Positions 1-51,565 of a DNA stretch of 51,565 nucleotides are shown here, piece after piece. The translations under genes and the position numbers were made by a program. The stretch covers positions 1 through 51,565 of the forward strand of contig NZ_JARJNR010000014.1 in assembly GCF_030143255.1 (NCBI RefSeq), read 5' to 3'. Below the pieces are notes generated by a model. It saw only the letters and a program-made list of their open reading frames with translations, ran no database searches and was not told the origin of the DNA. Position 1 is the stretch's first letter, and every line of letters starts with the position of its first letter. The stretch is from Frigidibacter sp. SD6-1 (GTDB lineage Bacteria > Pseudomonadota > Alphaproteobacteria > Rhodobacterales > Rhodobacteraceae).

Positions 1-165
1 GCAGCCGAACTCTGCCAGCATCATACCGTCCCGGCCAAGTCAGGGCAATTTTTCGAGGTGCCCAACTGCTTCAACCCGGTTGCCTTGGTGAGGAAGGCCG
101 AGTTCTGCGAGAGCCCCAGGCCGCTCCTATCCCCGGTGCCATCCCTTCGACTGACAATCCCCTAA
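1..165 (+). CDS. 3' end of an unrecognised gene (partial)
   Basis: Frame 1 is open from the window edge to a TAA at 163-165, giving 54 residues that include the stretch GQFFEVPNCFNPVALVRKA. The residue mix (several Cys, Phe and Pro) is protein-like, and the frame ends well before the ssb leader. I do not recognise the family, and most of the gene lies outside the window. It could also be a chance open frame in GC-rich DNA. Confidence 0.35.
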   Translation, partial: AAELCQHHTVPAKSGQFFEVPNCFNPVALVRKAEFCESPRPLLSPVPSLRLTIP

Positions 166-218
166 GCCTGTTCGGCCTCTGGCGCGCAACCCCGCGTCAG
201 TCCGGGCCGTGTTGGCTA

Positions 219-236
219 GCGTTTCTGAGGAAACGC
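219..236 (+). promoter_or_regulatory. Hairpin in the ssb upstream region
   Basis: GCGTTTC and GAAACGC form a perfect 7-bp stem around a TGAG loop, about 138 bp upstream of the ssb start. No T run follows, so it is more likely a leader structure or a protein-binding inverted repeat than a terminator. The remainder of 166-373 holds no gene that I can support. Confidence 0.3.
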
Positions 237-373
237 GTCACCTGCCCGCTCCACCCCGGCCCTCTGGAGGTTTCCGGTCGCCGTTCCGTCTCCCGTGCAC
301 GCCTCAGCCGACAGGCTTTTTCCGGGTCTTGTCGAAGGGACGGTCCCGGGGACAGGAAACACAGGAGCTTACC

Positions 374-778
374 ATGCAGAACATCGTCATCCTCGCCGGC
401 AACATCGGTCAGAAGCCCGAAGTGCGCTCGACCCAAAGCGGCACGAAGATCACCAGCTTCACCCTGGCCACCTCGCGGCCGCGCCTCTCTGAAGGTCGCG
501 TGATGCGCGACGAGAACGGCTACCGGCTCATGGACACCGAATGGCACCGCATCACCTGCTTCAACGGTCTCGGCAAGACCGTGGCAGAGCACTGCGAAAA
601 GGGCATGAAGGTCCTCGTCCACGGGCGCATCCACTACACCAAGTGGACCGACGCAACGGGCACTGACCGCTACGGCTGCGAGATCATCGCCGAGAAGGTC
701 GACTTCCTGAGCCGCCCGAAGTCGGCCGAGAACGAAAACCCCGAGTTGGTAGATCGCGACGACGAGGTCCCGTTCTGA
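374..778 (+). CDS. ssb: Single-stranded DNA-binding protein
   Basis: A 134-residue protein that binds single-stranded DNA during replication, repair or conjugative entry. The start MQNIVILAGNIGQKPEVR matches the first OB-fold strand of bacterial SSB. The centre (DTEWHRITCFNGLGKTVAEH, then GMKVLVHGRIHYTKWTD) is the usual fold core. The C-terminus ends DDEVPF, an acidic tip of the kind that recruits partner proteins. The ATG at 374 is chosen over an in-frame ATG at 209 because the SSB fold begins there and a CAGGAG ribosome binding site lies just upstream. It is short for a chromosomal SSB, which fits a plasmid- or ICE-encoded paralogue. Two hairpins follow the gene. Confidence 0.95.
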   Translation: MQNIVILAGNIGQKPEVRSTQSGTKITSFTLATSRPRLSEGRVMRDENGYRLMDTEWHRITCFNGLGKTVAEHCEKGMKVLVHGRIHYTKWTDATGTDRYGCEIIAEKVDFLSRPKSAENENPELVDRDDEVPF

Positions 779-788
779 AAAGAACGGG
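769..788 (+). terminator. Hairpin spanning the ssb stop codon
   Basis: CCCGTTCT and AGAACGGG pair perfectly over 8 bp around a GAAA tetraloop. The ssb TGA (776-778) lies at the stem/loop border. It may act together with the second GAAA hairpin just downstream, either in termination or in protecting the mRNA 3' end. Confidence 0.5.
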
Positions 789-804
789 GTCTTCCCCGAA
801 AGGG

Positions 805-838
805 CCCGGCGGGGAAACCCGCCGGGTTCCGTCGTTTT
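805..838 (+). terminator. Rho-independent terminator after ssb
   Basis: CCCGGCGGG (805-813) pairs with CCCGCCGGG (818-826) around a GAAA loop and is followed by a T-rich stretch (TTCCGTCGTTTT). It would end ssb transcription. It may also limit antisense read-through from the convergent operon whose last gene ends at 999. Nothing further is recognised in 839-998. Confidence 0.75.
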
Positions 839-998
839 CGGCCCATAGCGGTCACTCGGTCCAGAGACTTGTAGCAGTCGGATTGGGCAGGGCCCTCTGC
901 CGGTCGTTGAGTCAGCGACTTTCTGAGAAGCGCATGGAGCAACCTTCCGAGTGGCACTGCAAGAGCCGGTTGTTGCCTGCCTGCAAAGCCCAGCAGGG

Positions 999-2852
999 TT
1001 AAAATCCGTTCTCCGTTCTGCGCAAGTCGGCCGCGATCCAGGCAAGGCGCAACGCCTTCGCCGCCGTTGCCGGGGGGGACAGCAGTCGCTCCACGGCGTC
1101 AATCCCGCTTGAAGCCATGCGCAAGGCCAGCGGGGCGGCCGGATGCTGCCCTTGGCCCAGGTCAAGGGCGGCCGACAACAGGTCGTCGCTCAGGGCGCGG
1201 GTGGCAGGCTTGGCACCGGCCTTCTGTCCCTTGCCAAGCCAAGACGGGACCTGGGCCAGCCAACTGGCCTCTGGCCAGGCAGGCGGCGGATCCAGCGTGG
1301 GATTCCAGACCAACGCGCCCTGCGGCCCATGAAGGACGGAGACGAGGGTGAACTGCAACCGGCCCATGTGCTCGCGCGTCTCGACCAGCAGGCGGGCGCG
1401 ATGTGGGATGCGGGACAGGGCGGTCCGCGCGGGCAGGGACAGTCCTGCCAGCTCGACCGGCAGCAGGCGATTGCTCCGATCCCGCAAGGGCAGGACCCAA
1501 CCGGCCGCGCCCGGAACCGGCGCTTCGCAGGCCGCCGGGGCCAGAAGCGCAGGCCGCACCAGTCCGTCGCGCATGAGGGTCGGGCCCATCTGGTGCCACA
1601 GGCTGTGATGCAGGTCCTGCCAGTCGGCGCAGTCCGGCAATGGCCCATCGGGCCGGGACAGGGCGCGGGCGACGCTGTCGGGCGACAGGCGCAGGTCGTC
1701 GGACAGTTGCGGCGCGTCGATTGCCAAGGAATGCCCGACGGCCTGCATTGCAGACGGCAGGCCCAGCATGGGGCGCTGGTAAGCCGCCTCGGGATCGAAG
1801 CTTGCGTCCAGTCCGTCCGGCCGCGCGGCCCCGGTCGCGATCCAGCGCAGGCACTCGGGGTCCCAGCCCCACATGCGAAGCCCCCGCGCGCCCGTCGGGG
1901 ACTGCCAGCGCCGCGCGCCTAGAAGCCAAAGCGTCAGCGGTGGCCCGGGGCGATAGTCCCGGCGCGACAGCCCGGCCAGCCGGGGATCCGGATCCGGTCC
2001 TGCCAGTGCATGCGCCAAAGCCTGCGCCCGTGCCGCAGCGATCAGGTAAGCCGTTCCATCCGACCCTTCGGCCCGGTTTTCCAGCCCGATCGCCCGTTCG
2101 ACCAACCCGCGCAAGGCGGTGGCCAGACGCGGTGCGGCCTCGATCCGGGCAGAGAGCGCGAGGTCCAGCAACCGGTCCGACGCAAGGCCCCCGTAGCCCG
2201 AAAGGACCGGCGCAACCGAAGCCTCGATTTCCCGCGCAATGCTCTCCAGCAGTCCCCGGTCAAGGCCCTCGGCGGTGGTTTCCGTCCGGGGCGGCCTTGG
2301 CAGCGCCAGACCGCGCGCCGACCGTAAAGCCAGTGCCGCAGCAGTGACGGCAAGACGACGGCGGCTGTCCGGTCCCTTCCAGACGGCACCGCGCAGACCG
2401 GCCCCGGCCAGAAACGTCACCGGATGCGGCAGGCCGGGAAGGGGCATCGTCAGGCTTGCCGCCCGGTCGCCGCAGTCAGGCGGCGGTGTGGCCTGGACCA
2501 GGCGCAGGGCTGCCGCAAGGTCGCTGCCGGCAAAGGCCAGGATCTCGGCGTCGGACAGGTCGGCGATCTCGGCCGCAGCATCCAGTTCGGGTGCCGGGGC
2601 TTCCGACTGCAGCGCCAGCAGCGCCGCGATGACATGCAGGCAGAGGCCGGTTGCGGGGCAGGGACAGCGCGCGCTGCCGATGCCCTTTGCGCCCAGGGTC
2701 ACCGCGAACCCCTCGACCTCGACCTCGGCTGTCGCCCCCTGGATCGTGACGGTCCCCACACGCGCCGCCTTGGCCCGCCGGAGCAGACCCGCCGACCCAA
2801 GCGCCACCAGCGCCGCATCGTCAAGGCCAAGCCACCAGGGCGACGCGGTCAT
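999..2852 (-). CDS. yehQ: SWIM zinc-finger protein, YehQ-like
   Basis: A 617-residue protein with an N-terminal SWIM-type zinc site. C63, C65, C71 and H73 form CxC-x5-CxH in ARCPCPATGLCLH. The rest is helical and rich in Ala and Leu, with no catalytic motif I can name. It is the last gene of the five-gene operon. The start at 2852 is fixed by an ATGA overlap with the VWA gene stop. An ATG further upstream would read into that gene. SWIM fingers bind DNA or proteins, and in this gene context the E. coli counterpart is YehQ, whose function is not established. Family assignment is good; role unknown. Confidence 0.85.
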   Translation of the reverse strand: MTASPWWLGLDDAALVALGSAGLLRRAKAARVGTVTIQGATAEVEVEGFAVTLGAKGIGSARCPCPATGLCLHVIAALLALQSEAPAPELDAAAEIADLSDAEILAFAGSDLAAALRLVQATPPPDCGDRAASLTMPLPGLPHPVTFLAGAGLRGAVWKGPDSRRRLAVTAAALALRSARGLALPRPPRTETTAEGLDRGLLESIAREIEASVAPVLSGYGGLASDRLLDLALSARIEAAPRLATALRGLVERAIGLENRAEGSDGTAYLIAAARAQALAHALAGPDPDPRLAGLSRRDYRPGPPLTLWLLGARRWQSPTGARGLRMWGWDPECLRWIATGAARPDGLDASFDPEAAYQRPMLGLPSAMQAVGHSLAIDAPQLSDDLRLSPDSVARALSRPDGPLPDCADWQDLHHSLWHQMGPTLMRDGLVRPALLAPAACEAPVPGAAGWVLPLRDRSNRLLPVELAGLSLPARTALSRIPHRARLLVETREHMGRLQFTLVSVLHGPQGALVWNPTLDPPPAWPEASWLAQVPSWLGKGQKAGAKPATRALSDDLLSAALDLGQGQHPAAPLALRMASSGIDAVERLLSPPATAAKALRLAWIAADLRRTENGF

Positions 2853-3949
2853 GTCATCACCTCGCCCAGCCACCCGGCCAGCCGGTCCGGGGTCATTGCG
2901 CCGATCTGCATGCCAAGGTCCGCAAGGCGCGCGGCGACGCGGTGGTCATGGAACGGGTCGCCCCGGTCGTCCAGCGCCGCAAGGCCCAGCAGTCGCACCC
3001 GCGCCTCGACCAGCTGCGCGACCTGAGTCTCCAGACGGCGGGTCGAACCGCCTTCGCAAAAGTCGCTGATCAGCACCAGGACAGAGCGGGCCGGGTCCTC
3101 GACAAGGCCGGCGCAGTACTGCATCGCCGCGCCGATATCGGTGCCGCCCCCCAGCCGGACCGTCATCAGCGTTTCCAACGGATCGGTCAGCCGGTCGCTG
3201 ACATCGACGACCTGGGTGTCGAAGAGCACCATCCGGACGTGAATGCCCGGCAAGCCCGAAAGGATCGCCGCCATGACGGCCGAATGGATGACGCTGTCCG
3301 TCATGGATCCCGACTGGTCCACGCAGAGGATCACCTGCCAGGGAAGGCTCGGGCGCTGTCGGCCGTGGAAGAACAGGCGGTCCGGGACCAGCCGCCCGGT
3401 ATCCGGATCGATGCGGTGCAAGTTGCGGAAAAGCGTCCTGCGCGCGTCGAAATCGGCGGCGCGCGGAAGGCGGCCCCTCACCTGCCGATTGCGCTGGCCG
3501 GACAGGGCAAGCTCGATCCTGGGGCGGAGGCGTGCGGTGATCTCATCGACCACGCGGCGCACCGTATCCCGCAAAAGCGCCATCAGCGCCGGCGGCAGGC
3601 TGCCCCGCAACGACAGGAGAAGCCGCAATGTCGCGGGGCTGGGCTCGACCCGCGCCAGGACCTCGGGGTCGGCCAAGAGGTCTGCCAGCCGGAAGCGGTT
3701 CAGCGCGTCAGCCTCGATCCGCTGGCAGGTCGATTTCGGGAACAGCTTGCGAACACGCCCAAGCCAGTGGAGCGCCTCGGGACGCGACGGTTCGGTGCCG
3801 CCAAGACCCCCGCCCCGTGCCGAGGGCGATTGCTGGTAAAGCCAGGTCAGCACCTCGTCCTGCTTGGCAGCCTCGCCTTCGGGTTCGGGCAAGGGGCCGT
3901 TTGCCGCGGGTCCAAGCGCCATGCGCCAGCGGCGGGCAGCGTCGGTCAT
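2849..3949 (-). CDS. yehP: VWA-domain protein with complete MIDAS, YehP-like
   Basis: A 366-residue protein. The N-terminal 200 residues are helical. A von Willebrand A domain follows with a full metal-ion-dependent adhesion site: D211-x-S213-x-S215 (VDQSGSM), T270 (GGGTDIG) and D296 (LISDF). MoxR-type AAA+ proteins typically work with such VWA partners as chaperone pairs that remodel or load a metal or client, and the ATPase is encoded two genes upstream. The start at 3949 is set by an ATGA overlap with the DUF5682 stop. The intact MIDAS argues for an active Mg2+-dependent partner. Confidence 0.88.
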   Translation of the reverse strand: MTDAARRWRMALGPAANGPLPEPEGEAAKQDEVLTWLYQQSPSARGGGLGGTEPSRPEALHWLGRVRKLFPKSTCQRIEADALNRFRLADLLADPEVLARVEPSPATLRLLLSLRGSLPPALMALLRDTVRRVVDEITARLRPRIELALSGQRNRQVRGRLPRAADFDARRTLFRNLHRIDPDTGRLVPDRLFFHGRQRPSLPWQVILCVDQSGSMTDSVIHSAVMAAILSGLPGIHVRMVLFDTQVVDVSDRLTDPLETLMTVRLGGGTDIGAAMQYCAGLVEDPARSVLVLISDFCEGGSTRRLETQVAQLVEARVRLLGLAALDDRGDPFHDHRVAARLADLGMQIGAMTPDRLAGWLGEVMT

Positions 3950-6315
3950 GCGCGTTCTCCCGTCGCTTGGGCCAGCCATGCACCCAGGCCCTGGGTGACA
4001 AGATCGTCCAGAACCTTGCGCAGGGCGGCCGCGTCGGCAGGGTCCAGCGTCGTCTCGGCCGGGCCCAAGGCGTGCCGGGTGGCCACATGGGTGGCAAGAC
4101 GCGCTGTCTCTTGCGCGGTCAGGGTCGAGAAGGCCGCGCGCAGTTCGGGCAGCAGTTCCAGGAAAGCGGGCTCGTCGATCCGGGCAAGATGGGCGTCAAC
4201 GGCGTCCATGACCGGGCCATTGCGGCAAAGGATTGCGGGGGCCGCGCGCAGGACCCCTGCCAGAAGCGCGCTGCGACCCTCTCCCAGATCCATGCCCGCA
4301 AGCCCGCCAGCCACGGCTGCGGCTACCTCCGCCTCCGTCCGCCGCCCCGCCAAGGCACCCAGCCCCAAGGCCGCGCCCAGCAGGGCAGGGGGCACCCTGG
4401 ACGCGGCCAGCCGGTCAAGCGCCGCGGCAAACCGACCGGCATCCAGCGCTTCTCCGCCCGGCCCCGCCAAGACTGCGTTTACCAGCCGCAAGGCGTCGAT
4501 GGCCGATGGCAGATCGTCGGCGGGAAGGCCCGGAAGGCTGTCGATCAACCAGACCAACCGGTCGAAGGCCGCCGACACCAGCGCGCGGATGTCCAGCACG
4601 GCGGGCGCCCGCAACGGCCCGCGGGTCACGGCGACCAGGTTCAGCTGTCGAAGGGTTTCGGCCAGGGCAGAGGGATCGCGGGACAAGGCGATGTCCTGCG
4701 CCAGACGCCTGGCCAGTGGCATGAGTTCCCCGCCCAGCCCGGCCAGAAGCCCGCGCAGCAAGAGACGGCAGCGAAGCGGAAGGTCGCCGCGACGGGCCTC
4801 GGCCTCCAGCGTCTCATAGTCGAGCAAAAGCTGCGCCGCGCAGGCCGACGGAAGGGTGTCGCCCAGGGCGGCGCTTTCGATCAGGCGCGCCTCGACGCGC
4901 GCAGACCAGGCGACGGACCAGTGTTCGTGCAGATGCACCGGGTCGGGACCGGCCATGTAATCCGGACCAGAGGTCATCCTGGCGAAGCCCGTCTCAAGAA
5001 TGGCCATCGCATGCAGAAAGGCCGAAGCGGCCCGGTGTGCAGGCTTGCGACGCACTTCCAGCCGCCGCTCTCGCGGTGTGCTGTCCGTGACCGCAAAGCG
5101 CAGCGCGGCGGCCCGGGACTGGGCGTCTGCGACCAGCGGCGGCAATCCGGCATTGCGGCAGACCTGCCCCAGACGGTCCCCGCGCAGGTAGCGGGCGAAG
5201 TCGGCGGTCCAGAGCTTTCGGTCCGACGCCTCGCCCTTCACCATTGCACTGGCAGCCGCGTCAAGCAGGTCCTGCCGCATCGGGCCGGGCCGACCGCGCA
5301 GGCGGGCAAGCCCCTCGGCCAGCCGCAGGCTTTCGACCAGGATGGGGACCGGCTGCAGGTGCCCATCCTTGCGCAGGGCTTCGGCATGGCCGGAAATCAG
5401 CGCCAGCGCGGTCGCGCCCCAGGCAGGAGCGGCACCGGTGGCCTGCACCTCGGTCCAGAGCCGATCATAGTAGCCGGGCAAGGGCAGACCGGCTGCATAG
5501 CCGCCCAGTGCATCCAGCGCCGCAAAGCCGTAGCGCACAAGATACGAGGTTGCCGGTGCGCCCGGCGCGGCATCCTGCGTCACGCTCTCGGGGTCGCAGA
5601 GGGCGGGCGCGTGATACCCGCCGACCACGACAACCACCCGGGGCGCTGCCCCGTCGCCAAGCGCCGCCCGCACATGCCTTGCCATATGCGCCTCGCGGCG
5701 GAGCGTCCGCGCATCCGGCGGCGTGGCCTGGCGCAGACCGGCACAATAGGCCCCCACATCGCGGAAGAACTCCTGCCAGTTGCCGGTGCCAAGGCGCGTC
5801 TCGAAGAGATGGTCCCAAAGGTCGTGCCCGTCGCGGCAGCCGGTGGCCTGGCACAGCGCGTCGATATAGTCCCCGGAGGTGAAGGGCAGGTCGTCCTGCA
5901 ACGGCTGGGCGATGGCCGGCGTGGGACTGTCCGGAAAGGTGCCGCTTGGCAGATCGATGAAGCGCAGCCGGGCCCCGGCCGTGCGCCCCGCCCGCAACGC
6001 GACATACTCGGGCGAATGCGCGGTCAGGGGGTAGTGGCTGGCCGTGCGCAGCGTGGTTGCCCCCTCGACCTCCGTGAGGGCGACGATCGCCACGGGCGGC
6101 CGGGTGCCGGGATCAAGGATGTTGTCAATGTGCCGGTCAAAGTCGTCCGGCCCCTCGACCAGAAGATGCGTGGGTGCGACATCCCGGATCAGCGCCTCCA
6201 GCGCCCAGGCGCAGGCTGGCGAATGGTGACGGACCGGCACGACCCAGAGGCCCCGCCCGGGCGAGAACAGTCGTTCCGCCGCCTGCCCCAGGTCCTTGCG
6301 GTCGGGGTCCTGCAT
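3946..6315 (-). CDS. yehM: DUF5682 family protein, YehM-like
   Basis: A 789-residue protein. The N-terminus carries the family signature VPVRHHSPACAWAL (residues 26-39) followed by LLVEGPDDFD (51-60), a TraB/ChaN-like pattern of conserved His and Glu-Gly-Pro. An internal segment contains VVVVGGYHAPAL. The C-terminal half is a long Ala/Leu-rich helical array. It starts 9 bp after the ATPase stop and overlaps the VWA gene by ATGA, so the products are probably made together. No reaction is established for DUF5682. In E. coli the same position is held by yehM. Confidence 0.85.
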   Translation of the reverse strand: MQDPDRKDLGQAAERLFSPGRGLWVVPVRHHSPACAWALEALIRDVAPTHLLVEGPDDFDRHIDNILDPGTRPPVAIVALTEVEGATTLRTASHYPLTAHSPEYVALRAGRTAGARLRFIDLPSGTFPDSPTPAIAQPLQDDLPFTSGDYIDALCQATGCRDGHDLWDHLFETRLGTGNWQEFFRDVGAYCAGLRQATPPDARTLRREAHMARHVRAALGDGAAPRVVVVVGGYHAPALCDPESVTQDAAPGAPATSYLVRYGFAALDALGGYAAGLPLPGYYDRLWTEVQATGAAPAWGATALALISGHAEALRKDGHLQPVPILVESLRLAEGLARLRGRPGPMRQDLLDAAASAMVKGEASDRKLWTADFARYLRGDRLGQVCRNAGLPPLVADAQSRAAALRFAVTDSTPRERRLEVRRKPAHRAASAFLHAMAILETGFARMTSGPDYMAGPDPVHLHEHWSVAWSARVEARLIESAALGDTLPSACAAQLLLDYETLEAEARRGDLPLRCRLLLRGLLAGLGGELMPLARRLAQDIALSRDPSALAETLRQLNLVAVTRGPLRAPAVLDIRALVSAAFDRLVWLIDSLPGLPADDLPSAIDALRLVNAVLAGPGGEALDAGRFAAALDRLAASRVPPALLGAALGLGALAGRRTEAEVAAAVAGGLAGMDLGEGRSALLAGVLRAAPAILCRNGPVMDAVDAHLARIDEPAFLELLPELRAAFSTLTAQETARLATHVATRHALGPAETTLDPADAAALRKVLDDLVTQGLGAWLAQATGERA

Positions 6316-6324
6316 GGCGACGCC

Positions 6325-7398
6325 TCAGGTCCCGTCGCAGAAGGCGGCCCAGGCACGGCTGGACCTGGCGCGAGGGCGGGCGACCTGATCGACATAGGCG
6401 CGCAGCTTCCGTCCATCCTCCGGGTCGTCCTTGAACACCACGCCGCGCAACTGCCCCGCGACATGCCGGGCCGTCAGCGGCCCGCCGTCCAGGTAGGCCG
6501 CGGCCAGGCTGGCGGCATGCACCGTGTTCACGGCTTCGGCGGTGGACATGATGCTGGATGGCTGGGCCACCGTTTCCCCCTCCGCCGTCCGCCCGGTCCG
6601 AAGGTCACGGAAAACGGTGACCAGCACGTCCAGAACGTCCGGTGCAGGCGCCGGAATCGCGGGATGGTCGGCAAGCCGGTCCGCCAGTTGCCGCGCGATC
6701 AGCGCGCGTTCAAAGGCGGGATCTCGGATCGACTCGACCGTCTCGAAGTTGAACCGCCGCTTCAGCGCGCCCGACATCTCATGCGTGCCCCGGTCGCGCA
6801 GGTTCGCCGTGGCGATGACGTTGAACCCCGGCGCGGCGCGGACCTCGGTCCCTTCGCCAAGTTCGGGCACCGCCAGCGTGCGTTCGGACAGGATCGAGAT
6901 CAGGCTGTCCTGCACCTCGGGCGGGCAGCGGGTCAATTCCTCGATCCGGACGATCTGGCCGGTGCGCATCGCCGTCAGCACCGGCGAGGCGACCATCGCC
7001 CGCGCGCTTGGCCCCTCGGCCAGAAGCAGCGCATAGTTCCAGCCATAGCGCAGATGGTCCTCCACCACGCCGGCCGAGCCCTGGACAACCAGCCGCGACG
7101 TGCCGCAGATCGCGGCGGACAGAAGCTCGGACAGCATCGACTTTGCCGTGCCGGGTTCGCCCACCAGCAACAGCCCCTGCAATCCCATGACCGAGACGAT
7201 GCAGCGGTCGACAAGCGCGTCGTCGCCCCAGAATTTCCGGGTCACCCCGCGCGCCTCGTCGCCGGTGACGAAGGCCCGCACCGCCCGGGGCGACAGGCGC
7301 CAGCCGGGCGGACGGGGACCGGGGTCGGAGGCCGCGAGGCGCGCCAGCTCCTCGGCAAATCGGATTTCGGCGGGCTGCTTCTGGACCTCGCCTACCAT
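6325..7398 (-). CDS. yehL: MoxR-type AAA+ ATPase, YehL-like
   Basis: A 357-residue ATPase. Walker A is GEPGTAKS (80-87). The Walker B region reads IVRIEEL (149-155), with Glu in place of the usual first Asp. Sensor 1 lies in FNVIATANLRD. It is followed by KRRFNFE and an Arg-rich lid typical of MoxR proteins. The ATG at 7398 is preferred over an ATG at 7467 because it overlaps the DUF4132 stop by only 7 bp and begins at the conserved N-terminus. Predicted role: motor of the operon, acting with the VWA protein on an unknown client. Confidence 0.92.
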   Translation of the reverse strand: MVGEVQKQPAEIRFAEELARLAASDPGPRPPGWRLSPRAVRAFVTGDEARGVTRKFWGDDALVDRCIVSVMGLQGLLLVGEPGTAKSMLSELLSAAICGTSRLVVQGSAGVVEDHLRYGWNYALLLAEGPSARAMVASPVLTAMRTGQIVRIEELTRCPPEVQDSLISILSERTLAVPELGEGTEVRAAPGFNVIATANLRDRGTHEMSGALKRRFNFETVESIRDPAFERALIARQLADRLADHPAIPAPAPDVLDVLVTVFRDLRTGRTAEGETVAQPSSIMSTAEAVNTVHAASLAAAYLDGGPLTARHVAGQLRGVVFKDDPEDGRKLRAYVDQVARPRARSSRAWAAFCDGT

Positions 7399-10300
7399 GG
7401 CGACCGCCGCTCCCACTCTGGATCGAACGCCCCCTTGGAGGCCGCCACATGATAGTCGTGCCAGCATTCGGCCAAGAGGACCGGCGGCACCTTGGACGGG
7501 GGCACCTCGCCGCCGGGCTTGCCGTCGCGGTCGCGCGCGAAGCGCAGGTCGTAGATCACGGCGGTCACGTTCTCTTCGGGCAGGCAGTTGCCCGAGAAGT
7601 TGATCGTCGCGATCAGGCCCGCCACCGGGAAACGGCGCAGGTAGTGGCCGAAGTGGCCACCGTCCTCGGCCGCGCCGCGATCATAGGCCAGCTTCTTTGC
7701 CAGGCCGCGCACCGTGAAGGTGTCGGTGACCCAGCCATTCCTGTCGGCGATGCTTTCGGCATCCACCGCCACCGGTCCCGGGGTCGCCCGACCGAACTGC
7801 GCAAAAAGCGGCTGGACCTCGTGGTCCTTGAGATGAGCCGACCACTCCTTATCCGCGGTCGGCCCGACAAGCATCGTATGGGCCAGCCGGATCCCTGCAA
7901 AGGCGGAGGGGTCGACGGCAGCATCGTCAACACCGATGAAGTCGCCTTCGGGCGTGGGGCGGAAGGCCGACGGGGTGTTTCCTTCTGCGTCCACCCCCAG
8001 CCAGACCAGTTGCTCGCAGGCCTTGCGCAGGACGGGATGGCCGAGGATGTCGCCCAGCCATTCGGCTGCCGACCAGACCCGACCCGAGCACATCGCGTCG
8101 AACAGCCGTTCCCGCTGGATCGACACGACTTGCGTCAGCGTCTTCTTGGCGTCGGCAAAGCTCGCCTTGGACTCGACCGTCGCCTCGTCCTCGCCCGCGG
8201 GCAGCGCCTTGACCGGGCGGCCGTCGGGGTTGAAGAGCACCAGCTCCAGCGCCTCGCTCAGACGGGCGACATAGGGCTTGCGGTCCTCGCCGCAGGGAAG
8301 CTCAAGCCGGCCGGTCTCGTCCAGACCAAGGGTCGGCACGCTACGGTCGGCCAGCTGGTCCAGCGTCCAGTCATTGTCCTCGGCGATCCGCGCGACCAAC
8401 TCGCCCGCCAGCTTCTGCACGCCCTTCTGCTTCAGCCGGTTCGCCGCCGACAGCACCACCTGCAACGACGGCGGATCGGCCTTCGCCGCCAGCAGTTCCA
8501 GCAGGGCCGAGGTCTGTGACGTCTGCGGCCCGTGCGTCTTGAGATACCAGCGGGTCTTGGCCGCGGCATGGCTCGACGGCACGGCGCGTGCCAGCGCCAG
8601 AAGGCCCTTGGTTTCGGACGACTCGTTGTGAAGCACTTCCCGCGGGCCCATCCAGGGGTTCGTCTCGACGACGGTCACCAGGGATTCCGCGACCCAGGCA
8701 TCGAAGATCAACCGGCCCAGGGCCGCCGCGTCCTCGGGGTGCAGCTGGTCCAGGTACAAGGCCAGCATGCCGTTGCCGCCGGGCTGCTTCAGCTTGATCG
8801 CCAGCCTGATCCACCAGTGGAGAACGACGTCGGGAACAGGCGATCCGTCGCGCCAGCGCAAGGCACCCAACCGGTCCAGCCCCAGCCAGGCGGGCGGGGG
8901 GGCGCCTGCGCCCTTCATGCCGGCCTGCGCTTCGGCCAGAAGGGCTGCGGGTCCTGCATAGGCGGCGATATCCGCACCCGCCCGCGCCAGCGCGGTGATC
9001 ATCGCGGCCCGCACGGCCTCGGTCTTCTCGACCTTCAGCCGGTTGCGCAGCGCGGCCTCGGCCCCTGCGGCCCGCCGTTCGCCCAGCCATTCCGCCGCAA
9101 TCCGCCGCGTGTCGGCCTTGCTGTCCTGCAAGAGATCGATCAGATGCGCGTCGATGCCCGGCGCATCGGCCAGAAGCGCCCGCGCCTCGGCCCGGCTTTC
9201 CCGCTTGGGTGAGGTGGCGATTGCCAGAAGCGGCGCCAAGAACCGCTGCGGCGTCGCGGGCAGAACGCCAAGCCACAGGATCGAGTTCCGCCGCGACTGG
9301 TTGCGAAACACCTTGGGCGCGGTCGAAAACGCGTCCTCGATCACGTGCAGGTTCGCGGCAACCATCGGCCACACGCCTTCCCGGGCGAATTCGCGGCTGC
9401 GGTCCTCCCGGCTGTACCGGTCGTTCGTTCCGATCAAGGTCGCCAGGGTCTTTCCCTTGGGCCAGTCCGGCTTCAATTCGATCATCAGCTGATCGATCCG
9501 CCGCAGGTCCATGTTGGGCGCCTGCAAATAAGCCTGAAGCGGCGCGGACTCGTTGTCGTAGAAGGACATGTATTCGAGGGACCTTCTGGCGAATTCGCGT
9601 AGCCCAGTCTCCTGCGGCAGCCTCAGCAACTGACGCCGATACCATTTGGAGCCGGCCTCGCGCATCAAGTGCGCGAAATCCGACGAATAGGGCGGGCGCG
9701 GGTTCAGTGTCTGCCCGTTCAGGGTCGCGATCAGGTAATCCGCCTGCTCGGCCTCGATCATCGTCGGGACCGAAGGTTTCCATTTCATGTCGCGGCGCAT
9801 CCATTCCTCGTATCGCGCCTGACGCCTGGCATTGTCGGCCTCGATCAACGCCACCAGTTCTGCCCGCTCTGCTGCGCCAAAGACCGGCCGAGTGCCGGGG
9901 GCGAAATCCTGCATCGGCGGAATCGCGATCCGCGTGCCGCCAATGGCGGTATAGCCTGTGTCGTCGTCGGCCTCTGTCGCTGTCGCCTGCATCGACTTGC
10001 CGGCGAAATAGGCCTCGATCACCCGTCGCACGGCGCCGGCCTTTTCGACCTCCAGCCGCGCCTGCAAGGCAGCCTCGGCGCCGAGCGAGCCAAGACCCGC
10101 CAGCCAGGTCGCAAGCTCTTCCCTGACCTTGGGGTCGCTGTGGTCCAGCCGTTCGATCACCAGCCGTTCGCGGGTGGCAACGGGCAGGCTGGCAAGCGTT
10201 CCCTGGGCGCGTTTGCGGATGTCCTTGTCACCGACCACCAATTCGTCCCCGATGAAGGCGGTGTAGTTCGGATGGTCCATCTGCTCAATTGCCCGCATCA

Positions 10301-11015
10301 TCGCGACGGCGGTTGACCCCTGGTAGTTCAATGCCTTGAGGTGGGCGCAGATCTCTTCCGGTCGTTCGCCGATATCGCGCTTCAGCCCCATCGCCGCCGC
10401 AAAGCGCTGGGTCACCGGCCAAGCCTCGGTCGGAGAGAGAAGCATATGCTGCATCATCAGCATGGCGCGCAGCAGATCGCCCTCGGTCCCGCCAAAGGCG
10501 CGCGCGATCGCCAACGCCGTGTCGCGGGTCATGCCTTGCGGCGGCATTTCCTCGTCTGGAATGGTCTTGTCGGTGATCAGAGTGTTCTGGAGCGCAAAGT
10601 AGATTTGCCGCTGCGCAAGCGGGTAGCTTCTGAACGCATCGTTCCAATCGTTGCGACCGGCATGTGCAACTGCGGCCAGATGCAGCGCCCGCAGATAGCG
10701 AACGGTGAGGGCAATATCCTCCCCGGCGCTGCGGTACAGGAACAGATTCCGCCCCGTGACTTCGGCGGGCTTGTGGATGACCTGGACCTGGTAGCCCCAC
10801 TTGGCAAAGGACTGGTCCGTCTGTTTCGCCAGCGCCTCGACACCCGCTTCGCCTTCCCCGGTCAGCACATAGCGCAGAAGGCCTTCGCCCACCTCGGGCT
10901 TTGTCTTTGATGCCAGCGCAAGGTCCGCCGCAATCACTCGATGCGCTGGGGAGAGGTTCTGCTGCCCGCCGACATCATCATTCCCACTGCCCAGAAGCCT
11001 TGAAAGCCAGCCCAT
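7392..11015 (-). CDS. yehI: DUF4132 domain protein, YehI/MolR-like
   Basis: A 1207-residue protein and first gene of the operon. The C-terminal part holds the DUF4132 region (LGLDETGRLELP through SAHLKDHEVQPLFAQFGR). Two HEAT-like blocks earlier in the protein resemble each other (GAEAALQARLEVEKAGAVRR and GAEAALRNRLKVEKTEAVRA). E. coli MolR, the founding relative, carries a WGR domain, but no WGR motif is visible here. ATG 11015 (MGWLSRLLG) is preferred to ATG 11150 because the coding character begins there. Likely a large scaffold; function unknown. A separate small WGR protein lies at 26156-26416. Confidence 0.85.
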   Translation of the reverse strand: MGWLSRLLGSGNDDVGGQQNLSPAHRVIAADLALASKTKPEVGEGLLRYVLTGEGEAGVEALAKQTDQSFAKWGYQVQVIHKPAEVTGRNLFLYRSAGEDIALTVRYLRALHLAAVAHAGRNDWNDAFRSYPLAQRQIYFALQNTLITDKTIPDEEMPPQGMTRDTALAIARAFGGTEGDLLRAMLMMQHMLLSPTEAWPVTQRFAAAMGLKRDIGERPEEICAHLKALNYQGSTAVAMMRAIEQMDHPNYTAFIGDELVVGDKDIRKRAQGTLASLPVATRERLVIERLDHSDPKVREELATWLAGLGSLGAEAALQARLEVEKAGAVRRVIEAYFAGKSMQATATEADDDTGYTAIGGTRIAIPPMQDFAPGTRPVFGAAERAELVALIEADNARRQARYEEWMRRDMKWKPSVPTMIEAEQADYLIATLNGQTLNPRPPYSSDFAHLMREAGSKWYRRQLLRLPQETGLREFARRSLEYMSFYDNESAPLQAYLQAPNMDLRRIDQLMIELKPDWPKGKTLATLIGTNDRYSREDRSREFAREGVWPMVAANLHVIEDAFSTAPKVFRNQSRRNSILWLGVLPATPQRFLAPLLAIATSPKRESRAEARALLADAPGIDAHLIDLLQDSKADTRRIAAEWLGERRAAGAEAALRNRLKVEKTEAVRAAMITALARAGADIAAYAGPAALLAEAQAGMKGAGAPPPAWLGLDRLGALRWRDGSPVPDVVLHWWIRLAIKLKQPGGNGMLALYLDQLHPEDAAALGRLIFDAWVAESLVTVVETNPWMGPREVLHNESSETKGLLALARAVPSSHAAAKTRWYLKTHGPQTSQTSALLELLAAKADPPSLQVVLSAANRLKQKGVQKLAGELVARIAEDNDWTLDQLADRSVPTLGLDETGRLELPCGEDRKPYVARLSEALELVLFNPDGRPVKALPAGEDEATVESKASFADAKKTLTQVVSIQRERLFDAMCSGRVWSAAEWLGDILGHPVLRKACEQLVWLGVDAEGNTPSAFRPTPEGDFIGVDDAAVDPSAFAGIRLAHTMLVGPTADKEWSAHLKDHEVQPLFAQFGRATPGPVAVDAESIADRNGWVTDTFTVRGLAKKLAYDRGAAEDGGHFGHYLRRFPVAGLIATINFSGNCLPEENVTAVIYDLRFARDRDGKPGGEVPPSKVPPVLLAECWHDYHVAASKGAFDPEWERRSPW

Positions 11016-11329
11016 ACCAGAAAAACCCCTCAAGTTGTCCCGCCACTCGTTTCCGCTACCGAGACAATAAGGCGCCTGTTTGACGAGAGTGCGGCAGGTT
11101 GGCGACCTGGCGTCCTGCAGCGCGCTGCCGGCCACCTGTCTGCCCAGCAATCTATCTGGCCACTATAGCCACTATCGAGTCATGTTTGCTTCTCGGGCAG
11201 GAGCAGAGTTCGAAATGAACGTCTGCTTTCCGCCCTTCACGTCAGCCAGAGTAAGAGGAGTGCCGGTTTCCCGGTGACGGGTCGAGGGCTGGGAGAGTGG
11301 CTCCCGGCGCCCGTCGCGGGAGATCGCTG
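11016..11329. promoter_or_regulatory. Divergent intergenic region, yeh-like operon / DUF932
   Basis: A gap of 314 bp between divergent genes, so it should hold both promoters. It is less GC-rich than its flanks around 11150-11190 and contains a small direct repeat CCACTAT (twice within 20 bp, near 11160-11175). The last 40 bases before the DUF932 start resemble the leader of the gene at 13207. I cannot assign -35/-10 boxes with confidence. Confidence 0.4.
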
Positions 11330-12529
11330 ATGGGCATTGTGGAAGTTCTGGATCCGGTCGCACCGGCGCGGGCGGGTGGCTGGAAGGTGGATGTGAGCCG
11401 GGGGGAGCGGAACGGGCGGGTGTCGTCCGAATGGTTCAACCGGCCCGATGACGAGCGGTATCTGTCGCTCGACGATCTCTGGGCATCGGTGAAGGGTCGG
11501 TCGGAGCGCAGCCGCAGCCGTGTGGTGCAGACGGCGGATATCCGGGTCGAGGCCGCGCGCGACAACCCCGAGCGGTTGCACCTGATGCTGCCGAAGGCAC
11601 ATGAACCGGTGGCACCCACGCACTGGGCCTTCGGCCAGCTTGCAAGCATCGTCGGCGCGCCGGCGTCCTACCTGCGGCAGCTGCCTGCGCCGCTGGCGGG
11701 GATCAACCTGCAATACGGCCTGACCAATCACCGCGCCGAGCAGGTGAAAACCTTCGAGACGGAAGACGGCCGCACCGAACTGCGCGCGGTGACCGGCCCC
11801 GACTATGGCCGCATTCATGACCACGAGTTGGTCGAGGCGGTGCAGCGCATCGCGGGCAATGGCACGGGCGACACGCGCTGGAAGGTGCCCGGAGTGCTCG
11901 ACTGGTCGACCGGGGTCTACAACCCCGATGTCGAGATCAGCCGCGACACGACCACGCTCTATGCCTCGGACCGCGACGTCTTCCTGTTCCTTGTCGACGA
12001 TCACAACCCGATCGAGGCGGGCCGCCTGCCGGATGGCTCCCCCGATCTCTACTTCCGGGGCTTCTACTGCTGGAACTCCGAGGTGGGTGCGAAGACCCTA
12101 GGGATGGCGAGCTTCTACCTGCGGGCGGTGTGCCAGAACCGCAACCTCTGGGGCGTCGAGGATTTCCAGGAGATCACCATCCGCCACTCGAAATACGCGG
12201 CCTCGCGCTTTGCCCACGAGGCGGCACCGGCGCTGACGCGCTTTGCCAATTCCTCGCCGCAGGGGTTCGTGAACGGCATCAAGGCCGCGCGGCAGCAGAT
12301 CGTCGCGCGAACGGACGAGGACCGGGATGAGTTCCTGCGCAAGCGCGGCTTCTCGAAGGCGGAGTCAGGCAAGATCATCGAGAAGGTGCTAATGGAAGAG
12401 GGCCGCCCGCCCGAAAGCATCTTCGATTTCGTGCAGGGCATCACGCGGCTTGCGCGCGACAAGACCCAGCAGGACGCCCGCCTCGACATGGAAGGGCGCG
12501 CCAAGAAGCTCCTCGACCGGGTCGGCTGA
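11330..12529 (+). CDS. DUF932 domain protein (phage/plasmid type)
   Basis: A 399-residue protein of the phage/plasmid-like DUF932 family, typified here by GRVSSEWFNRPDDERYLSL near the N-terminus, HWAFGQLASIVGAPASYLRQ in the middle and LYFRGFYCWNSEVGAKTLGM toward the C-terminus. Such genes are nearly always found on mobile replicons beside radC and ssb. Their molecular role is unsettled. ATG 11330 is chosen over 11297 because it follows a GGGAG-like ribosome binding site and matches the family start. A strong terminator follows, so it is transcribed apart from radC. Confidence 0.85.
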   Translation: MGIVEVLDPVAPARAGGWKVDVSRGERNGRVSSEWFNRPDDERYLSLDDLWASVKGRSERSRSRVVQTADIRVEAARDNPERLHLMLPKAHEPVAPTHWAFGQLASIVGAPASYLRQLPAPLAGINLQYGLTNHRAEQVKTFETEDGRTELRAVTGPDYGRIHDHELVEAVQRIAGNGTGDTRWKVPGVLDWSTGVYNPDVEISRDTTTLYASDRDVFLFLVDDHNPIEAGRLPDGSPDLYFRGFYCWNSEVGAKTLGMASFYLRAVCQNRNLWGVEDFQEITIRHSKYAASRFAHEAAPALTRFANSSPQGFVNGIKAARQQIVARTDEDRDEFLRKRGFSKAESGKIIEKVLMEEGRPPESIFDFVQGITRLARDKTQQDARLDMEGRAKKLLDRVG

Positions 12530-12544
12530 CGCTTGGTCCAACAA

Positions 12545-12579
12545 CGCGACCGCCCTCGCGCGCGGCGGTCGCGCTTTTT
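12545..12579 (+). terminator. Strong Rho-independent terminator after DUF932
   Basis: CGCGACCGCC (12545-12554) pairs perfectly over 10 bp with GGCGGTCGCG (12564-12573) and is followed by CTTTTT. This is the clearest intrinsic terminator in the window. Confidence 0.9.
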
Positions 12580-12655
12580 CCTTCCACTTGCACGCCACCG
12601 GCCCCGCCATGAGAGGGCAGGGGGCTTTGGCCGGCGCATTTCAGCGAGAACCTTC

Positions 12656-13096
12656 ATGACCCCCCAGGAAGAAACCGTCATCCTCGAGGCCCGCGACATC
12701 CTCAGCCGATACCTCAGCCAGAACCCGATCATCGGCAGCTGGCAGGCGCTGATGGACTATTGCGCGCTCACCGTCCGCGGCCCCATCGAGCGCTTCCATG
12801 TTCTCTATCTCGACCGCAAGAACCGCATCATCTCCGATGAGCTTCTCTCGACTGGCACCGTCGATCACGTCCCCGTCTATCCGCGCGAGGTGATCAAGCG
12901 AGCGCTGATGCTGAACGCCAGCGCCCTGATCCTGATCCACAACCACCCCTCGGGCGATCCGACGCCGTCGGAGGCCGATCTCAGCATGACCAAGGAGATC
13001 CAGAAGGGCTGCAAGTACCTCGGCCTGACGTTGCACGACCACATCATCGTCGGGGCCGGGACCGAGCTGAGCCTGAGGGCCCTCGGCAAGCTCTGA
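12656..13096 (+). CDS. radC: RadC family JAB/MPN-domain protein
   Basis: A 146-residue RadC-type protein consisting essentially of the JAB/MPN domain. The metal site is intact: H95-x-H97 followed by PSGDPTPSEAD, with D108. The usual N-terminal helix-hairpin-helix of chromosomal RadC is missing, as is typical of the short plasmid and prophage versions. The ATG at 12656 (MTPQEETVIL) is preferred to an upstream ATG at 12533, which would run through the terminator region. Despite its historical name, a DNA repair role is not established. In mobile elements it travels with DUF932 and ssb. Confidence 0.92.
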   Translation: MTPQEETVILEARDILSRYLSQNPIIGSWQALMDYCALTVRGPIERFHVLYLDRKNRIISDELLSTGTVDHVPVYPREVIKRALMLNASALILIHNHPSGDPTPSEADLSMTKEIQKGCKYLGLTLHDHIIVGAGTELSLRALGKL

Positions 13097-13114
13097 GGGC
13101 CCATCGGACCCGTC

Positions 13115-13148
13115 ACCGCCGCCCCTTCGAGGAAGAGGGCGGCGGTTT
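13115..13148 (+). terminator. Rho-independent terminator after radC
   Basis: ACCGCCGCCC (13115-13124) pairs over 10 bp with GGGCGGCGGT (13137-13146), followed by a short T run (TTTGGTCTTT). Confidence 0.8.
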
Positions 13149-13206
13149 GGTCTTTGACGGCTTGAAGCGTGGAGAGCGGCTTCCCGCGCCGTCGGAGATC
13201 TCCCCC

Positions 13207-13725
13207 ATGTTCGACTTGCCCCTTCCGGTCCACCCGAGCACCGCCCCGCAGGGCTTCGCGCCGGTCTTCGCTGTCGGCGACACTGACCTCAGTCATCCCT
13301 TCGCGCTGACCCTGTCGCGCCGCGCGCCGGCCGATCTGATGTCGGGCTGCGCCGCGCCCCTAGTGCTCGCCCGCTTCGCGACGCTGGCCGAGGCCATGCA
13401 GGGCGCGATCGACCATGCCGAGGGCATCGACCCGGAGGCTGCATCCCAGCTTCTGGCGATCCTCGATCGCGACGAACGCCTTGTGCTGGCCGGGGCCGCC
13501 AGCGACCACGCTGTCGCCTGGTGCCACCCGGTGACGAGCGCGGCCGAAGCGCGGGGCGTCGTGACCGAGGCGAGCCAGCTGCGCGCGCAGGCGGACCGCG
13601 CTGCTGGCTGGGGCGAGCCCGATCAGGCGAGACGGCTGCGCCACCGCGCCGATCTCCTGGACGGGCGTCTCGTCGACCCGCTCTGGCGCGCCTTCGCTGC
13701 CCGGGCGTTGCAGTTCGCTGCGTGA
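13207..13725 (+). CDS. Uncharacterised accessory protein, 172 aa
   Basis: A helical, Ala-rich protein of 172 residues with no signal peptide or membrane segment. It contains a central EASQLRAQADRAAGWGEPDQ stretch and ends ARALQFAA. I do not recognise a named domain. It has its own leader, similar to that of the DUF932 gene, and lies among small genes that typically accompany DUF932/RadC on alphaproteobacterial replicons. ATG 13207 is preferred to 13147 because the latter begins inside the upstream terminator. Cytoplasmic; function unknown. Confidence 0.7.
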   Translation: MFDLPLPVHPSTAPQGFAPVFAVGDTDLSHPFALTLSRRAPADLMSGCAAPLVLARFATLAEAMQGAIDHAEGIDPEAASQLLAILDRDERLVLAGAASDHAVAWCHPVTSAAEARGVVTEASQLRAQADRAAGWGEPDQARRLRHRADLLDGRLVDPLWRAFAARALQFAA

Positions 13726-13827
13726 GGCCCGAGAGGCAGAGAGTGGCAGGGGGGAATTGGAGCTTGTCCGGGGGAGAGAGATCGCCCGTCCCGGCTCCGA
13801 TCCCTTCCCCCCAACCGGAGACACCCA

Positions 13828-14319
13828 ATGACCCTGACTGAACCCACCCTCGCGCCGCCGATGGCACCACCGACCGTCGACATGGGCCAGATCTTCGCGG
13901 CGCATGCCGAACGCGCGGCCCGGATCGAAGCGCTGCGCCCAGGCAACAAGGACCGCCTCTTCGATGGCCTGATGGCTGCCGGTATCACCCATGTCACTTT
14001 GACCTTCGACGGGGCCGGGGACAGCGGCCAGATCGAGAGCATCGGCGCATGGTCCGGTGAGATCGCCGTCGATTTCCCCGCGACCGAGATCGAATACGCG
14101 GCGCTGACCTGGGACGACCCCGAGGTCGAGATGCGGCAGCTCTCGCTGGAGGATGTCGTCGAGCAGCTGGCCTACGATTTCCTCTCCGACACCCATGGCG
14201 GTTGGGAAAACAATGACGGCGCCTGGGGCGAGTTCTGCTTCGACGCTGCCGCCCGCTGCATCCATCTCGAGTTCAACGAACGGTTCACGTCGTCCGAACT
14301 CTACACCCATGATTTCTGA
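13828..14319 (+). CDS. DUF6878 family protein
   Basis: A 163-residue acidic protein matching what I know as DUF6878. It carries ITHVTLTFDGAGDSGQIESI in the middle, then LAYDFLSDTHGGWENNDGAW and an ending LEFNERFTSSELYTHDF. It is probably cytoplasmic with a compact alpha/beta fold. A GGAG ribosome binding site precedes ATG 13828. The next gene begins 10 bp after its stop, so they likely form a transcription unit. Function unknown; the family is typical of alphaproteobacterial plasmids and integrative elements. Confidence 0.75.
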   Translation: MTLTEPTLAPPMAPPTVDMGQIFAAHAERAARIEALRPGNKDRLFDGLMAAGITHVTLTFDGAGDSGQIESIGAWSGEIAVDFPATEIEYAALTWDDPEVEMRQLSLEDVVEQLAYDFLSDTHGGWENNDGAWGEFCFDAAARCIHLEFNERFTSSELYTHDF

Positions 14320-14329
14320 GGGGGCGGCG

Positions 14330-14707
14330 ATGGCACATCCATACCACCACGCCCTGTCCTCGGTGAAGAAATGGGGCGGCACGGTCGACTGCTACATGGC
14401 CGTGCATACTTGGTTCGACCAGAGCAAGGAGATCACTGCTGACTTCCGGCACCGGGCGCTGCGCCACCATGCCGAGGGCATCTTCATGGCCGAGAGGATT
14501 TTCGGCCCGACCCTCACGCTCTCGACCGGACGTGTCATCCCGACCCGCTGGGTCGGCGAACAGCATGTGAAGGAAGACCTCGGCTTCATCCCGAGCTTTG
14601 CTGACTGGGTGAAGGCCATCCGACCCGAGCCATGGATGGGCCGGGCCGAGCGGATCGAGGCACTGGTCGATCCGCATCTCGCCTCGCCCGTGGTCGAGGT
14701 CAGCTGA
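14330..14707 (+). CDS. Uncharacterised 125-aa protein (DUF6915-like)
   Basis: Starts MAHPYHHALSSVKKWGG and includes CYMAVHTWFDQSKEITADFR and ALRHHAEGIFMAERIFGP. The conserved His pairs and the repeated Lys-Trp/Asp-Trp pattern resemble a small mobile-element family (I believe DUF6915), but I hold the name loosely. It starts 10 bp after the DUF6878 stop behind GGGGGCG, and its stop is followed one base later by the next start. Co-transcription is therefore likely. No membrane segment. Confidence 0.7.
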   Translation: MAHPYHHALSSVKKWGGTVDCYMAVHTWFDQSKEITADFRHRALRHHAEGIFMAERIFGPTLTLSTGRVIPTRWVGEQHVKEDLGFIPSFADWVKAIRPEPWMGRAERIEALVDPHLASPVVEVS

Positions 14708-14708
14708 C

Positions 14709-14906
14709 ATGACTGATCCCGCATACTTGCGCCTCGGTCTGCCGGTGACCGCTTCGCCTTACGCCGTCCTGCGCGCAGCGGTCCGGGCGCTTCATCCCGA
14801 CACGCGCGCCGTGCGCGGCTTCCGGACGTCGCGCAAGCGCTTCTACCAGCAGATGCTCTGCGCCCATGCCGCGCGACAGGCGGCGGGCGACCAGCCAAAC
14901 GGCTGA
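14709..14906 (+). CDS. Small basic protein, 65 aa
   Basis: A 65-residue Arg- and Ala-rich protein (LRAAVRALHPDTRAVRGF, then RKRFYQQMLCAHAARQ). Its pI should be high, which would fit nucleic-acid binding. The ATG follows the previous stop by one base, so translation is probably coupled. No family recognised. A hairpin at 14941-14958 ends the unit. Confidence 0.6.
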   Translation: MTDPAYLRLGLPVTASPYAVLRAAVRALHPDTRAVRGFRTSRKRFYQQMLCAHAARQAAGDQPNG

Positions 14907-14940
14907 TTACCCCCAACCACCCCTTCATGCCAACACAACG

Positions 14941-14958
14941 CCCGGCCTCTCGGCCGGG
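14941..14958 (+). terminator. Hairpin terminator between small genes
   Basis: CCCGGCC and GGCCGGG form a perfect 7-bp stem with a TCTC loop, followed by TCTTCCCC. It separates the 13828-14906 unit from the gene at 14982. Confidence 0.65.
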
Positions 14959-14981
14959 TCTTCCCCATTCAGGAGGTCCCC

Positions 14982-15401
14982 ATGGCGGATTACTTCATCC
15001 ATTTCTCGTGCCTGCTCGACGTCGGCAGCCCAGGCAAGGCGGCCCGCGCGCTCGCTCTGTTCCAGGAACAGCGTGCTGCGGATCAGGACGCTGACGACCC
15101 GGAGGTCGCGGGCTTCGATCTCGTGCGCCAGGACGCGCCCGAGGGCAGCACGCTCTGGATCCACGACGACGCGCACGGCGATGTCGAGGCGCTCATCCGC
15201 TTCGTGCTGCGTCTCGCCGAAGACCTCGACCTCACCGGTCTCTGGGGCTTCCAATACGCCCTGACGTGCTCCCGGCCCCGCTTCGACGCCTTCGGCGGCG
15301 GCGCGCATGTCATCGACCTCGGCGCGCGCAAATCCGTCGGCTGGACGAGCACGCACGAATGGTTGGCCGGCGCTCTCAACGGGGAGGACGTCGATGCCTG
15401 A
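14982..15401 (+). CDS. Uncharacterised acidic protein, 139 aa
   Basis: An acidic protein starting MADYFIHFSCLLDVGSPGKA, with repeated aromatic and acidic patches (GSTLWIHDDAHGDVEALIR) and an ending WLAGALNGEDVDA. An AGGAGG-type ribosome binding site sits just upstream of ATG 14982. The last 8 bases overlap the next gene. Its negative charge and its position among plasmid establishment-type genes make a DNA-mimic or anti-defence role conceivable, but nothing in the sequence proves it. Confidence 0.65.
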   Translation: MADYFIHFSCLLDVGSPGKAARALALFQEQRAADQDADDPEVAGFDLVRQDAPEGSTLWIHDDAHGDVEALIRFVLRLAEDLDLTGLWGFQYALTCSRPRFDAFGGGAHVIDLGARKSVGWTSTHEWLAGALNGEDVDA

Positions 15402-16038
15402 GGTAATCTGCACCACCGTCTACCAGTTCCCCGAACTCTCGGATGCCGCCAAGGAAAAGGCGCGCAGCTGGTATCGCGAGCTTGGTCCCCATGACGATTG
15501 GTGGGACGCGGTCTATGAGGATTTCGAACGCATCTGCGAAATCCTCGGCATTCGCCTGAAGACGACTACCGTCCGACTGATGGGCGGCGGGACGCGGGCC
15601 AAGCCCTGCATCTGGTTCTCCGGGTTCTGCAGCCAAGGCGACGGAGCCTGCTTCGAGGGCTACTGGTCCCACGCCAAGGGCGCGGCCGCGCGCATTCGGG
15701 ACTACGCTCCCACGGACGCGACGCTGCATGGCATCGCCGACCGGCTGCAGGCCATCCAGCGGCGGAACTTCTACCAGCTCGCAGCCGAGGTCAGCCATCG
15801 CGGGCGTTACTACCATGAATACACGATGTCCGTTGACGTCACGCGCGACAGTCCGACCTGGCAGCCGCCCACGGAGGAAGCTGAGGAGATCGTGACCGAC
15901 GCGCTGCGTGATCTGGCCCGCTGGCTCTATCGCCAGCTTGAGGCTGAATACGACCACCTGACCTCGGACGAGGCTATCGAAGAAGGGATCATCGTCAATG
16001 AATACACCTTCACCGAAGCCGGGCGGCGGTTCGGGTGA
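15394..16038 (+). CDS. Uncharacterised 214-aa protein
   Basis: Overlaps the previous gene by 8 bases. Starts MPEVICTTVYQFPELSDAAK and continues KARSWYRELGPHDDWWDAVY, giving an aromatic-rich N-terminal half. A central segment reads GACFEGYWSHAKGAAARIRD. The C-terminal helix EAEEIVTDALRDLARWLYRQ is amphipathic. Database entries I recall label similar proteins as 'antitoxin of toxin-antitoxin stability system', but no toxin partner is adjacent and I would not rely on that name. Cytoplasmic. Confidence 0.65.
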   Translation: MPEVICTTVYQFPELSDAAKEKARSWYRELGPHDDWWDAVYEDFERICEILGIRLKTTTVRLMGGGTRAKPCIWFSGFCSQGDGACFEGYWSHAKGAAARIRDYAPTDATLHGIADRLQAIQRRNFYQLAAEVSHRGRYYHEYTMSVDVTRDSPTWQPPTEEAEEIVTDALRDLARWLYRQLEAEYDHLTSDEAIEEGIIVNEYTFTEAGRRFG

Positions 16039-16056
16039 GGGCGCACGGTTGAAAAC

Positions 16057-16084
16057 TGTCAGAAAAACGCATATTTTTCTGACA
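16057..16084 (+). promoter_or_regulatory. Perfect inverted repeat at the DUF6088 promoter
   Basis: Arms TGTCAGAAAAA (16057-16067) and TTTTTCTGACA (16074-16084) match over 11 bp with a 6-bp spacer CGCATA. The right arm ends exactly where the AAAGGAG ribosome binding site of the DUF6088 gene begins. A repressor bound here would block both promoter and ribosome access. AbiEi-type proteins are known to bind such repeats and repress their own promoters, so the DUF6088 protein is the first candidate. Confidence 0.75.
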
Positions 16085-16094
16085 AAGGAGCATC

Positions 16095-16688
16095 ATGGAG
16101 CGCATGGCCGAGAGCATTATGAATGTCGCGACGACGTTGCCGGAGGGGGTGCCCTTGGCAGCGAAGGGGCTCTTGCACCTTGGCTCGCGCGCGGCGGTCG
16201 ATCAGACGCTGTCGCGTCTGGCCGCGCGCGGCGAGTTGATCCGTGCGGGACGCGGCATCTACATGCGCCCGGTCCAGACACGTTTTGGTCCGCGCGGTCC
16301 GTCCGCTGAACAGGCGATCGAGGCTCTGGCGGTGCAGCGGGGCGAAACGATCGTCCCGAGCGGGGCTGTTGCAGCAAACGCTCTGGGCCTCACGACACAG
16401 GTGCCGGTCAAGTCGGTTTACCTCACCTCGGGGCGAAGCCGCGTGCTGAACCTTGGCCGCCAAGCTGTCGAACTGCGTCATGCGCCGCGTTGGCAGTTGG
16501 CCCTTGGGAACAAGATATCCGGCCAGGTTGTCCGCGCTCTGGCATGGCTCGGGCCAGATGAGGCTCCCAATGCCTTGCAAATCCTGCGATCCAAGCTCAC
16601 GGAGATCGCAAGGATTGAACTGATGTCCGCCGCGCCGCAGTTTCCAACCTGGCTGGCACGATTGGTCGCAGAGATGGTCCATAGCTGA
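16095..16688 (+). CDS. DUF6088 family protein (AbiEi-like regulator)
   Basis: A 197-residue protein. An N-terminal winged-helix-like segment (AKGLLHLGSRAAVDQTLSRL, then GELIRAGRGIYMRP) is followed by a mixed domain with VPSGAVAANALGLTTQVPVK. This is the layout of DUF6088, a relative of AbiEi antitoxins. Such genes normally pair with an AbiEii-type nucleotidyltransferase. Here an abiEii gene lies convergently downstream but overlaps its own abiEi on the other side, so this gene may be a second or orphan antitoxin. AAAGGAG lies 4 bases before ATG 16095. Confidence 0.8.
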   Translation: MERMAESIMNVATTLPEGVPLAAKGLLHLGSRAAVDQTLSRLAARGELIRAGRGIYMRPVQTRFGPRGPSAEQAIEALAVQRGETIVPSGAVAANALGLTTQVPVKSVYLTSGRSRVLNLGRQAVELRHAPRWQLALGNKISGQVVRALAWLGPDEAPNALQILRSKLTEIARIELMSAAPQFPTWLARLVAEMVHS

Positions 16689-16804
16689 GGCGTCAGTGCG
16701 CCTGAGCGCTTTGCCTGTTGCCCATCCCGAGGCGGGAGGCAAACTCTAGACAGTCGACCCAAGGGGCCAATGCTCACCCGCCTCGCGAGGGTGCGGTGCA
16801 CGGT

Positions 16805-17722
16805 TCAGCCCAGAAGCTTCACCAAGGCGTCGCGCTGCGCAGCGTGCTTTGCAGGGTTGTCCCGCTTCAGCTTGTTCAGGTTGAGGAGCTTCCACTGCAC
16901 GGCTGGTAGGTGAGCTGTCTGCGACCGGTCGATGGCCGCAAAGTCAGGCTCCCCGTCTTGAAGTGTCAGCAGGAACTGCTTCGCCTTGTCGTCGAGGCGC
17001 GATTGCACATCTGTGATCAGCCTCAGGCGCGTCGCCAAAAGCGTATCGAGAGGAACGGGTGTTCTGGTCATGCCCTCGAATTCCCGCGCGTAGGGTTGCC
17101 CGAGATCGATCAGGTTCGGATCGAGAAGCTCATGCGCCGGGCGCGGTGAACTGGCGACATAGATCAGGAAGGTCTGGAACAGGTCCTGCGTCAGGCCCTC
17201 GTTTTCGTAGAGGAGCGTGACGTCGTAGAGATCCCGGGGATGCTGCCTGTCGAGGGCAGCGTGCAGTTTGCCTGCGAACAGGTCCTCGAACGAGACGATC
17301 TGCATTTCAGCATAGCCGTAGGCATCCTCGACAGCGGCGGAGACAGTCCGGATCTCCGGGTCGTGGACGACGCCACGGGTCACAGGCGAGGTTTCGATCT
17401 TGATTTCGGCATGCCCGAGGCGCGCCAGGAGCCGTGTGGCTCCGCCGCCGCCGCCTTGAATGCGCTGAGTTTTTGCGCCGCGAATACCGGTCTTGATGGC
17501 GGCCGCGATGCGGTCCATCGCGGCATTGATCTCGTCCAGGCTCTCGACGCGTTCCTTGATTGGCAGGTAGGTCAAGTCGATATCGACCGACAACCGCGGC
17601 AGGTCGCGGTAAAAGAGGTTGATGGCCGTCCCACCTTTGAGCGCGAAGACGGTTTCGCCCGCGACATGCGGCAGGACGCGTACCAGGAGTGCGACTTGGG
17701 CTTCATAGGTCTCACGCGCCAC
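16805..17722 (-). CDS. abiEii: AbiEii nucleotidyltransferase toxin
   Basis: A 305-residue AbiEii/AbiGii toxin. The polymerase-beta-like site is visible: ALKGGTAINLFYR (GG-T motif) and SVDIDLTYL (D-x-D). FAGKLHAALDRQHPRDLYDV is the characteristic third block. AbiEii enzymes transfer nucleotides to RNA targets and arrest growth, and in AbiE systems they protect the population against phage. The start overlaps the abiEi gene by 11 bases, the standard coupled order antitoxin-toxin. All motif residues look intact, so the toxin should be active. It converges on the DUF6088 gene; 16689-16804 holds nothing else. Confidence 0.93.
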   Translation of the reverse strand: MARETYEAQVALLVRVLPHVAGETVFALKGGTAINLFYRDLPRLSVDIDLTYLPIKERVESLDEINAAMDRIAAAIKTGIRGAKTQRIQGGGGGATRLLARLGHAEIKIETSPVTRGVVHDPEIRTVSAAVEDAYGYAEMQIVSFEDLFAGKLHAALDRQHPRDLYDVTLLYENEGLTQDLFQTFLIYVASSPRPAHELLDPNLIDLGQPYAREFEGMTRTPVPLDTLLATRLRLITDVQSRLDDKAKQFLLTLQDGEPDFAAIDRSQTAHLPAVQWKLLNLNKLKRDNPAKHAAQRDALVKLLG

Positions 17723-18533
17723 TGTCGGCCTCCGGTTTCACGAAATCTTCCGGCACCATGATCCGATAGCGCGGGTGGATCTTGCCGCCCTGAACCAAGG
17801 CTCGGTCGCCGCTGCCGAGGTCGAATGCCTGCGTGTCGATCCGTTTGCGCCAGGGATGATCGTGGCGGTCAGCGAAAACGAAGAACAGGCGCTTGACCTT
17901 GATCTTGCGGCAGGCCTGGAGGAGGTCGGACAGCAGTCTTGGGCGCAGGGTCGTCAGGCTCTCGAACACCATGTCGAGCGTGTGGAAGCTTTCATGGTCG
18001 GGCAACTCGTCCATGGCCTCCAGGATCGCGCGCTCCGGCGTCGACATCGTGAGACCCCAGTCCCATGGCTGGCCGGTCGTCTTGCCCTCGATCAGGCCGA
18101 GTTCCGGGTCGGCAAACAAGGACCGGGGGCGGGTTCTTATCGGGGCATCCATCGGCAGTTTCGCCAGCCAATTCGGGATACTGTCCCCATAGACCCAGAC
18201 TGGAGCGCTGTCGCCGAGGCGCAGGTAATGGGCATGTCCCTGTTCTCCGAGCGCCGTGGTGCCGCCGACATGCAGGTCATGACCCATGATGTGCTGCGTG
18301 GACAGGATGCAGGTCTTCCAGTCGATGCTGTTCGACGTCATGGGGGCTGCGGTGCTGGGGAGGGGGCGGCGGAAGACGCCTCGGGTGATGCGCTCGAGCC
18401 AGCCGCGCTTCACGTAGTCACGGAAGCTCTCGTAGGCGATGCCTTGGGAGACGAGCCATGCGGCATCGACCAGATACCCGGCGGGCACTGCGTCGAGCAT
18501 TTTCTTCAGATTCTGTGACCTTCCGGCATCCAT
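17712..18533 (-). CDS. abiEi: AbiEi antitoxin / transcriptional repressor
   Basis: A 273-residue antitoxin. The N-terminal helix-turn-helix region (GYLVDAAWLVSQGIAYESFR, then VKRGWLERITRGVFRRP) is followed by the C-terminal antitoxin domain, with MSTPERAILEAMDELPDHES as a conserved block. Known AbiEi proteins neutralise AbiEii without a stable complex and repress the operon by binding paired inverted repeats. A stop codon (TAG) lies in frame a few bases before the ATG at 18533, so the start is secure. Two identically spaced inverted repeats lie about 275 bp upstream. Confidence 0.9.
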   Translation of the reverse strand: MDAGRSQNLKKMLDAVPAGYLVDAAWLVSQGIAYESFRDYVKRGWLERITRGVFRRPLPSTAAPMTSNSIDWKTCILSTQHIMGHDLHVGGTTALGEQGHAHYLRLGDSAPVWVYGDSIPNWLAKLPMDAPIRTRPRSLFADPELGLIEGKTTGQPWDWGLTMSTPERAILEAMDELPDHESFHTLDMVFESLTTLRPRLLSDLLQACRKIKVKRLFFVFADRHDHPWRKRIDTQAFDLGSGDRALVQGGKIHPRYRIMVPEDFVKPEADSGA

Positions 18534-18808
18534 GATGCCTAAAGTGACAGATTTTCAAAGAGAGGGCTACTGGTTTCTTTGGTGTGGGCGGCCTTTCAGC
18601 GCCAAGAACGCTCCAATATCAAGATTTCCAAAGACCTGAGGGAGTACCCCAAGTGGTGGGAGATCTGAAGACGCGGAATTGAGAGACGGCGGCGACTTGC
18701 GGTGGTTGCCGAATGTCGATGCGATGTACCTCCCGGCGTGCCGTCGGGATCAGACCTTGGTCCTTCGGACAGGAGTTTGACCGAGGCTGATGTCCCGAAG
18801 GGCTCATC

Positions 18809-18861
18809 TGCCAATCTATAGGTTGGCAACTACGCTCTGCTTGCCAAGCCACGGTTTGGCA
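18809..18861. promoter_or_regulatory. Two tandem 20-bp inverted repeats (operator pair)
   Basis: Both repeats have the form TGCCAA-N8-TTGGCA, at 18809-18828 (spacer TCTATAGG) and 18842-18861 (spacer GCCACGGT). Their centres are 33 bp apart, about three helical turns, which suits cooperative binding on one face. They lie upstream of abiEi. Paired inverted repeats bound cooperatively by AbiEi are known for AbiE systems, although those lie closer to the start codon. Confidence 0.65.
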
Positions 18862-18863
18862 GA

Positions 18864-18883
18864 GGCTCCGGAAGGCCGGAGCC
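18864..18883 (-). terminator. Hairpin after the 98-residue gene
   Basis: GGCTCCGG and CCGGAGCC pair perfectly over 8 bp around AAGG. It follows the stop of the leftward gene ending at 18898. No clear T run, so termination is likely but not certain. Confidence 0.5.
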
Positions 18884-18897
18884 AGCCGGTGCCGTGC

Positions 18898-19194
18898 TCA
18901 CCTGTTCCCATCGATCCACTTCGACATCAGCCCCTTGTCGCGGAAGCATTCTTCCGGGACGGCGCGCCGTTTGATCCGGGCGAGTTTCTCCGCGAAGGCC
19001 ACCTGCTTTGAGGTCGGCAGCCGGTCCATGTCGGAGACCGGTTTCAGCTGGGCCTGCGCCTCAATCCAAGCGCTGAGCGACCGGCGGTCCTGCTGAACGT
19101 CCCAGGGCAGGAGGGTCTGATTGCGCAAGGCGAGGGACCGCGCATAGGCGATCTGCTTCGGTGTCGCGGGCAGGGCGTGCGTGGTGCTGTCCAT
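18898..19194 (-). CDS. 98-aa protein of two TxKQ repeats, SOS-controlled
   Basis: A small protein made of two similar units of about 40 residues. Unit 1 runs from LPATPKQIAYARSLA to LSAWIEAQ. Unit 2 runs from LPTSKQVAFAEKLA to LMSKWIDGNR. Each reads T-x-KQ-x-A-x-A-x-x-LA, then a Pro, an Asp-containing turn, and L-S-x-W-I. Similar motifs occur as terminal repeats in some plasmid DNA-processing proteins, where they may bind DNA or partners; that link is from memory. A LexA-type box sits 36-50 bases upstream of ATG 19194, in promoter position. Role unknown. Confidence 0.75.
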   Translation of the reverse strand: MDSTTHALPATPKQIAYARSLALRNQTLLPWDVQQDRRSLSAWIEAQAQLKPVSDMDRLPTSKQVAFAEKLARIKRRAVPEECFRDKGLMSKWIDGNR

Positions 19195-19229
19195 CGGTAA
19201 ACTCCCTTGCTGGCTTGGCTTCCAGCATA

Positions 19230-19244
19230 GAACATAAAAGGAAC
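19230..19244 (-). promoter_or_regulatory. LexA (SOS) box, alphaproteobacterial type
   Basis: The plus strand reads GAACATAAAAGGAAC, which is GTTC-N7-GTTC on the minus strand, the exact consensus of the alphaproteobacterial LexA box. It lies 36-50 bp upstream of the leftward 98-residue gene and 128 bp upstream of the rightward strawberry-notch gene. The first is the better-placed target, although both could respond. Confidence 0.75.
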
Positions 19245-19371
19245 AAATTCAAACCAAGCGAACGGAACGCACCGGTTCGAGAGGGAGAGATCGGCCGGGG
19301 AAGATCAGGCCTGAGGGTGCCCGAGAGAGGGCGTCCGGGCCTGTCCCTGTCCCTCGTTCCGGAGCTTCCCG

Positions 19372-22300
19372 ATGACCTATCTCGCGCCCGTTGCGCCTCC
19401 CGTTCCTGTTCCATCTTGCGATCCCGCGCCCGCGATCCTCGTCGTGGCCGAGGCGCTGCAGCCCGATCTCGCCCAAGGCTTCCAGATCGACGCGCTGCGT
19501 CTGCGGCTTGAGATGGAGCGCGCCTTTGGCGGCTCCGATGCCGATGGCGCTTGGGACTGGAAGCTTGCCTATGAGGCGGGCGAGGTGGCGCTCGTCCTCT
19601 TCCTGCGGAAGTTCGGCCGCGCGCTGCTCTCCCGGGCGGGCTCACCTGCCGCGCTGCTGCCGATTGTCGCCAAGGTGGCAGGCCTCTTGCCGACGCATAC
19701 CCGGCGTTCGGAGGAGATGGAGCGGTTCCAGCAATTCTCGACACCGCTCCCGATGGGCATTGCGGCCCTGGCCGCTGCGCAGATCACGCCGCGCGACTTG
19801 GTCCTCGAGCCTTCGGCCGGAACCGGGCTTCTGGCGATCCTCGCCGAGATCGCGGGCGGTAGCCTCGCGCTGAACGAACTCGCCGACACGCGCGCCGAGC
19901 TTTTGCGCCACCTTTTCCCCGGGTGCCCGGTCACCAGCTTCGACGCCGCACAGATCGACGATCACCTCGACGCGGGTTTGCACCCCAGCGTCATCCTGAT
20001 GAACCCGCCCTTCTCGGCTGTGGCCAATGTCGATGTCCGCAGCACCGATGCGACGGCGCGGCATCTGCGCTCGGCCCTTGCGCGTCTCGTGCCCGGAGGT
20101 CGGCTCGTGGCCATTACCGGCGCCGGTTTCGCGCCGGATGCCCCCGCCTGGTCCGAGACCTTCGGCCGCCTGACCGAGTCTTCCCATCTGGTCTTCACCG
20201 GAGCTGTCTCGGGCTCGGCCTTCGCCAAACACGGCACCAGCTTCGAGACGCGGATCTCGGTCTTCGACAAGTGCCGCGGCGGCGAACGGGGTGGGATCAC
20301 CGCTGATCTCGTCCGGCCCATGTCATCCGACGTGGCGCAGCTCCTCGCCCGGATTGTAGCCGAGGTCCCTCCGCGCCTCGAATTGGCTGCGGGCGATGTC
20401 GCTCGATCCCGCTCGACGTCCCCCTTTTCGGGAATTCCTGCCCGAGCGTCTGGCATAATGGCTGGCAAACCGCGTGCAACGCCGTCGGCCAGCGCCGCCG
20501 CGAAAGTCTCCACATCGGATGCAGAAGACTTCGCTTACACCCTGCGTGAGACGGCGGACGACCTCGGCGCCGCGCGCCTGTCGGATGCGATCTACGAGAC
20601 CTTCCGCCTGCAGGCGATCGACATCCCTGGCGCTGCCCCGCACCCGACCAAGCTGGTCCAGTCCGCGGCGATGGCTTCGGTCGCGCCCCCGAAACCCACC
20701 TACCGCCCGAAGCTGCCCGCCGCCGTGCTACGCGATGGCCTGCTGTCGGACGCCCAACTCGAGACCGTGATCTACGTGGGCGAGGCGCATGACGCGCAGC
20801 TCGCGGGGTCTTGGACCATCGATGAAACCGGCGACATGGTCTCGGCCGCGCCCGACGAAGCTGCAGACGCTGTCCGCTTCCGTCGCGGCTTCTTCCTCGG
20901 CGATGGCACCGGCGCTGGCAAGGGCCGCCAGTCGGCCGGGATCCTGCTCGACAACTGGTGCCAGGGCCGCCGCAAGGCGCTTTGGATCTCGAAGAGCGAC
21001 AAGCTCCTCGAGGATGCACAGCGCGACTGGTCAGCGCTCGGCCAGGAACGCCTGCTCGTCACCCCCCTGTCGCGCTTCGCCCAAGGCCGCGACATCCCGC
21101 TGACCGAGGGCATCCTCTTCACCACCTATGCGACGCTGCGCTCGGAAGAACGCGGCGCCAAGAAGTCCCGCGTCGATCAGATCGTGGACTGGCTCGGGGC
21201 GGATTTCGATGGCGTGATCCTCTTCGACGAAAGCCATGCCATGCAGAATGCCGCACGGTCCAAGGGCGAGCGTGGCGATACGGAAGCCTCGCAGCAGGGC
21301 AGGGCGGGCCTGCGTCTGCAGCACAAACTGCCCAATGCCCGCGTGGTCTATGTCTCCGCCACTGGGGCCACGACGGTCCACAATCTCGCCTATGCGCAGC
21401 GGCTTGGCCTCTGGGGCGGAGCAGATTTCCCCTTCGCGACCCGCGCCGAATTCGTCGAGGCCATCGAAGCCGGCGGCGTTGCCGCGATGGAGGTTCTGGC
21501 CCGCGACCTGCGGTCGCTTGGCCTCTACACCGCCCGGTCGCTCTCCTACGATGGCGTCGAGTACGAGATGCTCGAGCATGCGCTGACCCCGGAGCAGCGC
21601 GGCATCTACGATGCCTATGCCGGGGCCTTCGCCATCATCCACAACAACCTCGCCGCCGCGATGGAGGCGGCCAACATCACCGGTGAGAACGGCACGCTGA
21701 ACCGTCAAGCCAAGTCGGCCGCCCGCTCGGCCTTCGAGGGCGCCAAGCAGCGCTTCTTCGGTCACCTGCTGACCTCGATGAAGACGCCGACCCTGATCGC
21801 TGCCATCGACGCCGATCTCGCGGATGGCCATGCTGCCGTCATCCAGATCGTCTCGACGGGAGAGGCGCTGATGGAACGCCGCCTGTCGGAGATCCCGACC
21901 GAGGAATGGAACGACATCCGCTGTGACATCACTCCCAGGGAGTATGTCCTGGACTACCTCGCGCATTCCTTCCCGGTGCAGCTCTATGAGCCCTTCACCG
22001 ACAGTGAGGGCAATCTCTCCTCGCGCCCCGTGGTGCGTGACGGCCAGCCGGTCGAGTGCCGCGAGGCCGCCCGCAGGCGCGACGCGCTGATCGAGATGCT
22101 GGCCTCGCTGCCGCCCGTGCCGGGGGCGCTCGACCAGATCGTCCAGCGGTTCGGCACCGATCTCGTGGCCGAGGTCACGGGCCGCTCGCGCCGCATCGTT
22201 CGCAAGGGCGAGGGTCCTGCCGCGCGCCTCGTCGTCGAACGCCGGGCGGGCTCGGCCAACCTCGCAGAGACCGCCGCCTTCATGGATGACCAGAAGCGCA

Positions 22301-23733
22301 TCCTGATCTTCTCGGATGCAGGCGGCACGGGTCGCAGCTATCACGCAGATCTCGGCGCCAAGAACCAGCGCCTGCGGGTGCATTATCTTCTGGAACCCGG
22401 CTGGAAGGCCGATGCGGCGATCCAGGGCCTTGGGCGGACCAACCGCACCAATCAGGCGCAGCCGCCGCTGTTTCGGCCCGTGGCCACCGATGTGAAAGCG
22501 GAGAAGCGGTTCCTCTCGACCATCGCGCGCCGCCTCGACACATTAGGCGCGATCACGCGGGGTCAGCGCCAGACCGGCGGGCAGGGGCTGTTCCGGCCCG
22601 AGGATAACCTCGAGTCGCCCTATGCCCGTGATGCTTTGCGCCAGCTTTACCGTCGCATCTATCGCGGCGATGTCGCGGGCTGTTCGCTCGGGGCCTTCGA
22701 GGATGCCACCGGCCTCAGCCTGACCGATGACAACGGGCTGAAGGACGAGTTGCCGCCGATCACGACTTTCCTCAATCGCTTGCTGGCGTTGACGACCGAC
22801 ATGCAGGCCGTGCTCTTCTCGGCCTTCGAGGAATTGCTCGACCAGCGGATCGAGGGCGCAATCGCCGCCGGGGTCTACGACCTCGGGCTCGAGACGCTGC
22901 GCGCCGAGAGCTTCCGCGTCACGGATGCGCGGGTGATCTATACCCATCCCGGCTCCGGCGCGGAAACCCAGCTTCTGACCATCACGGAAAAGCGCCGCAA
23001 CACGCCGACTTCCCTTGCGGATGCTCTGGACTGGCTCGACGACCCGAAGGCACGCCTGCTGGTCAACAGCCGCTCGGGCCGCGCCGCGGTGCAGGTGCCT
23101 GCCACCAGCTTGATGCTGGATGATGGCACGATCGAGCCCCGCTTGCGGCTGATCCGTCCGACCGAGGCGACCACGGTTCCGGCCAAGATCATGGACGACA
23201 CCCACTGGCTCGAGGCCGACCGCGCGGCCTTCGTCGCTGCCTGGACCGCGGAACTGGCCGAGGTGCCGGAGTTCAGCGAGTCCACCCTCCACATCGTTGC
23301 AGGCCTCCTGTTGCCGATCTGGAAGCAGCTCCCGCAGGACGAAACCCGTGTTTACCGGCTGCAGACCGATGACGGCCAACGCATCATCGGTCGCCGCGTC
23401 TCGCCCGCCTGGGTCGCCGCGACGCTTGCTGACGACGCGCCGCAACTCACGGCGGAGCAGGTGCATGCCCTCGTTCTGGAGGGTAAGTCGGTCGTGCGGC
23501 TGGCCGAGAGCATGGAACTCCATCGCTCACGCGTCATGGGCGTGAACCGGATCGAGCTGTCCGGCTTCACGGAAGCGGCGAAGGACCGGCTCAAGGCGGA
23601 TGGCTTCTTTTCGGAGATCATCAGCTGGAAGCTGCGCCTCTTCTGCCCGACGGACTCGGGCGGCATCGTCGTGCTGGATCGTCTGCTTGCACGTTGTCCT
23701 GTGACGGGACTACATGCACGCGGAGGGTGTTGA
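19372..23733 (+). CDS. Strawberry-notch-type methyltransferase-helicase
   Basis: A 1453-residue fusion. The N-terminal Rossmann methyltransferase has LEPSAGTGLL (145-154, SAM binding) and MNPPFS (210-215, an N6-adenine-type NPPF motif). A superfamily 2 helicase follows: GDGTGAGKGRQ near residue 510 (Walker A), ILFDESHAMQN near 615 (DESH box), AGGTGRSYH near 985 and GLGRTNRTNQ near 1020 (motif VI region). The C-terminus carries the strawberry-notch helicase C domain. Such genes are hallmarks of large plasmids and ICEs in alphaproteobacteria. Suggested roles are DNA methylation with remodelling, or anti-restriction during transfer; neither is proven. The toprim gene starts 3 bp downstream. Confidence 0.9.
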   Translation: MTYLAPVAPPVPVPSCDPAPAILVVAEALQPDLAQGFQIDALRLRLEMERAFGGSDADGAWDWKLAYEAGEVALVLFLRKFGRALLSRAGSPAALLPIVAKVAGLLPTHTRRSEEMERFQQFSTPLPMGIAALAAAQITPRDLVLEPSAGTGLLAILAEIAGGSLALNELADTRAELLRHLFPGCPVTSFDAAQIDDHLDAGLHPSVILMNPPFSAVANVDVRSTDATARHLRSALARLVPGGRLVAITGAGFAPDAPAWSETFGRLTESSHLVFTGAVSGSAFAKHGTSFETRISVFDKCRGGERGGITADLVRPMSSDVAQLLARIVAEVPPRLELAAGDVARSRSTSPFSGIPARASGIMAGKPRATPSASAAAKVSTSDAEDFAYTLRETADDLGAARLSDAIYETFRLQAIDIPGAAPHPTKLVQSAAMASVAPPKPTYRPKLPAAVLRDGLLSDAQLETVIYVGEAHDAQLAGSWTIDETGDMVSAAPDEAADAVRFRRGFFLGDGTGAGKGRQSAGILLDNWCQGRRKALWISKSDKLLEDAQRDWSALGQERLLVTPLSRFAQGRDIPLTEGILFTTYATLRSEERGAKKSRVDQIVDWLGADFDGVILFDESHAMQNAARSKGERGDTEASQQGRAGLRLQHKLPNARVVYVSATGATTVHNLAYAQRLGLWGGADFPFATRAEFVEAIEAGGVAAMEVLARDLRSLGLYTARSLSYDGVEYEMLEHALTPEQRGIYDAYAGAFAIIHNNLAAAMEAANITGENGTLNRQAKSAARSAFEGAKQRFFGHLLTSMKTPTLIAAIDADLADGHAAVIQIVSTGEALMERRLSEIPTEEWNDIRCDITPREYVLDYLAHSFPVQLYEPFTDSEGNLSSRPVVRDGQPVECREAARRRDALIEMLASLPPVPGALDQIVQRFGTDLVAEVTGRSRRIVRKGEGPAARLVVERRAGSANLAETAAFMDDQKRILIFSDAGGTGRSYHADLGAKNQRLRVHYLLEPGWKADAAIQGLGRTNRTNQAQPPLFRPVATDVKAEKRFLSTIARRLDTLGAITRGQRQTGGQGLFRPEDNLESPYARDALRQLYRRIYRGDVAGCSLGAFEDATGLSLTDDNGLKDELPPITTFLNRLLALTTDMQAVLFSAFEELLDQRIEGAIAAGVYDLGLETLRAESFRVTDARVIYTHPGSGAETQLLTITEKRRNTPTSLADALDWLDDPKARLLVNSRSGRAAVQVPATSLMLDDGTIEPRLRLIRPTEATTVPAKIMDDTHWLEADRAAFVAAWTAELAEVPEFSESTLHIVAGLLLPIWKQLPQDETRVYRLQTDDGQRIIGRRVSPAWVAATLADDAPQLTAEQVHALVLEGKSVVRLAESMELHRSRVMGVNRIELSGFTEAAKDRLKADGFFSEIISWKLRLFCPTDSGGIVVLDRLLARCPVTGLHARGGC

Positions 23734-23736
23734 CCC

Positions 23737-24768
23737 ATGTATTCCGAGACTGAAGATGTGATCCGCGCTCTGGCGGAGAATGCTGAGAGCGTCTGTCGCG
23801 CTTACCTTCCCGCCGGACGGCGGGAAGGATCCTACTGGATCGTGGGCGACCTGCAGAACAACCCCGGCCGGTCGCTTTTCGTGCGGCTGACCGGACCAGT
23901 CTCGGGGCCCGGTGCGGCGGGCAAGTTCACCGACGGCGCCACGGGCGAGCACGGTGATCTTCTCGATATCATCCGCGAGCGGACAGGAATCTCCCGGTTT
24001 CCCGATCTTCTGGCTGAAGCCCGGGCGCATCTTGGCCGTCCGCAGCCGGTCCTCCCGGATGCGGCAATGCCGAAAAAGGCCAAGGGCCCCGGCGGCACTA
24101 CGGCGGCGGCGGCGCGATTGTTTGCAGCCTCGGTGCCGGTCGCAGGCACGCTTGCCGACACCTACCTGCGAGCCCGGGGCCTGACCCAAGGCGGCGCAAT
24201 GAGCGCCCTGCGCTTCCACCCGAAGTGCTGGCATCGGGATGAAGGTCAGACCAAAAGCACTCCCCGACCAGCGCTGATCGCTGCAGTCACCGATGGGGCA
24301 GGGGCCTTGCAGGGCGTGCATCGCACCTGGCTGGCGCCTGACGGACAGGGAAAAGCTCGGGTTGAAACGCAGCGGCGTGCCATGGGTCACCTCCTCGGCA
24401 ATGCCGTCAGGCTGACCCCGCAGGACGACATACTCGTGGTTGGCGAAGGCATCGAGACCATGCTGTCCCTCGTTGAAGCCGCACCCGGCCTTCCCGTCTG
24501 GGCGGCGCTCTCGTCGGGACACCTCGGGGCGGTCCTGCTGCCGGAGGGGGTGCAGCGCCTCTGCATCGCTATTGACCGCGATCCGGCCGGCCAACGCGCG
24601 GCAGAGAGGCTGAGCGCCAGAGCAACCGAGGCTGGGATTTCTGTTGGGGTGTTGGAACCGCGGCTCGGGGATTTCAACGATGATCTCCGGGCGTACGGCA
24701 AGGAAGCGCTGCGCCAGCATCTGGCAGGTCAGTTCGGGCCAGAGGATCGGCATCGCCTGTCAGGCTGA
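23737..24768 (+). CDS. Toprim domain protein with DUF7146 (primase-like)
   Basis: A 343-residue protein. The N-terminal part (YWIVGDLQNNPGRSLFVRL, AGKFTDGATGEHGDLLDII) is the DUF7146 region that often replaces the primase zinc domain. The Toprim core follows: VVGEGIETMLS with its catalytic Glu (near 236-241) and AIDRDPAGQRAA with D-x-D (near 278-286). It is probably a primase-type protein acting in element replication or transfer. It starts 3 bp after the helicase stop and is likely co-translated. All metal-binding residues appear intact. Confidence 0.88.
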   Translation: MYSETEDVIRALAENAESVCRAYLPAGRREGSYWIVGDLQNNPGRSLFVRLTGPVSGPGAAGKFTDGATGEHGDLLDIIRERTGISRFPDLLAEARAHLGRPQPVLPDAAMPKKAKGPGGTTAAAARLFAASVPVAGTLADTYLRARGLTQGGAMSALRFHPKCWHRDEGQTKSTPRPALIAAVTDGAGALQGVHRTWLAPDGQGKARVETQRRAMGHLLGNAVRLTPQDDILVVGEGIETMLSLVEAAPGLPVWAALSSGHLGAVLLPEGVQRLCIAIDRDPAGQRAAERLSARATEAGISVGVLEPRLGDFNDDLRAYGKEALRQHLAGQFGPEDRHRLSG

Positions 24769-25137
24769 GCTGCATCGCGCAGGGGCCGGTCAGGGGACAG
24801 CGGGGCAGGGGTCACGGATCCCTGTCATGGCTCTGGATCGTTGCTTTGCCTCTTCCCGGGCAAGCTCATCCACCCGTCACCCACACGGCCTTCAAGAGAT
24901 GGGCAGGCGGCCGTCAAAGGGGCCGCCCCTTCAAGGACGGGGGGCAACTGATTTCCGCCGGCGGGGGCGAGCCCCGCCTTTGCATCGCGAAAGACAAATC
25001 AGCCGCCCCCCGTCCTCCTCCACATGCGTTCCGGCCCCGAAAGGGGGTGAAGGGCCGTCCCCTCCCACGGCTTTCGCAGCCCATGAAGGCCGCGCGGGAT
25101 GACGCGCGGACGAGACAGGCCCGGAGGCAAGAAACCG
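24769..25137. other. Structured intergenic region with imperfect cruciform
   Basis: This stretch of 369 bp holds no gene that I can support. Its outer arms, 24934-24954 and 24996-25016, match at 19 of 21 positions as inverted repeats (one arm reads AGGACGGGGGGCAACTGATTT from its second base on; only AA/CC mispair). Nested inside is a 7-bp hairpin, GGCGGGG (24960-24966) with CCCCGCC (24972-24978). It may be a structured RNA, a terminator for the toprim gene, or a protein-binding or transfer site. An AGGAG-like site (GGAGG near 25122) precedes the next gene. Confidence 0.6.
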
Positions 25138-26070
25138 ATGACGATCCATACCCACGACGACGCGTATGAACCCGCCCATAGCGCATCCCAGACCGTCCAT
25201 GCGCTCGACGAGCTCCAGCTCTACGGCTATCGCCCCTTTGACGAGCCCGATCCGCGCCCGATGCCCGATGGGCAGCGCCTCGCCGTCGCCGTAGCCGACA
25301 TCTTCGACGCCCTCGTTGCGACCCTCGAAGACACCCGCATGGAACCCGACCTCGAAGAGGTGCTCTGGGGCCAGGTCAACCTCTTCCACCGCGCCACGGC
25401 CCGGATCGAGCGGACGCTCGACGAGAACGAGCAGGCGCAGCGCCGCCTCCAGCGCGAGCAGGACGGCTCCGAAGTGAAGTCCGTCGAACTCGAGTGCCTG
25501 ACGGCCGAAGGCCTGACCCTTGTCGAACGGCGGAACTGCATGGACATGATGCGCGATCACGCCGCCTCCGAGTTTGTCCAGCACACGGGATCAGCCTGGC
25601 GCCCCCGCACCGGATCGATGGTGAACCGCCAGCACATGACCGCCGCCCTGATCGACAGCCGCGATTTCCTGGCCGCCAAGCGCCGCGCAGAGACCGAGGT
25701 GATGTTGCCCGCAGGCCCCAAAGTCGCTCTCACCGGCGGGACCGATTTCAACGATCACCGCCTGATCTGGGGCAAGCTCGACCAGGTCCGGACCAAATAT
25801 CCCGATATGGTCCTCCTGCACGGTGGCAGCCCGAAGGGCGCAGAGCTCATCGCCGCCAAATGGGCCGAAGCCCGGGGCGTGACGCAGGTGACCTTCAAGC
25901 CCGACTGGACCAAGCACGCCAAGGCCGCGCCCTTCAAGCGCAACGACGCGATGCTGGATGTGCTCCCGGTCGGGGTCCTTGTCTTCCCCGGAACCGGTAT
26001 CCAGGAAAACCTCGCCGACAAGGCCAAGAAGCTTGGCATCCCGGTCATGAAGTTCGAGAAGGGGGCGTGA
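25138..26070 (+). CDS. DUF2493 (SLOG/YspA-like) protein
   Basis: A 310-residue protein. The first 190 residues are helical and charged (ATARIERTLDENEQAQRRLQ). The C-terminal domain, from about residue 195, is a Rossmann-like SLOG fold: VALTGGTDFNDHRLIWGKLD, then LLHGGSPKGAELIAAKWAE, then VLVFPGTGIQENLADKAKK. SLOG proteins bind nucleotide-derived ligands, and several act as sensors in conflict systems. Its partners here are the strawberry-notch and toprim genes, a conserved trio on alphaproteobacterial replicons. ATG 25138 follows GGAGG. Confidence 0.88.
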   Translation: MTIHTHDDAYEPAHSASQTVHALDELQLYGYRPFDEPDPRPMPDGQRLAVAVADIFDALVATLEDTRMEPDLEEVLWGQVNLFHRATARIERTLDENEQAQRRLQREQDGSEVKSVELECLTAEGLTLVERRNCMDMMRDHAASEFVQHTGSAWRPRTGSMVNRQHMTAALIDSRDFLAAKRRAETEVMLPAGPKVALTGGTDFNDHRLIWGKLDQVRTKYPDMVLLHGGSPKGAELIAAKWAEARGVTQVTFKPDWTKHAKAAPFKRNDAMLDVLPVGVLVFPGTGIQENLADKAKKLGIPVMKFEKGA

Positions 26071-26122
26071 GCCCCCTGTTCCCCTCTCGGGGAAATCGAG
26101 GTGGAAGCGCATGCCTCCACCT
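26061..26122 (+). terminator. Hairpins ending the DUF2493 unit
   Basis: GGGGGC/GCCCCC (26061-26066 with 26071-26076) encloses the stop codon in a GTGA loop. Downstream, AGGTGGA (26099-26105) pairs with TCCACCT (26116-26122). Together they probably end the operon and insulate the WGR gene. Confidence 0.55.
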
Positions 26123-26155
26123 GATATTGTGTAAGAAACCTTACCTTATCACTAC
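26123..26155 (+). promoter_or_regulatory. AT-rich promoter region of the WGR gene
   Basis: The only AT-rich gap in this part of the window. It carries TTGTGT and TTATCA as possible promoter boxes and a small inverted repeat GTAAG-AAAC-CTTAC. The WGR start lies at 26156 with no strong ribosome binding site. Confidence 0.4.
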
Positions 26156-26416
26156 ATGTACCATAGTCCGATCCAGCTCGATGTCTTCCCGACCGACGTG
26201 CAGATGCGCCGGATCGATCCGGTGCGCAACATGCGTCGTTTCTATCGGCTGAGCGTGCAGCGCGATCTCTTCGGTCGCGCGAGCCTCGTGAGGGAATGGG
26301 GTCGGATCGGCTTCCGTGGCCAGATGATGGTCGAGACGCACCCTGATGAAGGCAAGGCCATCACCGCTTTGATGAAGCTCGCAGCGGTGAAGAAGCGGCG
26401 CGGGTACGTCGACTGA
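26156..26416 (+). CDS. Free-standing WGR domain protein
   Basis: An 86-residue protein that is essentially one WGR domain. MRRFYRLSVQRDLFGRASLV is followed by the signature W48-G49-R50 in REWGRIGFRG, then a C-terminal KKRRGYVD. WGR domains are known as nucleic-acid-contact modules in PARPs, and they also occur at the N-terminus of the E. coli MolR/YehI type DUF4132 proteins. The DUF4132 protein of this window (7392-11015) shows no WGR of its own, so this protein could serve it in trans, but it lies 15 kb away and such solo WGR genes are common on alphaproteobacterial plasmids. Confidence 0.85.
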   Translation: MYHSPIQLDVFPTDVQMRRIDPVRNMRRFYRLSVQRDLFGRASLVREWGRIGFRGQMMVETHPDEGKAITALMKLAAVKKRRGYVD

Positions 26417-26446
26417 CAAGGGCAACTCCTGAAGAAGCGACCCAGC

Positions 26447-27163
26447 TTAGGCCATCTTCTTTTCGAGCTTGTCTTTGCGATCTGGCCAATCGGGGAGGAC
26501 CCTACCCAAGAGCTCAAAGAATTCTGGACCATGGTGCGGGACAGCAATGTGACAAAGTTCGTGGGTGATCACGTAGTCTATGGAGTCCACGGATGCTTCA
26601 ATCAGCCTGCGATTGAGCATGAGGCGCGAAGAAGGTGACATCGACCCCCAACGTTGCTGAAGTTGACGCACAATCAGTCCTTTAGGCCGAAATTCCTCGG
26701 GTGCAGGGAACCGAAGCAAGTTCACCTCGAGACGTTCTGCAAATTTGTTCTGAGCCTTTTCCCGATACCACGCCTCTACGAGCTCGCGTGTGAGCTCGGA
26801 TCGTTCGGGCCTGTGTGTTTGGACCACGATGAAGCCACGGACGAGCTTCACCGTCGCTTGAACGTGTGGCACTATTTTCAGCCGATATTGGCGCCCGAGA
26901 TAAAGATGGGTCTCACCCGCCACATACTGGCGATCCGGGGTACGCGGCAGGAACTGGATGAAATACCGCTGTTGGCGCCGGATCCATGCGGCGCGCTTGC
27001 GCACTTTCTCTTCGATAGCCGCCAGTTGAGCATCCCGTGGAGCAGCGACCACAACAGAGGCATCTGGCTCTACGGCGATTTCCAGCGTCGTCCGGTCACG
27101 GCGCACGATGGCGAAATCGATCTGGTGTTCACCATATCGGACGCTGTGTCGTTCCGCTTTCAT
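26447..27163 (-). CDS. YgjP/SprT-like zinc metallopeptidase
   Basis: A 238-residue protein of the YgjP-like (M48/DUF45) metallopeptidase group. The zinc motif HELCH (201-205) is followed by a likely third ligand in PHHGPEFF (H211). The Trp-Gly-Ser segment RWGSMSPSSRLMLNRRL precedes it, as usual in the family. It overlaps hsdR by ATGA and is the last gene of the restriction operon, a common linkage. Its substrate is unknown. Maturation or turnover of HsdR, or of proteins bound to cut DNA, is a reasonable guess only. Confidence 0.88.
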   Translation of the reverse strand: MKAERHSVRYGEHQIDFAIVRRDRTTLEIAVEPDASVVVAAPRDAQLAAIEEKVRKRAAWIRRQQRYFIQFLPRTPDRQYVAGETHLYLGRQYRLKIVPHVQATVKLVRGFIVVQTHRPERSELTRELVEAWYREKAQNKFAERLEVNLLRFPAPEEFRPKGLIVRQLQQRWGSMSPSSRLMLNRRLIEASVDSIDYVITHELCHIAVPHHGPEFFELLGRVLPDWPDRKDKLEKKMA

Positions 27164-30100
27164 CCAGGAAACCGTGCCCGGGCCAGGTCCATGATCTTGA
27201 GTTCGAGATCGTCCATCACCTCAAGGGTCAGTTCGATGCCCAGCTCATCGCGAAGGACATCAAAGAAGTAATCGTCGATGGCGTTGCGCATATTGTTCTG
27301 AGCGATGTCGTTGGACCAGACGTCGACGATATGATGGGACTTGATGATGTCGATGATCGTTAGTGCAATGGCGGCGACCTCATCGGCCGTAGTCGGTTTG
27401 CCGTCGTCGGTCGCGAGGACGCCTTCAAGGATGCCGAAGAACGCCTGCCCATCGTCGTTGCCCTTGATCGAATCCGGCACCTCGCGCCCCCGGTCCTTGC
27501 GCGCGACCTTGCTCGCGAGATCAACAACGTTCTTGAGGTAGTCTCGTTCGGAAATCCGTTTGGCCCGATAGTCGCGGATGGTCTCCTCCAGCAGTTCCGA
27601 GAAACTGCGGTAGAAGGTCGGGTCCTCGCCCATCTTTTCGGTAATGGTCCGGCGTGTCGCGCTGGCGATCCGGTCCGCCCTCGACGCCTCGGAGACGCCC
27701 GACTCCTCCACCACCGCTTTCAGCGCGTCCGGGTCGTTGATGTTGACCATCTCGATGATCGTCTCTGCCGGCATGGCAACCACATGGTCGTCGAGCAGCT
27801 TCTGGATCTTCGGCTCAAACTCCTTGACGTCAACGGTCTCCTGGTAGCGCAGCTGGACCGAGCGCCGCAGCTCGGAGAACTGCTTCCAGTCCCTCTTCAT
27901 GGCGTCGATCTTCGCCTCGTCGAAGACGTCGAAGAGCTTGTCCGACGACAGCGAGATATGGAGGCAGCGGCTGAACGCCTTCAGTCGTTCATAGAAATCC
28001 TGCCGGATCGCTTCATCGGCGAGGAACTGTTCGAACTGCTCCATGTCTTTCTTGTTCTTGACCGGCTTGAATAGGTCCCAAAGCTGATCATGCAGCTGGG
28101 GCAGCTTCCGGATTTCCTCGCGCACATCGTGGACTGTGCCGGCGAGATCGGCGGCGTCGAAGCCCTCGAAGGCGCTGTAGGTCGTCAGCGCCGTGTCTAG
28201 TTCTCCGAGCAGCCCCTCGTAGTCGATGATGAAGCCAAATTGTTTCTCGGTCGCGCCGTCTTCATAGAGCCGATTCACGCGGGCGATCGCCTGCAGCAGG
28301 TTATGTTCGCGCAACGACTTGCACACATAGAGCACGGTATTCCGCGGGGCATCGAACCCGGTCAGCAGCTTCGAAACGACGATGAGGATCTCCGGATCGC
28401 CCGAGCCCTTGAATGCATCGATGATCTGACGGGTGTATTCGTCCTCGGTCTTGTAGCGGGCCATCATCCGCGCCCAGAACGCGCGCACGAGGTCCTTCGA
28501 TTCCTTGTCGACCTCCTCGTTGCCCTCGTTGTCATCGGGCGGCGAGATGACGATTTCGCTGGTGACGTGCCCGATCTCGTCGAGCACCTCCTTGAAGCGG
28601 ACGGCCGCTGCCTTGGACGGTGCCACAAGCTGCGCCTTGAACCCCGTGCCTTGCCAGTGCTGGCGGAAGTGCTCCGAGATATCGAAAGCTTTCGCCCGGA
28701 TCGCTTGGCCCGTCTTCGACAGCGCGTCCATGCGGGAGAACTTGCGCTTCAGGTCGGCCTTCTGGCTGGGGGTCAAGCCCTCGCTGATCTTGTCGAACCA
28801 CTTGTCGATCACGCCGCCATTGACCTGCTGCTCGACAAGCCGTCCCTCATAGAGGAGCGGCACAACGGCCCCGTCGGCGACAGCCTCGTCGATCGCGTAT
28901 TTGTGGATCAGGCCGCCGAAGGTCGAGAGCGTATTCTTCTCCTTCTTCAGGAGCGGCGTTCCGGTGAAGCCAAGATAGCAGGCCTTCGGCAGCAGCCGGC
29001 GCATCCGCGTGGCGAACTGGCTGTGACCGCCATAGCGGCCGGTCTGCGAGCGATGGCTCTCGTCGACCAGGACGAAAACGTTGGCATCTTCGTCGACGTC
29101 CTCGGCGGCTTTGGCGGCCGTATCGAACTTGTTGATGATGGTCGTAACGAGCGGTGTCCGGTTTCGGATCAGCTCGATCAGATGGGCGCCGCTGGTTGCC
29201 CGCACGGGTTCCAGTTCGCAGGACTTGAATGTGTCCTTGATCTGCTTGTCGAGATCGTCGCGGTCGGTGACGATCAGAATGCGCGGATTGGGGATGGCCT
29301 TGTCGAGCGCGAGAGAGCGCCCCAGCATCACCATGGTCAGCGACTTTCCCGACCCTTGAGTGTGCCAGATCACGCCACCCTTGCGGCGGCCGTCCAGATT
29401 CAACTGGCGGACGCGTTCGACAGCCTTCCGGATGCCAAAGAACTGCTGATGGCGCGCAACCTTGCGTGCGCCGCCATCGAACACGGTGAAGCGACGGATC
29501 AGGTCCAGCAGGCGTTCCGGCCGGCACGTCGCATGGATTGCTCGGTCCTGCGCAGTGATCGCGCGCGCACCTTCGGCGGCTAGGGCTTCGAAATGAGCGC
29601 GGGCAAAGGCGAAGTCGCCCGAGAAGACCGCGTCGGCCTCCGCCGCGGTGAGCGGCCGATTGGCCAGCGGATCGATGATCTCGTCCCTGTCTTCCTCGTC
29701 CCGCCACGTCTGCCAGAACTGCCGCGGCGTGCCCACGGTAGCGTAGCGCGCCTCGACACGGTTCATCACCATGAGAAGCTGCGCGAAGTGGAACAGCTGC
29801 GGGATGTTGTCTTCGTTCTGGTAGCCGATCAGCTGGCTGCCGGCCTTCTTCAGGCTCTCGGTCGGCCGCTTGTTCTCGATCACGAGGAACGGGATGCCGT
29901 TCACGTAGGCGACGATGTCGCACCGCTTGGTCTGGGTGCTGGCCGTCCGCTCGACGGAGACTTCGGCCGTCACGTGATAGACGTTGTTCGCAGGCCGCTC
30001 CCAATCGACGTAGCGGAACGAATAGGACTTCGAGTCTCCCTGGATGGTCTTGGTGATGGTCGTCCCGAGCACGAGGGTATCGTAGATGTCCTGGTTGGTC

Positions 30101-30375
30101 CCGCGCAGGCCCTTCTGCCGGTCAGGCGTGGGCTTGAGCCGCCGGATGGCTTCATGCGCATCCTCGAGGTCGAAGGGATACTCCCGGCCGCGATGGGTGA
30201 AGCTGTTGATCCGCAGAAGCTGGTCCGCAAGAACGTCGTCGAGCACCACGTTGCGCAGGCGACCGCCGCGCAGGCGCACAGCCTCGCTTTGGGAGAGCGG
30301 CGTGAACCCCAACGCCACCAGGAGCTGCAGGGCGGGGATCTGGGACTGATGCTTTTCGGCGGCGTCGAAGGTCAT
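27160..30375 (-). CDS. hsdR: Type I restriction enzyme, R subunit
   Basis: A 1071-residue HsdR that translocates and cuts unmodified DNA. The N-terminal nuclease has D153, E167 and K169 (CDIVAYVN, LVIENKRP) and the accessory Q-x3-Y in QLIGYQ. The helicase motor has HTQGSGKS near 340 (Walker A) and VDESHRSQ near 435 (DESH), then FTGTPLL and later TGFDAPRNTVLYV and QAIARVNR. All catalytic residues look intact. The start at 30375 is set by an ATGA overlap with the HAD gene. Upstream codons in the same frame belong to that gene. It forms a complex with HsdM and HsdS. Confidence 0.96.
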   Translation of the reverse strand: MTFDAAEKHQSQIPALQLLVALGFTPLSQSEAVRLRGGRLRNVVLDDVLADQLLRINSFTHRGREYPFDLEDAHEAIRRLKPTPDRQKGLRGTNQDIYDTLVLGTTITKTIQGDSKSYSFRYVDWERPANNVYHVTAEVSVERTASTQTKRCDIVAYVNGIPFLVIENKRPTESLKKAGSQLIGYQNEDNIPQLFHFAQLLMVMNRVEARYATVGTPRQFWQTWRDEEDRDEIIDPLANRPLTAAEADAVFSGDFAFARAHFEALAAEGARAITAQDRAIHATCRPERLLDLIRRFTVFDGGARKVARHQQFFGIRKAVERVRQLNLDGRRKGGVIWHTQGSGKSLTMVMLGRSLALDKAIPNPRILIVTDRDDLDKQIKDTFKSCELEPVRATSGAHLIELIRNRTPLVTTIINKFDTAAKAAEDVDEDANVFVLVDESHRSQTGRYGGHSQFATRMRRLLPKACYLGFTGTPLLKKEKNTLSTFGGLIHKYAIDEAVADGAVVPLLYEGRLVEQQVNGGVIDKWFDKISEGLTPSQKADLKRKFSRMDALSKTGQAIRAKAFDISEHFRQHWQGTGFKAQLVAPSKAAAVRFKEVLDEIGHVTSEIVISPPDDNEGNEEVDKESKDLVRAFWARMMARYKTEDEYTRQIIDAFKGSGDPEILIVVSKLLTGFDAPRNTVLYVCKSLREHNLLQAIARVNRLYEDGATEKQFGFIIDYEGLLGELDTALTTYSAFEGFDAADLAGTVHDVREEIRKLPQLHDQLWDLFKPVKNKKDMEQFEQFLADEAIRQDFYERLKAFSRCLHISLSSDKLFDVFDEAKIDAMKRDWKQFSELRRSVQLRYQETVDVKEFEPKIQKLLDDHVVAMPAETIIEMVNINDPDALKAVVEESGVSEASRADRIASATRRTITEKMGEDPTFYRSFSELLEETIRDYRAKRISERDYLKNVVDLASKVARKDRGREVPDSIKGNDDGQAFFGILEGVLATDDGKPTTADEVAAIALTIIDIIKSHHIVDVWSNDIAQNNMRNAIDDYFFDVLRDELGIELTLEVMDDLELKIMDLARARFPG

Positions 30376-31220
30376 TGCGGACCCTCCGAGAATAGCCCGA
30401 ACAGCGCCGCGCGTGCCGCGACCGCGTTGATGTTCGCCTTGATGACGCGGTCGAGTTCGCTGCCGTCCGTGTAGATCGCGGGCACGGCGCAGTGGACCCG
30501 GCCATCCTTGATGTAGTTGTCGGCCTTGCCGCGCGCGCCCTTGGTGTGGGGCTTGAACACCGCCACGGAAAGCCCGCCCTGTTCCTTGACCAATCGAAAG
30601 CACGGGATGTCGGTCGAGCCGTCGCCGATGAACACCATGTTCTCAAAGGGCACCGGCCTGTCGCGCTTTTCCACGAACTGATTGACCTTGCTGTTGTCGC
30701 TGAGGTCGAAGGCGCCCTTGTTGATGCGGAACAGATACTGCGTCTTGGTCGTGTAGTTGACGGCAAGCGCCGGCCAGGCGGCGACGCCGTTCTGGTCGAA
30801 CATGAACTTCGACGCATAGACCTGGGCGAACCTCGAGGCGATGGGCGTCCCTGCGAAGATCTCGGCGTTCCCCGACGAGACGAGATAGTGCGTGACCCGG
30901 ACACCCTGCGCCTTGCCATAGCCGGTGATGCGGTCGAACCAGTCCTCGACCCCCTCGAACAGCTGGATCGCCTTGCCCCGCGCCTTGAAGTCGTCCCGCC
31001 GAACCGGAACGCCGGCGGCGGCGGCCTTGCGCAGCATCAGGTTCATGTAGACGAGCACTTCGTCGGCCTGATGCTCCTTGGTGAGGCGCTTCACCTCGGC
31101 CCAGAAATCCTTCGGTTTCATGCCGATGTCGGGCAGGAACTGGTGTTCCTGCATGTTGCCGTCCGCCAGCGTGCCGTCGAAGTCGTAGGCGATCGCCATC
31201 TCGATGTGTTTTCTGGCCAT
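30372..31220 (-). CDS. HAD-family hydrolase in the restriction operon
   Basis: A 282-residue HAD phosphatase-like protein. Motif I is YDFDGTLAD (D13, D15). Motif II is LVSSGN (S115). Motif IV is GDGSTDIPCF (199-208). All catalytic positions are present. It lies between hsdS (11 bp gap) and hsdR (ATGA overlap) and so is produced with the restriction enzyme. Its substrate is unknown. A 3'-phosphatase or nucleotide phosphatase acting at DNA ends would fit the context, but this is conjecture. ATG 31220 follows AAGGAG and is preferred to 31250, which lies inside hsdS. Confidence 0.85.
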   Translation of the reverse strand: MARKHIEMAIAYDFDGTLADGNMQEHQFLPDIGMKPKDFWAEVKRLTKEHQADEVLVYMNLMLRKAAAAGVPVRRDDFKARGKAIQLFEGVEDWFDRITGYGKAQGVRVTHYLVSSGNAEIFAGTPIASRFAQVYASKFMFDQNGVAAWPALAVNYTTKTQYLFRINKGAFDLSDNSKVNQFVEKRDRPVPFENMVFIGDGSTDIPCFRLVKEQGGLSVAVFKPHTKGARGKADNYIKDGRVHCAVPAIYTDGSELDRVIKANINAVAARAALFGLFSEGPQ

Positions 31221-31231
31221 GCGCTTCTCCT

Positions 31232-32434
31232 TCAGACAGCGACGCGCCATTCGCCCGTCAGCAGCTTCTGCATCAGGCCGCGTTTCTGGCGGGTGAGGGC
31301 TTCGATTTCCGCGTCGATGGCGGTGAGTTCGGCTTGCGATACTTCCACCACCTCGGCGATGGCGGACTGCTCGGCTTGGTCCATCGGCAGGCGCAGCTTG
31401 CCTTCGAGGAAGCGGCGATTGGTGATCGCGATGGTATTCTTGGCGCCCTTCTGAACGAGCGGGTGCAGGTAGTTGCGGACGGCGATCGGGGACTCGAACA
31501 GGGCATCGAGGATGACGCCAAGCGCGCGGGTCGCGGGGGTGAACACCCCGTAGAGCGGCGACACGATCACCTCTGCCGAGATTTTGCTCTGCTTGATGAT
31601 GCCGAGCGGGAAGTCCCCGGTCGGGCTCTTGGTGTAGACGATATCACCCGGCAGGACGCGGTTGTAATGGCCGGTATCAGCGGCGGCGAAGGACCGGCCG
31701 AGGTGCTCGATCTGATTGATCAGGCCCTTGTGGACCGACACGGAAAAGACCTCCTCCGCGCCGGTGCCTTGTAGGCCGTGTTCGGTCAGCACCGCGCCCA
31801 GTGTCACTTCGCGCCATTCGCCCGTGTAACCGGGCAGCCGCGTGCGCCCCGTGAACAGGTGAGAGCGCATCCAGATGCGACGCCGAAGGTTCGCTTTCCG
31901 CAGCGCCTCCAGCTTCTCGATGGCCTCGTCCCATGTCCGCAGGATCTCGGCGATCTTGCGCTGTTCGGGTAGCGGGGGGAATGGAAGCTCGAGCTCTGCG
32001 AAGCGAGAGACGCCAAGATGTGCAATCGAGTTAGTCTTGACAGCGATCCTCGAAAAAATGCCGATGGCTTGGCAGTAGCGGAACAGTTGAATCGCAAAGT
32101 TGGCGTCTGTCTGGGGGCCTGCGCGGTAACGGATAAGCGTATTTTGGAAGCAGCAATCTTCCGGCCCGTCGGCGTACATTGCGCAACGCCCAACCAGCTC
32201 CACGCTTTGCCCCTCATTCAGGAGGATATCTCCGGGCCTGAGGCGGAAGGTTTCAATTTCCCGCTGTTTAAAGGGCATTTCGTTGATGTCGCTGAAGTCG
32301 ATATAGCCATCGAACACATTCGCCACACGAAGGTATGGGACAACTCGTCCTTCGATCATGTGAGGGGACCGCTGGCGTCCTCCTTGCACTTCACCGGTGG
32401 CCGCCACTGGCATCATCGGGAACCGTCTATTCAT
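31232..32434 (-). CDS. hsdS: Type I restriction specificity subunit (two TRDs)
   Basis: A 400-residue S subunit with two target recognition domains. TRD1 runs to about 150 and is followed by conserved region LPFPPLPEQRKIAEILRTWD, with EAIEKLEALRK as coiled coil. TRD2 (from LPGYTGEWREVTLGAVL) is followed by a second conserved region, ending LTRQKRGLMQKLLTGEWRV. It sets the two half-sites of the DNA target. It overlaps rhuM by 8 bases. The TRD1 segment (about 31980-32330) is visibly less GC-rich than its surroundings, as expected for domains exchanged between strains. Confidence 0.93.
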   Translation of the reverse strand: MNRRFPMMPVAATGEVQGGRQRSPHMIEGRVVPYLRVANVFDGYIDFSDINEMPFKQREIETFRLRPGDILLNEGQSVELVGRCAMYADGPEDCCFQNTLIRYRAGPQTDANFAIQLFRYCQAIGIFSRIAVKTNSIAHLGVSRFAELELPFPPLPEQRKIAEILRTWDEAIEKLEALRKANLRRRIWMRSHLFTGRTRLPGYTGEWREVTLGAVLTEHGLQGTGAEEVFSVSVHKGLINQIEHLGRSFAAADTGHYNRVLPGDIVYTKSPTGDFPLGIIKQSKISAEVIVSPLYGVFTPATRALGVILDALFESPIAVRNYLHPLVQKGAKNTIAITNRRFLEGKLRLPMDQAEQSAIAEVVEVSQAELTAIDAEIEALTRQKRGLMQKLLTGEWRVAV

Positions 32435-33452
32435 TGTGATCACCCGGTTTCCGCTCCTTGGCGGCCTTCTCCATCTCCTCCAGCTGAGCGATGTCCGCTT
32501 CATCCGCCGCCAGTGCCTCGGCGGCGCGGCGGTTGGCGTCGAACACCTCGAACCGCTCAACGGCCAGCTTCTGCGCCACGTCCATCCGCAGCCGCCCGGC
32601 ATGGGTCAGTACGTCCCGTTCGTTGAAGGACAGGAAGGCGTCGAGCTTGTCGGCCCATTCGGCCATGCTGACCGGGCGGCGGCGCCTCGCCTGGTCCTCG
32701 GCGTAGTCGAGGTACATCACGACGATGCGGTTGAGTTCCTCGACCTCCTCGGCCCTCAGGTAGTTCTTGGCGGTCCCGACATCGCCCTTGCGAACGACCG
32801 AGCCTTTCCAGCTGGTCAGGCCCATGTTGGGGGCGCTGGGATCGCTGCGGTTCTCGATCAGTTCGGCGGCCGTCTTGCCCGTGACTGTCCAGAGCATCTT
32901 GTTCTGCACCTTCTTGAAGAAGGCCTGCGCCTGGTCGGACGTCTTTTCGTAGTCGATGGCGGTCGTGTAGAGGTCGCGCACCTTCTGGTAGAAGCGCTTC
33001 TCCGAGGCGCGGATGTCCCGGATGCGGGCAAGCCACTCGTCGAAATAGTCCCATTGCTCGGCCTGCTTCAGCCGTGCATCGTCCATTGCGAAGCCCTTGA
33101 CCAGATATTCGCGAAGGACGGTGGTTGCCCAGCGGCGGAACTGGGTGCCACGTGTCGAGCGGACCCGGTAGCCGACCGACAGGATGACATCGAGATTGTA
33201 GGTGTCGACCTCGCGTTCGACCTGCCTCGAGCCCTCGGTCTGAACTATCCGGAATTTCCGGATAGTTGCCCCCGGATCGCACTCACCCTCGGCGAAGACG
33301 TTGCGGATGTGCTCGTTTACGGTGCGCACGTCCTTGTCGAACAGCTCCGCGATCTCCCGCTGGCTCAGCCAAACGGTGCCGTCCACGGCCCGCAGGCCGA
33401 TGGTCGCGGCGCCGTCCTCGGTGCTGTAAAGGATCAGTTCGCCCTCAGACAT
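32427..33452 (-). CDS. RhuM family protein
   Basis: A 341-residue RhuM protein. The N-terminal region has VWLSQREIAELFDKDVRTVN, a helix-turn-helix-like stretch, then TIRKFRIVQ and YNLDVILSVGYRVRSTRGTQ, the family core. The C-terminal part is helical. RhuM genes were first described as possible virulence factors in Salmonella, but they are frequent inside type I restriction operons. Here the gene is wedged between hsdM and hsdS with 8-base overlaps on both sides. The putative HTH suggests regulation of the operon. A 25-bp palindrome lies in its own coding sequence. Confidence 0.9.
   Translation of the reverse strand: MSEGELILYSTEDGAATIGLRAVDGTVWLSQREIAELFDKDVRTVNEHIRNVFAEGECDPGATIRKFRIVQTEGSRQVEREVDTYNLDVILSVGYRVRSTRGTQFRRWATTVLREYLVKGFAMDDARLKQAEQWDYFDEWLARIRDIRASEKRFYQKVRDLYTTAIDYEKTSDQAQAFFKKVQNKMLWTVTGKTAAELIENRSDPSAPNMGLTSWKGSVVRKGDVGTAKNYLRAEEVEELNRIVVMYLDYAEDQARRRRPVSMAEWADKLDAFLSFNERDVLTHAGRLRMDVAQKLAVERFEVFDANRRAAEALAADEADIAQLEEMEKAAKERKPGDHNE
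33243..33267. repeat. Perfect 25-bp palindrome inside rhuM
   Basis: AACTATCCGGAA (33243-33254) and TTCCGGATAGTT (33256-33267) are exact inverse complements around one T. The segment encodes T-I-R-K-F-R-I-V of RhuM. Arms of 12 bp are far longer than expected by chance at a given site. It may be a protein-binding site or an mRNA hairpin, or a by-product of the repeated Ile-Arg / Arg-Ile codons. Confidence 0.85.
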
Positions 33453-34962
33453 CGACGCCCAGCTCCTTCAGGTAGCCAGCCATCTTGCCCCGCACCTCGG
33501 CCAGCTTGGCCTCGATCGTGTTGATCTGCTTCTGCAGGGCGGCGACGTCGATTTCCTCCTCCGGCTCGAAGGTGTCGACGTAGCGGGGGATGTTTAGGTT
33601 GAAGTCGTTCTCGGCGATCTCTTCCGGGCTGGCGCGGTGCGAGTACTTCTCGACCTCCGCCCGCGTGGCGTAGGTCTCCAGCACCCTGTTGATATGCGCC
33701 TCGTCCATCACGTTCTGGGTCTTGCCCGGCGTGAACTCCTTGCTGGCGTCGATGAACAGGACGTCGCGCCGGTCCTCGTTGGCGCCGCCCTGTTCGCGAG
33801 AGCGGTCGAAGACCAGAATGGCCACCGGAATTCCCGTGGTCGTGAACAGGTTGGCGGGCAGGCCCACCACCGCGTCGAGCAGGTTCTCCTCGATCAGCGC
33901 CTGGCGGATACGCCCCTCGGCCCCACCCCTGAACAGCACGCCATGCGGAACGATGACGGCCACCCGGCCGTTCTGGCGCTTGGCGATCTCGATCATGTGG
34001 GTGATGAAGCCGTAGTCGCCTTTGGACTTCGGCGGGATCCCGCGCCAGTAGCGCTTGAACTGGTCGGTATCCGCGTTCTCCGCGCCCCATTTGTCGAGGC
34101 TGAACGGCGGATTGGCCACCACCACGTCGAACTTCATCAGGTGGTCACCCTCGACCAGCGCAGGGCTGTTAAGCGTGTCGCACCACTCGATGCGCGCGGC
34201 ATCCTTGGCGTGGAGAAACATGTTCATCCGCGCCAGCGCCCAAGTCGCGCCGTTCACTTCCTGGCCGTAGAGGGCGAAGTTCTCGGACCCGACTTCCTCG
34301 GCTGCACGGATCAGCAGGGATCCGGACCCGCAGGCCGGGTCGCAGATCGTGTCGCCCGGCTTCGGGGCCGCCAGTTTCGCAAGCATGCGGGAGACAGCGG
34401 AGGGCGTGTAGAACTCGCCAGCCTTCTTGCCCGCGTCGGAGGCAAAGCGCGAGATCAGGTAGATGTAGCACTCGCCGATGATGTCCTCGGTCACGCGGCT
34501 GGGGCGCAGGTCGAGCGCGGGCTTGGCGAAATCCTCCAGCACGTTCTTCAAGCGCCGGTTGCGGTCCTTGACGCGCCCGAGGTTGGCTTCGGAGTTGAAG
34601 TCGATGTTGCGGAACACGCCTTCGAGCTTGGCGCGGTTGGCATCCTCAATCCGTTCCAGAGCGATGTTGATCCGCTCGCCGATATTGGGTTCGTTCCGGG
34701 CCTCGTAGAGGTCGTAGAAGCTGGCGCCTTCGGGAAGGACGAAGCGCTCTCGCTCGAGCCTGCGGCGGATCCGGGTTTCATCTCCGCCATACTGCTTGCG
34801 ATAGTTGTCGAGGTGATCGCTCCAGTGGTCGGAGATGTACTTCAGGAACAACATCACGAGGATGTAGTCCTTGTACTGGCCGGCATCGACGACGCCCCGG
34901 AAGGTGTCGCAGGCGGCCCAAGCCGTCTGGTTGACCTGCTGCTGCGTAAGTTGGTCGGTCAT
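33445..34962 (-). CDS. hsdM: Type I restriction-modification M subunit
   Basis: A 505-residue N6-adenine methyltransferase. The N-terminal helical domain (FRGVVDAGQYKDYILVMLFL) contacts HsdS. SAM-binding motif I is DPACGSGSLL (208-217). The catalytic motif IV is NPPF (284-287). It methylates host sites and, with HsdS, directs HsdR. It overlaps the half hsdS by ATGA and rhuM by 8 bases. Motifs are intact, so modification should be active. Confidence 0.96.
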   Translation of the reverse strand: MTDQLTQQQVNQTAWAACDTFRGVVDAGQYKDYILVMLFLKYISDHWSDHLDNYRKQYGGDETRIRRRLERERFVLPEGASFYDLYEARNEPNIGERINIALERIEDANRAKLEGVFRNIDFNSEANLGRVKDRNRRLKNVLEDFAKPALDLRPSRVTEDIIGECYIYLISRFASDAGKKAGEFYTPSAVSRMLAKLAAPKPGDTICDPACGSGSLLIRAAEEVGSENFALYGQEVNGATWALARMNMFLHAKDAARIEWCDTLNSPALVEGDHLMKFDVVVANPPFSLDKWGAENADTDQFKRYWRGIPPKSKGDYGFITHMIEIAKRQNGRVAVIVPHGVLFRGGAEGRIRQALIEENLLDAVVGLPANLFTTTGIPVAILVFDRSREQGGANEDRRDVLFIDASKEFTPGKTQNVMDEAHINRVLETYATRAEVEKYSHRASPEEIAENDFNLNIPRYVDTFEPEEEIDVAALQKQINTIEAKLAEVRGKMAGYLKELGVDV

Positions 34963-35570
34963 TTGGACGTCCTTTCCTGCCGTGTTGCGGGTCTAAGCCT
35001 ATTCGCTCGTTCCACGAGGATCATGCTCAGCATTTTTCTGCGTGTTTCAGCGACTAGCATGGCTAGCGCCCGTTCCCGTTCAGCGAGTGCATCAATCGTA
35101 ACGATTTTTTCCTGTGTTCCGAAGTCGGGTATCTCAAGATCCAGGTCGTCGAGGCTAGATCTCGGGATCATCCGGATGTTTGTGCCACGCGCTACTAAAT
35201 CAAAGTAGCGTTGCGCAGGCGGCTGATTGATGGCCCATGCCAAATACTCTGGCAGGACAACATCAATGTTCGGGCGGAGCACCAGCAGTGGCAAAACAGC
35301 GAGCGCAGGTTCTTGGAGGCGTTTGTCAATAACGGACGCCGTGTTGCGCTCTCCCCGAGACCGAAAGACAACGTCGCCCGACCTTACGAAGTAGCGATCA
35401 GGCAAATCATCCAGCGGAACGCGCGTCAGTCGTTCTGGGTCCATGAAGCCATCAGCAGAAATGTCCCGCAGTTGGATCGCTAGAACGCCACCGTCCTCGG
35501 CCGCTTCGAGGCGGCCCCGAACTGTGTATCCGCTATGAATGGTACAAGCATCGGGAAGCAGCATTGACAT
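34959..35570 (-). CDS. Half-length type I specificity subunit (one TRD)
   Basis: A 203-residue protein with a single target recognition domain (CTIHSGYTVRGRLEAAEDG, RYFVRSGDVVFRSRGERN, LPEYLAWAINQP) followed by one coiled-coil conserved region (EKIVTIDALAERERALAML). It is the first gene of the operon, ahead of hsdM. Half S subunits can dimerise or combine with the other S half to give a new specificity. Both termini look natural rather than broken. An operator-like palindrome lies 6 bases upstream. ATG 35564 is an alternative start. Confidence 0.85.
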   Translation of the reverse strand: MSMLLPDACTIHSGYTVRGRLEAAEDGGVLAIQLRDISADGFMDPERLTRVPLDDLPDRYFVRSGDVVFRSRGERNTASVIDKRLQEPALAVLPLLVLRPNIDVVLPEYLAWAINQPPAQRYFDLVARGTNIRMIPRSSLDDLDLEIPDFGTQEKIVTIDALAERERALAMLVAETRRKMLSMILVERANRLRPATRQERTSK

Positions 35571-35575
35571 GGTCT

Positions 35576-35651
35576 CTGTAGGATCTCCTACAGCAGATAG
35601 TCCACCAAGCTGAAGAAGTCAATGATATTCACGCTGTAGGTCGATCTACAG
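35576..35651. promoter_or_regulatory. Two 18-bp palindromic operators of the restriction operon
   Basis: CTGTAGGATCTCCTACAG (35576-35593) and CTGTAGGTCGATCTACAG (35634-35651) share the form CTGTAGG-N5-CTACAG. The first ends 6 bp from the first restriction gene and contains its possible AGGAG ribosome binding site. The second lies inside the 3' end of fic. Centres are 58 bp apart. A dimeric repressor is the natural reader. Candidates are RhuM and the winged-helix part of Fic. Confidence 0.75.
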
Positions 35652-36759
35652 CGCTTTCGTCGAGCTTCAGCCAATACCGCGCATGCCGCCGCTCCCCAGT
35701 ACGGTTGAGCGCGCCCATCTCTACCAGATCCTGCAGATCTCGGGTTGTGGTGGCACGTGACGTGCCAGTTATGGCGATGTAGTTCTCGGCGCTGAGGCCA
35801 CCTTTGAACCCGTCGGGCCCCTCGCGGAACATGCGCTCGATCACCTTGGCTTGTCGCTCGTTCAGTCGATCACGGAATTGGTCGTAGAACTTCGCCTTGG
35901 CGATGAAGAAGGCGACGCGTGTCAGCGTTACTTGCTGCGCCTTCAGAACGATCTCAGCGAACCAGATCAGCCAGTCTGTGACATCCAGCGTCTTCTGGTG
36001 GGCCTCGAGCTGGTCGTAGTAGACCTTCCGTTCCCGTTCGATCGTGTAGGCCAGCGCGATCAGGCTCGGCTGGCCGATGTTCTGGGCAAGGGACTTTTCC
36101 GCCAAGGCGCGGCCGAGGCGACCATTGCCGTCCTCGAAGGGATGGATGCTTTCGAACCAGAGATGCCCAAGCGCCGCGCGGGTCAGAGCCGGCAGGGGCG
36201 TTGGACCGTCTGGCGCCGTTCGGTTGAACCAGTCGACGAACACGTCCATCTCGCCTTGGACCTGCGCGGAGGGCGGCGCTTCGAAATGCACCGTCGGCCG
36301 GTCGATACGCCCCGAGACGATCTGCATCGCATCTGCATGCCGCCGGTAGGCCCTAATGGTTTCGAGGCCGCGGTCATGGGATAGAAGCATCCCGTGCCAG
36401 CGGCTGAGGGTCTCGTGGGTCAGAGGTTCGGCGTAGGTCGAGTAGACGTCGACCATCATCTCTGCGACGCCCTGTTCGCGCGGCCTTGGCGGTGCGCCGT
36501 CGGCAGTCAAGCCGAACTGACGGCGCAGAGAGGATTGCACGCTGGCCCTGTCCAGCACCTCGCCTTCGATGGCGCTGGTCCGCATCGCCTCTTCGCTCAG
36601 AAGTTCGATGCGCAGGCGGTCGCGTTCGTCGCCGGTCACATGGCGGACGGCACCAAGTATCTCGCCGGATGACAGCAGGAACCTCCGTTCGAGAGCCTCG
36701 ACGGCGGCGCTGTCAAAGCGAAAATTCGGCCATTCGGGTTGTGTCCAGTTCCAGCGCAT
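35629..36759 (-). CDS. fic: Class II Fic-domain AMP transferase
   Basis: A 376-residue Fic protein. The N-terminal DUF4172-type segment (RWNWTQPEWPNFRFD) is followed by the inhibitory helix motif T61-SAI-E65-G66. The Fic motif is HPFEDGNGRLGR (206-217), complete with catalytic His206 and both Arg. The C-terminus is a winged helix (GGLSAENYIAITGTSRATTT, then LQDLVEMGALNRTGERR). It transfers AMP to protein hydroxyls, held inactive in cis by the inhibitory Glu. The winged helix implies DNA binding, so it may regulate itself or the downstream restriction operon. An inverted repeat lies at its promoter. Confidence 0.94.
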   Translation of the reverse strand: MRWNWTQPEWPNFRFDSAAVEALERRFLLSSGEILGAVRHVTGDERDRLRIELLSEEAMRTSAIEGEVLDRASVQSSLRRQFGLTADGAPPRPREQGVAEMMVDVYSTYAEPLTHETLSRWHGMLLSHDRGLETIRAYRRHADAMQIVSGRIDRPTVHFEAPPSAQVQGEMDVFVDWFNRTAPDGPTPLPALTRAALGHLWFESIHPFEDGNGRLGRALAEKSLAQNIGQPSLIALAYTIERERKVYYDQLEAHQKTLDVTDWLIWFAEIVLKAQQVTLTRVAFFIAKAKFYDQFRDRLNERQAKVIERMFREGPDGFKGGLSAENYIAITGTSRATTTRDLQDLVEMGALNRTGERRHARYWLKLDESAVDRPTA

Positions 36760-36763
36760 GAGC

Positions 36764-36782
36764 TATAGAATCCCTTTCTATA
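36764..36782 (-). promoter_or_regulatory. Inverted repeat at the fic promoter
   Basis: TATAGAA (36764-36770) and TTCTATA (36776-36782) are exact inverse complements with a 5-bp spacer, ending 5 bp from the fic ATG. Its left part, CTATAGAATC, resembles CTGTAGGATC of the restriction-operon operator at 8 of 10 positions. Further upstream lies an AT-rich stretch with AATAT-TGC-ATATT, probably the core promoter. Confidence 0.6.
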
Positions 36783-36897
36783 ACTCACAATATTGCATAT
36801 TAATGATTTATGGAAGTGCGTTCTATGCATCACGTCCAGCGCTTGAGCTGGGGCTTAAAGGCGCAGGCCCACACAAAACGCCGCACTTGTGCGCGTG

Positions 36898-37032
36898 TCA
36901 GGCTGCGGCTGAGATCGGTTCGTAGCGCACTTCAGCCTTGGCGGTGTCCAGCCAGGCGGGCTGCAGGTCGCCGTTGTTCCATTGGTAGAGGTAGCCCACG
37001 AGCGTGTCGGTTTTCTTGCAGAGGATGCGCAT
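36898..37032 (-). CDS. Small 44-aa protein abutting the IS end
   Basis: Reads MRILCKKTDTLVGYLYQW then NNGDLQPAWLDTAKAEVR and YEPISAAA. The composition (aromatic, Lys/Asp balance) is protein-like and reminds me of small conserved proteins of alphaproteobacterial mobile DNA, without a name. Its ATG coincides with the outermost base of the IS21 element, so it may be the 3' part of a gene cut by the insertion, or an intact small gene whose promoter was displaced. No other gene is seen in 36783-37031. Confidence 0.5.
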   Translation of the reverse strand: MRILCKKTDTLVGYLYQWNNGDLQPAWLDTAKAEVRYEPISAAA

Positions 37033-37149
37033 GTAAGCGGCGGAGCAATAGTCGGCCACGGGAGCGGCGGGATGATCTCGCTGCGGGCGGCACAAAAGTC
37101 GGCCACTTTGGCCCTTTCTGGCGACAGGGAGGGCGGGGGTATTTTCACC

Positions 37150-38637
37150 GTGGATTTGTATCGGAAGGTTCGCTTGGCCTGTGCGGGTGGCATGAGCGCG
37201 CGTGAGGCGGCGCGCCAGTTCGGGATTTCGCGCGACAGCATAAGGAAGATGCTGAGCTTCTCGGTGCCGCCGGGGTATCGGCGCACGGCGTCTGTGAAGC
37301 GGCCGAAGCTGGATGGGTTCACCGAGATCATCGACGCCTGGTTGGCCGAGGATCGGGGGCGGAACAGCAAGCAGCGGCACACGGCCAAGCGGGTTCTTGA
37401 ACGGTTGCGGGACGAGCACGGGTTCACCGGCGGCTACACGATCATAAAGGATTACATGCGCGAGCAGGAACGGCGCGGCCGGGAGATGTTCGTGCCGCTG
37501 ACGCATGCGCCGGGTCATGCCCAGGCCGATTTCGGCGAGGCTGTGGTCATCATCGGTGGCGTCGAGCAGAAGGCGCATTTCTTTGCCTTCGATCTGCCGC
37601 ACAGCGACGCCTGTTTCGTCCGGGCCTATCCGGCGGCGACCTCTGAAGCCTGGGTCGACGGGCACGTTCATGCCTTCGCCTTCTTCGGGCGGGTTCCGGT
37701 GTCGGTGCTCTACGACAATGACAAATGCCTGGTGGCGCGGATCCTGCCGGACGGGACGCGCAAGCGGGCCAGGCTCTTCAGCGGGTTCCTGTCGCATTAC
37801 CTGATCCGGGATCGGTATGGCCGCCCGGGCAAGGGCAACGACAAGGGCAGCGTCGAGGGGCTGGTCGGTCTTGCCCGGCGCAACTTCATGGTGCCGGTGC
37901 CGCGGTTCGCGACCTGGGACGCGTTCAACCTCTGGCTCGAAGAACAATGTCGCAAGCGCCAGTCTGATGTCCTGCGCGGTCATGATGAGACGATCGGTCA
38001 GCGTCTCGCGCGGGATCTGGCGGCGATGGCCGATCTGCCGCCAGCGCCCTTCGATGCCTGCGATCAGACGACCGGGCGGGTCAGCTCCCAGGCCCTGGCA
38101 CGCTTCAGGACCAACGACTATTCCGTGCCGGTCGCCTATGGCCACCGCGACGTCTGGATCCGTGGTTATGTCGACAGGGTCGTGATCGGCTGCGGCGGCG
38201 AGATCATCGCGCGGCATCCCCGCAGCTATGAGCGCGAGGACATGGTCTTCGATCCTGTCCACTACCTTCCGCTGATCGAGAGGAAGATCAATGCCTTCGA
38301 TCAGGCCGCGCCGCTGGCCGCATGGGACCTGCCGCCCGAGTTCGCGACCCTGCGCCGCCTGATGGAGGCGCGGATGCTCAAGGCTGGGCGCCGCGAGTAT
38401 GTGCAGGTCCTGCGCCTGCTGGAGACCTTCGACTTGGTCGACCTGCATGCTGCGGTAAGGACGGCGCTGCGCATGGGCGCCATCGGCTTCGATGCCGTCA
38501 AGCATCTGATCCTGTGCCGGGTCGAGAAGCGACCGCCCAGACTCGACCTCGACATTTACCCCTATCTGCCGCGCGCCACTGTCGGAACCACCTCGGCGGC
38601 CAGCTACATGTGCCTGATGGCGGGGGATGGCGCATGA
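37150..38637 (+). CDS. istA: IS21 transposase IstA
   Basis: The DDE transposase of the element, 495 residues from the GTG chosen here. An N-terminal helix-turn-helix (MSAREAARQFGISRDSIRKM) precedes the catalytic core with D127 (AQADFGE), D189 (LYDND) and E236 (KGSVEGLV), all present. A GGGAGG ribosome binding site at 37126-37131 is 9 bases before an in-frame ATT (37141) and 18 before the GTG, so ATT is a possible rare start. An in-frame ATG at 36982 lies outside the IS and is rejected. The stop overlaps istB by ATGA. Confidence 0.92.
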   Translation: MDLYRKVRLACAGGMSAREAARQFGISRDSIRKMLSFSVPPGYRRTASVKRPKLDGFTEIIDAWLAEDRGRNSKQRHTAKRVLERLRDEHGFTGGYTIIKDYMREQERRGREMFVPLTHAPGHAQADFGEAVVIIGGVEQKAHFFAFDLPHSDACFVRAYPAATSEAWVDGHVHAFAFFGRVPVSVLYDNDKCLVARILPDGTRKRARLFSGFLSHYLIRDRYGRPGKGNDKGSVEGLVGLARRNFMVPVPRFATWDAFNLWLEEQCRKRQSDVLRGHDETIGQRLARDLAAMADLPPAPFDACDQTTGRVSSQALARFRTNDYSVPVAYGHRDVWIRGYVDRVVIGCGGEIIARHPRSYEREDMVFDPVHYLPLIERKINAFDQAAPLAAWDLPPEFATLRRLMEARMLKAGRREYVQVLRLLETFDLVDLHAAVRTALRMGAIGFDAVKHLILCRVEKRPPRLDLDIYPYLPRATVGTTSAASYMCLMAGDGA

Positions 38638-39398
38638 GCGACGCCCCGCAGATCCTGCTTGCCCATCATCTCAAGACGCTGAAGCTGCCGACCTTCCTCA
38701 GGGAATACGACAAGCTCGCCCGCCTGTGTGCCGCCGAGGGGCAGGATCACGTCCAGTTCCTCGCCCGCCTGGTCGAGCTGGAACTGATCGACCGGGAGCG
38801 GCGGATGATCGAGCGCCGCATCAAGGCCGCCAGGTTCCCGGCGGCCAAGAGCCTCGACAGCTTCGACTTCAAGGCCATTCCCGGCCTCAACAAGATGCAG
38901 GTGCTTGAACTGGCCCGCGGCGAGTGGATCGAGCGGCGCGAGAATGTCATCGCCCTTGGCCCGAGCGGCACCGGCAAGACCCATGTCGCCCTGGGGCTCG
39001 GGCTCGCAGCCTGCCAGAAAGGCCTCTCCGTCGGCTTCACAACTGCCGCGGCGCTGGTGAACGAGCTGATGGAGGCCAGAGACGAGCGCCGCCTCCTGCG
39101 CCTGCAGAAGCAGATGGCGGGCTACAAGCTGCTGATCATCGACGAGTTGGGCTTCGTGCCGCTGAGCAAGACCGGCGCCGAGCTGCTCTTCGAGCTGATC
39201 TCGCAGCGCTACGAACGTGGCGCCACCCTGATCACCAGCAACCTGCCGTTCGACGAATGGACCGAAACATTCGGTTCCGAGCGCCTCACCGGCGCGCTGC
39301 TCGACCGCCTGACCCATCACGTCAACATCCTCGAGATGAACGGCGACAGCTACCGGCTGGGTCAGAGCCGCGCCCGCCTGGACGCCGACATCAACTGA
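38634..39398 (+). CDS. istB: IS21 helper ATPase IstB
   Basis: A 254-residue AAA+ transposition helper. Walker A is GPSGTGKT (109-116) and Walker B is LLIIDELGF. The arginine region QRYERGATLITSNLPFDEW is also present. It selects target DNA and stimulates IstA. Its start overlaps the istA stop by ATGA. Motifs are intact, so the element may still move. Confidence 0.95.
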   Translation: MSDAPQILLAHHLKTLKLPTFLREYDKLARLCAAEGQDHVQFLARLVELELIDRERRMIERRIKAARFPAAKSLDSFDFKAIPGLNKMQVLELARGEWIERRENVIALGPSGTGKTHVALGLGLAACQKGLSVGFTTAAALVNELMEARDERRLLRLQKQMAGYKLLIIDELGFVPLSKTGAELLFELISQRYERGATLITSNLPFDEWTETFGSERLTGALLDRLTHHVNILEMNGDSYRLGQSRARLDADIN

Positions 39399-39571
39399 AC
39401 GTCACGCCAGATCTGGCCCTTACGAGCCAACGCGCCCCGGCAGCCGCCAGCTACCTTGAAAGCGCTGCTGCCGGGCCGCGAAACCCATTCCGACCTTCCG
39501 CCAAAGGCACCCTCAACTGGTAGACTTTTGCGCCGCCCCGTGGCTGGTTTTTACTCCGGCGTTGACAGCCG

Positions 39572-41233
39572 TCAATTCGGCCGATCTTCTTCTGCTGGCT
39601 GCGCTAATGGAAAGACGCCACCTAAAACCCTGAGCCAATCTTCTTTGGCGCAAATGCCACGTTGAAACATCGCGTCGGCAGTGCGGGCCATCGATACGTA
39701 GCCATGGCGCTCGCCAAGTTCTCGGATTTTGTCGATTGACTGCCTCCGCTCGATGGCATCGGCGATTTCTGGTGTAACTCGCAAGAGTTCTTCGACGACC
39801 GTACGCCCTTTGCGTCCCGAATTTCGGCAGATTGAACAACCCACCCCGCCGCAAGTCTGGCAGATGCGGCGAACAAGTCGTTGAGACAAGACGCCGCGCA
39901 AAGTGGCCGCAAGCAAGTAGGGCGGAACACCCAGATCCAACAGTCTTGTCACCGCCGACACGGAATCGTTGGTGTGAACCGTCGACAGGACAAGCCTACC
40001 CACGAGTGCTGCGCGTACCGCGATCTCTGCTGTTTCCTGATCCCTGATTTCACCGATCATGATCACGTCTGGATCCTGGCGCAATATCGCGCGCAGCGCA
40101 CGGCCGAATGTCATATCGACTGCCGTCTCGACCTGCACCTGGGCGATGCCGCTAAGAGAATACTCAACGGGATCTTCAACCGTCACGATCTTTCGGTCAT
40201 CAGTGTTCAGTTCTTGCAGCGCAGTGTAGAGAGTGGTCGTTTTTCCGCTGCCGGTTGGTCCGGCGACAAGGAAAACGCCGTTTGGCAGGGACAGAATACT
40301 GCGGATTTCACACACCCGCTGGGCATCGAAACCCAGTTCACGCCAGCTGAGCAGAGTTTGGTGACGATTGAGAAGCCGAAGTACGACGCTTTCGCCATGC
40401 TGCGTGGGCAATGTCGACAGGCGTAAGTCGATCGTGTTTCCCCGTACGGAAACGTTCGCCCTGCCGTCCTGCGGCCGCCGTTTTTCAGAGATATTCAGGT
40501 TCGCCATAACTTTAAGGCGCGATACAACGGCCGCTCGGTCGGCCTGCGCAATCGTACGGATCGTCGACAACTGTCCGTCGGAGCGGAAACGAACGCGTGC
40601 GCCGTATTCTTCGGCTTCGATATGGATATCGGATGCTCCCGCGGCGACGGCATCCGCGATCAACGCGTTGACCAGCTTGATTACTGGCCCATCATTGGCC
40701 AAAGCGCGCAGCCGCTCGACGTCTGCTTCGGTGACAATTTCGGTGTCATTTGCTTGCGACAACCGGTCTTTCTGCGTGGTCGAGAATTTTACGGCTGATG
40801 GGACAGTGATCGCGATGCTGACTGGGCGGCGCAGATGGAAGGCAACGCTTTCGATCGTCGGCCCTGCGCCCGGGTCGCTAGTGGCGACACATACTGTTTC
40901 ATCCTCTTCGTAAGCCGGCAGAATAGCCGCTCGCTGCAAGAACTGTTCGGTGAGACCTAGCCTATCAGATAAGGATCTGTCGATCTCAGATGGCTCGACA
41001 AACGGCAGGCCCAAATGATGTGCGAGGGCTCGAAATAGTGGCTCCTCAGCGACCAGGCCGATCTCCAGAAGGGTTCGCTCTACGCTGGTCCCGGTACTAA
41101 GACTCGCGTCAAGCGCGCGCCGCGCACCTTGCTGTGTTAGCGCGCCGCGTTCAACCAGTTGATCCACGAAGACCTTTGGGTCCAGAGTCGCTATTTCCAT
41201 GCCAACCGCGCAATATTTGTTGTGCTTCTCCAT
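39572..41233 (-). CDS. gspE: Type II secretion ATPase GspE
   Basis: The cytoplasmic hexameric ATPase that drives pseudopilus assembly, 553 residues from ATG 41233 (ATG 41200 is an alternative). It has an N1/MshEN-like N-terminus (VFVDQLVERGALTQQGARRA), Walker A GPTGSGKTT, Asp box, and Walker B DPDVIMIGEIRDQETAE. The zinc-finger region is unusually compact, CQTCGGVGCSIC (CxxC-x4-CxxC), where most GspE proteins have a loop of some 30 residues between the pairs. It is transcribed away from gspL. An IS21 element ends 4 bp past its stop. Confidence 0.93.
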   Translation of the reverse strand: MEKHNKYCAVGMEIATLDPKVFVDQLVERGALTQQGARRALDASLSTGTSVERTLLEIGLVAEEPLFRALAHHLGLPFVEPSEIDRSLSDRLGLTEQFLQRAAILPAYEEDETVCVATSDPGAGPTIESVAFHLRRPVSIAITVPSAVKFSTTQKDRLSQANDTEIVTEADVERLRALANDGPVIKLVNALIADAVAAGASDIHIEAEEYGARVRFRSDGQLSTIRTIAQADRAAVVSRLKVMANLNISEKRRPQDGRANVSVRGNTIDLRLSTLPTQHGESVVLRLLNRHQTLLSWRELGFDAQRVCEIRSILSLPNGVFLVAGPTGSGKTTTLYTALQELNTDDRKIVTVEDPVEYSLSGIAQVQVETAVDMTFGRALRAILRQDPDVIMIGEIRDQETAEIAVRAALVGRLVLSTVHTNDSVSAVTRLLDLGVPPYLLAATLRGVLSQRLVRRICQTCGGVGCSICRNSGRKGRTVVEELLRVTPEIADAIERRQSIDKIRELGERHGYVSMARTADAMFQRGICAKEDWLRVLGGVFPLAQPAEEDRPN

Positions 41234-41290
41234 CGTCCATATACTATAGCTGCCTAGGCGGAAGGCGAATAGCGACAATAAGCGGGCAAG

Positions 41291-42334
41291 TTGAGCAAGC
41301 TCACGAAATTCAGGGCCTTGGCTCGCTGGCGGTCTGTGCTGCAGCGCAGCGCCAATCTTCATGCTGTGTTGCGTTCGTGGTTCGGGGTTCTGTTTTTAGG
41401 AGATGCGTCCGCGAAGCGCCTGCATTTCAGCGATGACGCGGATGGCGTCGAACTGCGAAATGGCGAACTGTTTGTACCCTCTGAATGGCTGGCAGTGCCA
41501 CTTGTACGCCCGGCGCCGACCCGCCCTCGGGAAGTGGTTGATGCTTATTTGCCGAAGACTGCATTTCTTAAGCGTCATATTCGGTTCCCTGCATCGGCGC
41601 TGCGGCAGCGTCAGGCCGTGGCGACGCTCGACCTGACAAGAGGGACGCCTTTTGGACCTGGTGAAGTTGTATGGTGCCTGTCGGAGCCCGAAAGGGACGG
41701 CGACACAACAGTGGCAAGCCAATGGGTCCTTCGTCGAACCGACCTGGAGATCATCAAGCGAAACCTGGCTTCCGCCGGTTTCGCGCTTCGTCACATTCTA
41801 GTGGAAGGGGTTCGGTCCGCCCCGATAGACGCGGACGATATGGGCGCCGCGCGTCGATCTACGAGGCGCTGGCGGCGCCTGAACGCCGGACTGGCAGTCG
41901 CCACATGCTTACTTCTTCTTTCGAATTGGCTCTATCCGTCCATGCGGCAATACCAAGAACTCGGACCCGCAACCGCCGAGCTTGAGCGCGTGCGGATTTC
42001 CGCGGTTGAGTTGCAGAAGGAGCTGAAGAAACGTCGCGTGTCAGCGGAAGAACAGAAAGCGTTGCTCGACGTCACGCTCGGTCGGCCAAGATTGTCTGAG
42101 ACCTTGCGAGAACTGACCGTCGCCCTTCCCGACGAAGTATGGATTTCAGACCTGGAGCTCAATGATTCAGGTCTCTTGGTTGCGGGCGAGACAGCTGCCT
42201 CCGCCGCCGACCTCGTCATCGCGCTTGCCCGTTCGCGGACCTTCACTGATCCGCATCTTTCGGGGCCGGTCTCTGCCACCGCTTCTGGTGGCGAGCGTTT
42301 TCAACTTTCGCTGGGCATAGCGGTCGCAAGATGA
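41291..42334 (+). CDS. gspL: Type II secretion inner-membrane protein GspL (PilN-like)
   Basis: A 347-residue protein. The N-terminal 190 residues form the cytoplasmic actin-like part that binds GspE. One membrane segment (NAGLAVATCLLLLSNWLYP, near 198-216) follows, then a periplasmic coiled coil and a PilN/ferredoxin-like domain (ELTVALPDEVWISDLEL). The start codon is TTG; no ATG fits. It is the first gene of an eight-gene run to gspJ in which most junctions overlap. It is divergent from gspE, with only about 57 bp between starts. Confidence 0.8.
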   Translation: MSKLTKFRALARWRSVLQRSANLHAVLRSWFGVLFLGDASAKRLHFSDDADGVELRNGELFVPSEWLAVPLVRPAPTRPREVVDAYLPKTAFLKRHIRFPASALRQRQAVATLDLTRGTPFGPGEVVWCLSEPERDGDTTVASQWVLRRTDLEIIKRNLASAGFALRHILVEGVRSAPIDADDMGAARRSTRRWRRLNAGLAVATCLLLLSNWLYPSMRQYQELGPATAELERVRISAVELQKELKKRRVSAEEQKALLDVTLGRPRLSETLRELTVALPDEVWISDLELNDSGLLVAGETAASAADLVIALARSRTFTDPHLSGPVSATASGGERFQLSLGIAVAR

Positions 42335-42891
42335 CGGTTCCGATTTTTCAAAGCGTGAATGGCTGGTCTACAAGGATCGTGCCGTTTGTACTGAGTGCGG
42401 CTGTCCTTGGCGTACTGCTGCCTCTCAGCGACTGGCGCGCGGAGACGGCGACGCGGCTCAGCCAAGTTCGAGCGGAACTCGAGCATCTGAACAAGAGCAT
42501 CGCGGAACTTCAGGCAGAGATGACGCGGCTCTCCGCAGGTATTGCAGAGAGCTATCGCTGGAGCGCTCCCCAACTCGGCGAAGCAAGCGCGATGGTTCAG
42601 TCGCGAATTTCTGACGTGGCAAGACAAGTTGGCGTATCCTTGCGCCAGATATCCCCACTTCCAGACCGGGATATTGGGTCATCGGGATTGCTTGGGTTCA
42701 GGATCGAACTAGAGGCGACAGTAGACAACTTCGTGAAGTTTCTGATCCAGGTCGAGCAGAACAGCCCTGCTTTGACGGTCCGACGGGCGACGGTCCGTCG
42801 GCTCACCCGAGCAGAGGTCGTTAGCAGTCAACCGTTCCTTTTTGTCCAGATTGACCTGCTGGCCCCCGTAGCGCTGGAAAACACAAAATGA
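42331..42891 (+). CDS. gspM: Type II secretion protein GspM (PilO-like)
   Basis: A 186-residue protein with an N-terminal membrane segment (IVPFVLSAAVLGVLLPL), a coiled coil (LSQVRAELEHLNKSIAELQA) and a ferredoxin-like periplasmic domain (IELEATVDNFVKFLIQVEQ), the layout of the GspMb/PilO group. It should pair with GspL in the inner-membrane platform. ATGA overlaps link it to gspL and gspC. Confidence 0.82.
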   Translation: MTVPIFQSVNGWSTRIVPFVLSAAVLGVLLPLSDWRAETATRLSQVRAELEHLNKSIAELQAEMTRLSAGIAESYRWSAPQLGEASAMVQSRISDVARQVGVSLRQISPLPDRDIGSSGLLGFRIELEATVDNFVKFLIQVEQNSPALTVRRATVRRLTRAEVVSSQPFLFVQIDLLAPVALENTK

Positions 42892-43400
42892 TGCGCGCTC
42901 AGCTCATGCCTTTTGTTGGATCCGCCCTCTTGCTGGCCACAACCTTTGCAGCGGCCATCGCGTTCGCCGCTCAGCTGAAAGCAACCAAGGAACGGCAAGA
43001 GCCCGATGTTGAGCAGCAAGTGGTCCCCAAGGCCTCAGCAGCGGCGAGCCCATACCAGCCGACGATGCGCAGCGACGCGTACTTTAACGCGATATTCGAG
43101 CGCCCGCTCTTCTCGCCGACAAGGCGCCCCGATAAACCGGCAGCCAATCCGCAGGAGATTCCCGAGACAACCGAGGCATCGCCGCCGGAAGCGCCAGAAT
43201 TGGGACCGGATTTTCGACTGTTGGGGACGGCAACCTTCGGCGATGCGCGCACTGCGCTCCTTGCCGCTGCAGATGGAATGAGTACATGGGTTGGCGATGG
43301 CCAGAGCATGGAAGGCTGGACCGTCAAAGAAATCGGGAATGATTGGGTTCTGCTCGGACGAGACGCCGAGCGCTTGCGTCTGGAGATATATCCGAAGTGA
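42888..43400 (+). CDS. gspC: Type II secretion protein GspC (HR domain only)
   Basis: A 170-residue protein with an N-terminal membrane anchor, a Pro-rich linker (PEIPETTEAS type) and a C-terminal homology-region domain (FRLLGTATFGDARTALLAAA, TVKEIGNDWVLLGRDAER). The HR domain is the part of GspC that touches the secretin. There is no PDZ or coiled-coil domain at the end, so this is a minimal form. It sits directly before gspD with a GTGA overlap, the usual C-D order. Confidence 0.75.
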   Translation: MMRAQLMPFVGSALLLATTFAAAIAFAAQLKATKERQEPDVEQQVVPKASAAASPYQPTMRSDAYFNAIFERPLFSPTRRPDKPAANPQEIPETTEASPPEAPELGPDFRLLGTATFGDARTALLAAADGMSTWVGDGQSMEGWTVKEIGNDWVLLGRDAERLRLEIYPK

Positions 43401-45394
43401 CATCAAGATCATTTGTCCGCTGCTGCGTTGTCCTATTGTGTGTGGCGCTTACAGCGTCCTGTGTGTCGGACCGCTCTGGTTGGCTGAGGCCATCCCTGCT
43501 CGCCAACTCCGGTGGAAGTCGGGCATCAGTCGCCGGTCAAGGCGCCTATCGCGGTTCGGGCATTGAGGGGCGCTCGGCGGACAGAAGACATCTTGGTACG
43601 GATGAATTCCTGAACGAGCCTGCACAAGACGGCCGCAAGCTGGTGGAGAAAGCAGGCCGGGACGGATATTCGCTCAATCTGGTCAACGTGCCGATCGACC
43701 AGGCCGCCAAGGCAGTCTTGGGTGACGCACTAAAGCAATCGTACTCCGTTTCACCGGAGGTGACGGGTTCGGTAACCCTGCAAACAACGCGTCCGCTTTC
43801 CGCCGACGAGCTGCTGGAGACCTTCGAGACCGTCCTTGAAATGAACGGAGCCGCGCTTCAGACCTCCGGCGAATTGGCTACGATCGTTCCGGCCGCGGGC
43901 GCCACCCAGCGGGTTACGACCGCAAAGCGCTACAATGGCGGTTCTGGTCGAGTGGTCGCGCTCCCGCTCAAATATATCTCAACCGACGAGATGGTGCGCC
44001 TGTTGACACCGATTGTGGGGGAGTCGCTCCGCCTGACATCAATCCCGAACCGAAATATCGTTCTTATCGCTGGCTCGAAGGATGAGGTGAACGCGGCAAT
44101 CGAAGCCGCGAACCTGTTCGACGCCGATATTCTGAAAGGCAAGTCGGTCGGGCTTTATGAGCTCCGGGCAGCGGAGCCGGAAGCAGTTGTGCTGGAGTTG
44201 AATTCGATCTTTGAGTCCTCCGAAGGCGGCGGTCTTGAAGATGTCATTTCCTTCGTCCCTTCCCAGAGGCTTGGCGCGATCCTGGTCGTAACATCGCGTT
44301 CGTCCTATCTTGCTGAAGCAGAACGCTGGATTCGTGACCTCGACAAGGCCGCGGGTGGTGTGAAGAGACGCCCCGAAGTCTATTATCTTCAGAACCGTAG
44401 CGCCGCAGACCTTGCGCCGGTGCTTTCAGAGATGTTGCAAGACATCGCGAGCGGAGAGTCGGCGACCATCGAAGGCGCGCCCAAAGTTGTAGCCGACGAC
44501 GCGAAAAACGCGATCGTTGTATGGGGCAACGACCGAGAGCAGGATAGTTTTGCCCGCCTCATTAACTCGCTCGACACAGCACCGGTACAGGTCTTGCTTG
44601 AGGCAACGATTGCAGAAGTAGCGCTAAACGATGAGCTCAACTTCGGACTTCGCTGGTTCTTCGAAAACAGCGGAGAGACCGCGACCTTCTCCGACACAAA
44701 CAATGGAGGCGTATCCTCGACCTTCCCCGGTCTTTCATTATTGTTCCAGGGAAGCTCCTCTGCGGCTGCGATAAACATGTTGAGCTCAATTACCGAAGTT
44801 AACGTGGTTTCTTCTCCCAGCCTGATGGTCGTCGACAATCAGGAGGCCAAGCTCCAGATCGGCGACCAGGTTCCGGTGGCGACGCAGCAGTCTCAAGGGA
44901 CGGATGACAAGAGCGCTCCGATCATCAACACGATCTCATTCCGCGACACTGGCGTCATCCTGAAGGTGAAGCCCAGGGTTTCACGATCTGGACAAGTTAT
45001 TCTCGAGATCGAGCAGGAAGTATCATCCGTTGCCAGCACCACGACCTCTGGCATCGATAGCCCGACCATCTCTCAGCGCAAGATCACAACCAGAGTCGCG
45101 GTCTCCGATGGCCAGACAATCGCACTCGGCGGCCTGATTGAAGAAAAGAGCAACCGGACTACTGCGGGTGCCCCCGGGGTTTCGAAAGTTCCTGTACTGG
45201 GCGCGCTCTTCCGCAACCGAAAGGACAAGGTAAGCAAAACTGAGCTTCTAGTGCTGATCACGCCCAGGGTAATACGGGACGGCGTCGAGGCAGCGGATAT
45301 CACTGCCGAGTTCCGCAAGCGCCTTCTCAACACCAATGTTTTGATCGAAAACGGACTGCCGGAAGACAATACCGTTCACCGAATTGTCGACTAG
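43397..45394 (+). CDS. gspD: Type II secretion secretin GspD (lipoprotein)
   Basis: The outer-membrane channel, 665 residues. The GTG at 43397 starts a lipoprotein signal with lipobox LTAS-C22. An ATG at 43343 lies inside gspC and would spoil the signal. N-domains follow (NLVNVPIDQAAKAVLGDALK; two KH-like repeats, each with SIPNRNIVLIAG-type strands). The secretin core has VLLEATIAEVALNDELNFGL, VVSSPSLMVVDNQEA and VPVLGALFRNR. Being itself lipidated, it may not need a separate pilotin, and none is seen. 45395-45514 is non-coding. Confidence 0.95.
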   Translation: MTSRSFVRCCVVLLCVALTASCVSDRSGWLRPSLLANSGGSRASVAGQGAYRGSGIEGRSADRRHLGTDEFLNEPAQDGRKLVEKAGRDGYSLNLVNVPIDQAAKAVLGDALKQSYSVSPEVTGSVTLQTTRPLSADELLETFETVLEMNGAALQTSGELATIVPAAGATQRVTTAKRYNGGSGRVVALPLKYISTDEMVRLLTPIVGESLRLTSIPNRNIVLIAGSKDEVNAAIEAANLFDADILKGKSVGLYELRAAEPEAVVLELNSIFESSEGGGLEDVISFVPSQRLGAILVVTSRSSYLAEAERWIRDLDKAAGGVKRRPEVYYLQNRSAADLAPVLSEMLQDIASGESATIEGAPKVVADDAKNAIVVWGNDREQDSFARLINSLDTAPVQVLLEATIAEVALNDELNFGLRWFFENSGETATFSDTNNGGVSSTFPGLSLLFQGSSSAAAINMLSSITEVNVVSSPSLMVVDNQEAKLQIGDQVPVATQQSQGTDDKSAPIINTISFRDTGVILKVKPRVSRSGQVILEIEQEVSSVASTTTSGIDSPTISQRKITTRVAVSDGQTIALGGLIEEKSNRTTAGAPGVSKVPVLGALFRNRKDKVSKTELLVLITPRVIRDGVEAADITAEFRKRLLNTNVLIENGLPEDNTVHRIVD

Positions 45395-45514
45395 CTTGGA
45401 CGCTGGCTCTATACCTATCTGGGATGAGGGCAGGACTGTGACATCGGCGGTGAGGTTTGGCCCTGAACCGTTCTGCGATGGAGACAGAGCCGGCAGGCTG
45501 TTGGAGACGCTGGA

Positions 45515-46735
45515 ATGTCGCGGTTCGCCTATCGGGCTCTGACGATTGCAGGTGAGGAGAAAGCGGGCGAAGTCTCGGCGCAGGACGAGGCGCAGGCACT
45601 GGATCTAATTGCCCGACAGGGGCTGACACCGGTGTGGCTTCGCAGCGGCTCGCAACCGTTGCCTTGGTGGCAGCGCGAGTTCAGTTTCAGCGGCAAAGTC
45701 GCGCCGTTGAAGCCTTCGGAAATGGGAGAATTTTTTACCAGCTTTGCCGCCCTGATCGAGGCGAAGCTGCCACTGGCCTCGGCGCTCGGCCATTGCGAGC
45801 GCCAGGCGAAAGGACGGACGAGGCTGCAGTCCGCGCTGGCAAGGGCCCGCCTGTCGGTCGAAAACGGATCGACGCTCGCGCAGGGTCTGAGAGACGCTGC
45901 CCCTGTCTTTCCAGAGCGGTGGATCGCCGTCATCCAGTCCGGCGAACAGGCCAACCGCCTCGAAAGCGTGGTGCGACGCGCGGCCGAGACGCTCGCGAGC
46001 GAGGAAAGAAGGCGACGTGAGATCAGGGCGGCCCTGATCTACCCGGCTATACTGCTGCTAATGTCCTTGCTGGTGGTCGGGATGGTGATTTTCTATCTTT
46101 CGCCGACGCTTCTGCCAGTATTCACCTCTACGGGACGGGAACCGCCTGCCTTGCTGGTGACTCTCAATTGGCTCGGCGAAGTGCTTCACATGCACTGGCT
46201 GGGCGCGATCGTTGCTTTGACAGTACTGATCGCTGCGGCATCGGCACTGCGGACGAGATATAAGGATTGGCTTTTCCCGATCCTATTGCGCACGCCGCTG
46301 GTTGGCGCGTACTTCCGACGGATAGAAACGGCACAGATCTGTCAAACGCTCGCACTGATGATGGAAGGGGGCGCACCGCTTATGCAGGCGCTATCCGTTC
46401 TGCGCGGCGGCCGTCTTCGCGGGCCTTACCGCACCTTGATCGAGGAGACTTCGGATTGCGTCGCGGCCGGTGGGACATTGACATCTGCTCTTCAGCGTTC
46501 TGATCTGATCGACCCAACGGCGATGATTCTTATTGCGGCGGGCGAACAGAGTGACCGGCTGCCTACATCGCTTCGTTCGGCAGCACTGACGCTTGAGGGC
46601 ATGATCAGCCAGACAACGTCTCAGTTTGTACGGATGCTTACGCCGATCCTGACGCTTCTTCTGGGCGGCAGCGTCGGCGCATTGATCCTTTCCACCGTTA
46701 CAGCGATAATGGATCTCAATGAAATTGCCTTCTAG
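45515..46735 (+). CDS. gspF: Type II secretion membrane protein GspF
   Basis: A 406-residue polytopic inner-membrane protein. It starts MSRFAYRALTIAGEEKAGEV, the standard GspF opening, and has two copies of the T2SSF domain (from EMGEFFTSFAALIEAKLPLA and from QICQTLALMMEGGAPLMQAL). Three hydrophobic segments are clear (near 175-195, 225-245 and the C-terminus). It couples GspE motion to pseudopilin insertion. Its end overlaps gspH by 17 bases. Confidence 0.95.
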   Translation: MSRFAYRALTIAGEEKAGEVSAQDEAQALDLIARQGLTPVWLRSGSQPLPWWQREFSFSGKVAPLKPSEMGEFFTSFAALIEAKLPLASALGHCERQAKGRTRLQSALARARLSVENGSTLAQGLRDAAPVFPERWIAVIQSGEQANRLESVVRRAAETLASEERRRREIRAALIYPAILLLMSLLVVGMVIFYLSPTLLPVFTSTGREPPALLVTLNWLGEVLHMHWLGAIVALTVLIAAASALRTRYKDWLFPILLRTPLVGAYFRRIETAQICQTLALMMEGGAPLMQALSVLRGGRLRGPYRTLIEETSDCVAAGGTLTSALQRSDLIDPTAMILIAAGEQSDRLPTSLRSAALTLEGMISQTTSQFVRMLTPILTLLLGGSVGALILSTVTAIMDLNEIAF

Positions 46736-47093
46736 TCGGTCGACCGGCGGCTTCACGCTTTTTGAGGCTCTGATCGTCTTGGCAATCATCGGCCTGATCA
46801 CGACAATCGCCGCGGCGTCGTTGCGACGCCCTACCCCTGAGCTCAGGCTTCAGCGCGCAGCAGCGGATCTGCGGTCCCAAATAGCGGATCTCCGTTATCG
46901 CGCTGCTCTGGAAAGGCGACAGATCGCCTACGACCTTGAGTCATTGAGTTGTGATCCCGAGCGGACGATCATCTATCTGGCGCCGGATGGCACAATGCAT
47001 GGCCCTGACGTATGCCTTCTCGACGACGGGGTTGCGCTTAGATTGCGCCCTCTAACCTTGACCGGTGAATTCATCCCGGCGGAGGCCGAATGA
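46719..47093 (+). CDS. gspH: Minor pseudopilin GspH
   Basis: A 124-residue prepilin-like protein. The peptidase site is GG|FTLFEALIVLAIIGL with Glu at mature position 5, followed by a hydrophobic helix and a small C-terminal domain with two Cys (CDPERT, VCLLDD). It belongs to the pseudopilus. It overlaps gspF and, by ATGA, gspI. Confidence 0.85.
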   Translation: MKLPSSRSTGGFTLFEALIVLAIIGLITTIAAASLRRPTPELRLQRAAADLRSQIADLRYRAALERRQIAYDLESLSCDPERTIIYLAPDGTMHGPDVCLLDDGVALRLRPLTLTGEFIPAEAE

Positions 47094-47446
47094 GAACAGC
47101 CGGTTATTCCCTGTTCGAAGTTCTGCTCGCATTCGTGATCATGTCACTTGTCCTCGCGGTGCTGCTTCCCGGGCAGGCCCAACTGATGCGCCGGACCTAC
47201 GACACAGAAACCCGGCTTCTCGCGGCAGATTTCGCCGTTTCTCGCTTGTCTTCACTCCAGCTCAGCCGGTCACTCGCACCTGGGCGAGCCACGAAAGAAT
47301 ACCGAGATTGGATCGTCGTAGAGAATGTCGAAGAGCTGGTCTTGGTCGTCACCGAAGAGCCTGTCAGCGTCATTGAGGTTACGATTTTGTCGAGGCGTGG
47401 AGAGGTCGAACTGGCGCGGGTTAGCGGATTGGCGGGCATGAGATGA
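47090..47446 (+). CDS. gspI: Minor pseudopilin GspI
   Basis: A 118-residue prepilin-like protein with cleavage site AG|YSLFEVLLAFVIMSL, Glu at mature position 5. Its position between the H- and J-like genes and its length fit GspI, part of the pseudopilus tip with GspJ and GspK. ATGA overlaps link it on both sides. Confidence 0.82.
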   Translation: MRTAGYSLFEVLLAFVIMSLVLAVLLPGQAQLMRRTYDTETRLLAADFAVSRLSSLQLSRSLAPGRATKEYRDWIVVENVEELVLVVTEEPVSVIEVTILSRRGEVELARVSGLAGMR

Positions 47447-48024
47447 AGGTCGGAAATAGCCGAAGCGGCTTGAGCTTGTTTGAACTGCTCATCGCCCTCA
47501 GCCTGCTCGCTTTCATCGCCGCTGCATTGAGCTCCACCCTCGGTTTGGGCATTCGGCTCTACAAGCGCACCGACACGCACGACCAGACCGCGTCCGCGCT
47601 CGCCGCCCGAATTCGGCTCAGGACGATGATTGGTGCAGCTCTGCCGCCCTCACGACTGACGCCATTTACGACAGAGTTCCTCGGCAATTCGAACGGCTTC
47701 AGCTTCACGACTTTGTCAGCACGAGGCGCAGCCCCGGATGCGGCCGCTTTCAGGGTCGCGGTTAGTGTTCTCGACAAGGAGCTTCAGTTACAGGTTGCGG
47801 CACTGGGCGATGATGGGCACCAGGCGCCCTACTCAACCCTAACGCTCGTGATAGACCCAGATCAGGTTATGTTCTCCTACCTGGATGGTGCAGCCGATCC
47901 GCCAGACTGGCGAGCATTCTGGAGCGAACCGGACCGGCTGCCTGACCTTGTTCGGATTGAAATCGCGCCCGGGAGTATCCCGGCGTGGCCGGAATTCACC
48001 GCCGCGACTTACCTCGGCCCGTAA
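47443..48024 (+). CDS. gspJ: Minor pseudopilin GspJ
   Basis: A 193-residue prepilin-like protein with site SG|LSLFELLIALSLLAF and Glu at mature position 5. The C-terminal domain of about 150 residues matches GspJ in size (VMFSYLDGAADPPDWRAFW). It is the last gene of the rightward run. Its stop is 3 bp from the end of the leftward gspG. Confidence 0.82.
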   Translation: MKVGNSRSGLSLFELLIALSLLAFIAAALSSTLGLGIRLYKRTDTHDQTASALAARIRLRTMIGAALPPSRLTPFTTEFLGNSNGFSFTTLSARGAAPDAAAFRVAVSVLDKELQLQVAALGDDGHQAPYSTLTLVIDPDQVMFSYLDGAADPPDWRAFWSEPDRLPDLVRIEIAPGSIPAWPEFTAATYLGP

Positions 48025-48027
48025 GGC

Positions 48028-48471
48028 TCAGAGACCCAGATCTGCATCTTCACCGTCTCCGCCCTTGGCGCCATCGCGGCCGAGAGACATGACGACGGGC
48101 GAGGCATCGCCCACGGGTTCCTCGTAGACATAGTCACGACCCCATGGGTCCTTGAGTGCCTCGGCCTTATCGATGTACGGGCCGCGCCAGCCAGTCCCCT
48201 CTGCGGGCGACTGCACAAGAACGGCCAGCCCTTCAGCCGACGTCGGGTAACGGCCGACATCGACAAAGAACAGCTGAAGCGCGCTTTCGAGTTGGTCAAT
48301 CTGAAGGGCGGCGGTTTCCGACTTCGCCCGGCCGAGATACCCAATCAGCCGTGGACCGACGACTGCAGCAATCATTGCAACAATGGCAAGAACCACCAGA
48401 ACTTCGAGGATTGTCATGCCGGCATTGCGACCAACGGATGCTTTGCCTCCACCCCAAACGACCAACTTCAC
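48028..48471 (-). CDS. gspG: Major pseudopilin GspG
   Basis: A 147-residue major pseudopilin. The site is AG|MTILEVLVVLAIVAM with Glu at mature position 5. The C-terminal part has the hallmark PTSAEGLAVLVQSP, GWRGPYIDK and DPWGRDYVYEEP, where calcium is bound in known GspG proteins. The start is GTG 48471, behind GGAGG, and overlaps the peptidase gene stop as GTGA. It lies on the opposite strand to the other pseudopilin genes. Confidence 0.94.
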   Translation of the reverse strand: MKLVVWGGGKASVGRNAGMTILEVLVVLAIVAMIAAVVGPRLIGYLGRAKSETAALQIDQLESALQLFFVDVGRYPTSAEGLAVLVQSPAEGTGWRGPYIDKAEALKDPWGRDYVYEEPVGDASPVVMSLGRDGAKGGDGEDADLGL

Positions 48472-49025
48472 CTCAATCCTCCATATAGAAAGGCAACCCA
48501 GGTAAAAAGACAGAGGAACGGCCCGAAGGCAATTGCCGAAACCGTCAGATCGCGCAGCGATTTTTGCTGAATCATGGCCAGTCCCACCAGCGTCAATAGC
48601 GCCGATATCGACGCACCCAGGATAACAAAGGTGGCGCCATCGAATCCAACCCAGATAGCGATGCCAATAAGCAACTTGACGTCCCCTCCGCCAAGGCCGT
48701 GCCACCCTCTGAAGCGATAGTAACCCCAGCAGATAGTGAGGGCGAGCGAAGGCCAGATGAGAATTGCGACAAGATCACTCAGGGCGGGCAGCGTCGGGGC
48801 AATGGCCAGTCGCCCAAGTCCGGTGAGTGCCAGAAACGCCGACACACCGTCCGGAATCTCGAATCGCTCGATATCCACCGCCGACGCGAGGATCAGAAGT
48901 GGCCCGAGGACAAAGAGCCAAGGCCATTCGTCAGGCCAGGCTAGAAGCGCGCTTCCTGCATAGATCGGCAGATGATAGAGGGTGAGCCAGCACGTCTTTG
49001 CATGCGTCTCAGGTACTTCTTTCAA
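48468..49025 (-). CDS. gspO: Prepilin peptidase GspO
   Basis: An A24-type aspartic peptidase of about 185 residues that cleaves the pseudopilins. The two catalytic Asp lie in SAVDIERFEIPD and GGGDVKLL (a GxGD-type motif). Several hydrophobic segments are evident. It lacks the N-terminal methyltransferase domain of full-length enzymes. The start is unclear. The frame is open further upstream, antisense to gspK, and TTG 49025 is the best-placed codon after the gspK start. Translation is coupled to gspG. Confidence 0.85.
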   Translation of the reverse strand: MKEVPETHAKTCWLTLYHLPIYAGSALLAWPDEWPWLFVLGPLLILASAVDIERFEIPDGVSAFLALTGLGRLAIAPTLPALSDLVAILIWPSLALTICWGYYRFRGWHGLGGGDVKLLIGIAIWVGFDGATFVILGASISALLTLVGLAMIQQKSLRDLTVSAIAFGPFLCLFTWVAFLYGGLR

Positions 49026-49040
49026 ATTGTCGCTCAGCCT

Positions 49041-49760
49041 ATGTGGACAAAAACCATCAGACGATCCAGACGTGCGGGTTTTGCCCTGATCGTCGTTCTC
49101 GGACTGCTCGTGGTCATTACCGCACTCTTCGCCGTAACGCAAAAGCGCCTGCTGGCCCGGCATTCGGGGGACGCGGCCGATCGCATTGTGCTTGCAAATA
49201 TGGTTGAGGCAACCGCCTTGCTTCGCCTGGCACTTCGCCTGCGCGCGAACGATGCGACTGCGGTATCCTACGACATCGAATGGGCAGATAAGCGCATGCA
49301 GTTGAATCTTCAGGATGTCGGCGGCCTCATTGATCTCAACACCGCCAACCCCGACCTCTTGTCGCGGCTTGCCGACGACCTCAAGGTCTCGCACGATGGC
49401 ATGAGAGATCTGCGTGAATGGCGCCGTCTGTCTCTGCGCCTTCTGTCTCTGCAGGACTTCGTTCGGCTGACCGGTGCGGCGCCAGACTCGCTCGAGCGAC
49501 TGCGATCGGCAGCCACGGTGCACTCTGGGAGACCCGGGATTGATATCGCGTCAGCGAGCCTGTCGGCTCTAGAAATTGCGACAGGCAGCAGCGGCACAGA
49601 CGAAGAGCTTCGCCGCCATGTGCCATCCGTATTTTCCAGTCAGCCGACGGGCACGATCTTCGACGTTTACCTCGCCGCAGATGACGGAAGTAGCTTTGCG
49701 GCCTACCTCGGAACGATTGCGAGCGACGGTGGATCCGGAAGGATACTGGAAATGCGGTGA
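49041..49760 (+). CDS. gspK: Pseudopilus tip protein GspK
   Basis: A 239-residue protein. The prepilin-like site RAG|FALIVVLGLLVVI lacks Glu at position 5 (Val instead), as is characteristic of GspK. The body has the helical insert with LQDVGGLIDLNTANPDLLSR and RLLSLQDFVRLTGAAPDS, a helix-hairpin-helix pattern typical of the family. It begins about 15 bp from the gspO start on the other strand. It would cap the pseudopilus with GspI and GspJ. Confidence 0.85.
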   Translation: MWTKTIRRSRRAGFALIVVLGLLVVITALFAVTQKRLLARHSGDAADRIVLANMVEATALLRLALRLRANDATAVSYDIEWADKRMQLNLQDVGGLIDLNTANPDLLSRLADDLKVSHDGMRDLREWRRLSLRLLSLQDFVRLTGAAPDSLERLRSAATVHSGRPGIDIASASLSALEIATGSSGTDEELRRHVPSVFSSQPTGTIFDVYLAADDGSSFAAYLGTIASDGGSGRILEMR

Positions 49761-49805
49761 TACAAGCGGCCCTGCCGAAGGCGTGAACGCCTCCTCCGGA
49801 TGGCA

Positions 49806-50309
49806 TCAAAATGTGTCCGCGACCTCGAGATTGTGCACCAGCGTCGGCCGGTCGTCCAGCTCCGCCGAGACGACGGTGATCACCCCGCCGTCCGCGTCCA
49901 CGATCCGGTCGCCGGGGGCCAGCTCCCCCGCCTGCACCCAGCCGCGCCCCTCGACATAGAGCGGATGCTCCGCCGTCACGCCGAGCCGGGAGCTCTGCCC
50001 CGACGCCTCCAGCCCCAGCCAGACCAGATCCGTCGCCTGACGCCCCATGATCGCGGCCACGGGATAGGGCCCGACCTCCCCCGTCTCCTCGTTCCGCGCG
50101 ATCACCAGATCGCCCTCGCGCAGGTCCTCGATCCGGACCTTGCCCGACGGCGTCAGGACCTCCGTCCCCTCCGGGAAGGACGAGCCCGCCTGCATCAGCG
50201 CGCCGACCATCTCGTCGAGCGCCGAGCCGCAGCCGCAGGACGGCACGATCGCCTCGACCGCGCATTCGGCCGCCATCTGGGTGATCTGGATCTCCGGACT
50301 GCCGCTCAT
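49806..50309 (-). pseudogene. Decapitated Hint-domain toxin cassette
   Basis: A 167-residue remnant. It has a short N-terminal part (AIVPSCGCGSALDEMVGALM) and a Hint domain (SFPEGTEVLTPSGKVRIEDL, GVTAEHPLYVEGRGW, RPTLVHNLEVA) that stops abruptly (ADTF, then TGA). The intact copy at the right edge continues with HTYFAGELEAWGHN and a toxin domain at this point. The Hint entry residue is Ser44 rather than the usual Cys. The break lies 40-odd bases past gspK. Probably a displaced cassette that lost its toxin by recombination. Confidence 0.75.
49817..50043. repeat. Direct repeat of the Hint segment, copy A
   Basis: Aligns without gaps to 51339-51565 over 227 bp. I count 14 differences, about 94% identity. 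Copy B runs to the window edge, so the repeat is probably longer. Such homology is a substrate for toxin-tip exchange. Confidence 0.9.
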
Positions 50310-50469
50310 CAGCGCGGTGCTGAGGAGCCCGCCTTAGAGGTGTCCCACCGTGGGGCAATGTCATGATCAAATGAAATCAATGGCTTGGCGGCGCGCCGTG
50401 AGGATTCGTTCAGGAACTGAGGCACCCGCCGCCTCGCCCGAACTTCGCAACACGGCTGCTCCCAAGGCG

Positions 50470-51006
50470 TCAGCCCCGGCGGGTTCGCCCAGCTTGCCGG
50501 ATCGTTTCTGCCGCAGATACCGGTGGCCAAGGTTTGTCCCACACTTGACCATTCAACTCCAGAGCAGGGCCCATTACGCTTACAAATCGTGGCGTGACTT
50601 CGTTTGCGTCGCGTATCCTGTCCCGGCTGCTGACGATGTCAATAGATCGATCGAGGTACTTTTCAAGAAATGCCATCAAGCGCGAGTAGCGCTCGGCCTC
50701 AGGTATCTCTTGCAGGTCGTTAAGCACGTCAAAGTAAGGCTGGCGCTCTGTCTCGGGAAGCCACGATTTCATGTTCAGGGAGACGGGAAAATGATTCGAT
50801 GCAGGCGTGTTTTTCGGTTCGGTCAGATAGTTCTTGAAACATGACATGACTGAGAGGTGATGCAGTCCTAGTCGCTTCTGAGAGAAGTTGCGCGATGCGA
50901 GAACGCAGAGATAGGCATCGGGCATTTCCTTGGTCCAGCTGTTCGGCTTCTGGCGTTTGAAACCACGCCTCTTGCACGCTTGTTCGACAATGCTTTCGAC
51001 GTCCAT
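50470..51006 (-). CDS. Candidate immunity protein, 178 aa
   Basis: Starts 6 bp after the toxin stop on the same strand, the standard place for the immunity gene of a polymorphic toxin. It is charged and soluble (SIVEQACKRRGFKRQKPNSW, RYSRLMAFLEKYLDRSIDIV) with no signal or membrane segment, fitting a cytoplasmic inhibitor of a nuclease toxin. I do not recognise the family. The region is less GC-rich than the Hint segments, as is usual for exchanged toxin-immunity pairs. 50310-50469 holds no recognised gene. Confidence 0.7.
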   Translation of the reverse strand: MDVESIVEQACKRRGFKRQKPNSWTKEMPDAYLCVLASRNFSQKRLGLHHLSVMSCFKNYLTEPKNTPASNHFPVSLNMKSWLPETERQPYFDVLNDLQEIPEAERYSRLMAFLEKYLDRSIDIVSSRDRIRDANEVTPRFVSVMGPALELNGQVWDKPWPPVSAAETIRQAGRTRRG

Positions 51007-51012
51007 CCGTCT

Positions 51013-51565
51013 TTACCCCTTGAACGGTCGATAAAATTCCAAGATACCCTGCACGCCGTTACCGTAAATTGCCTGCAACTCGCAAACATAGGCCGCCACC
51101 TGTCGCTTGCCCCTGCGTCGTTGGGACGGCGTATCAGGCTTGAGTTCGTAGACGATCTGATTGTTGGGATCCCACCCGTCGACAACCTTACCACTCGGCA
51201 AACGGAGCCGTTCGAGATCGCAGCGGTAGTTGTCATGCATCGACTTCCCGTAGTCAGCAGCGCTGCTGTTCCCGCTGGTTCTGCTCCGTGCATTATGCCC
51301 CCAAGCCTCCAGCTCTCCGGCGAAGTAGGTATGCGCCCCCGCGACCTCGAGATTGTGCACCAGCGTCGGCCGGTCGTCCAGCTCCCGCGAGACGACCGTG
51401 ATCACCCCGCCGTCGGCATCCACGATCCGGTCGCCGAGGGCCAGCTCTCCGGCCTGCACCCAGCCCCGGCCCTCGACATAGAGCGGATGCTCCGCCGTCA
51501 CCCCGAGACGTGAGCTCTGCCCCGACGCCTCCAGCCCCAGCCAGACCAGATCCGTCGCCTGCCGC
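51013..51565 (-). CDS. Polymorphic toxin C-terminus: Hint + nuclease tip (partial)
   Basis: The frame is open to the window edge; the N-terminal part is missing. The visible part begins RQATDLVWLGLEASGQSS in the Hint domain, continues GVTAEHPLYVEGRGW, and ends the Hint with HTYFAGELEAWGHN. A toxin of about 90 residues follows, with GKVVDGWDPNNQIVYELKP (D...E-x-K) and RQVAAYVCEL (Q-x3-Y-like). This is the pattern of a PD-(D/E)xK nuclease. Hint domains in polymorphic toxins are thought to release the toxin tip. The delivery domain and system lie outside the window. Confidence 0.85.
   Translation of the reverse strand, partial: RQATDLVWLGLEASGQSSRLGVTAEHPLYVEGRGWVQAGELALGDRIVDADGGVITVVSRELDDRPTLVHNLEVAGAHTYFAGELEAWGHNARSRTSGNSSAADYGKSMHDNYRCDLERLRLPSGKVVDGWDPNNQIVYELKPDTPSQRRRGKRQVAAYVCELQAIYGNGVQGILEFYRPFKG
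51339..51565. repeat. Direct repeat of the Hint segment, copy B
   Basis: Copy within the apparently intact toxin gene; partner of 49817-50043. Its left boundary coincides with the point where the truncated copy diverges, just after the codons for LEVA. Confidence 0.9.

What the first reader, a model, noticed from the sequence alone, without database searches (positions are those of the whole stretch)
999..11015. A complete yehI-L-M-P-Q type operon on mobile-type DNA
Five overlapping genes encode DUF4132, MoxR AAA+, DUF5682, VWA and SWIM proteins in the E. coli yeh order. All key motifs are intact (Walker A, MIDAS, SWIM CxC/CxH). The block sits between ssb and DUF932, which normally lie close together on such replicons, so it looks like inserted cargo. 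MoxR-VWA pairs have been proposed as cores of NTP-dependent conflict systems. A whole-operon defence or stress-remodelling role is plausible and, to my knowledge, not demonstrated.
Basis: partly seen in the sequence, partly recalled or inferred. Interest (0 to 1): 0.75.

Follow-up and report, generated by a model that had tools for sequence, protein, structure and literature searches.

The report
Yeh-type five-gene operon on plasmid-like DNA
This is an intact copy, in a cargo slot of plasmid-like DNA, of a widespread bacterial five-gene set of unknown function (yehI-L-M-P-Q in E. coli); it looks like an ATP-driven protein-remodelling machine, and the evidence points more to stress or DNA damage than to phage defence.

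Summary
In detail: five minus-strand genes at 999-11015 encode DUF4132, MoxR AAA+, DUF5682, VWA and SWIM proteins in E. coli yeh order. Inserted cargo is supported: homology to nine related backbones stops just after ssb (826-849) and resumes at 11217-11268, leaving these five genes and little else; elsewhere the slot holds metal, transport or hypothetical genes. Defence is not supported, nor excluded: yehM-P-Q is found in 5300 of 5426 E. coli genomes, nearly always on the chromosome; phage records hardly carry DUF5682; no defence model matches more than 3 of 124 adjacent genes. The module is old: 74 of 99 loci hold all five genes on one strand, in several phyla; a second variant has DUF5691 in place of DUF4132. 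New here: the DUF5682 N-terminus matches the ChaN (Cofac_haem_bdg) family by profile (91%; controls at most 0.4%), with invariant H, E and D residues. Best explanation: a MoxR-VWA motor with a HEAT scaffold, a SWIM protein and a putative metal domain, probably serving genotoxic or general stress: molR in E. coli is listed as LexA-controlled and a Deinococcus DUF4132 operon is DdrO-controlled. Most other loci, the window included, show no SOS box.

The parts
7392..11015 (-). DUF4132 protein (YehI type), helical HEAT-like solenoid plus C-terminal mixed alpha/beta domain; ORF open to 11150, likely start ATG 11015
   Evidence: Pfam PF13569 and PF13646; start sites; AlphaFold model pLDDT 86.8; Foldseek best matches are HEAT/ARM solenoids, with low TM-scores (0.09-0.15 by query)
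6325..7398 (-). MoxR AAA+ ATPase of YehL type, P-loop GEPGTAKS; start overlaps the DUF4132 stop codon
   Evidence: Pfam PF07728; BLAST YehL 301 bits against RavA 31.6 bits; junction sequence
3946..6315 (-). DUF5682 protein (YehM type): N-terminal alpha/beta domain related by profile to ChaN/Cofac_haem_bdg, then helical C-terminal half
   Evidence: Pfam PF18934; AlphaFold model pLDDT 89.8; hhalign with PF04187 and controls
2849..3949 (-). VWA protein, CoxE-like (YehP type), MIDAS motif; ATGA overlap with DUF5682
   Evidence: Pfam PF05762; motif and junction
999..2852 (-). SWIM zinc-finger protein (YehQ type), CxC..CxH; ATGA overlap with the VWA gene
   Evidence: invariant Cys/His in 47-sequence alignment; motif in 78 of 80 loci; iterated family profile hits E. 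coli YehQ at 332 bits
850..11246 (.). cargo segment in the ssb-DUF932 gap of the backbone (edges approximate)
   Evidence: BLAST blocks to nine related copies end at 826-849 and resume at 11217-11268
802..829 (+). strong stem-loop with T-rich tail after ssb, at the left edge of the cargo
   Evidence: terminator scan: 8 terminator-like sites against 5.5 expected in the region, so a consensus match only
374..778 (+). ssb, backbone gene flanking the cargo (likely start inside the ORF 209-778)
   Evidence: Pfam PF00436 from residue 58 of the ORF; relatives carry a 405-nt ssb
11297..12529 (+). DUF932-like backbone gene flanking the cargo, divergent from the operon
   Evidence: sub-threshold Pfam hit (19.2 bits, cut-off 23); found in 18 of 120 family genomes, in several at 95-98% identity; annotated DUF932 in plasmid relatives

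Best explanation
A self-contained, five-subunit, ATP-driven remodelling system of the YehL-YehP kind, carried as cargo on plasmid-type DNA of a Rhodobacterales-like host. Proposed working: the MoxR protein forms the AAA+ motor and the CoxE-like VWA protein is its adaptor, as in NorQ-NorD and RavA-ViaA (inferred from family). DUF4132 is the long HEAT-like scaffold, which in some relatives carries a WGR domain (seen in sequence and model). The SWIM protein supplies a zinc-dependent recognition part (motif seen, ligand inferred). DUF5682 carries a ChaN-related, probably metal-binding domain that would be the catalytic arm or the client that the motor activates (profile match seen, activity inferred). 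The set most likely responds to genotoxic or general stress rather than to phages (inferred from LexA and DdrO control of relatives and from its presence in nearly every E. coli genome).
For: Unit: 74 of 99 loci hold all five genes on one strand, in four orders (52, 10, 7, 5), and the window cargo is those genes and little else. A second variant keeps SWIM, MoxR, DUF5682 and VWA but has DUF5691 in place of DUF4132: SWIM and DUF5691 in 7 of 8 such loci (by BLAST clusters, one member each over or near the Pfam cut-off). Motor and adaptor: motifs; NorQ-NorD mechanism (PMC13036017, abstract and outline). Scaffold: model and Foldseek. DUF5682: PF04187 profile match 91% with the N-terminal slice, 72% with the whole protein, 79% in global mode; controls at most 0.4%; R29 H30 H31 E54 D121 H235 invariant in 62 sequences. 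DNA-damage link: molR listed as LexA-regulated (PMC11039860, PMC4576408, passages; that molR is the yehF/yehH gene is recalled); a one-mismatch LexA-like site just before yehF; LexA-like sites at -30 to -32 in three more loci, two Proteus and the unnamed L034; DRA0165-DRA0166 (DUF4132) in the DdrO regulon and DRA0166 raised by mitomycin C (PMC8533742, passages); WGR fused to DUF4132 in L033 and L037; a WGR protein that also looks like a DNA ligase beside the operon in L053 (ligase read by eye). Core in E. coli: 5300 of 5426 genomes.
Against: No enrichment of SOS boxes before 89 operons (alpha type 1 against 0.5 expected exact, 17 against 18.6 with one mismatch; gamma 0 against 0.4 and 11 against 10.3). 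A loose Gram-positive half-site pattern did exceed shuffles with one mismatch (18 against 9.2), but not exactly (0 against 0.3), and the full box was absent from 17 of 17 Firmicutes loci. The window has no exact alpha SOS box before the operon. The site before yehF is one of 13 such matches in 35 kb against 10 expected, so its weight rests on the literature. The enterobacterial count is small (3 of 13 against 0.95; a second, longer pattern 2 against 1.27). The Deinococcus paper shows DUF4132 there, not the whole operon. Some loci lack the unit: L069 and L117 show DUF5682 alone and L083 and L112 only MoxR and DUF5682 in 18-22 kb. The ChaN link rests on one profile pair whose best local part covers D121 and H235 but not H30 and E54; TraB (4.2%) and the thin EreA set of 8 (0.3%) did not match, and Foldseek found no PDB match below E 0.001 for DUF5682. 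No contact, ATPase or metal binding was tested.
Confidence: 0.4

Rival explanations
1. Metal or cofactor insertion chaperone: MoxR-VWA loads a metal centre, perhaps in DUF5682 itself or in a molybdenum pathway.
For: The best Pfam VWA match is VWA_CoxE; the MoxR protein CoxD is required to assemble the Cu-Mo centre of CO dehydrogenase (PMC3893208, passages); NorQD inserts metal (PMC13036017, abstract); molR was named for molybdate use (Lee 1990, seen only in reference lists); the DUF5682 N-terminus matches PF04187, named Cofac_haem_bdg.
Against: No metalloenzyme recurs next to the operon among the families shown. In Deinococcus, moeA and moeB did not change with DdrO depletion (PMC8533742, passage). 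Which E. coli gene the 1990 molR phenotype belongs to was not checked.
Confidence: 0.25
2. Defence or biological-conflict system: the MoxR-VWA motor is a regulated switch, SWIM and DUF4132/WGR sense foreign or damaged nucleic acid, and DUF5682 is the effector.
For: MoxR-vWA pairs form the core of proposed conflict systems (PMC7159879, passages), and vWA-MoxR-VMAP systems are reported near CRISPR loci (PMC10910872, passages). The GxxxTAKS P-loop noted for two of those classes is exact in 76 of 93 MoxR here, with a final T in the other 17; bpMoxR gives a sub-threshold hit (24.5 bits, cut-off 27). Patchy outside E. coli: 14 of 398 phylum and 11 of 292 order genomes. Plasmid-type backbone here; the Iodobacter plasmid copy lies beside a type I restriction system. 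Single neighbours match PDC-S19 (4e-138), WGR_XIII (4e-116), PDC-S14 (1e-94) and Type II methyltransferase models, and mad3 matches 3 of 124.
Against: Near-universal and chromosomal in E. coli. Found in 28 of 72,556 plasmid records, several of them chromosome-sized, 1 of 50,697 phage records (an unverified faecal scaffold) and no confirmed IMG/VR contig. No defence model recurs widely next to it (no matched control, so enrichment was not measured). No VMAP, iSTAND, FtsH or propeller partner by Pfam. Other cargo in the same slot is mostly metal, transport or hypothetical, with five single PADLOC matches (best mad3 1e-24).
Confidence: 0.22

Closest known systems
E. coli K-12 yehI-L-M-P-Q locus (YehL subfamily of MoxR ATPases)
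   Same: Same five genes in the same order; MoxR is YehL-like and not RavA-like
   Different: E. coli copy is chromosomal, adds yehK and upstream WGR/DUF4132 genes, and lies on a far branch of the tree; the window copy is cargo in a plasmid-type backbone
SWIM-DUF5691-MoxR-DUF5682-VWA operons (e.g. Deinococcus taeanensis plasmid)
   Same: MoxR, DUF5682 and VWA shared in order; SWIM proteins related by profile (95%)
   Different: DUF5691 in place of DUF4132; homology of those two not established (13.9%)
RavA-ViaA and NorQ-NorD MoxR-VWA pairs
   Same: AAA+ motor plus VWA adaptor encoded together
   Different: RavA 31.6 bits only; that neither pair has DUF5682, DUF4132 or SWIM partners is recalled
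MoxR-vWA ternary conflict systems (PMC7159879)
   Same: MoxR and vWA core; GxxxTAKS-type P-loop
   Different: No VMAP, iSTAND, FtsH or propeller component found; yeh, SWIM and DUF5682 do not occur in that paper's main text
ChaN family (PF04187, Cofac_haem_bdg; the name ChaN is recalled)
   Same: DUF5682 N-terminal domain aligns by profile, including the GxxH stretch
   Different: DUF5682 adds a helical half and is encoded with a motor; fold identity not confirmed by structure search

Membership tests
yehI-L-M-P-Q operon family | all five gene families adjacent, one strand | tested here: met
yehI-L-M-P-Q operon family | E. coli gene order | tested here: met
   order shared by 52 of the 74 complete loci, window and E. 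coli included
YehL subfamily of MoxR ATPases | closer to YehL than to other MoxR subfamilies | tested here: inconclusive
   YehL 301 bits against RavA 31.6; the other five subfamilies named in PMC3893208 were not compared
MoxR-vWA ternary conflict systems | MoxR plus vWA core | tested here: met
MoxR-vWA ternary conflict systems | third component VMAP, iSTAND, FtsH or beta-propeller | tested here: not met
   no such Pfam family in the five proteins; bpMoxR below cut-off
anti-phage defence system | match to a catalogued defence protein | tested here: not met
   best E 0.0015 against PADLOC-DB 2.0.0 for the five proteins
anti-phage defence system | recurrent location in defence islands or mobile elements | tested here: inconclusive
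   no matched control set
anti-phage defence system | protection phenotype | not testable with these tools
   bench only
ChaN-like domain (DUF5682 N-terminus) | profile similarity above controls | tested here: met
   91% against at most 0.4% for 30 column-shuffled, one reversed and two unrelated alignments
ChaN-like domain (DUF5682 N-terminus) | same fold and haem or metal binding | tested here: inconclusive
   no Foldseek PDB match below E 0.001; VIA-align not available; binding not testable
SOS or DNA-damage regulon | LexA-type box before the operon | tested here: not met
   window: no exact alpha site before the operon; 89 loci: no enrichment of the alpha or gamma box; a few enterobacterial loci have a LexA-like site

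The most novel reading that the evidence does not exclude
The yeh module is an ancient, portable genotoxic-stress machine in which a MoxR-VWA motor controls a ChaN-related metalloenzyme (DUF5682) on a HEAT/WGR scaffold that reads damaged DNA, with two interchangeable scaffolds (DUF4132, DUF5691); its function in E. coli, where nearly every genome has it, has simply been missed.
Probability: 0.25. Interest if true: 0.75.

Novelty: new member of a known kind. Interest (0 to 1): 0.45.

Why it matters
The yehM-P-Q genes are in nearly every E. coli genome, yet the paper listings that I saw gave them no function. The window shows the five genes in a cargo slot without yehF, yehK or WGR genes, which suggests a minimal set to test. 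The ChaN-like domain of DUF5682 and the LexA and DdrO links give concrete predictions: metal binding, and a DNA-damage phenotype.

Tried and rejected
Tried and led nowhere: Foldseek of the DUF5682 model against PDB gave no match below E 0.001. Profile searches of PDB sequences found one chance-level hit for DUF5682 (E 1.1), none for SWIM, and HEAT-like proteins and designs as the strong hits for DUF4132. A general SOS-box test was negative for the alpha and gamma boxes (89 loci tested, 10 skipped for short or ambiguous upstreams). Retron type XIII: PADLOC names WGR_XIII and HEAT-ARM_XIII suggested a link (the retron meaning of the names is recalled), but of nine proteins scanned only one WGR stretch matched, weakly (1.4e-5); one neighbour that I did not identify matched WGR_XIII strongly; paper searches found nothing usable. 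Dropped. TraB and EreA as relatives of DUF5682: not supported. Repeats bounding the cargo: each edge was searched on its own and nothing convincing appeared; the two edges were not compared with each other. DUF5691-DUF4132 homology: not established.

Rejected: chance ORFs (family matches too strong); a dedicated defence slot (other cargo is mixed).

Neighbour genes came from my own ORF chooser. The Pfam and PADLOC scans of neighbours covered 124 of the 136 nearest genes (left out: 10 copies of the small Paenibacillus-type tail protein, and two others), and showed the first 25 of 158 Pfam and of 28 PADLOC families. Of 13 backbone stretches fetched, 9 had both ssb and DUF932; in the other four only more distant DUF932 and other backbone matches were seen. 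DNA matches under 120 columns were not listed. The tree used 85 of 99 loci, FastTree, midpoint root, supports not inspected. No replication or transfer gene was looked for in the window, and the contig is not closed, so an integrated element is possible.
Full report
What is there. The window is the whole of contig C5, 51,565 bases, of a 38-contig, 3.9 Mb genome. On the minus strand lie five genes: DUF4132 with HEAT repeats, MoxR AAA+, DUF5682, CoxE-like VWA, and a SWIM protein. Likely starts are 11015, 7398, 6315, 3949 and 2852; three junctions overlap and one has a 9-nt gap. E. coli MG1655 has the same order as yehI, yehK (small), yehL, yehM, yehP, yehQ, preceded by yehF and the pseudogene yehH; another E. 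coli record has one WGR-DUF4132 gene in their place. A 4.4-kb contig of a Rhodobacteraceae MAG carries a 99% identical DUF5682 (L039).

It is cargo in a plasmid-type backbone. The DUF932-RadC stretch next to the operon matches 464 of 72,556 plasmid records, 286 of them predicted conjugative; 57 hold at least 80% of it. Thirteen related stretches were fetched; nine have both ssb and DUF932, one of them a second copy in the same genome. In all nine, homology stops just after ssb and resumes just before DUF932, and no DNA match to the operon of 120 columns or more was listed. The gap is 1.2-1.5 kb in five and 3.9-10 kb in four. Cargo proteins of five of those copies (32 ORFs) include a heavy-metal P-type ATPase, SCO1, the copper chaperone PCuAC, Nramp, CorA, a sulfate permease and sugar transport (first 25 of 37 families shown); PADLOC gave five models with one member each, best mad3 at 1e-24. 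Seven annotated plasmids have hypotheticals, a cation transporter with ArsR, TRAP transport, a serine hydrolase with a regulator, or Gp37/68 with TcmP there. So the slot takes mixed accessory genes, and in the window it holds the five yeh-type genes and little else. The contig is not closed and I did not look for replication or transfer genes in it.

It is an old and widespread module. Over 99 loci (window, E. coli, 17 from related or same-phylum genomes, 80 from the scan) family profiles found DUF5682 in 99, MoxR in 95, VWA in 93, SWIM in 81 and DUF4132 in 80. All five on one strand: 74 of 99, in four orders: 52 with the window's order, 10 M5V4S, 7 M5VS4, 5 VS4M5 (4 DUF4132, M MoxR, 5 DUF5682, V VWA, S SWIM). 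Of the other 25, eight belong to a second variant, in which SWIM and DUF5691 precede MoxR in seven, about nine are short or clipped contigs, one is decayed (L038), and the rest lack parts in full-length loci; L069 and L117 show DUF5682 alone. The window copy groups with Rhodobacteraceae copies on contigs of 0.2-2.1 Mb, while E. coli sits on a distant branch. In relatives the family is patchy: 4 of 101, 14 of 398 and 11 of 292 genomes, own genome included, of which 3, 14 and 10 pass the curated cut-off. In E. coli it is near universal and chromosomal.

What the parts look like. The DUF5682 model (pLDDT 89.8) has an N-terminal alpha/beta domain and a helical C-terminal half. Its N-terminal profile matches the PF04187 set with 91% probability (72% with the whole protein, 79% in global mode); 30 column-shuffled, one reversed and two unrelated alignments gave at most 0.4%, TraB 4.2% and a thin EreA set 0.3%. 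Conserved H30, H31, E54, D121 and H235 are candidate metal ligands; that is inference. The DUF4132 model (pLDDT 86.8) is a long solenoid with a C-terminal mixed domain; Foldseek finds HEAT/ARM solenoids with low TM-scores. WGR sits at the N-terminus of DUF4132 proteins in two loci.

Function. For genotoxic stress: molR as a LexA target in the literature, the site before yehF, similar sites in two Proteus loci and L034, and the DdrO regulon in Deinococcus. Against: no enrichment of the alpha or gamma SOS box and no exact site at the window. For defence: mobility, patchiness, MoxR-VWA kinship, one copy beside a restriction system, and a few neighbours with strong matches to defence-candidate models. 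Against: near-universality in E. coli, few phage and plasmid records, no defence model in more than 3 of 124 adjacent genes. For metal handling: CoxE-like VWA and the ChaN-like domain. The three are not exclusive. I put the remodelling-machine anatomy at about 0.75, genotoxic or general stress as its main role at 0.4, metal insertion at 0.25 and defence at 0.22; these are judgements.

Papers. Passages only: PMC7159879, PMC3893208, PMC8533742, PMC9334617, PMC10910872, PMC11039860, PMC4576408, PMC3978071, PMC7824862, PMC4245954. Abstract and outline: PMC13036017. That no function of yehL-M-P-Q is in print is claimed only for the listings (3 of 3 papers shown; 20 of 242; 3 of 3; 40 of 693, nearly all unrelated; 10 of 15), in an open-access library; most subscription papers are not in it.

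Noticed in passing
window 16805-18533 (-): AbiEii/AbiEi type IV toxin-antitoxin pair; most or all of the stretch is conserved in two related copies (L151, L155).
   Followed up: partly
window 27160-34962 (-): Type I restriction system (HsdR, HsdS, HsdM) with a RhuM gene inside and a YgjP-like metallopeptidase beside it.
   Followed up: no
window 26156-26416 (+): Stand-alone WGR-domain protein of 86 aa on the same contig as the DUF4132 operon.
   Followed up: partly
window 35629-39398: Fic protein followed by an IstB-type IS21 ATPase gene.
   Followed up: no
window 45500-50309: Pretoxin-HINT domain at 49806-50309, after putative type II secretion genes at about 45-48 kb (read by eye).
   Followed up: no
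L038 (G011:C39, end of contig): Decayed copy in the same family: MoxR in two pieces, DUF5682 remnant, SWIM piece, no VWA found; described only.
   Followed up: partly
L053:15575-16951: Protein with an N-terminal Cys/His stretch, a DNA-ligase-like middle (both by eye) and a C-terminal WGR domain, next to the operon.
   Followed up: partly
L085, L086, L088, L089, L091, L097, L102, L105, L110, L114: A small protein of 92-115 aa follows SWIM in all ten M5V4S loci, with no Pfam hit for the one scanned: a possible sixth component in this group.
   Followed up: no
neighbours of L039-L118: Single adjacent genes match PADLOC models PDC-S19, WGR_XIII and PDC-S14 very strongly; which loci they lie in was not worked out.
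   Followed up: no
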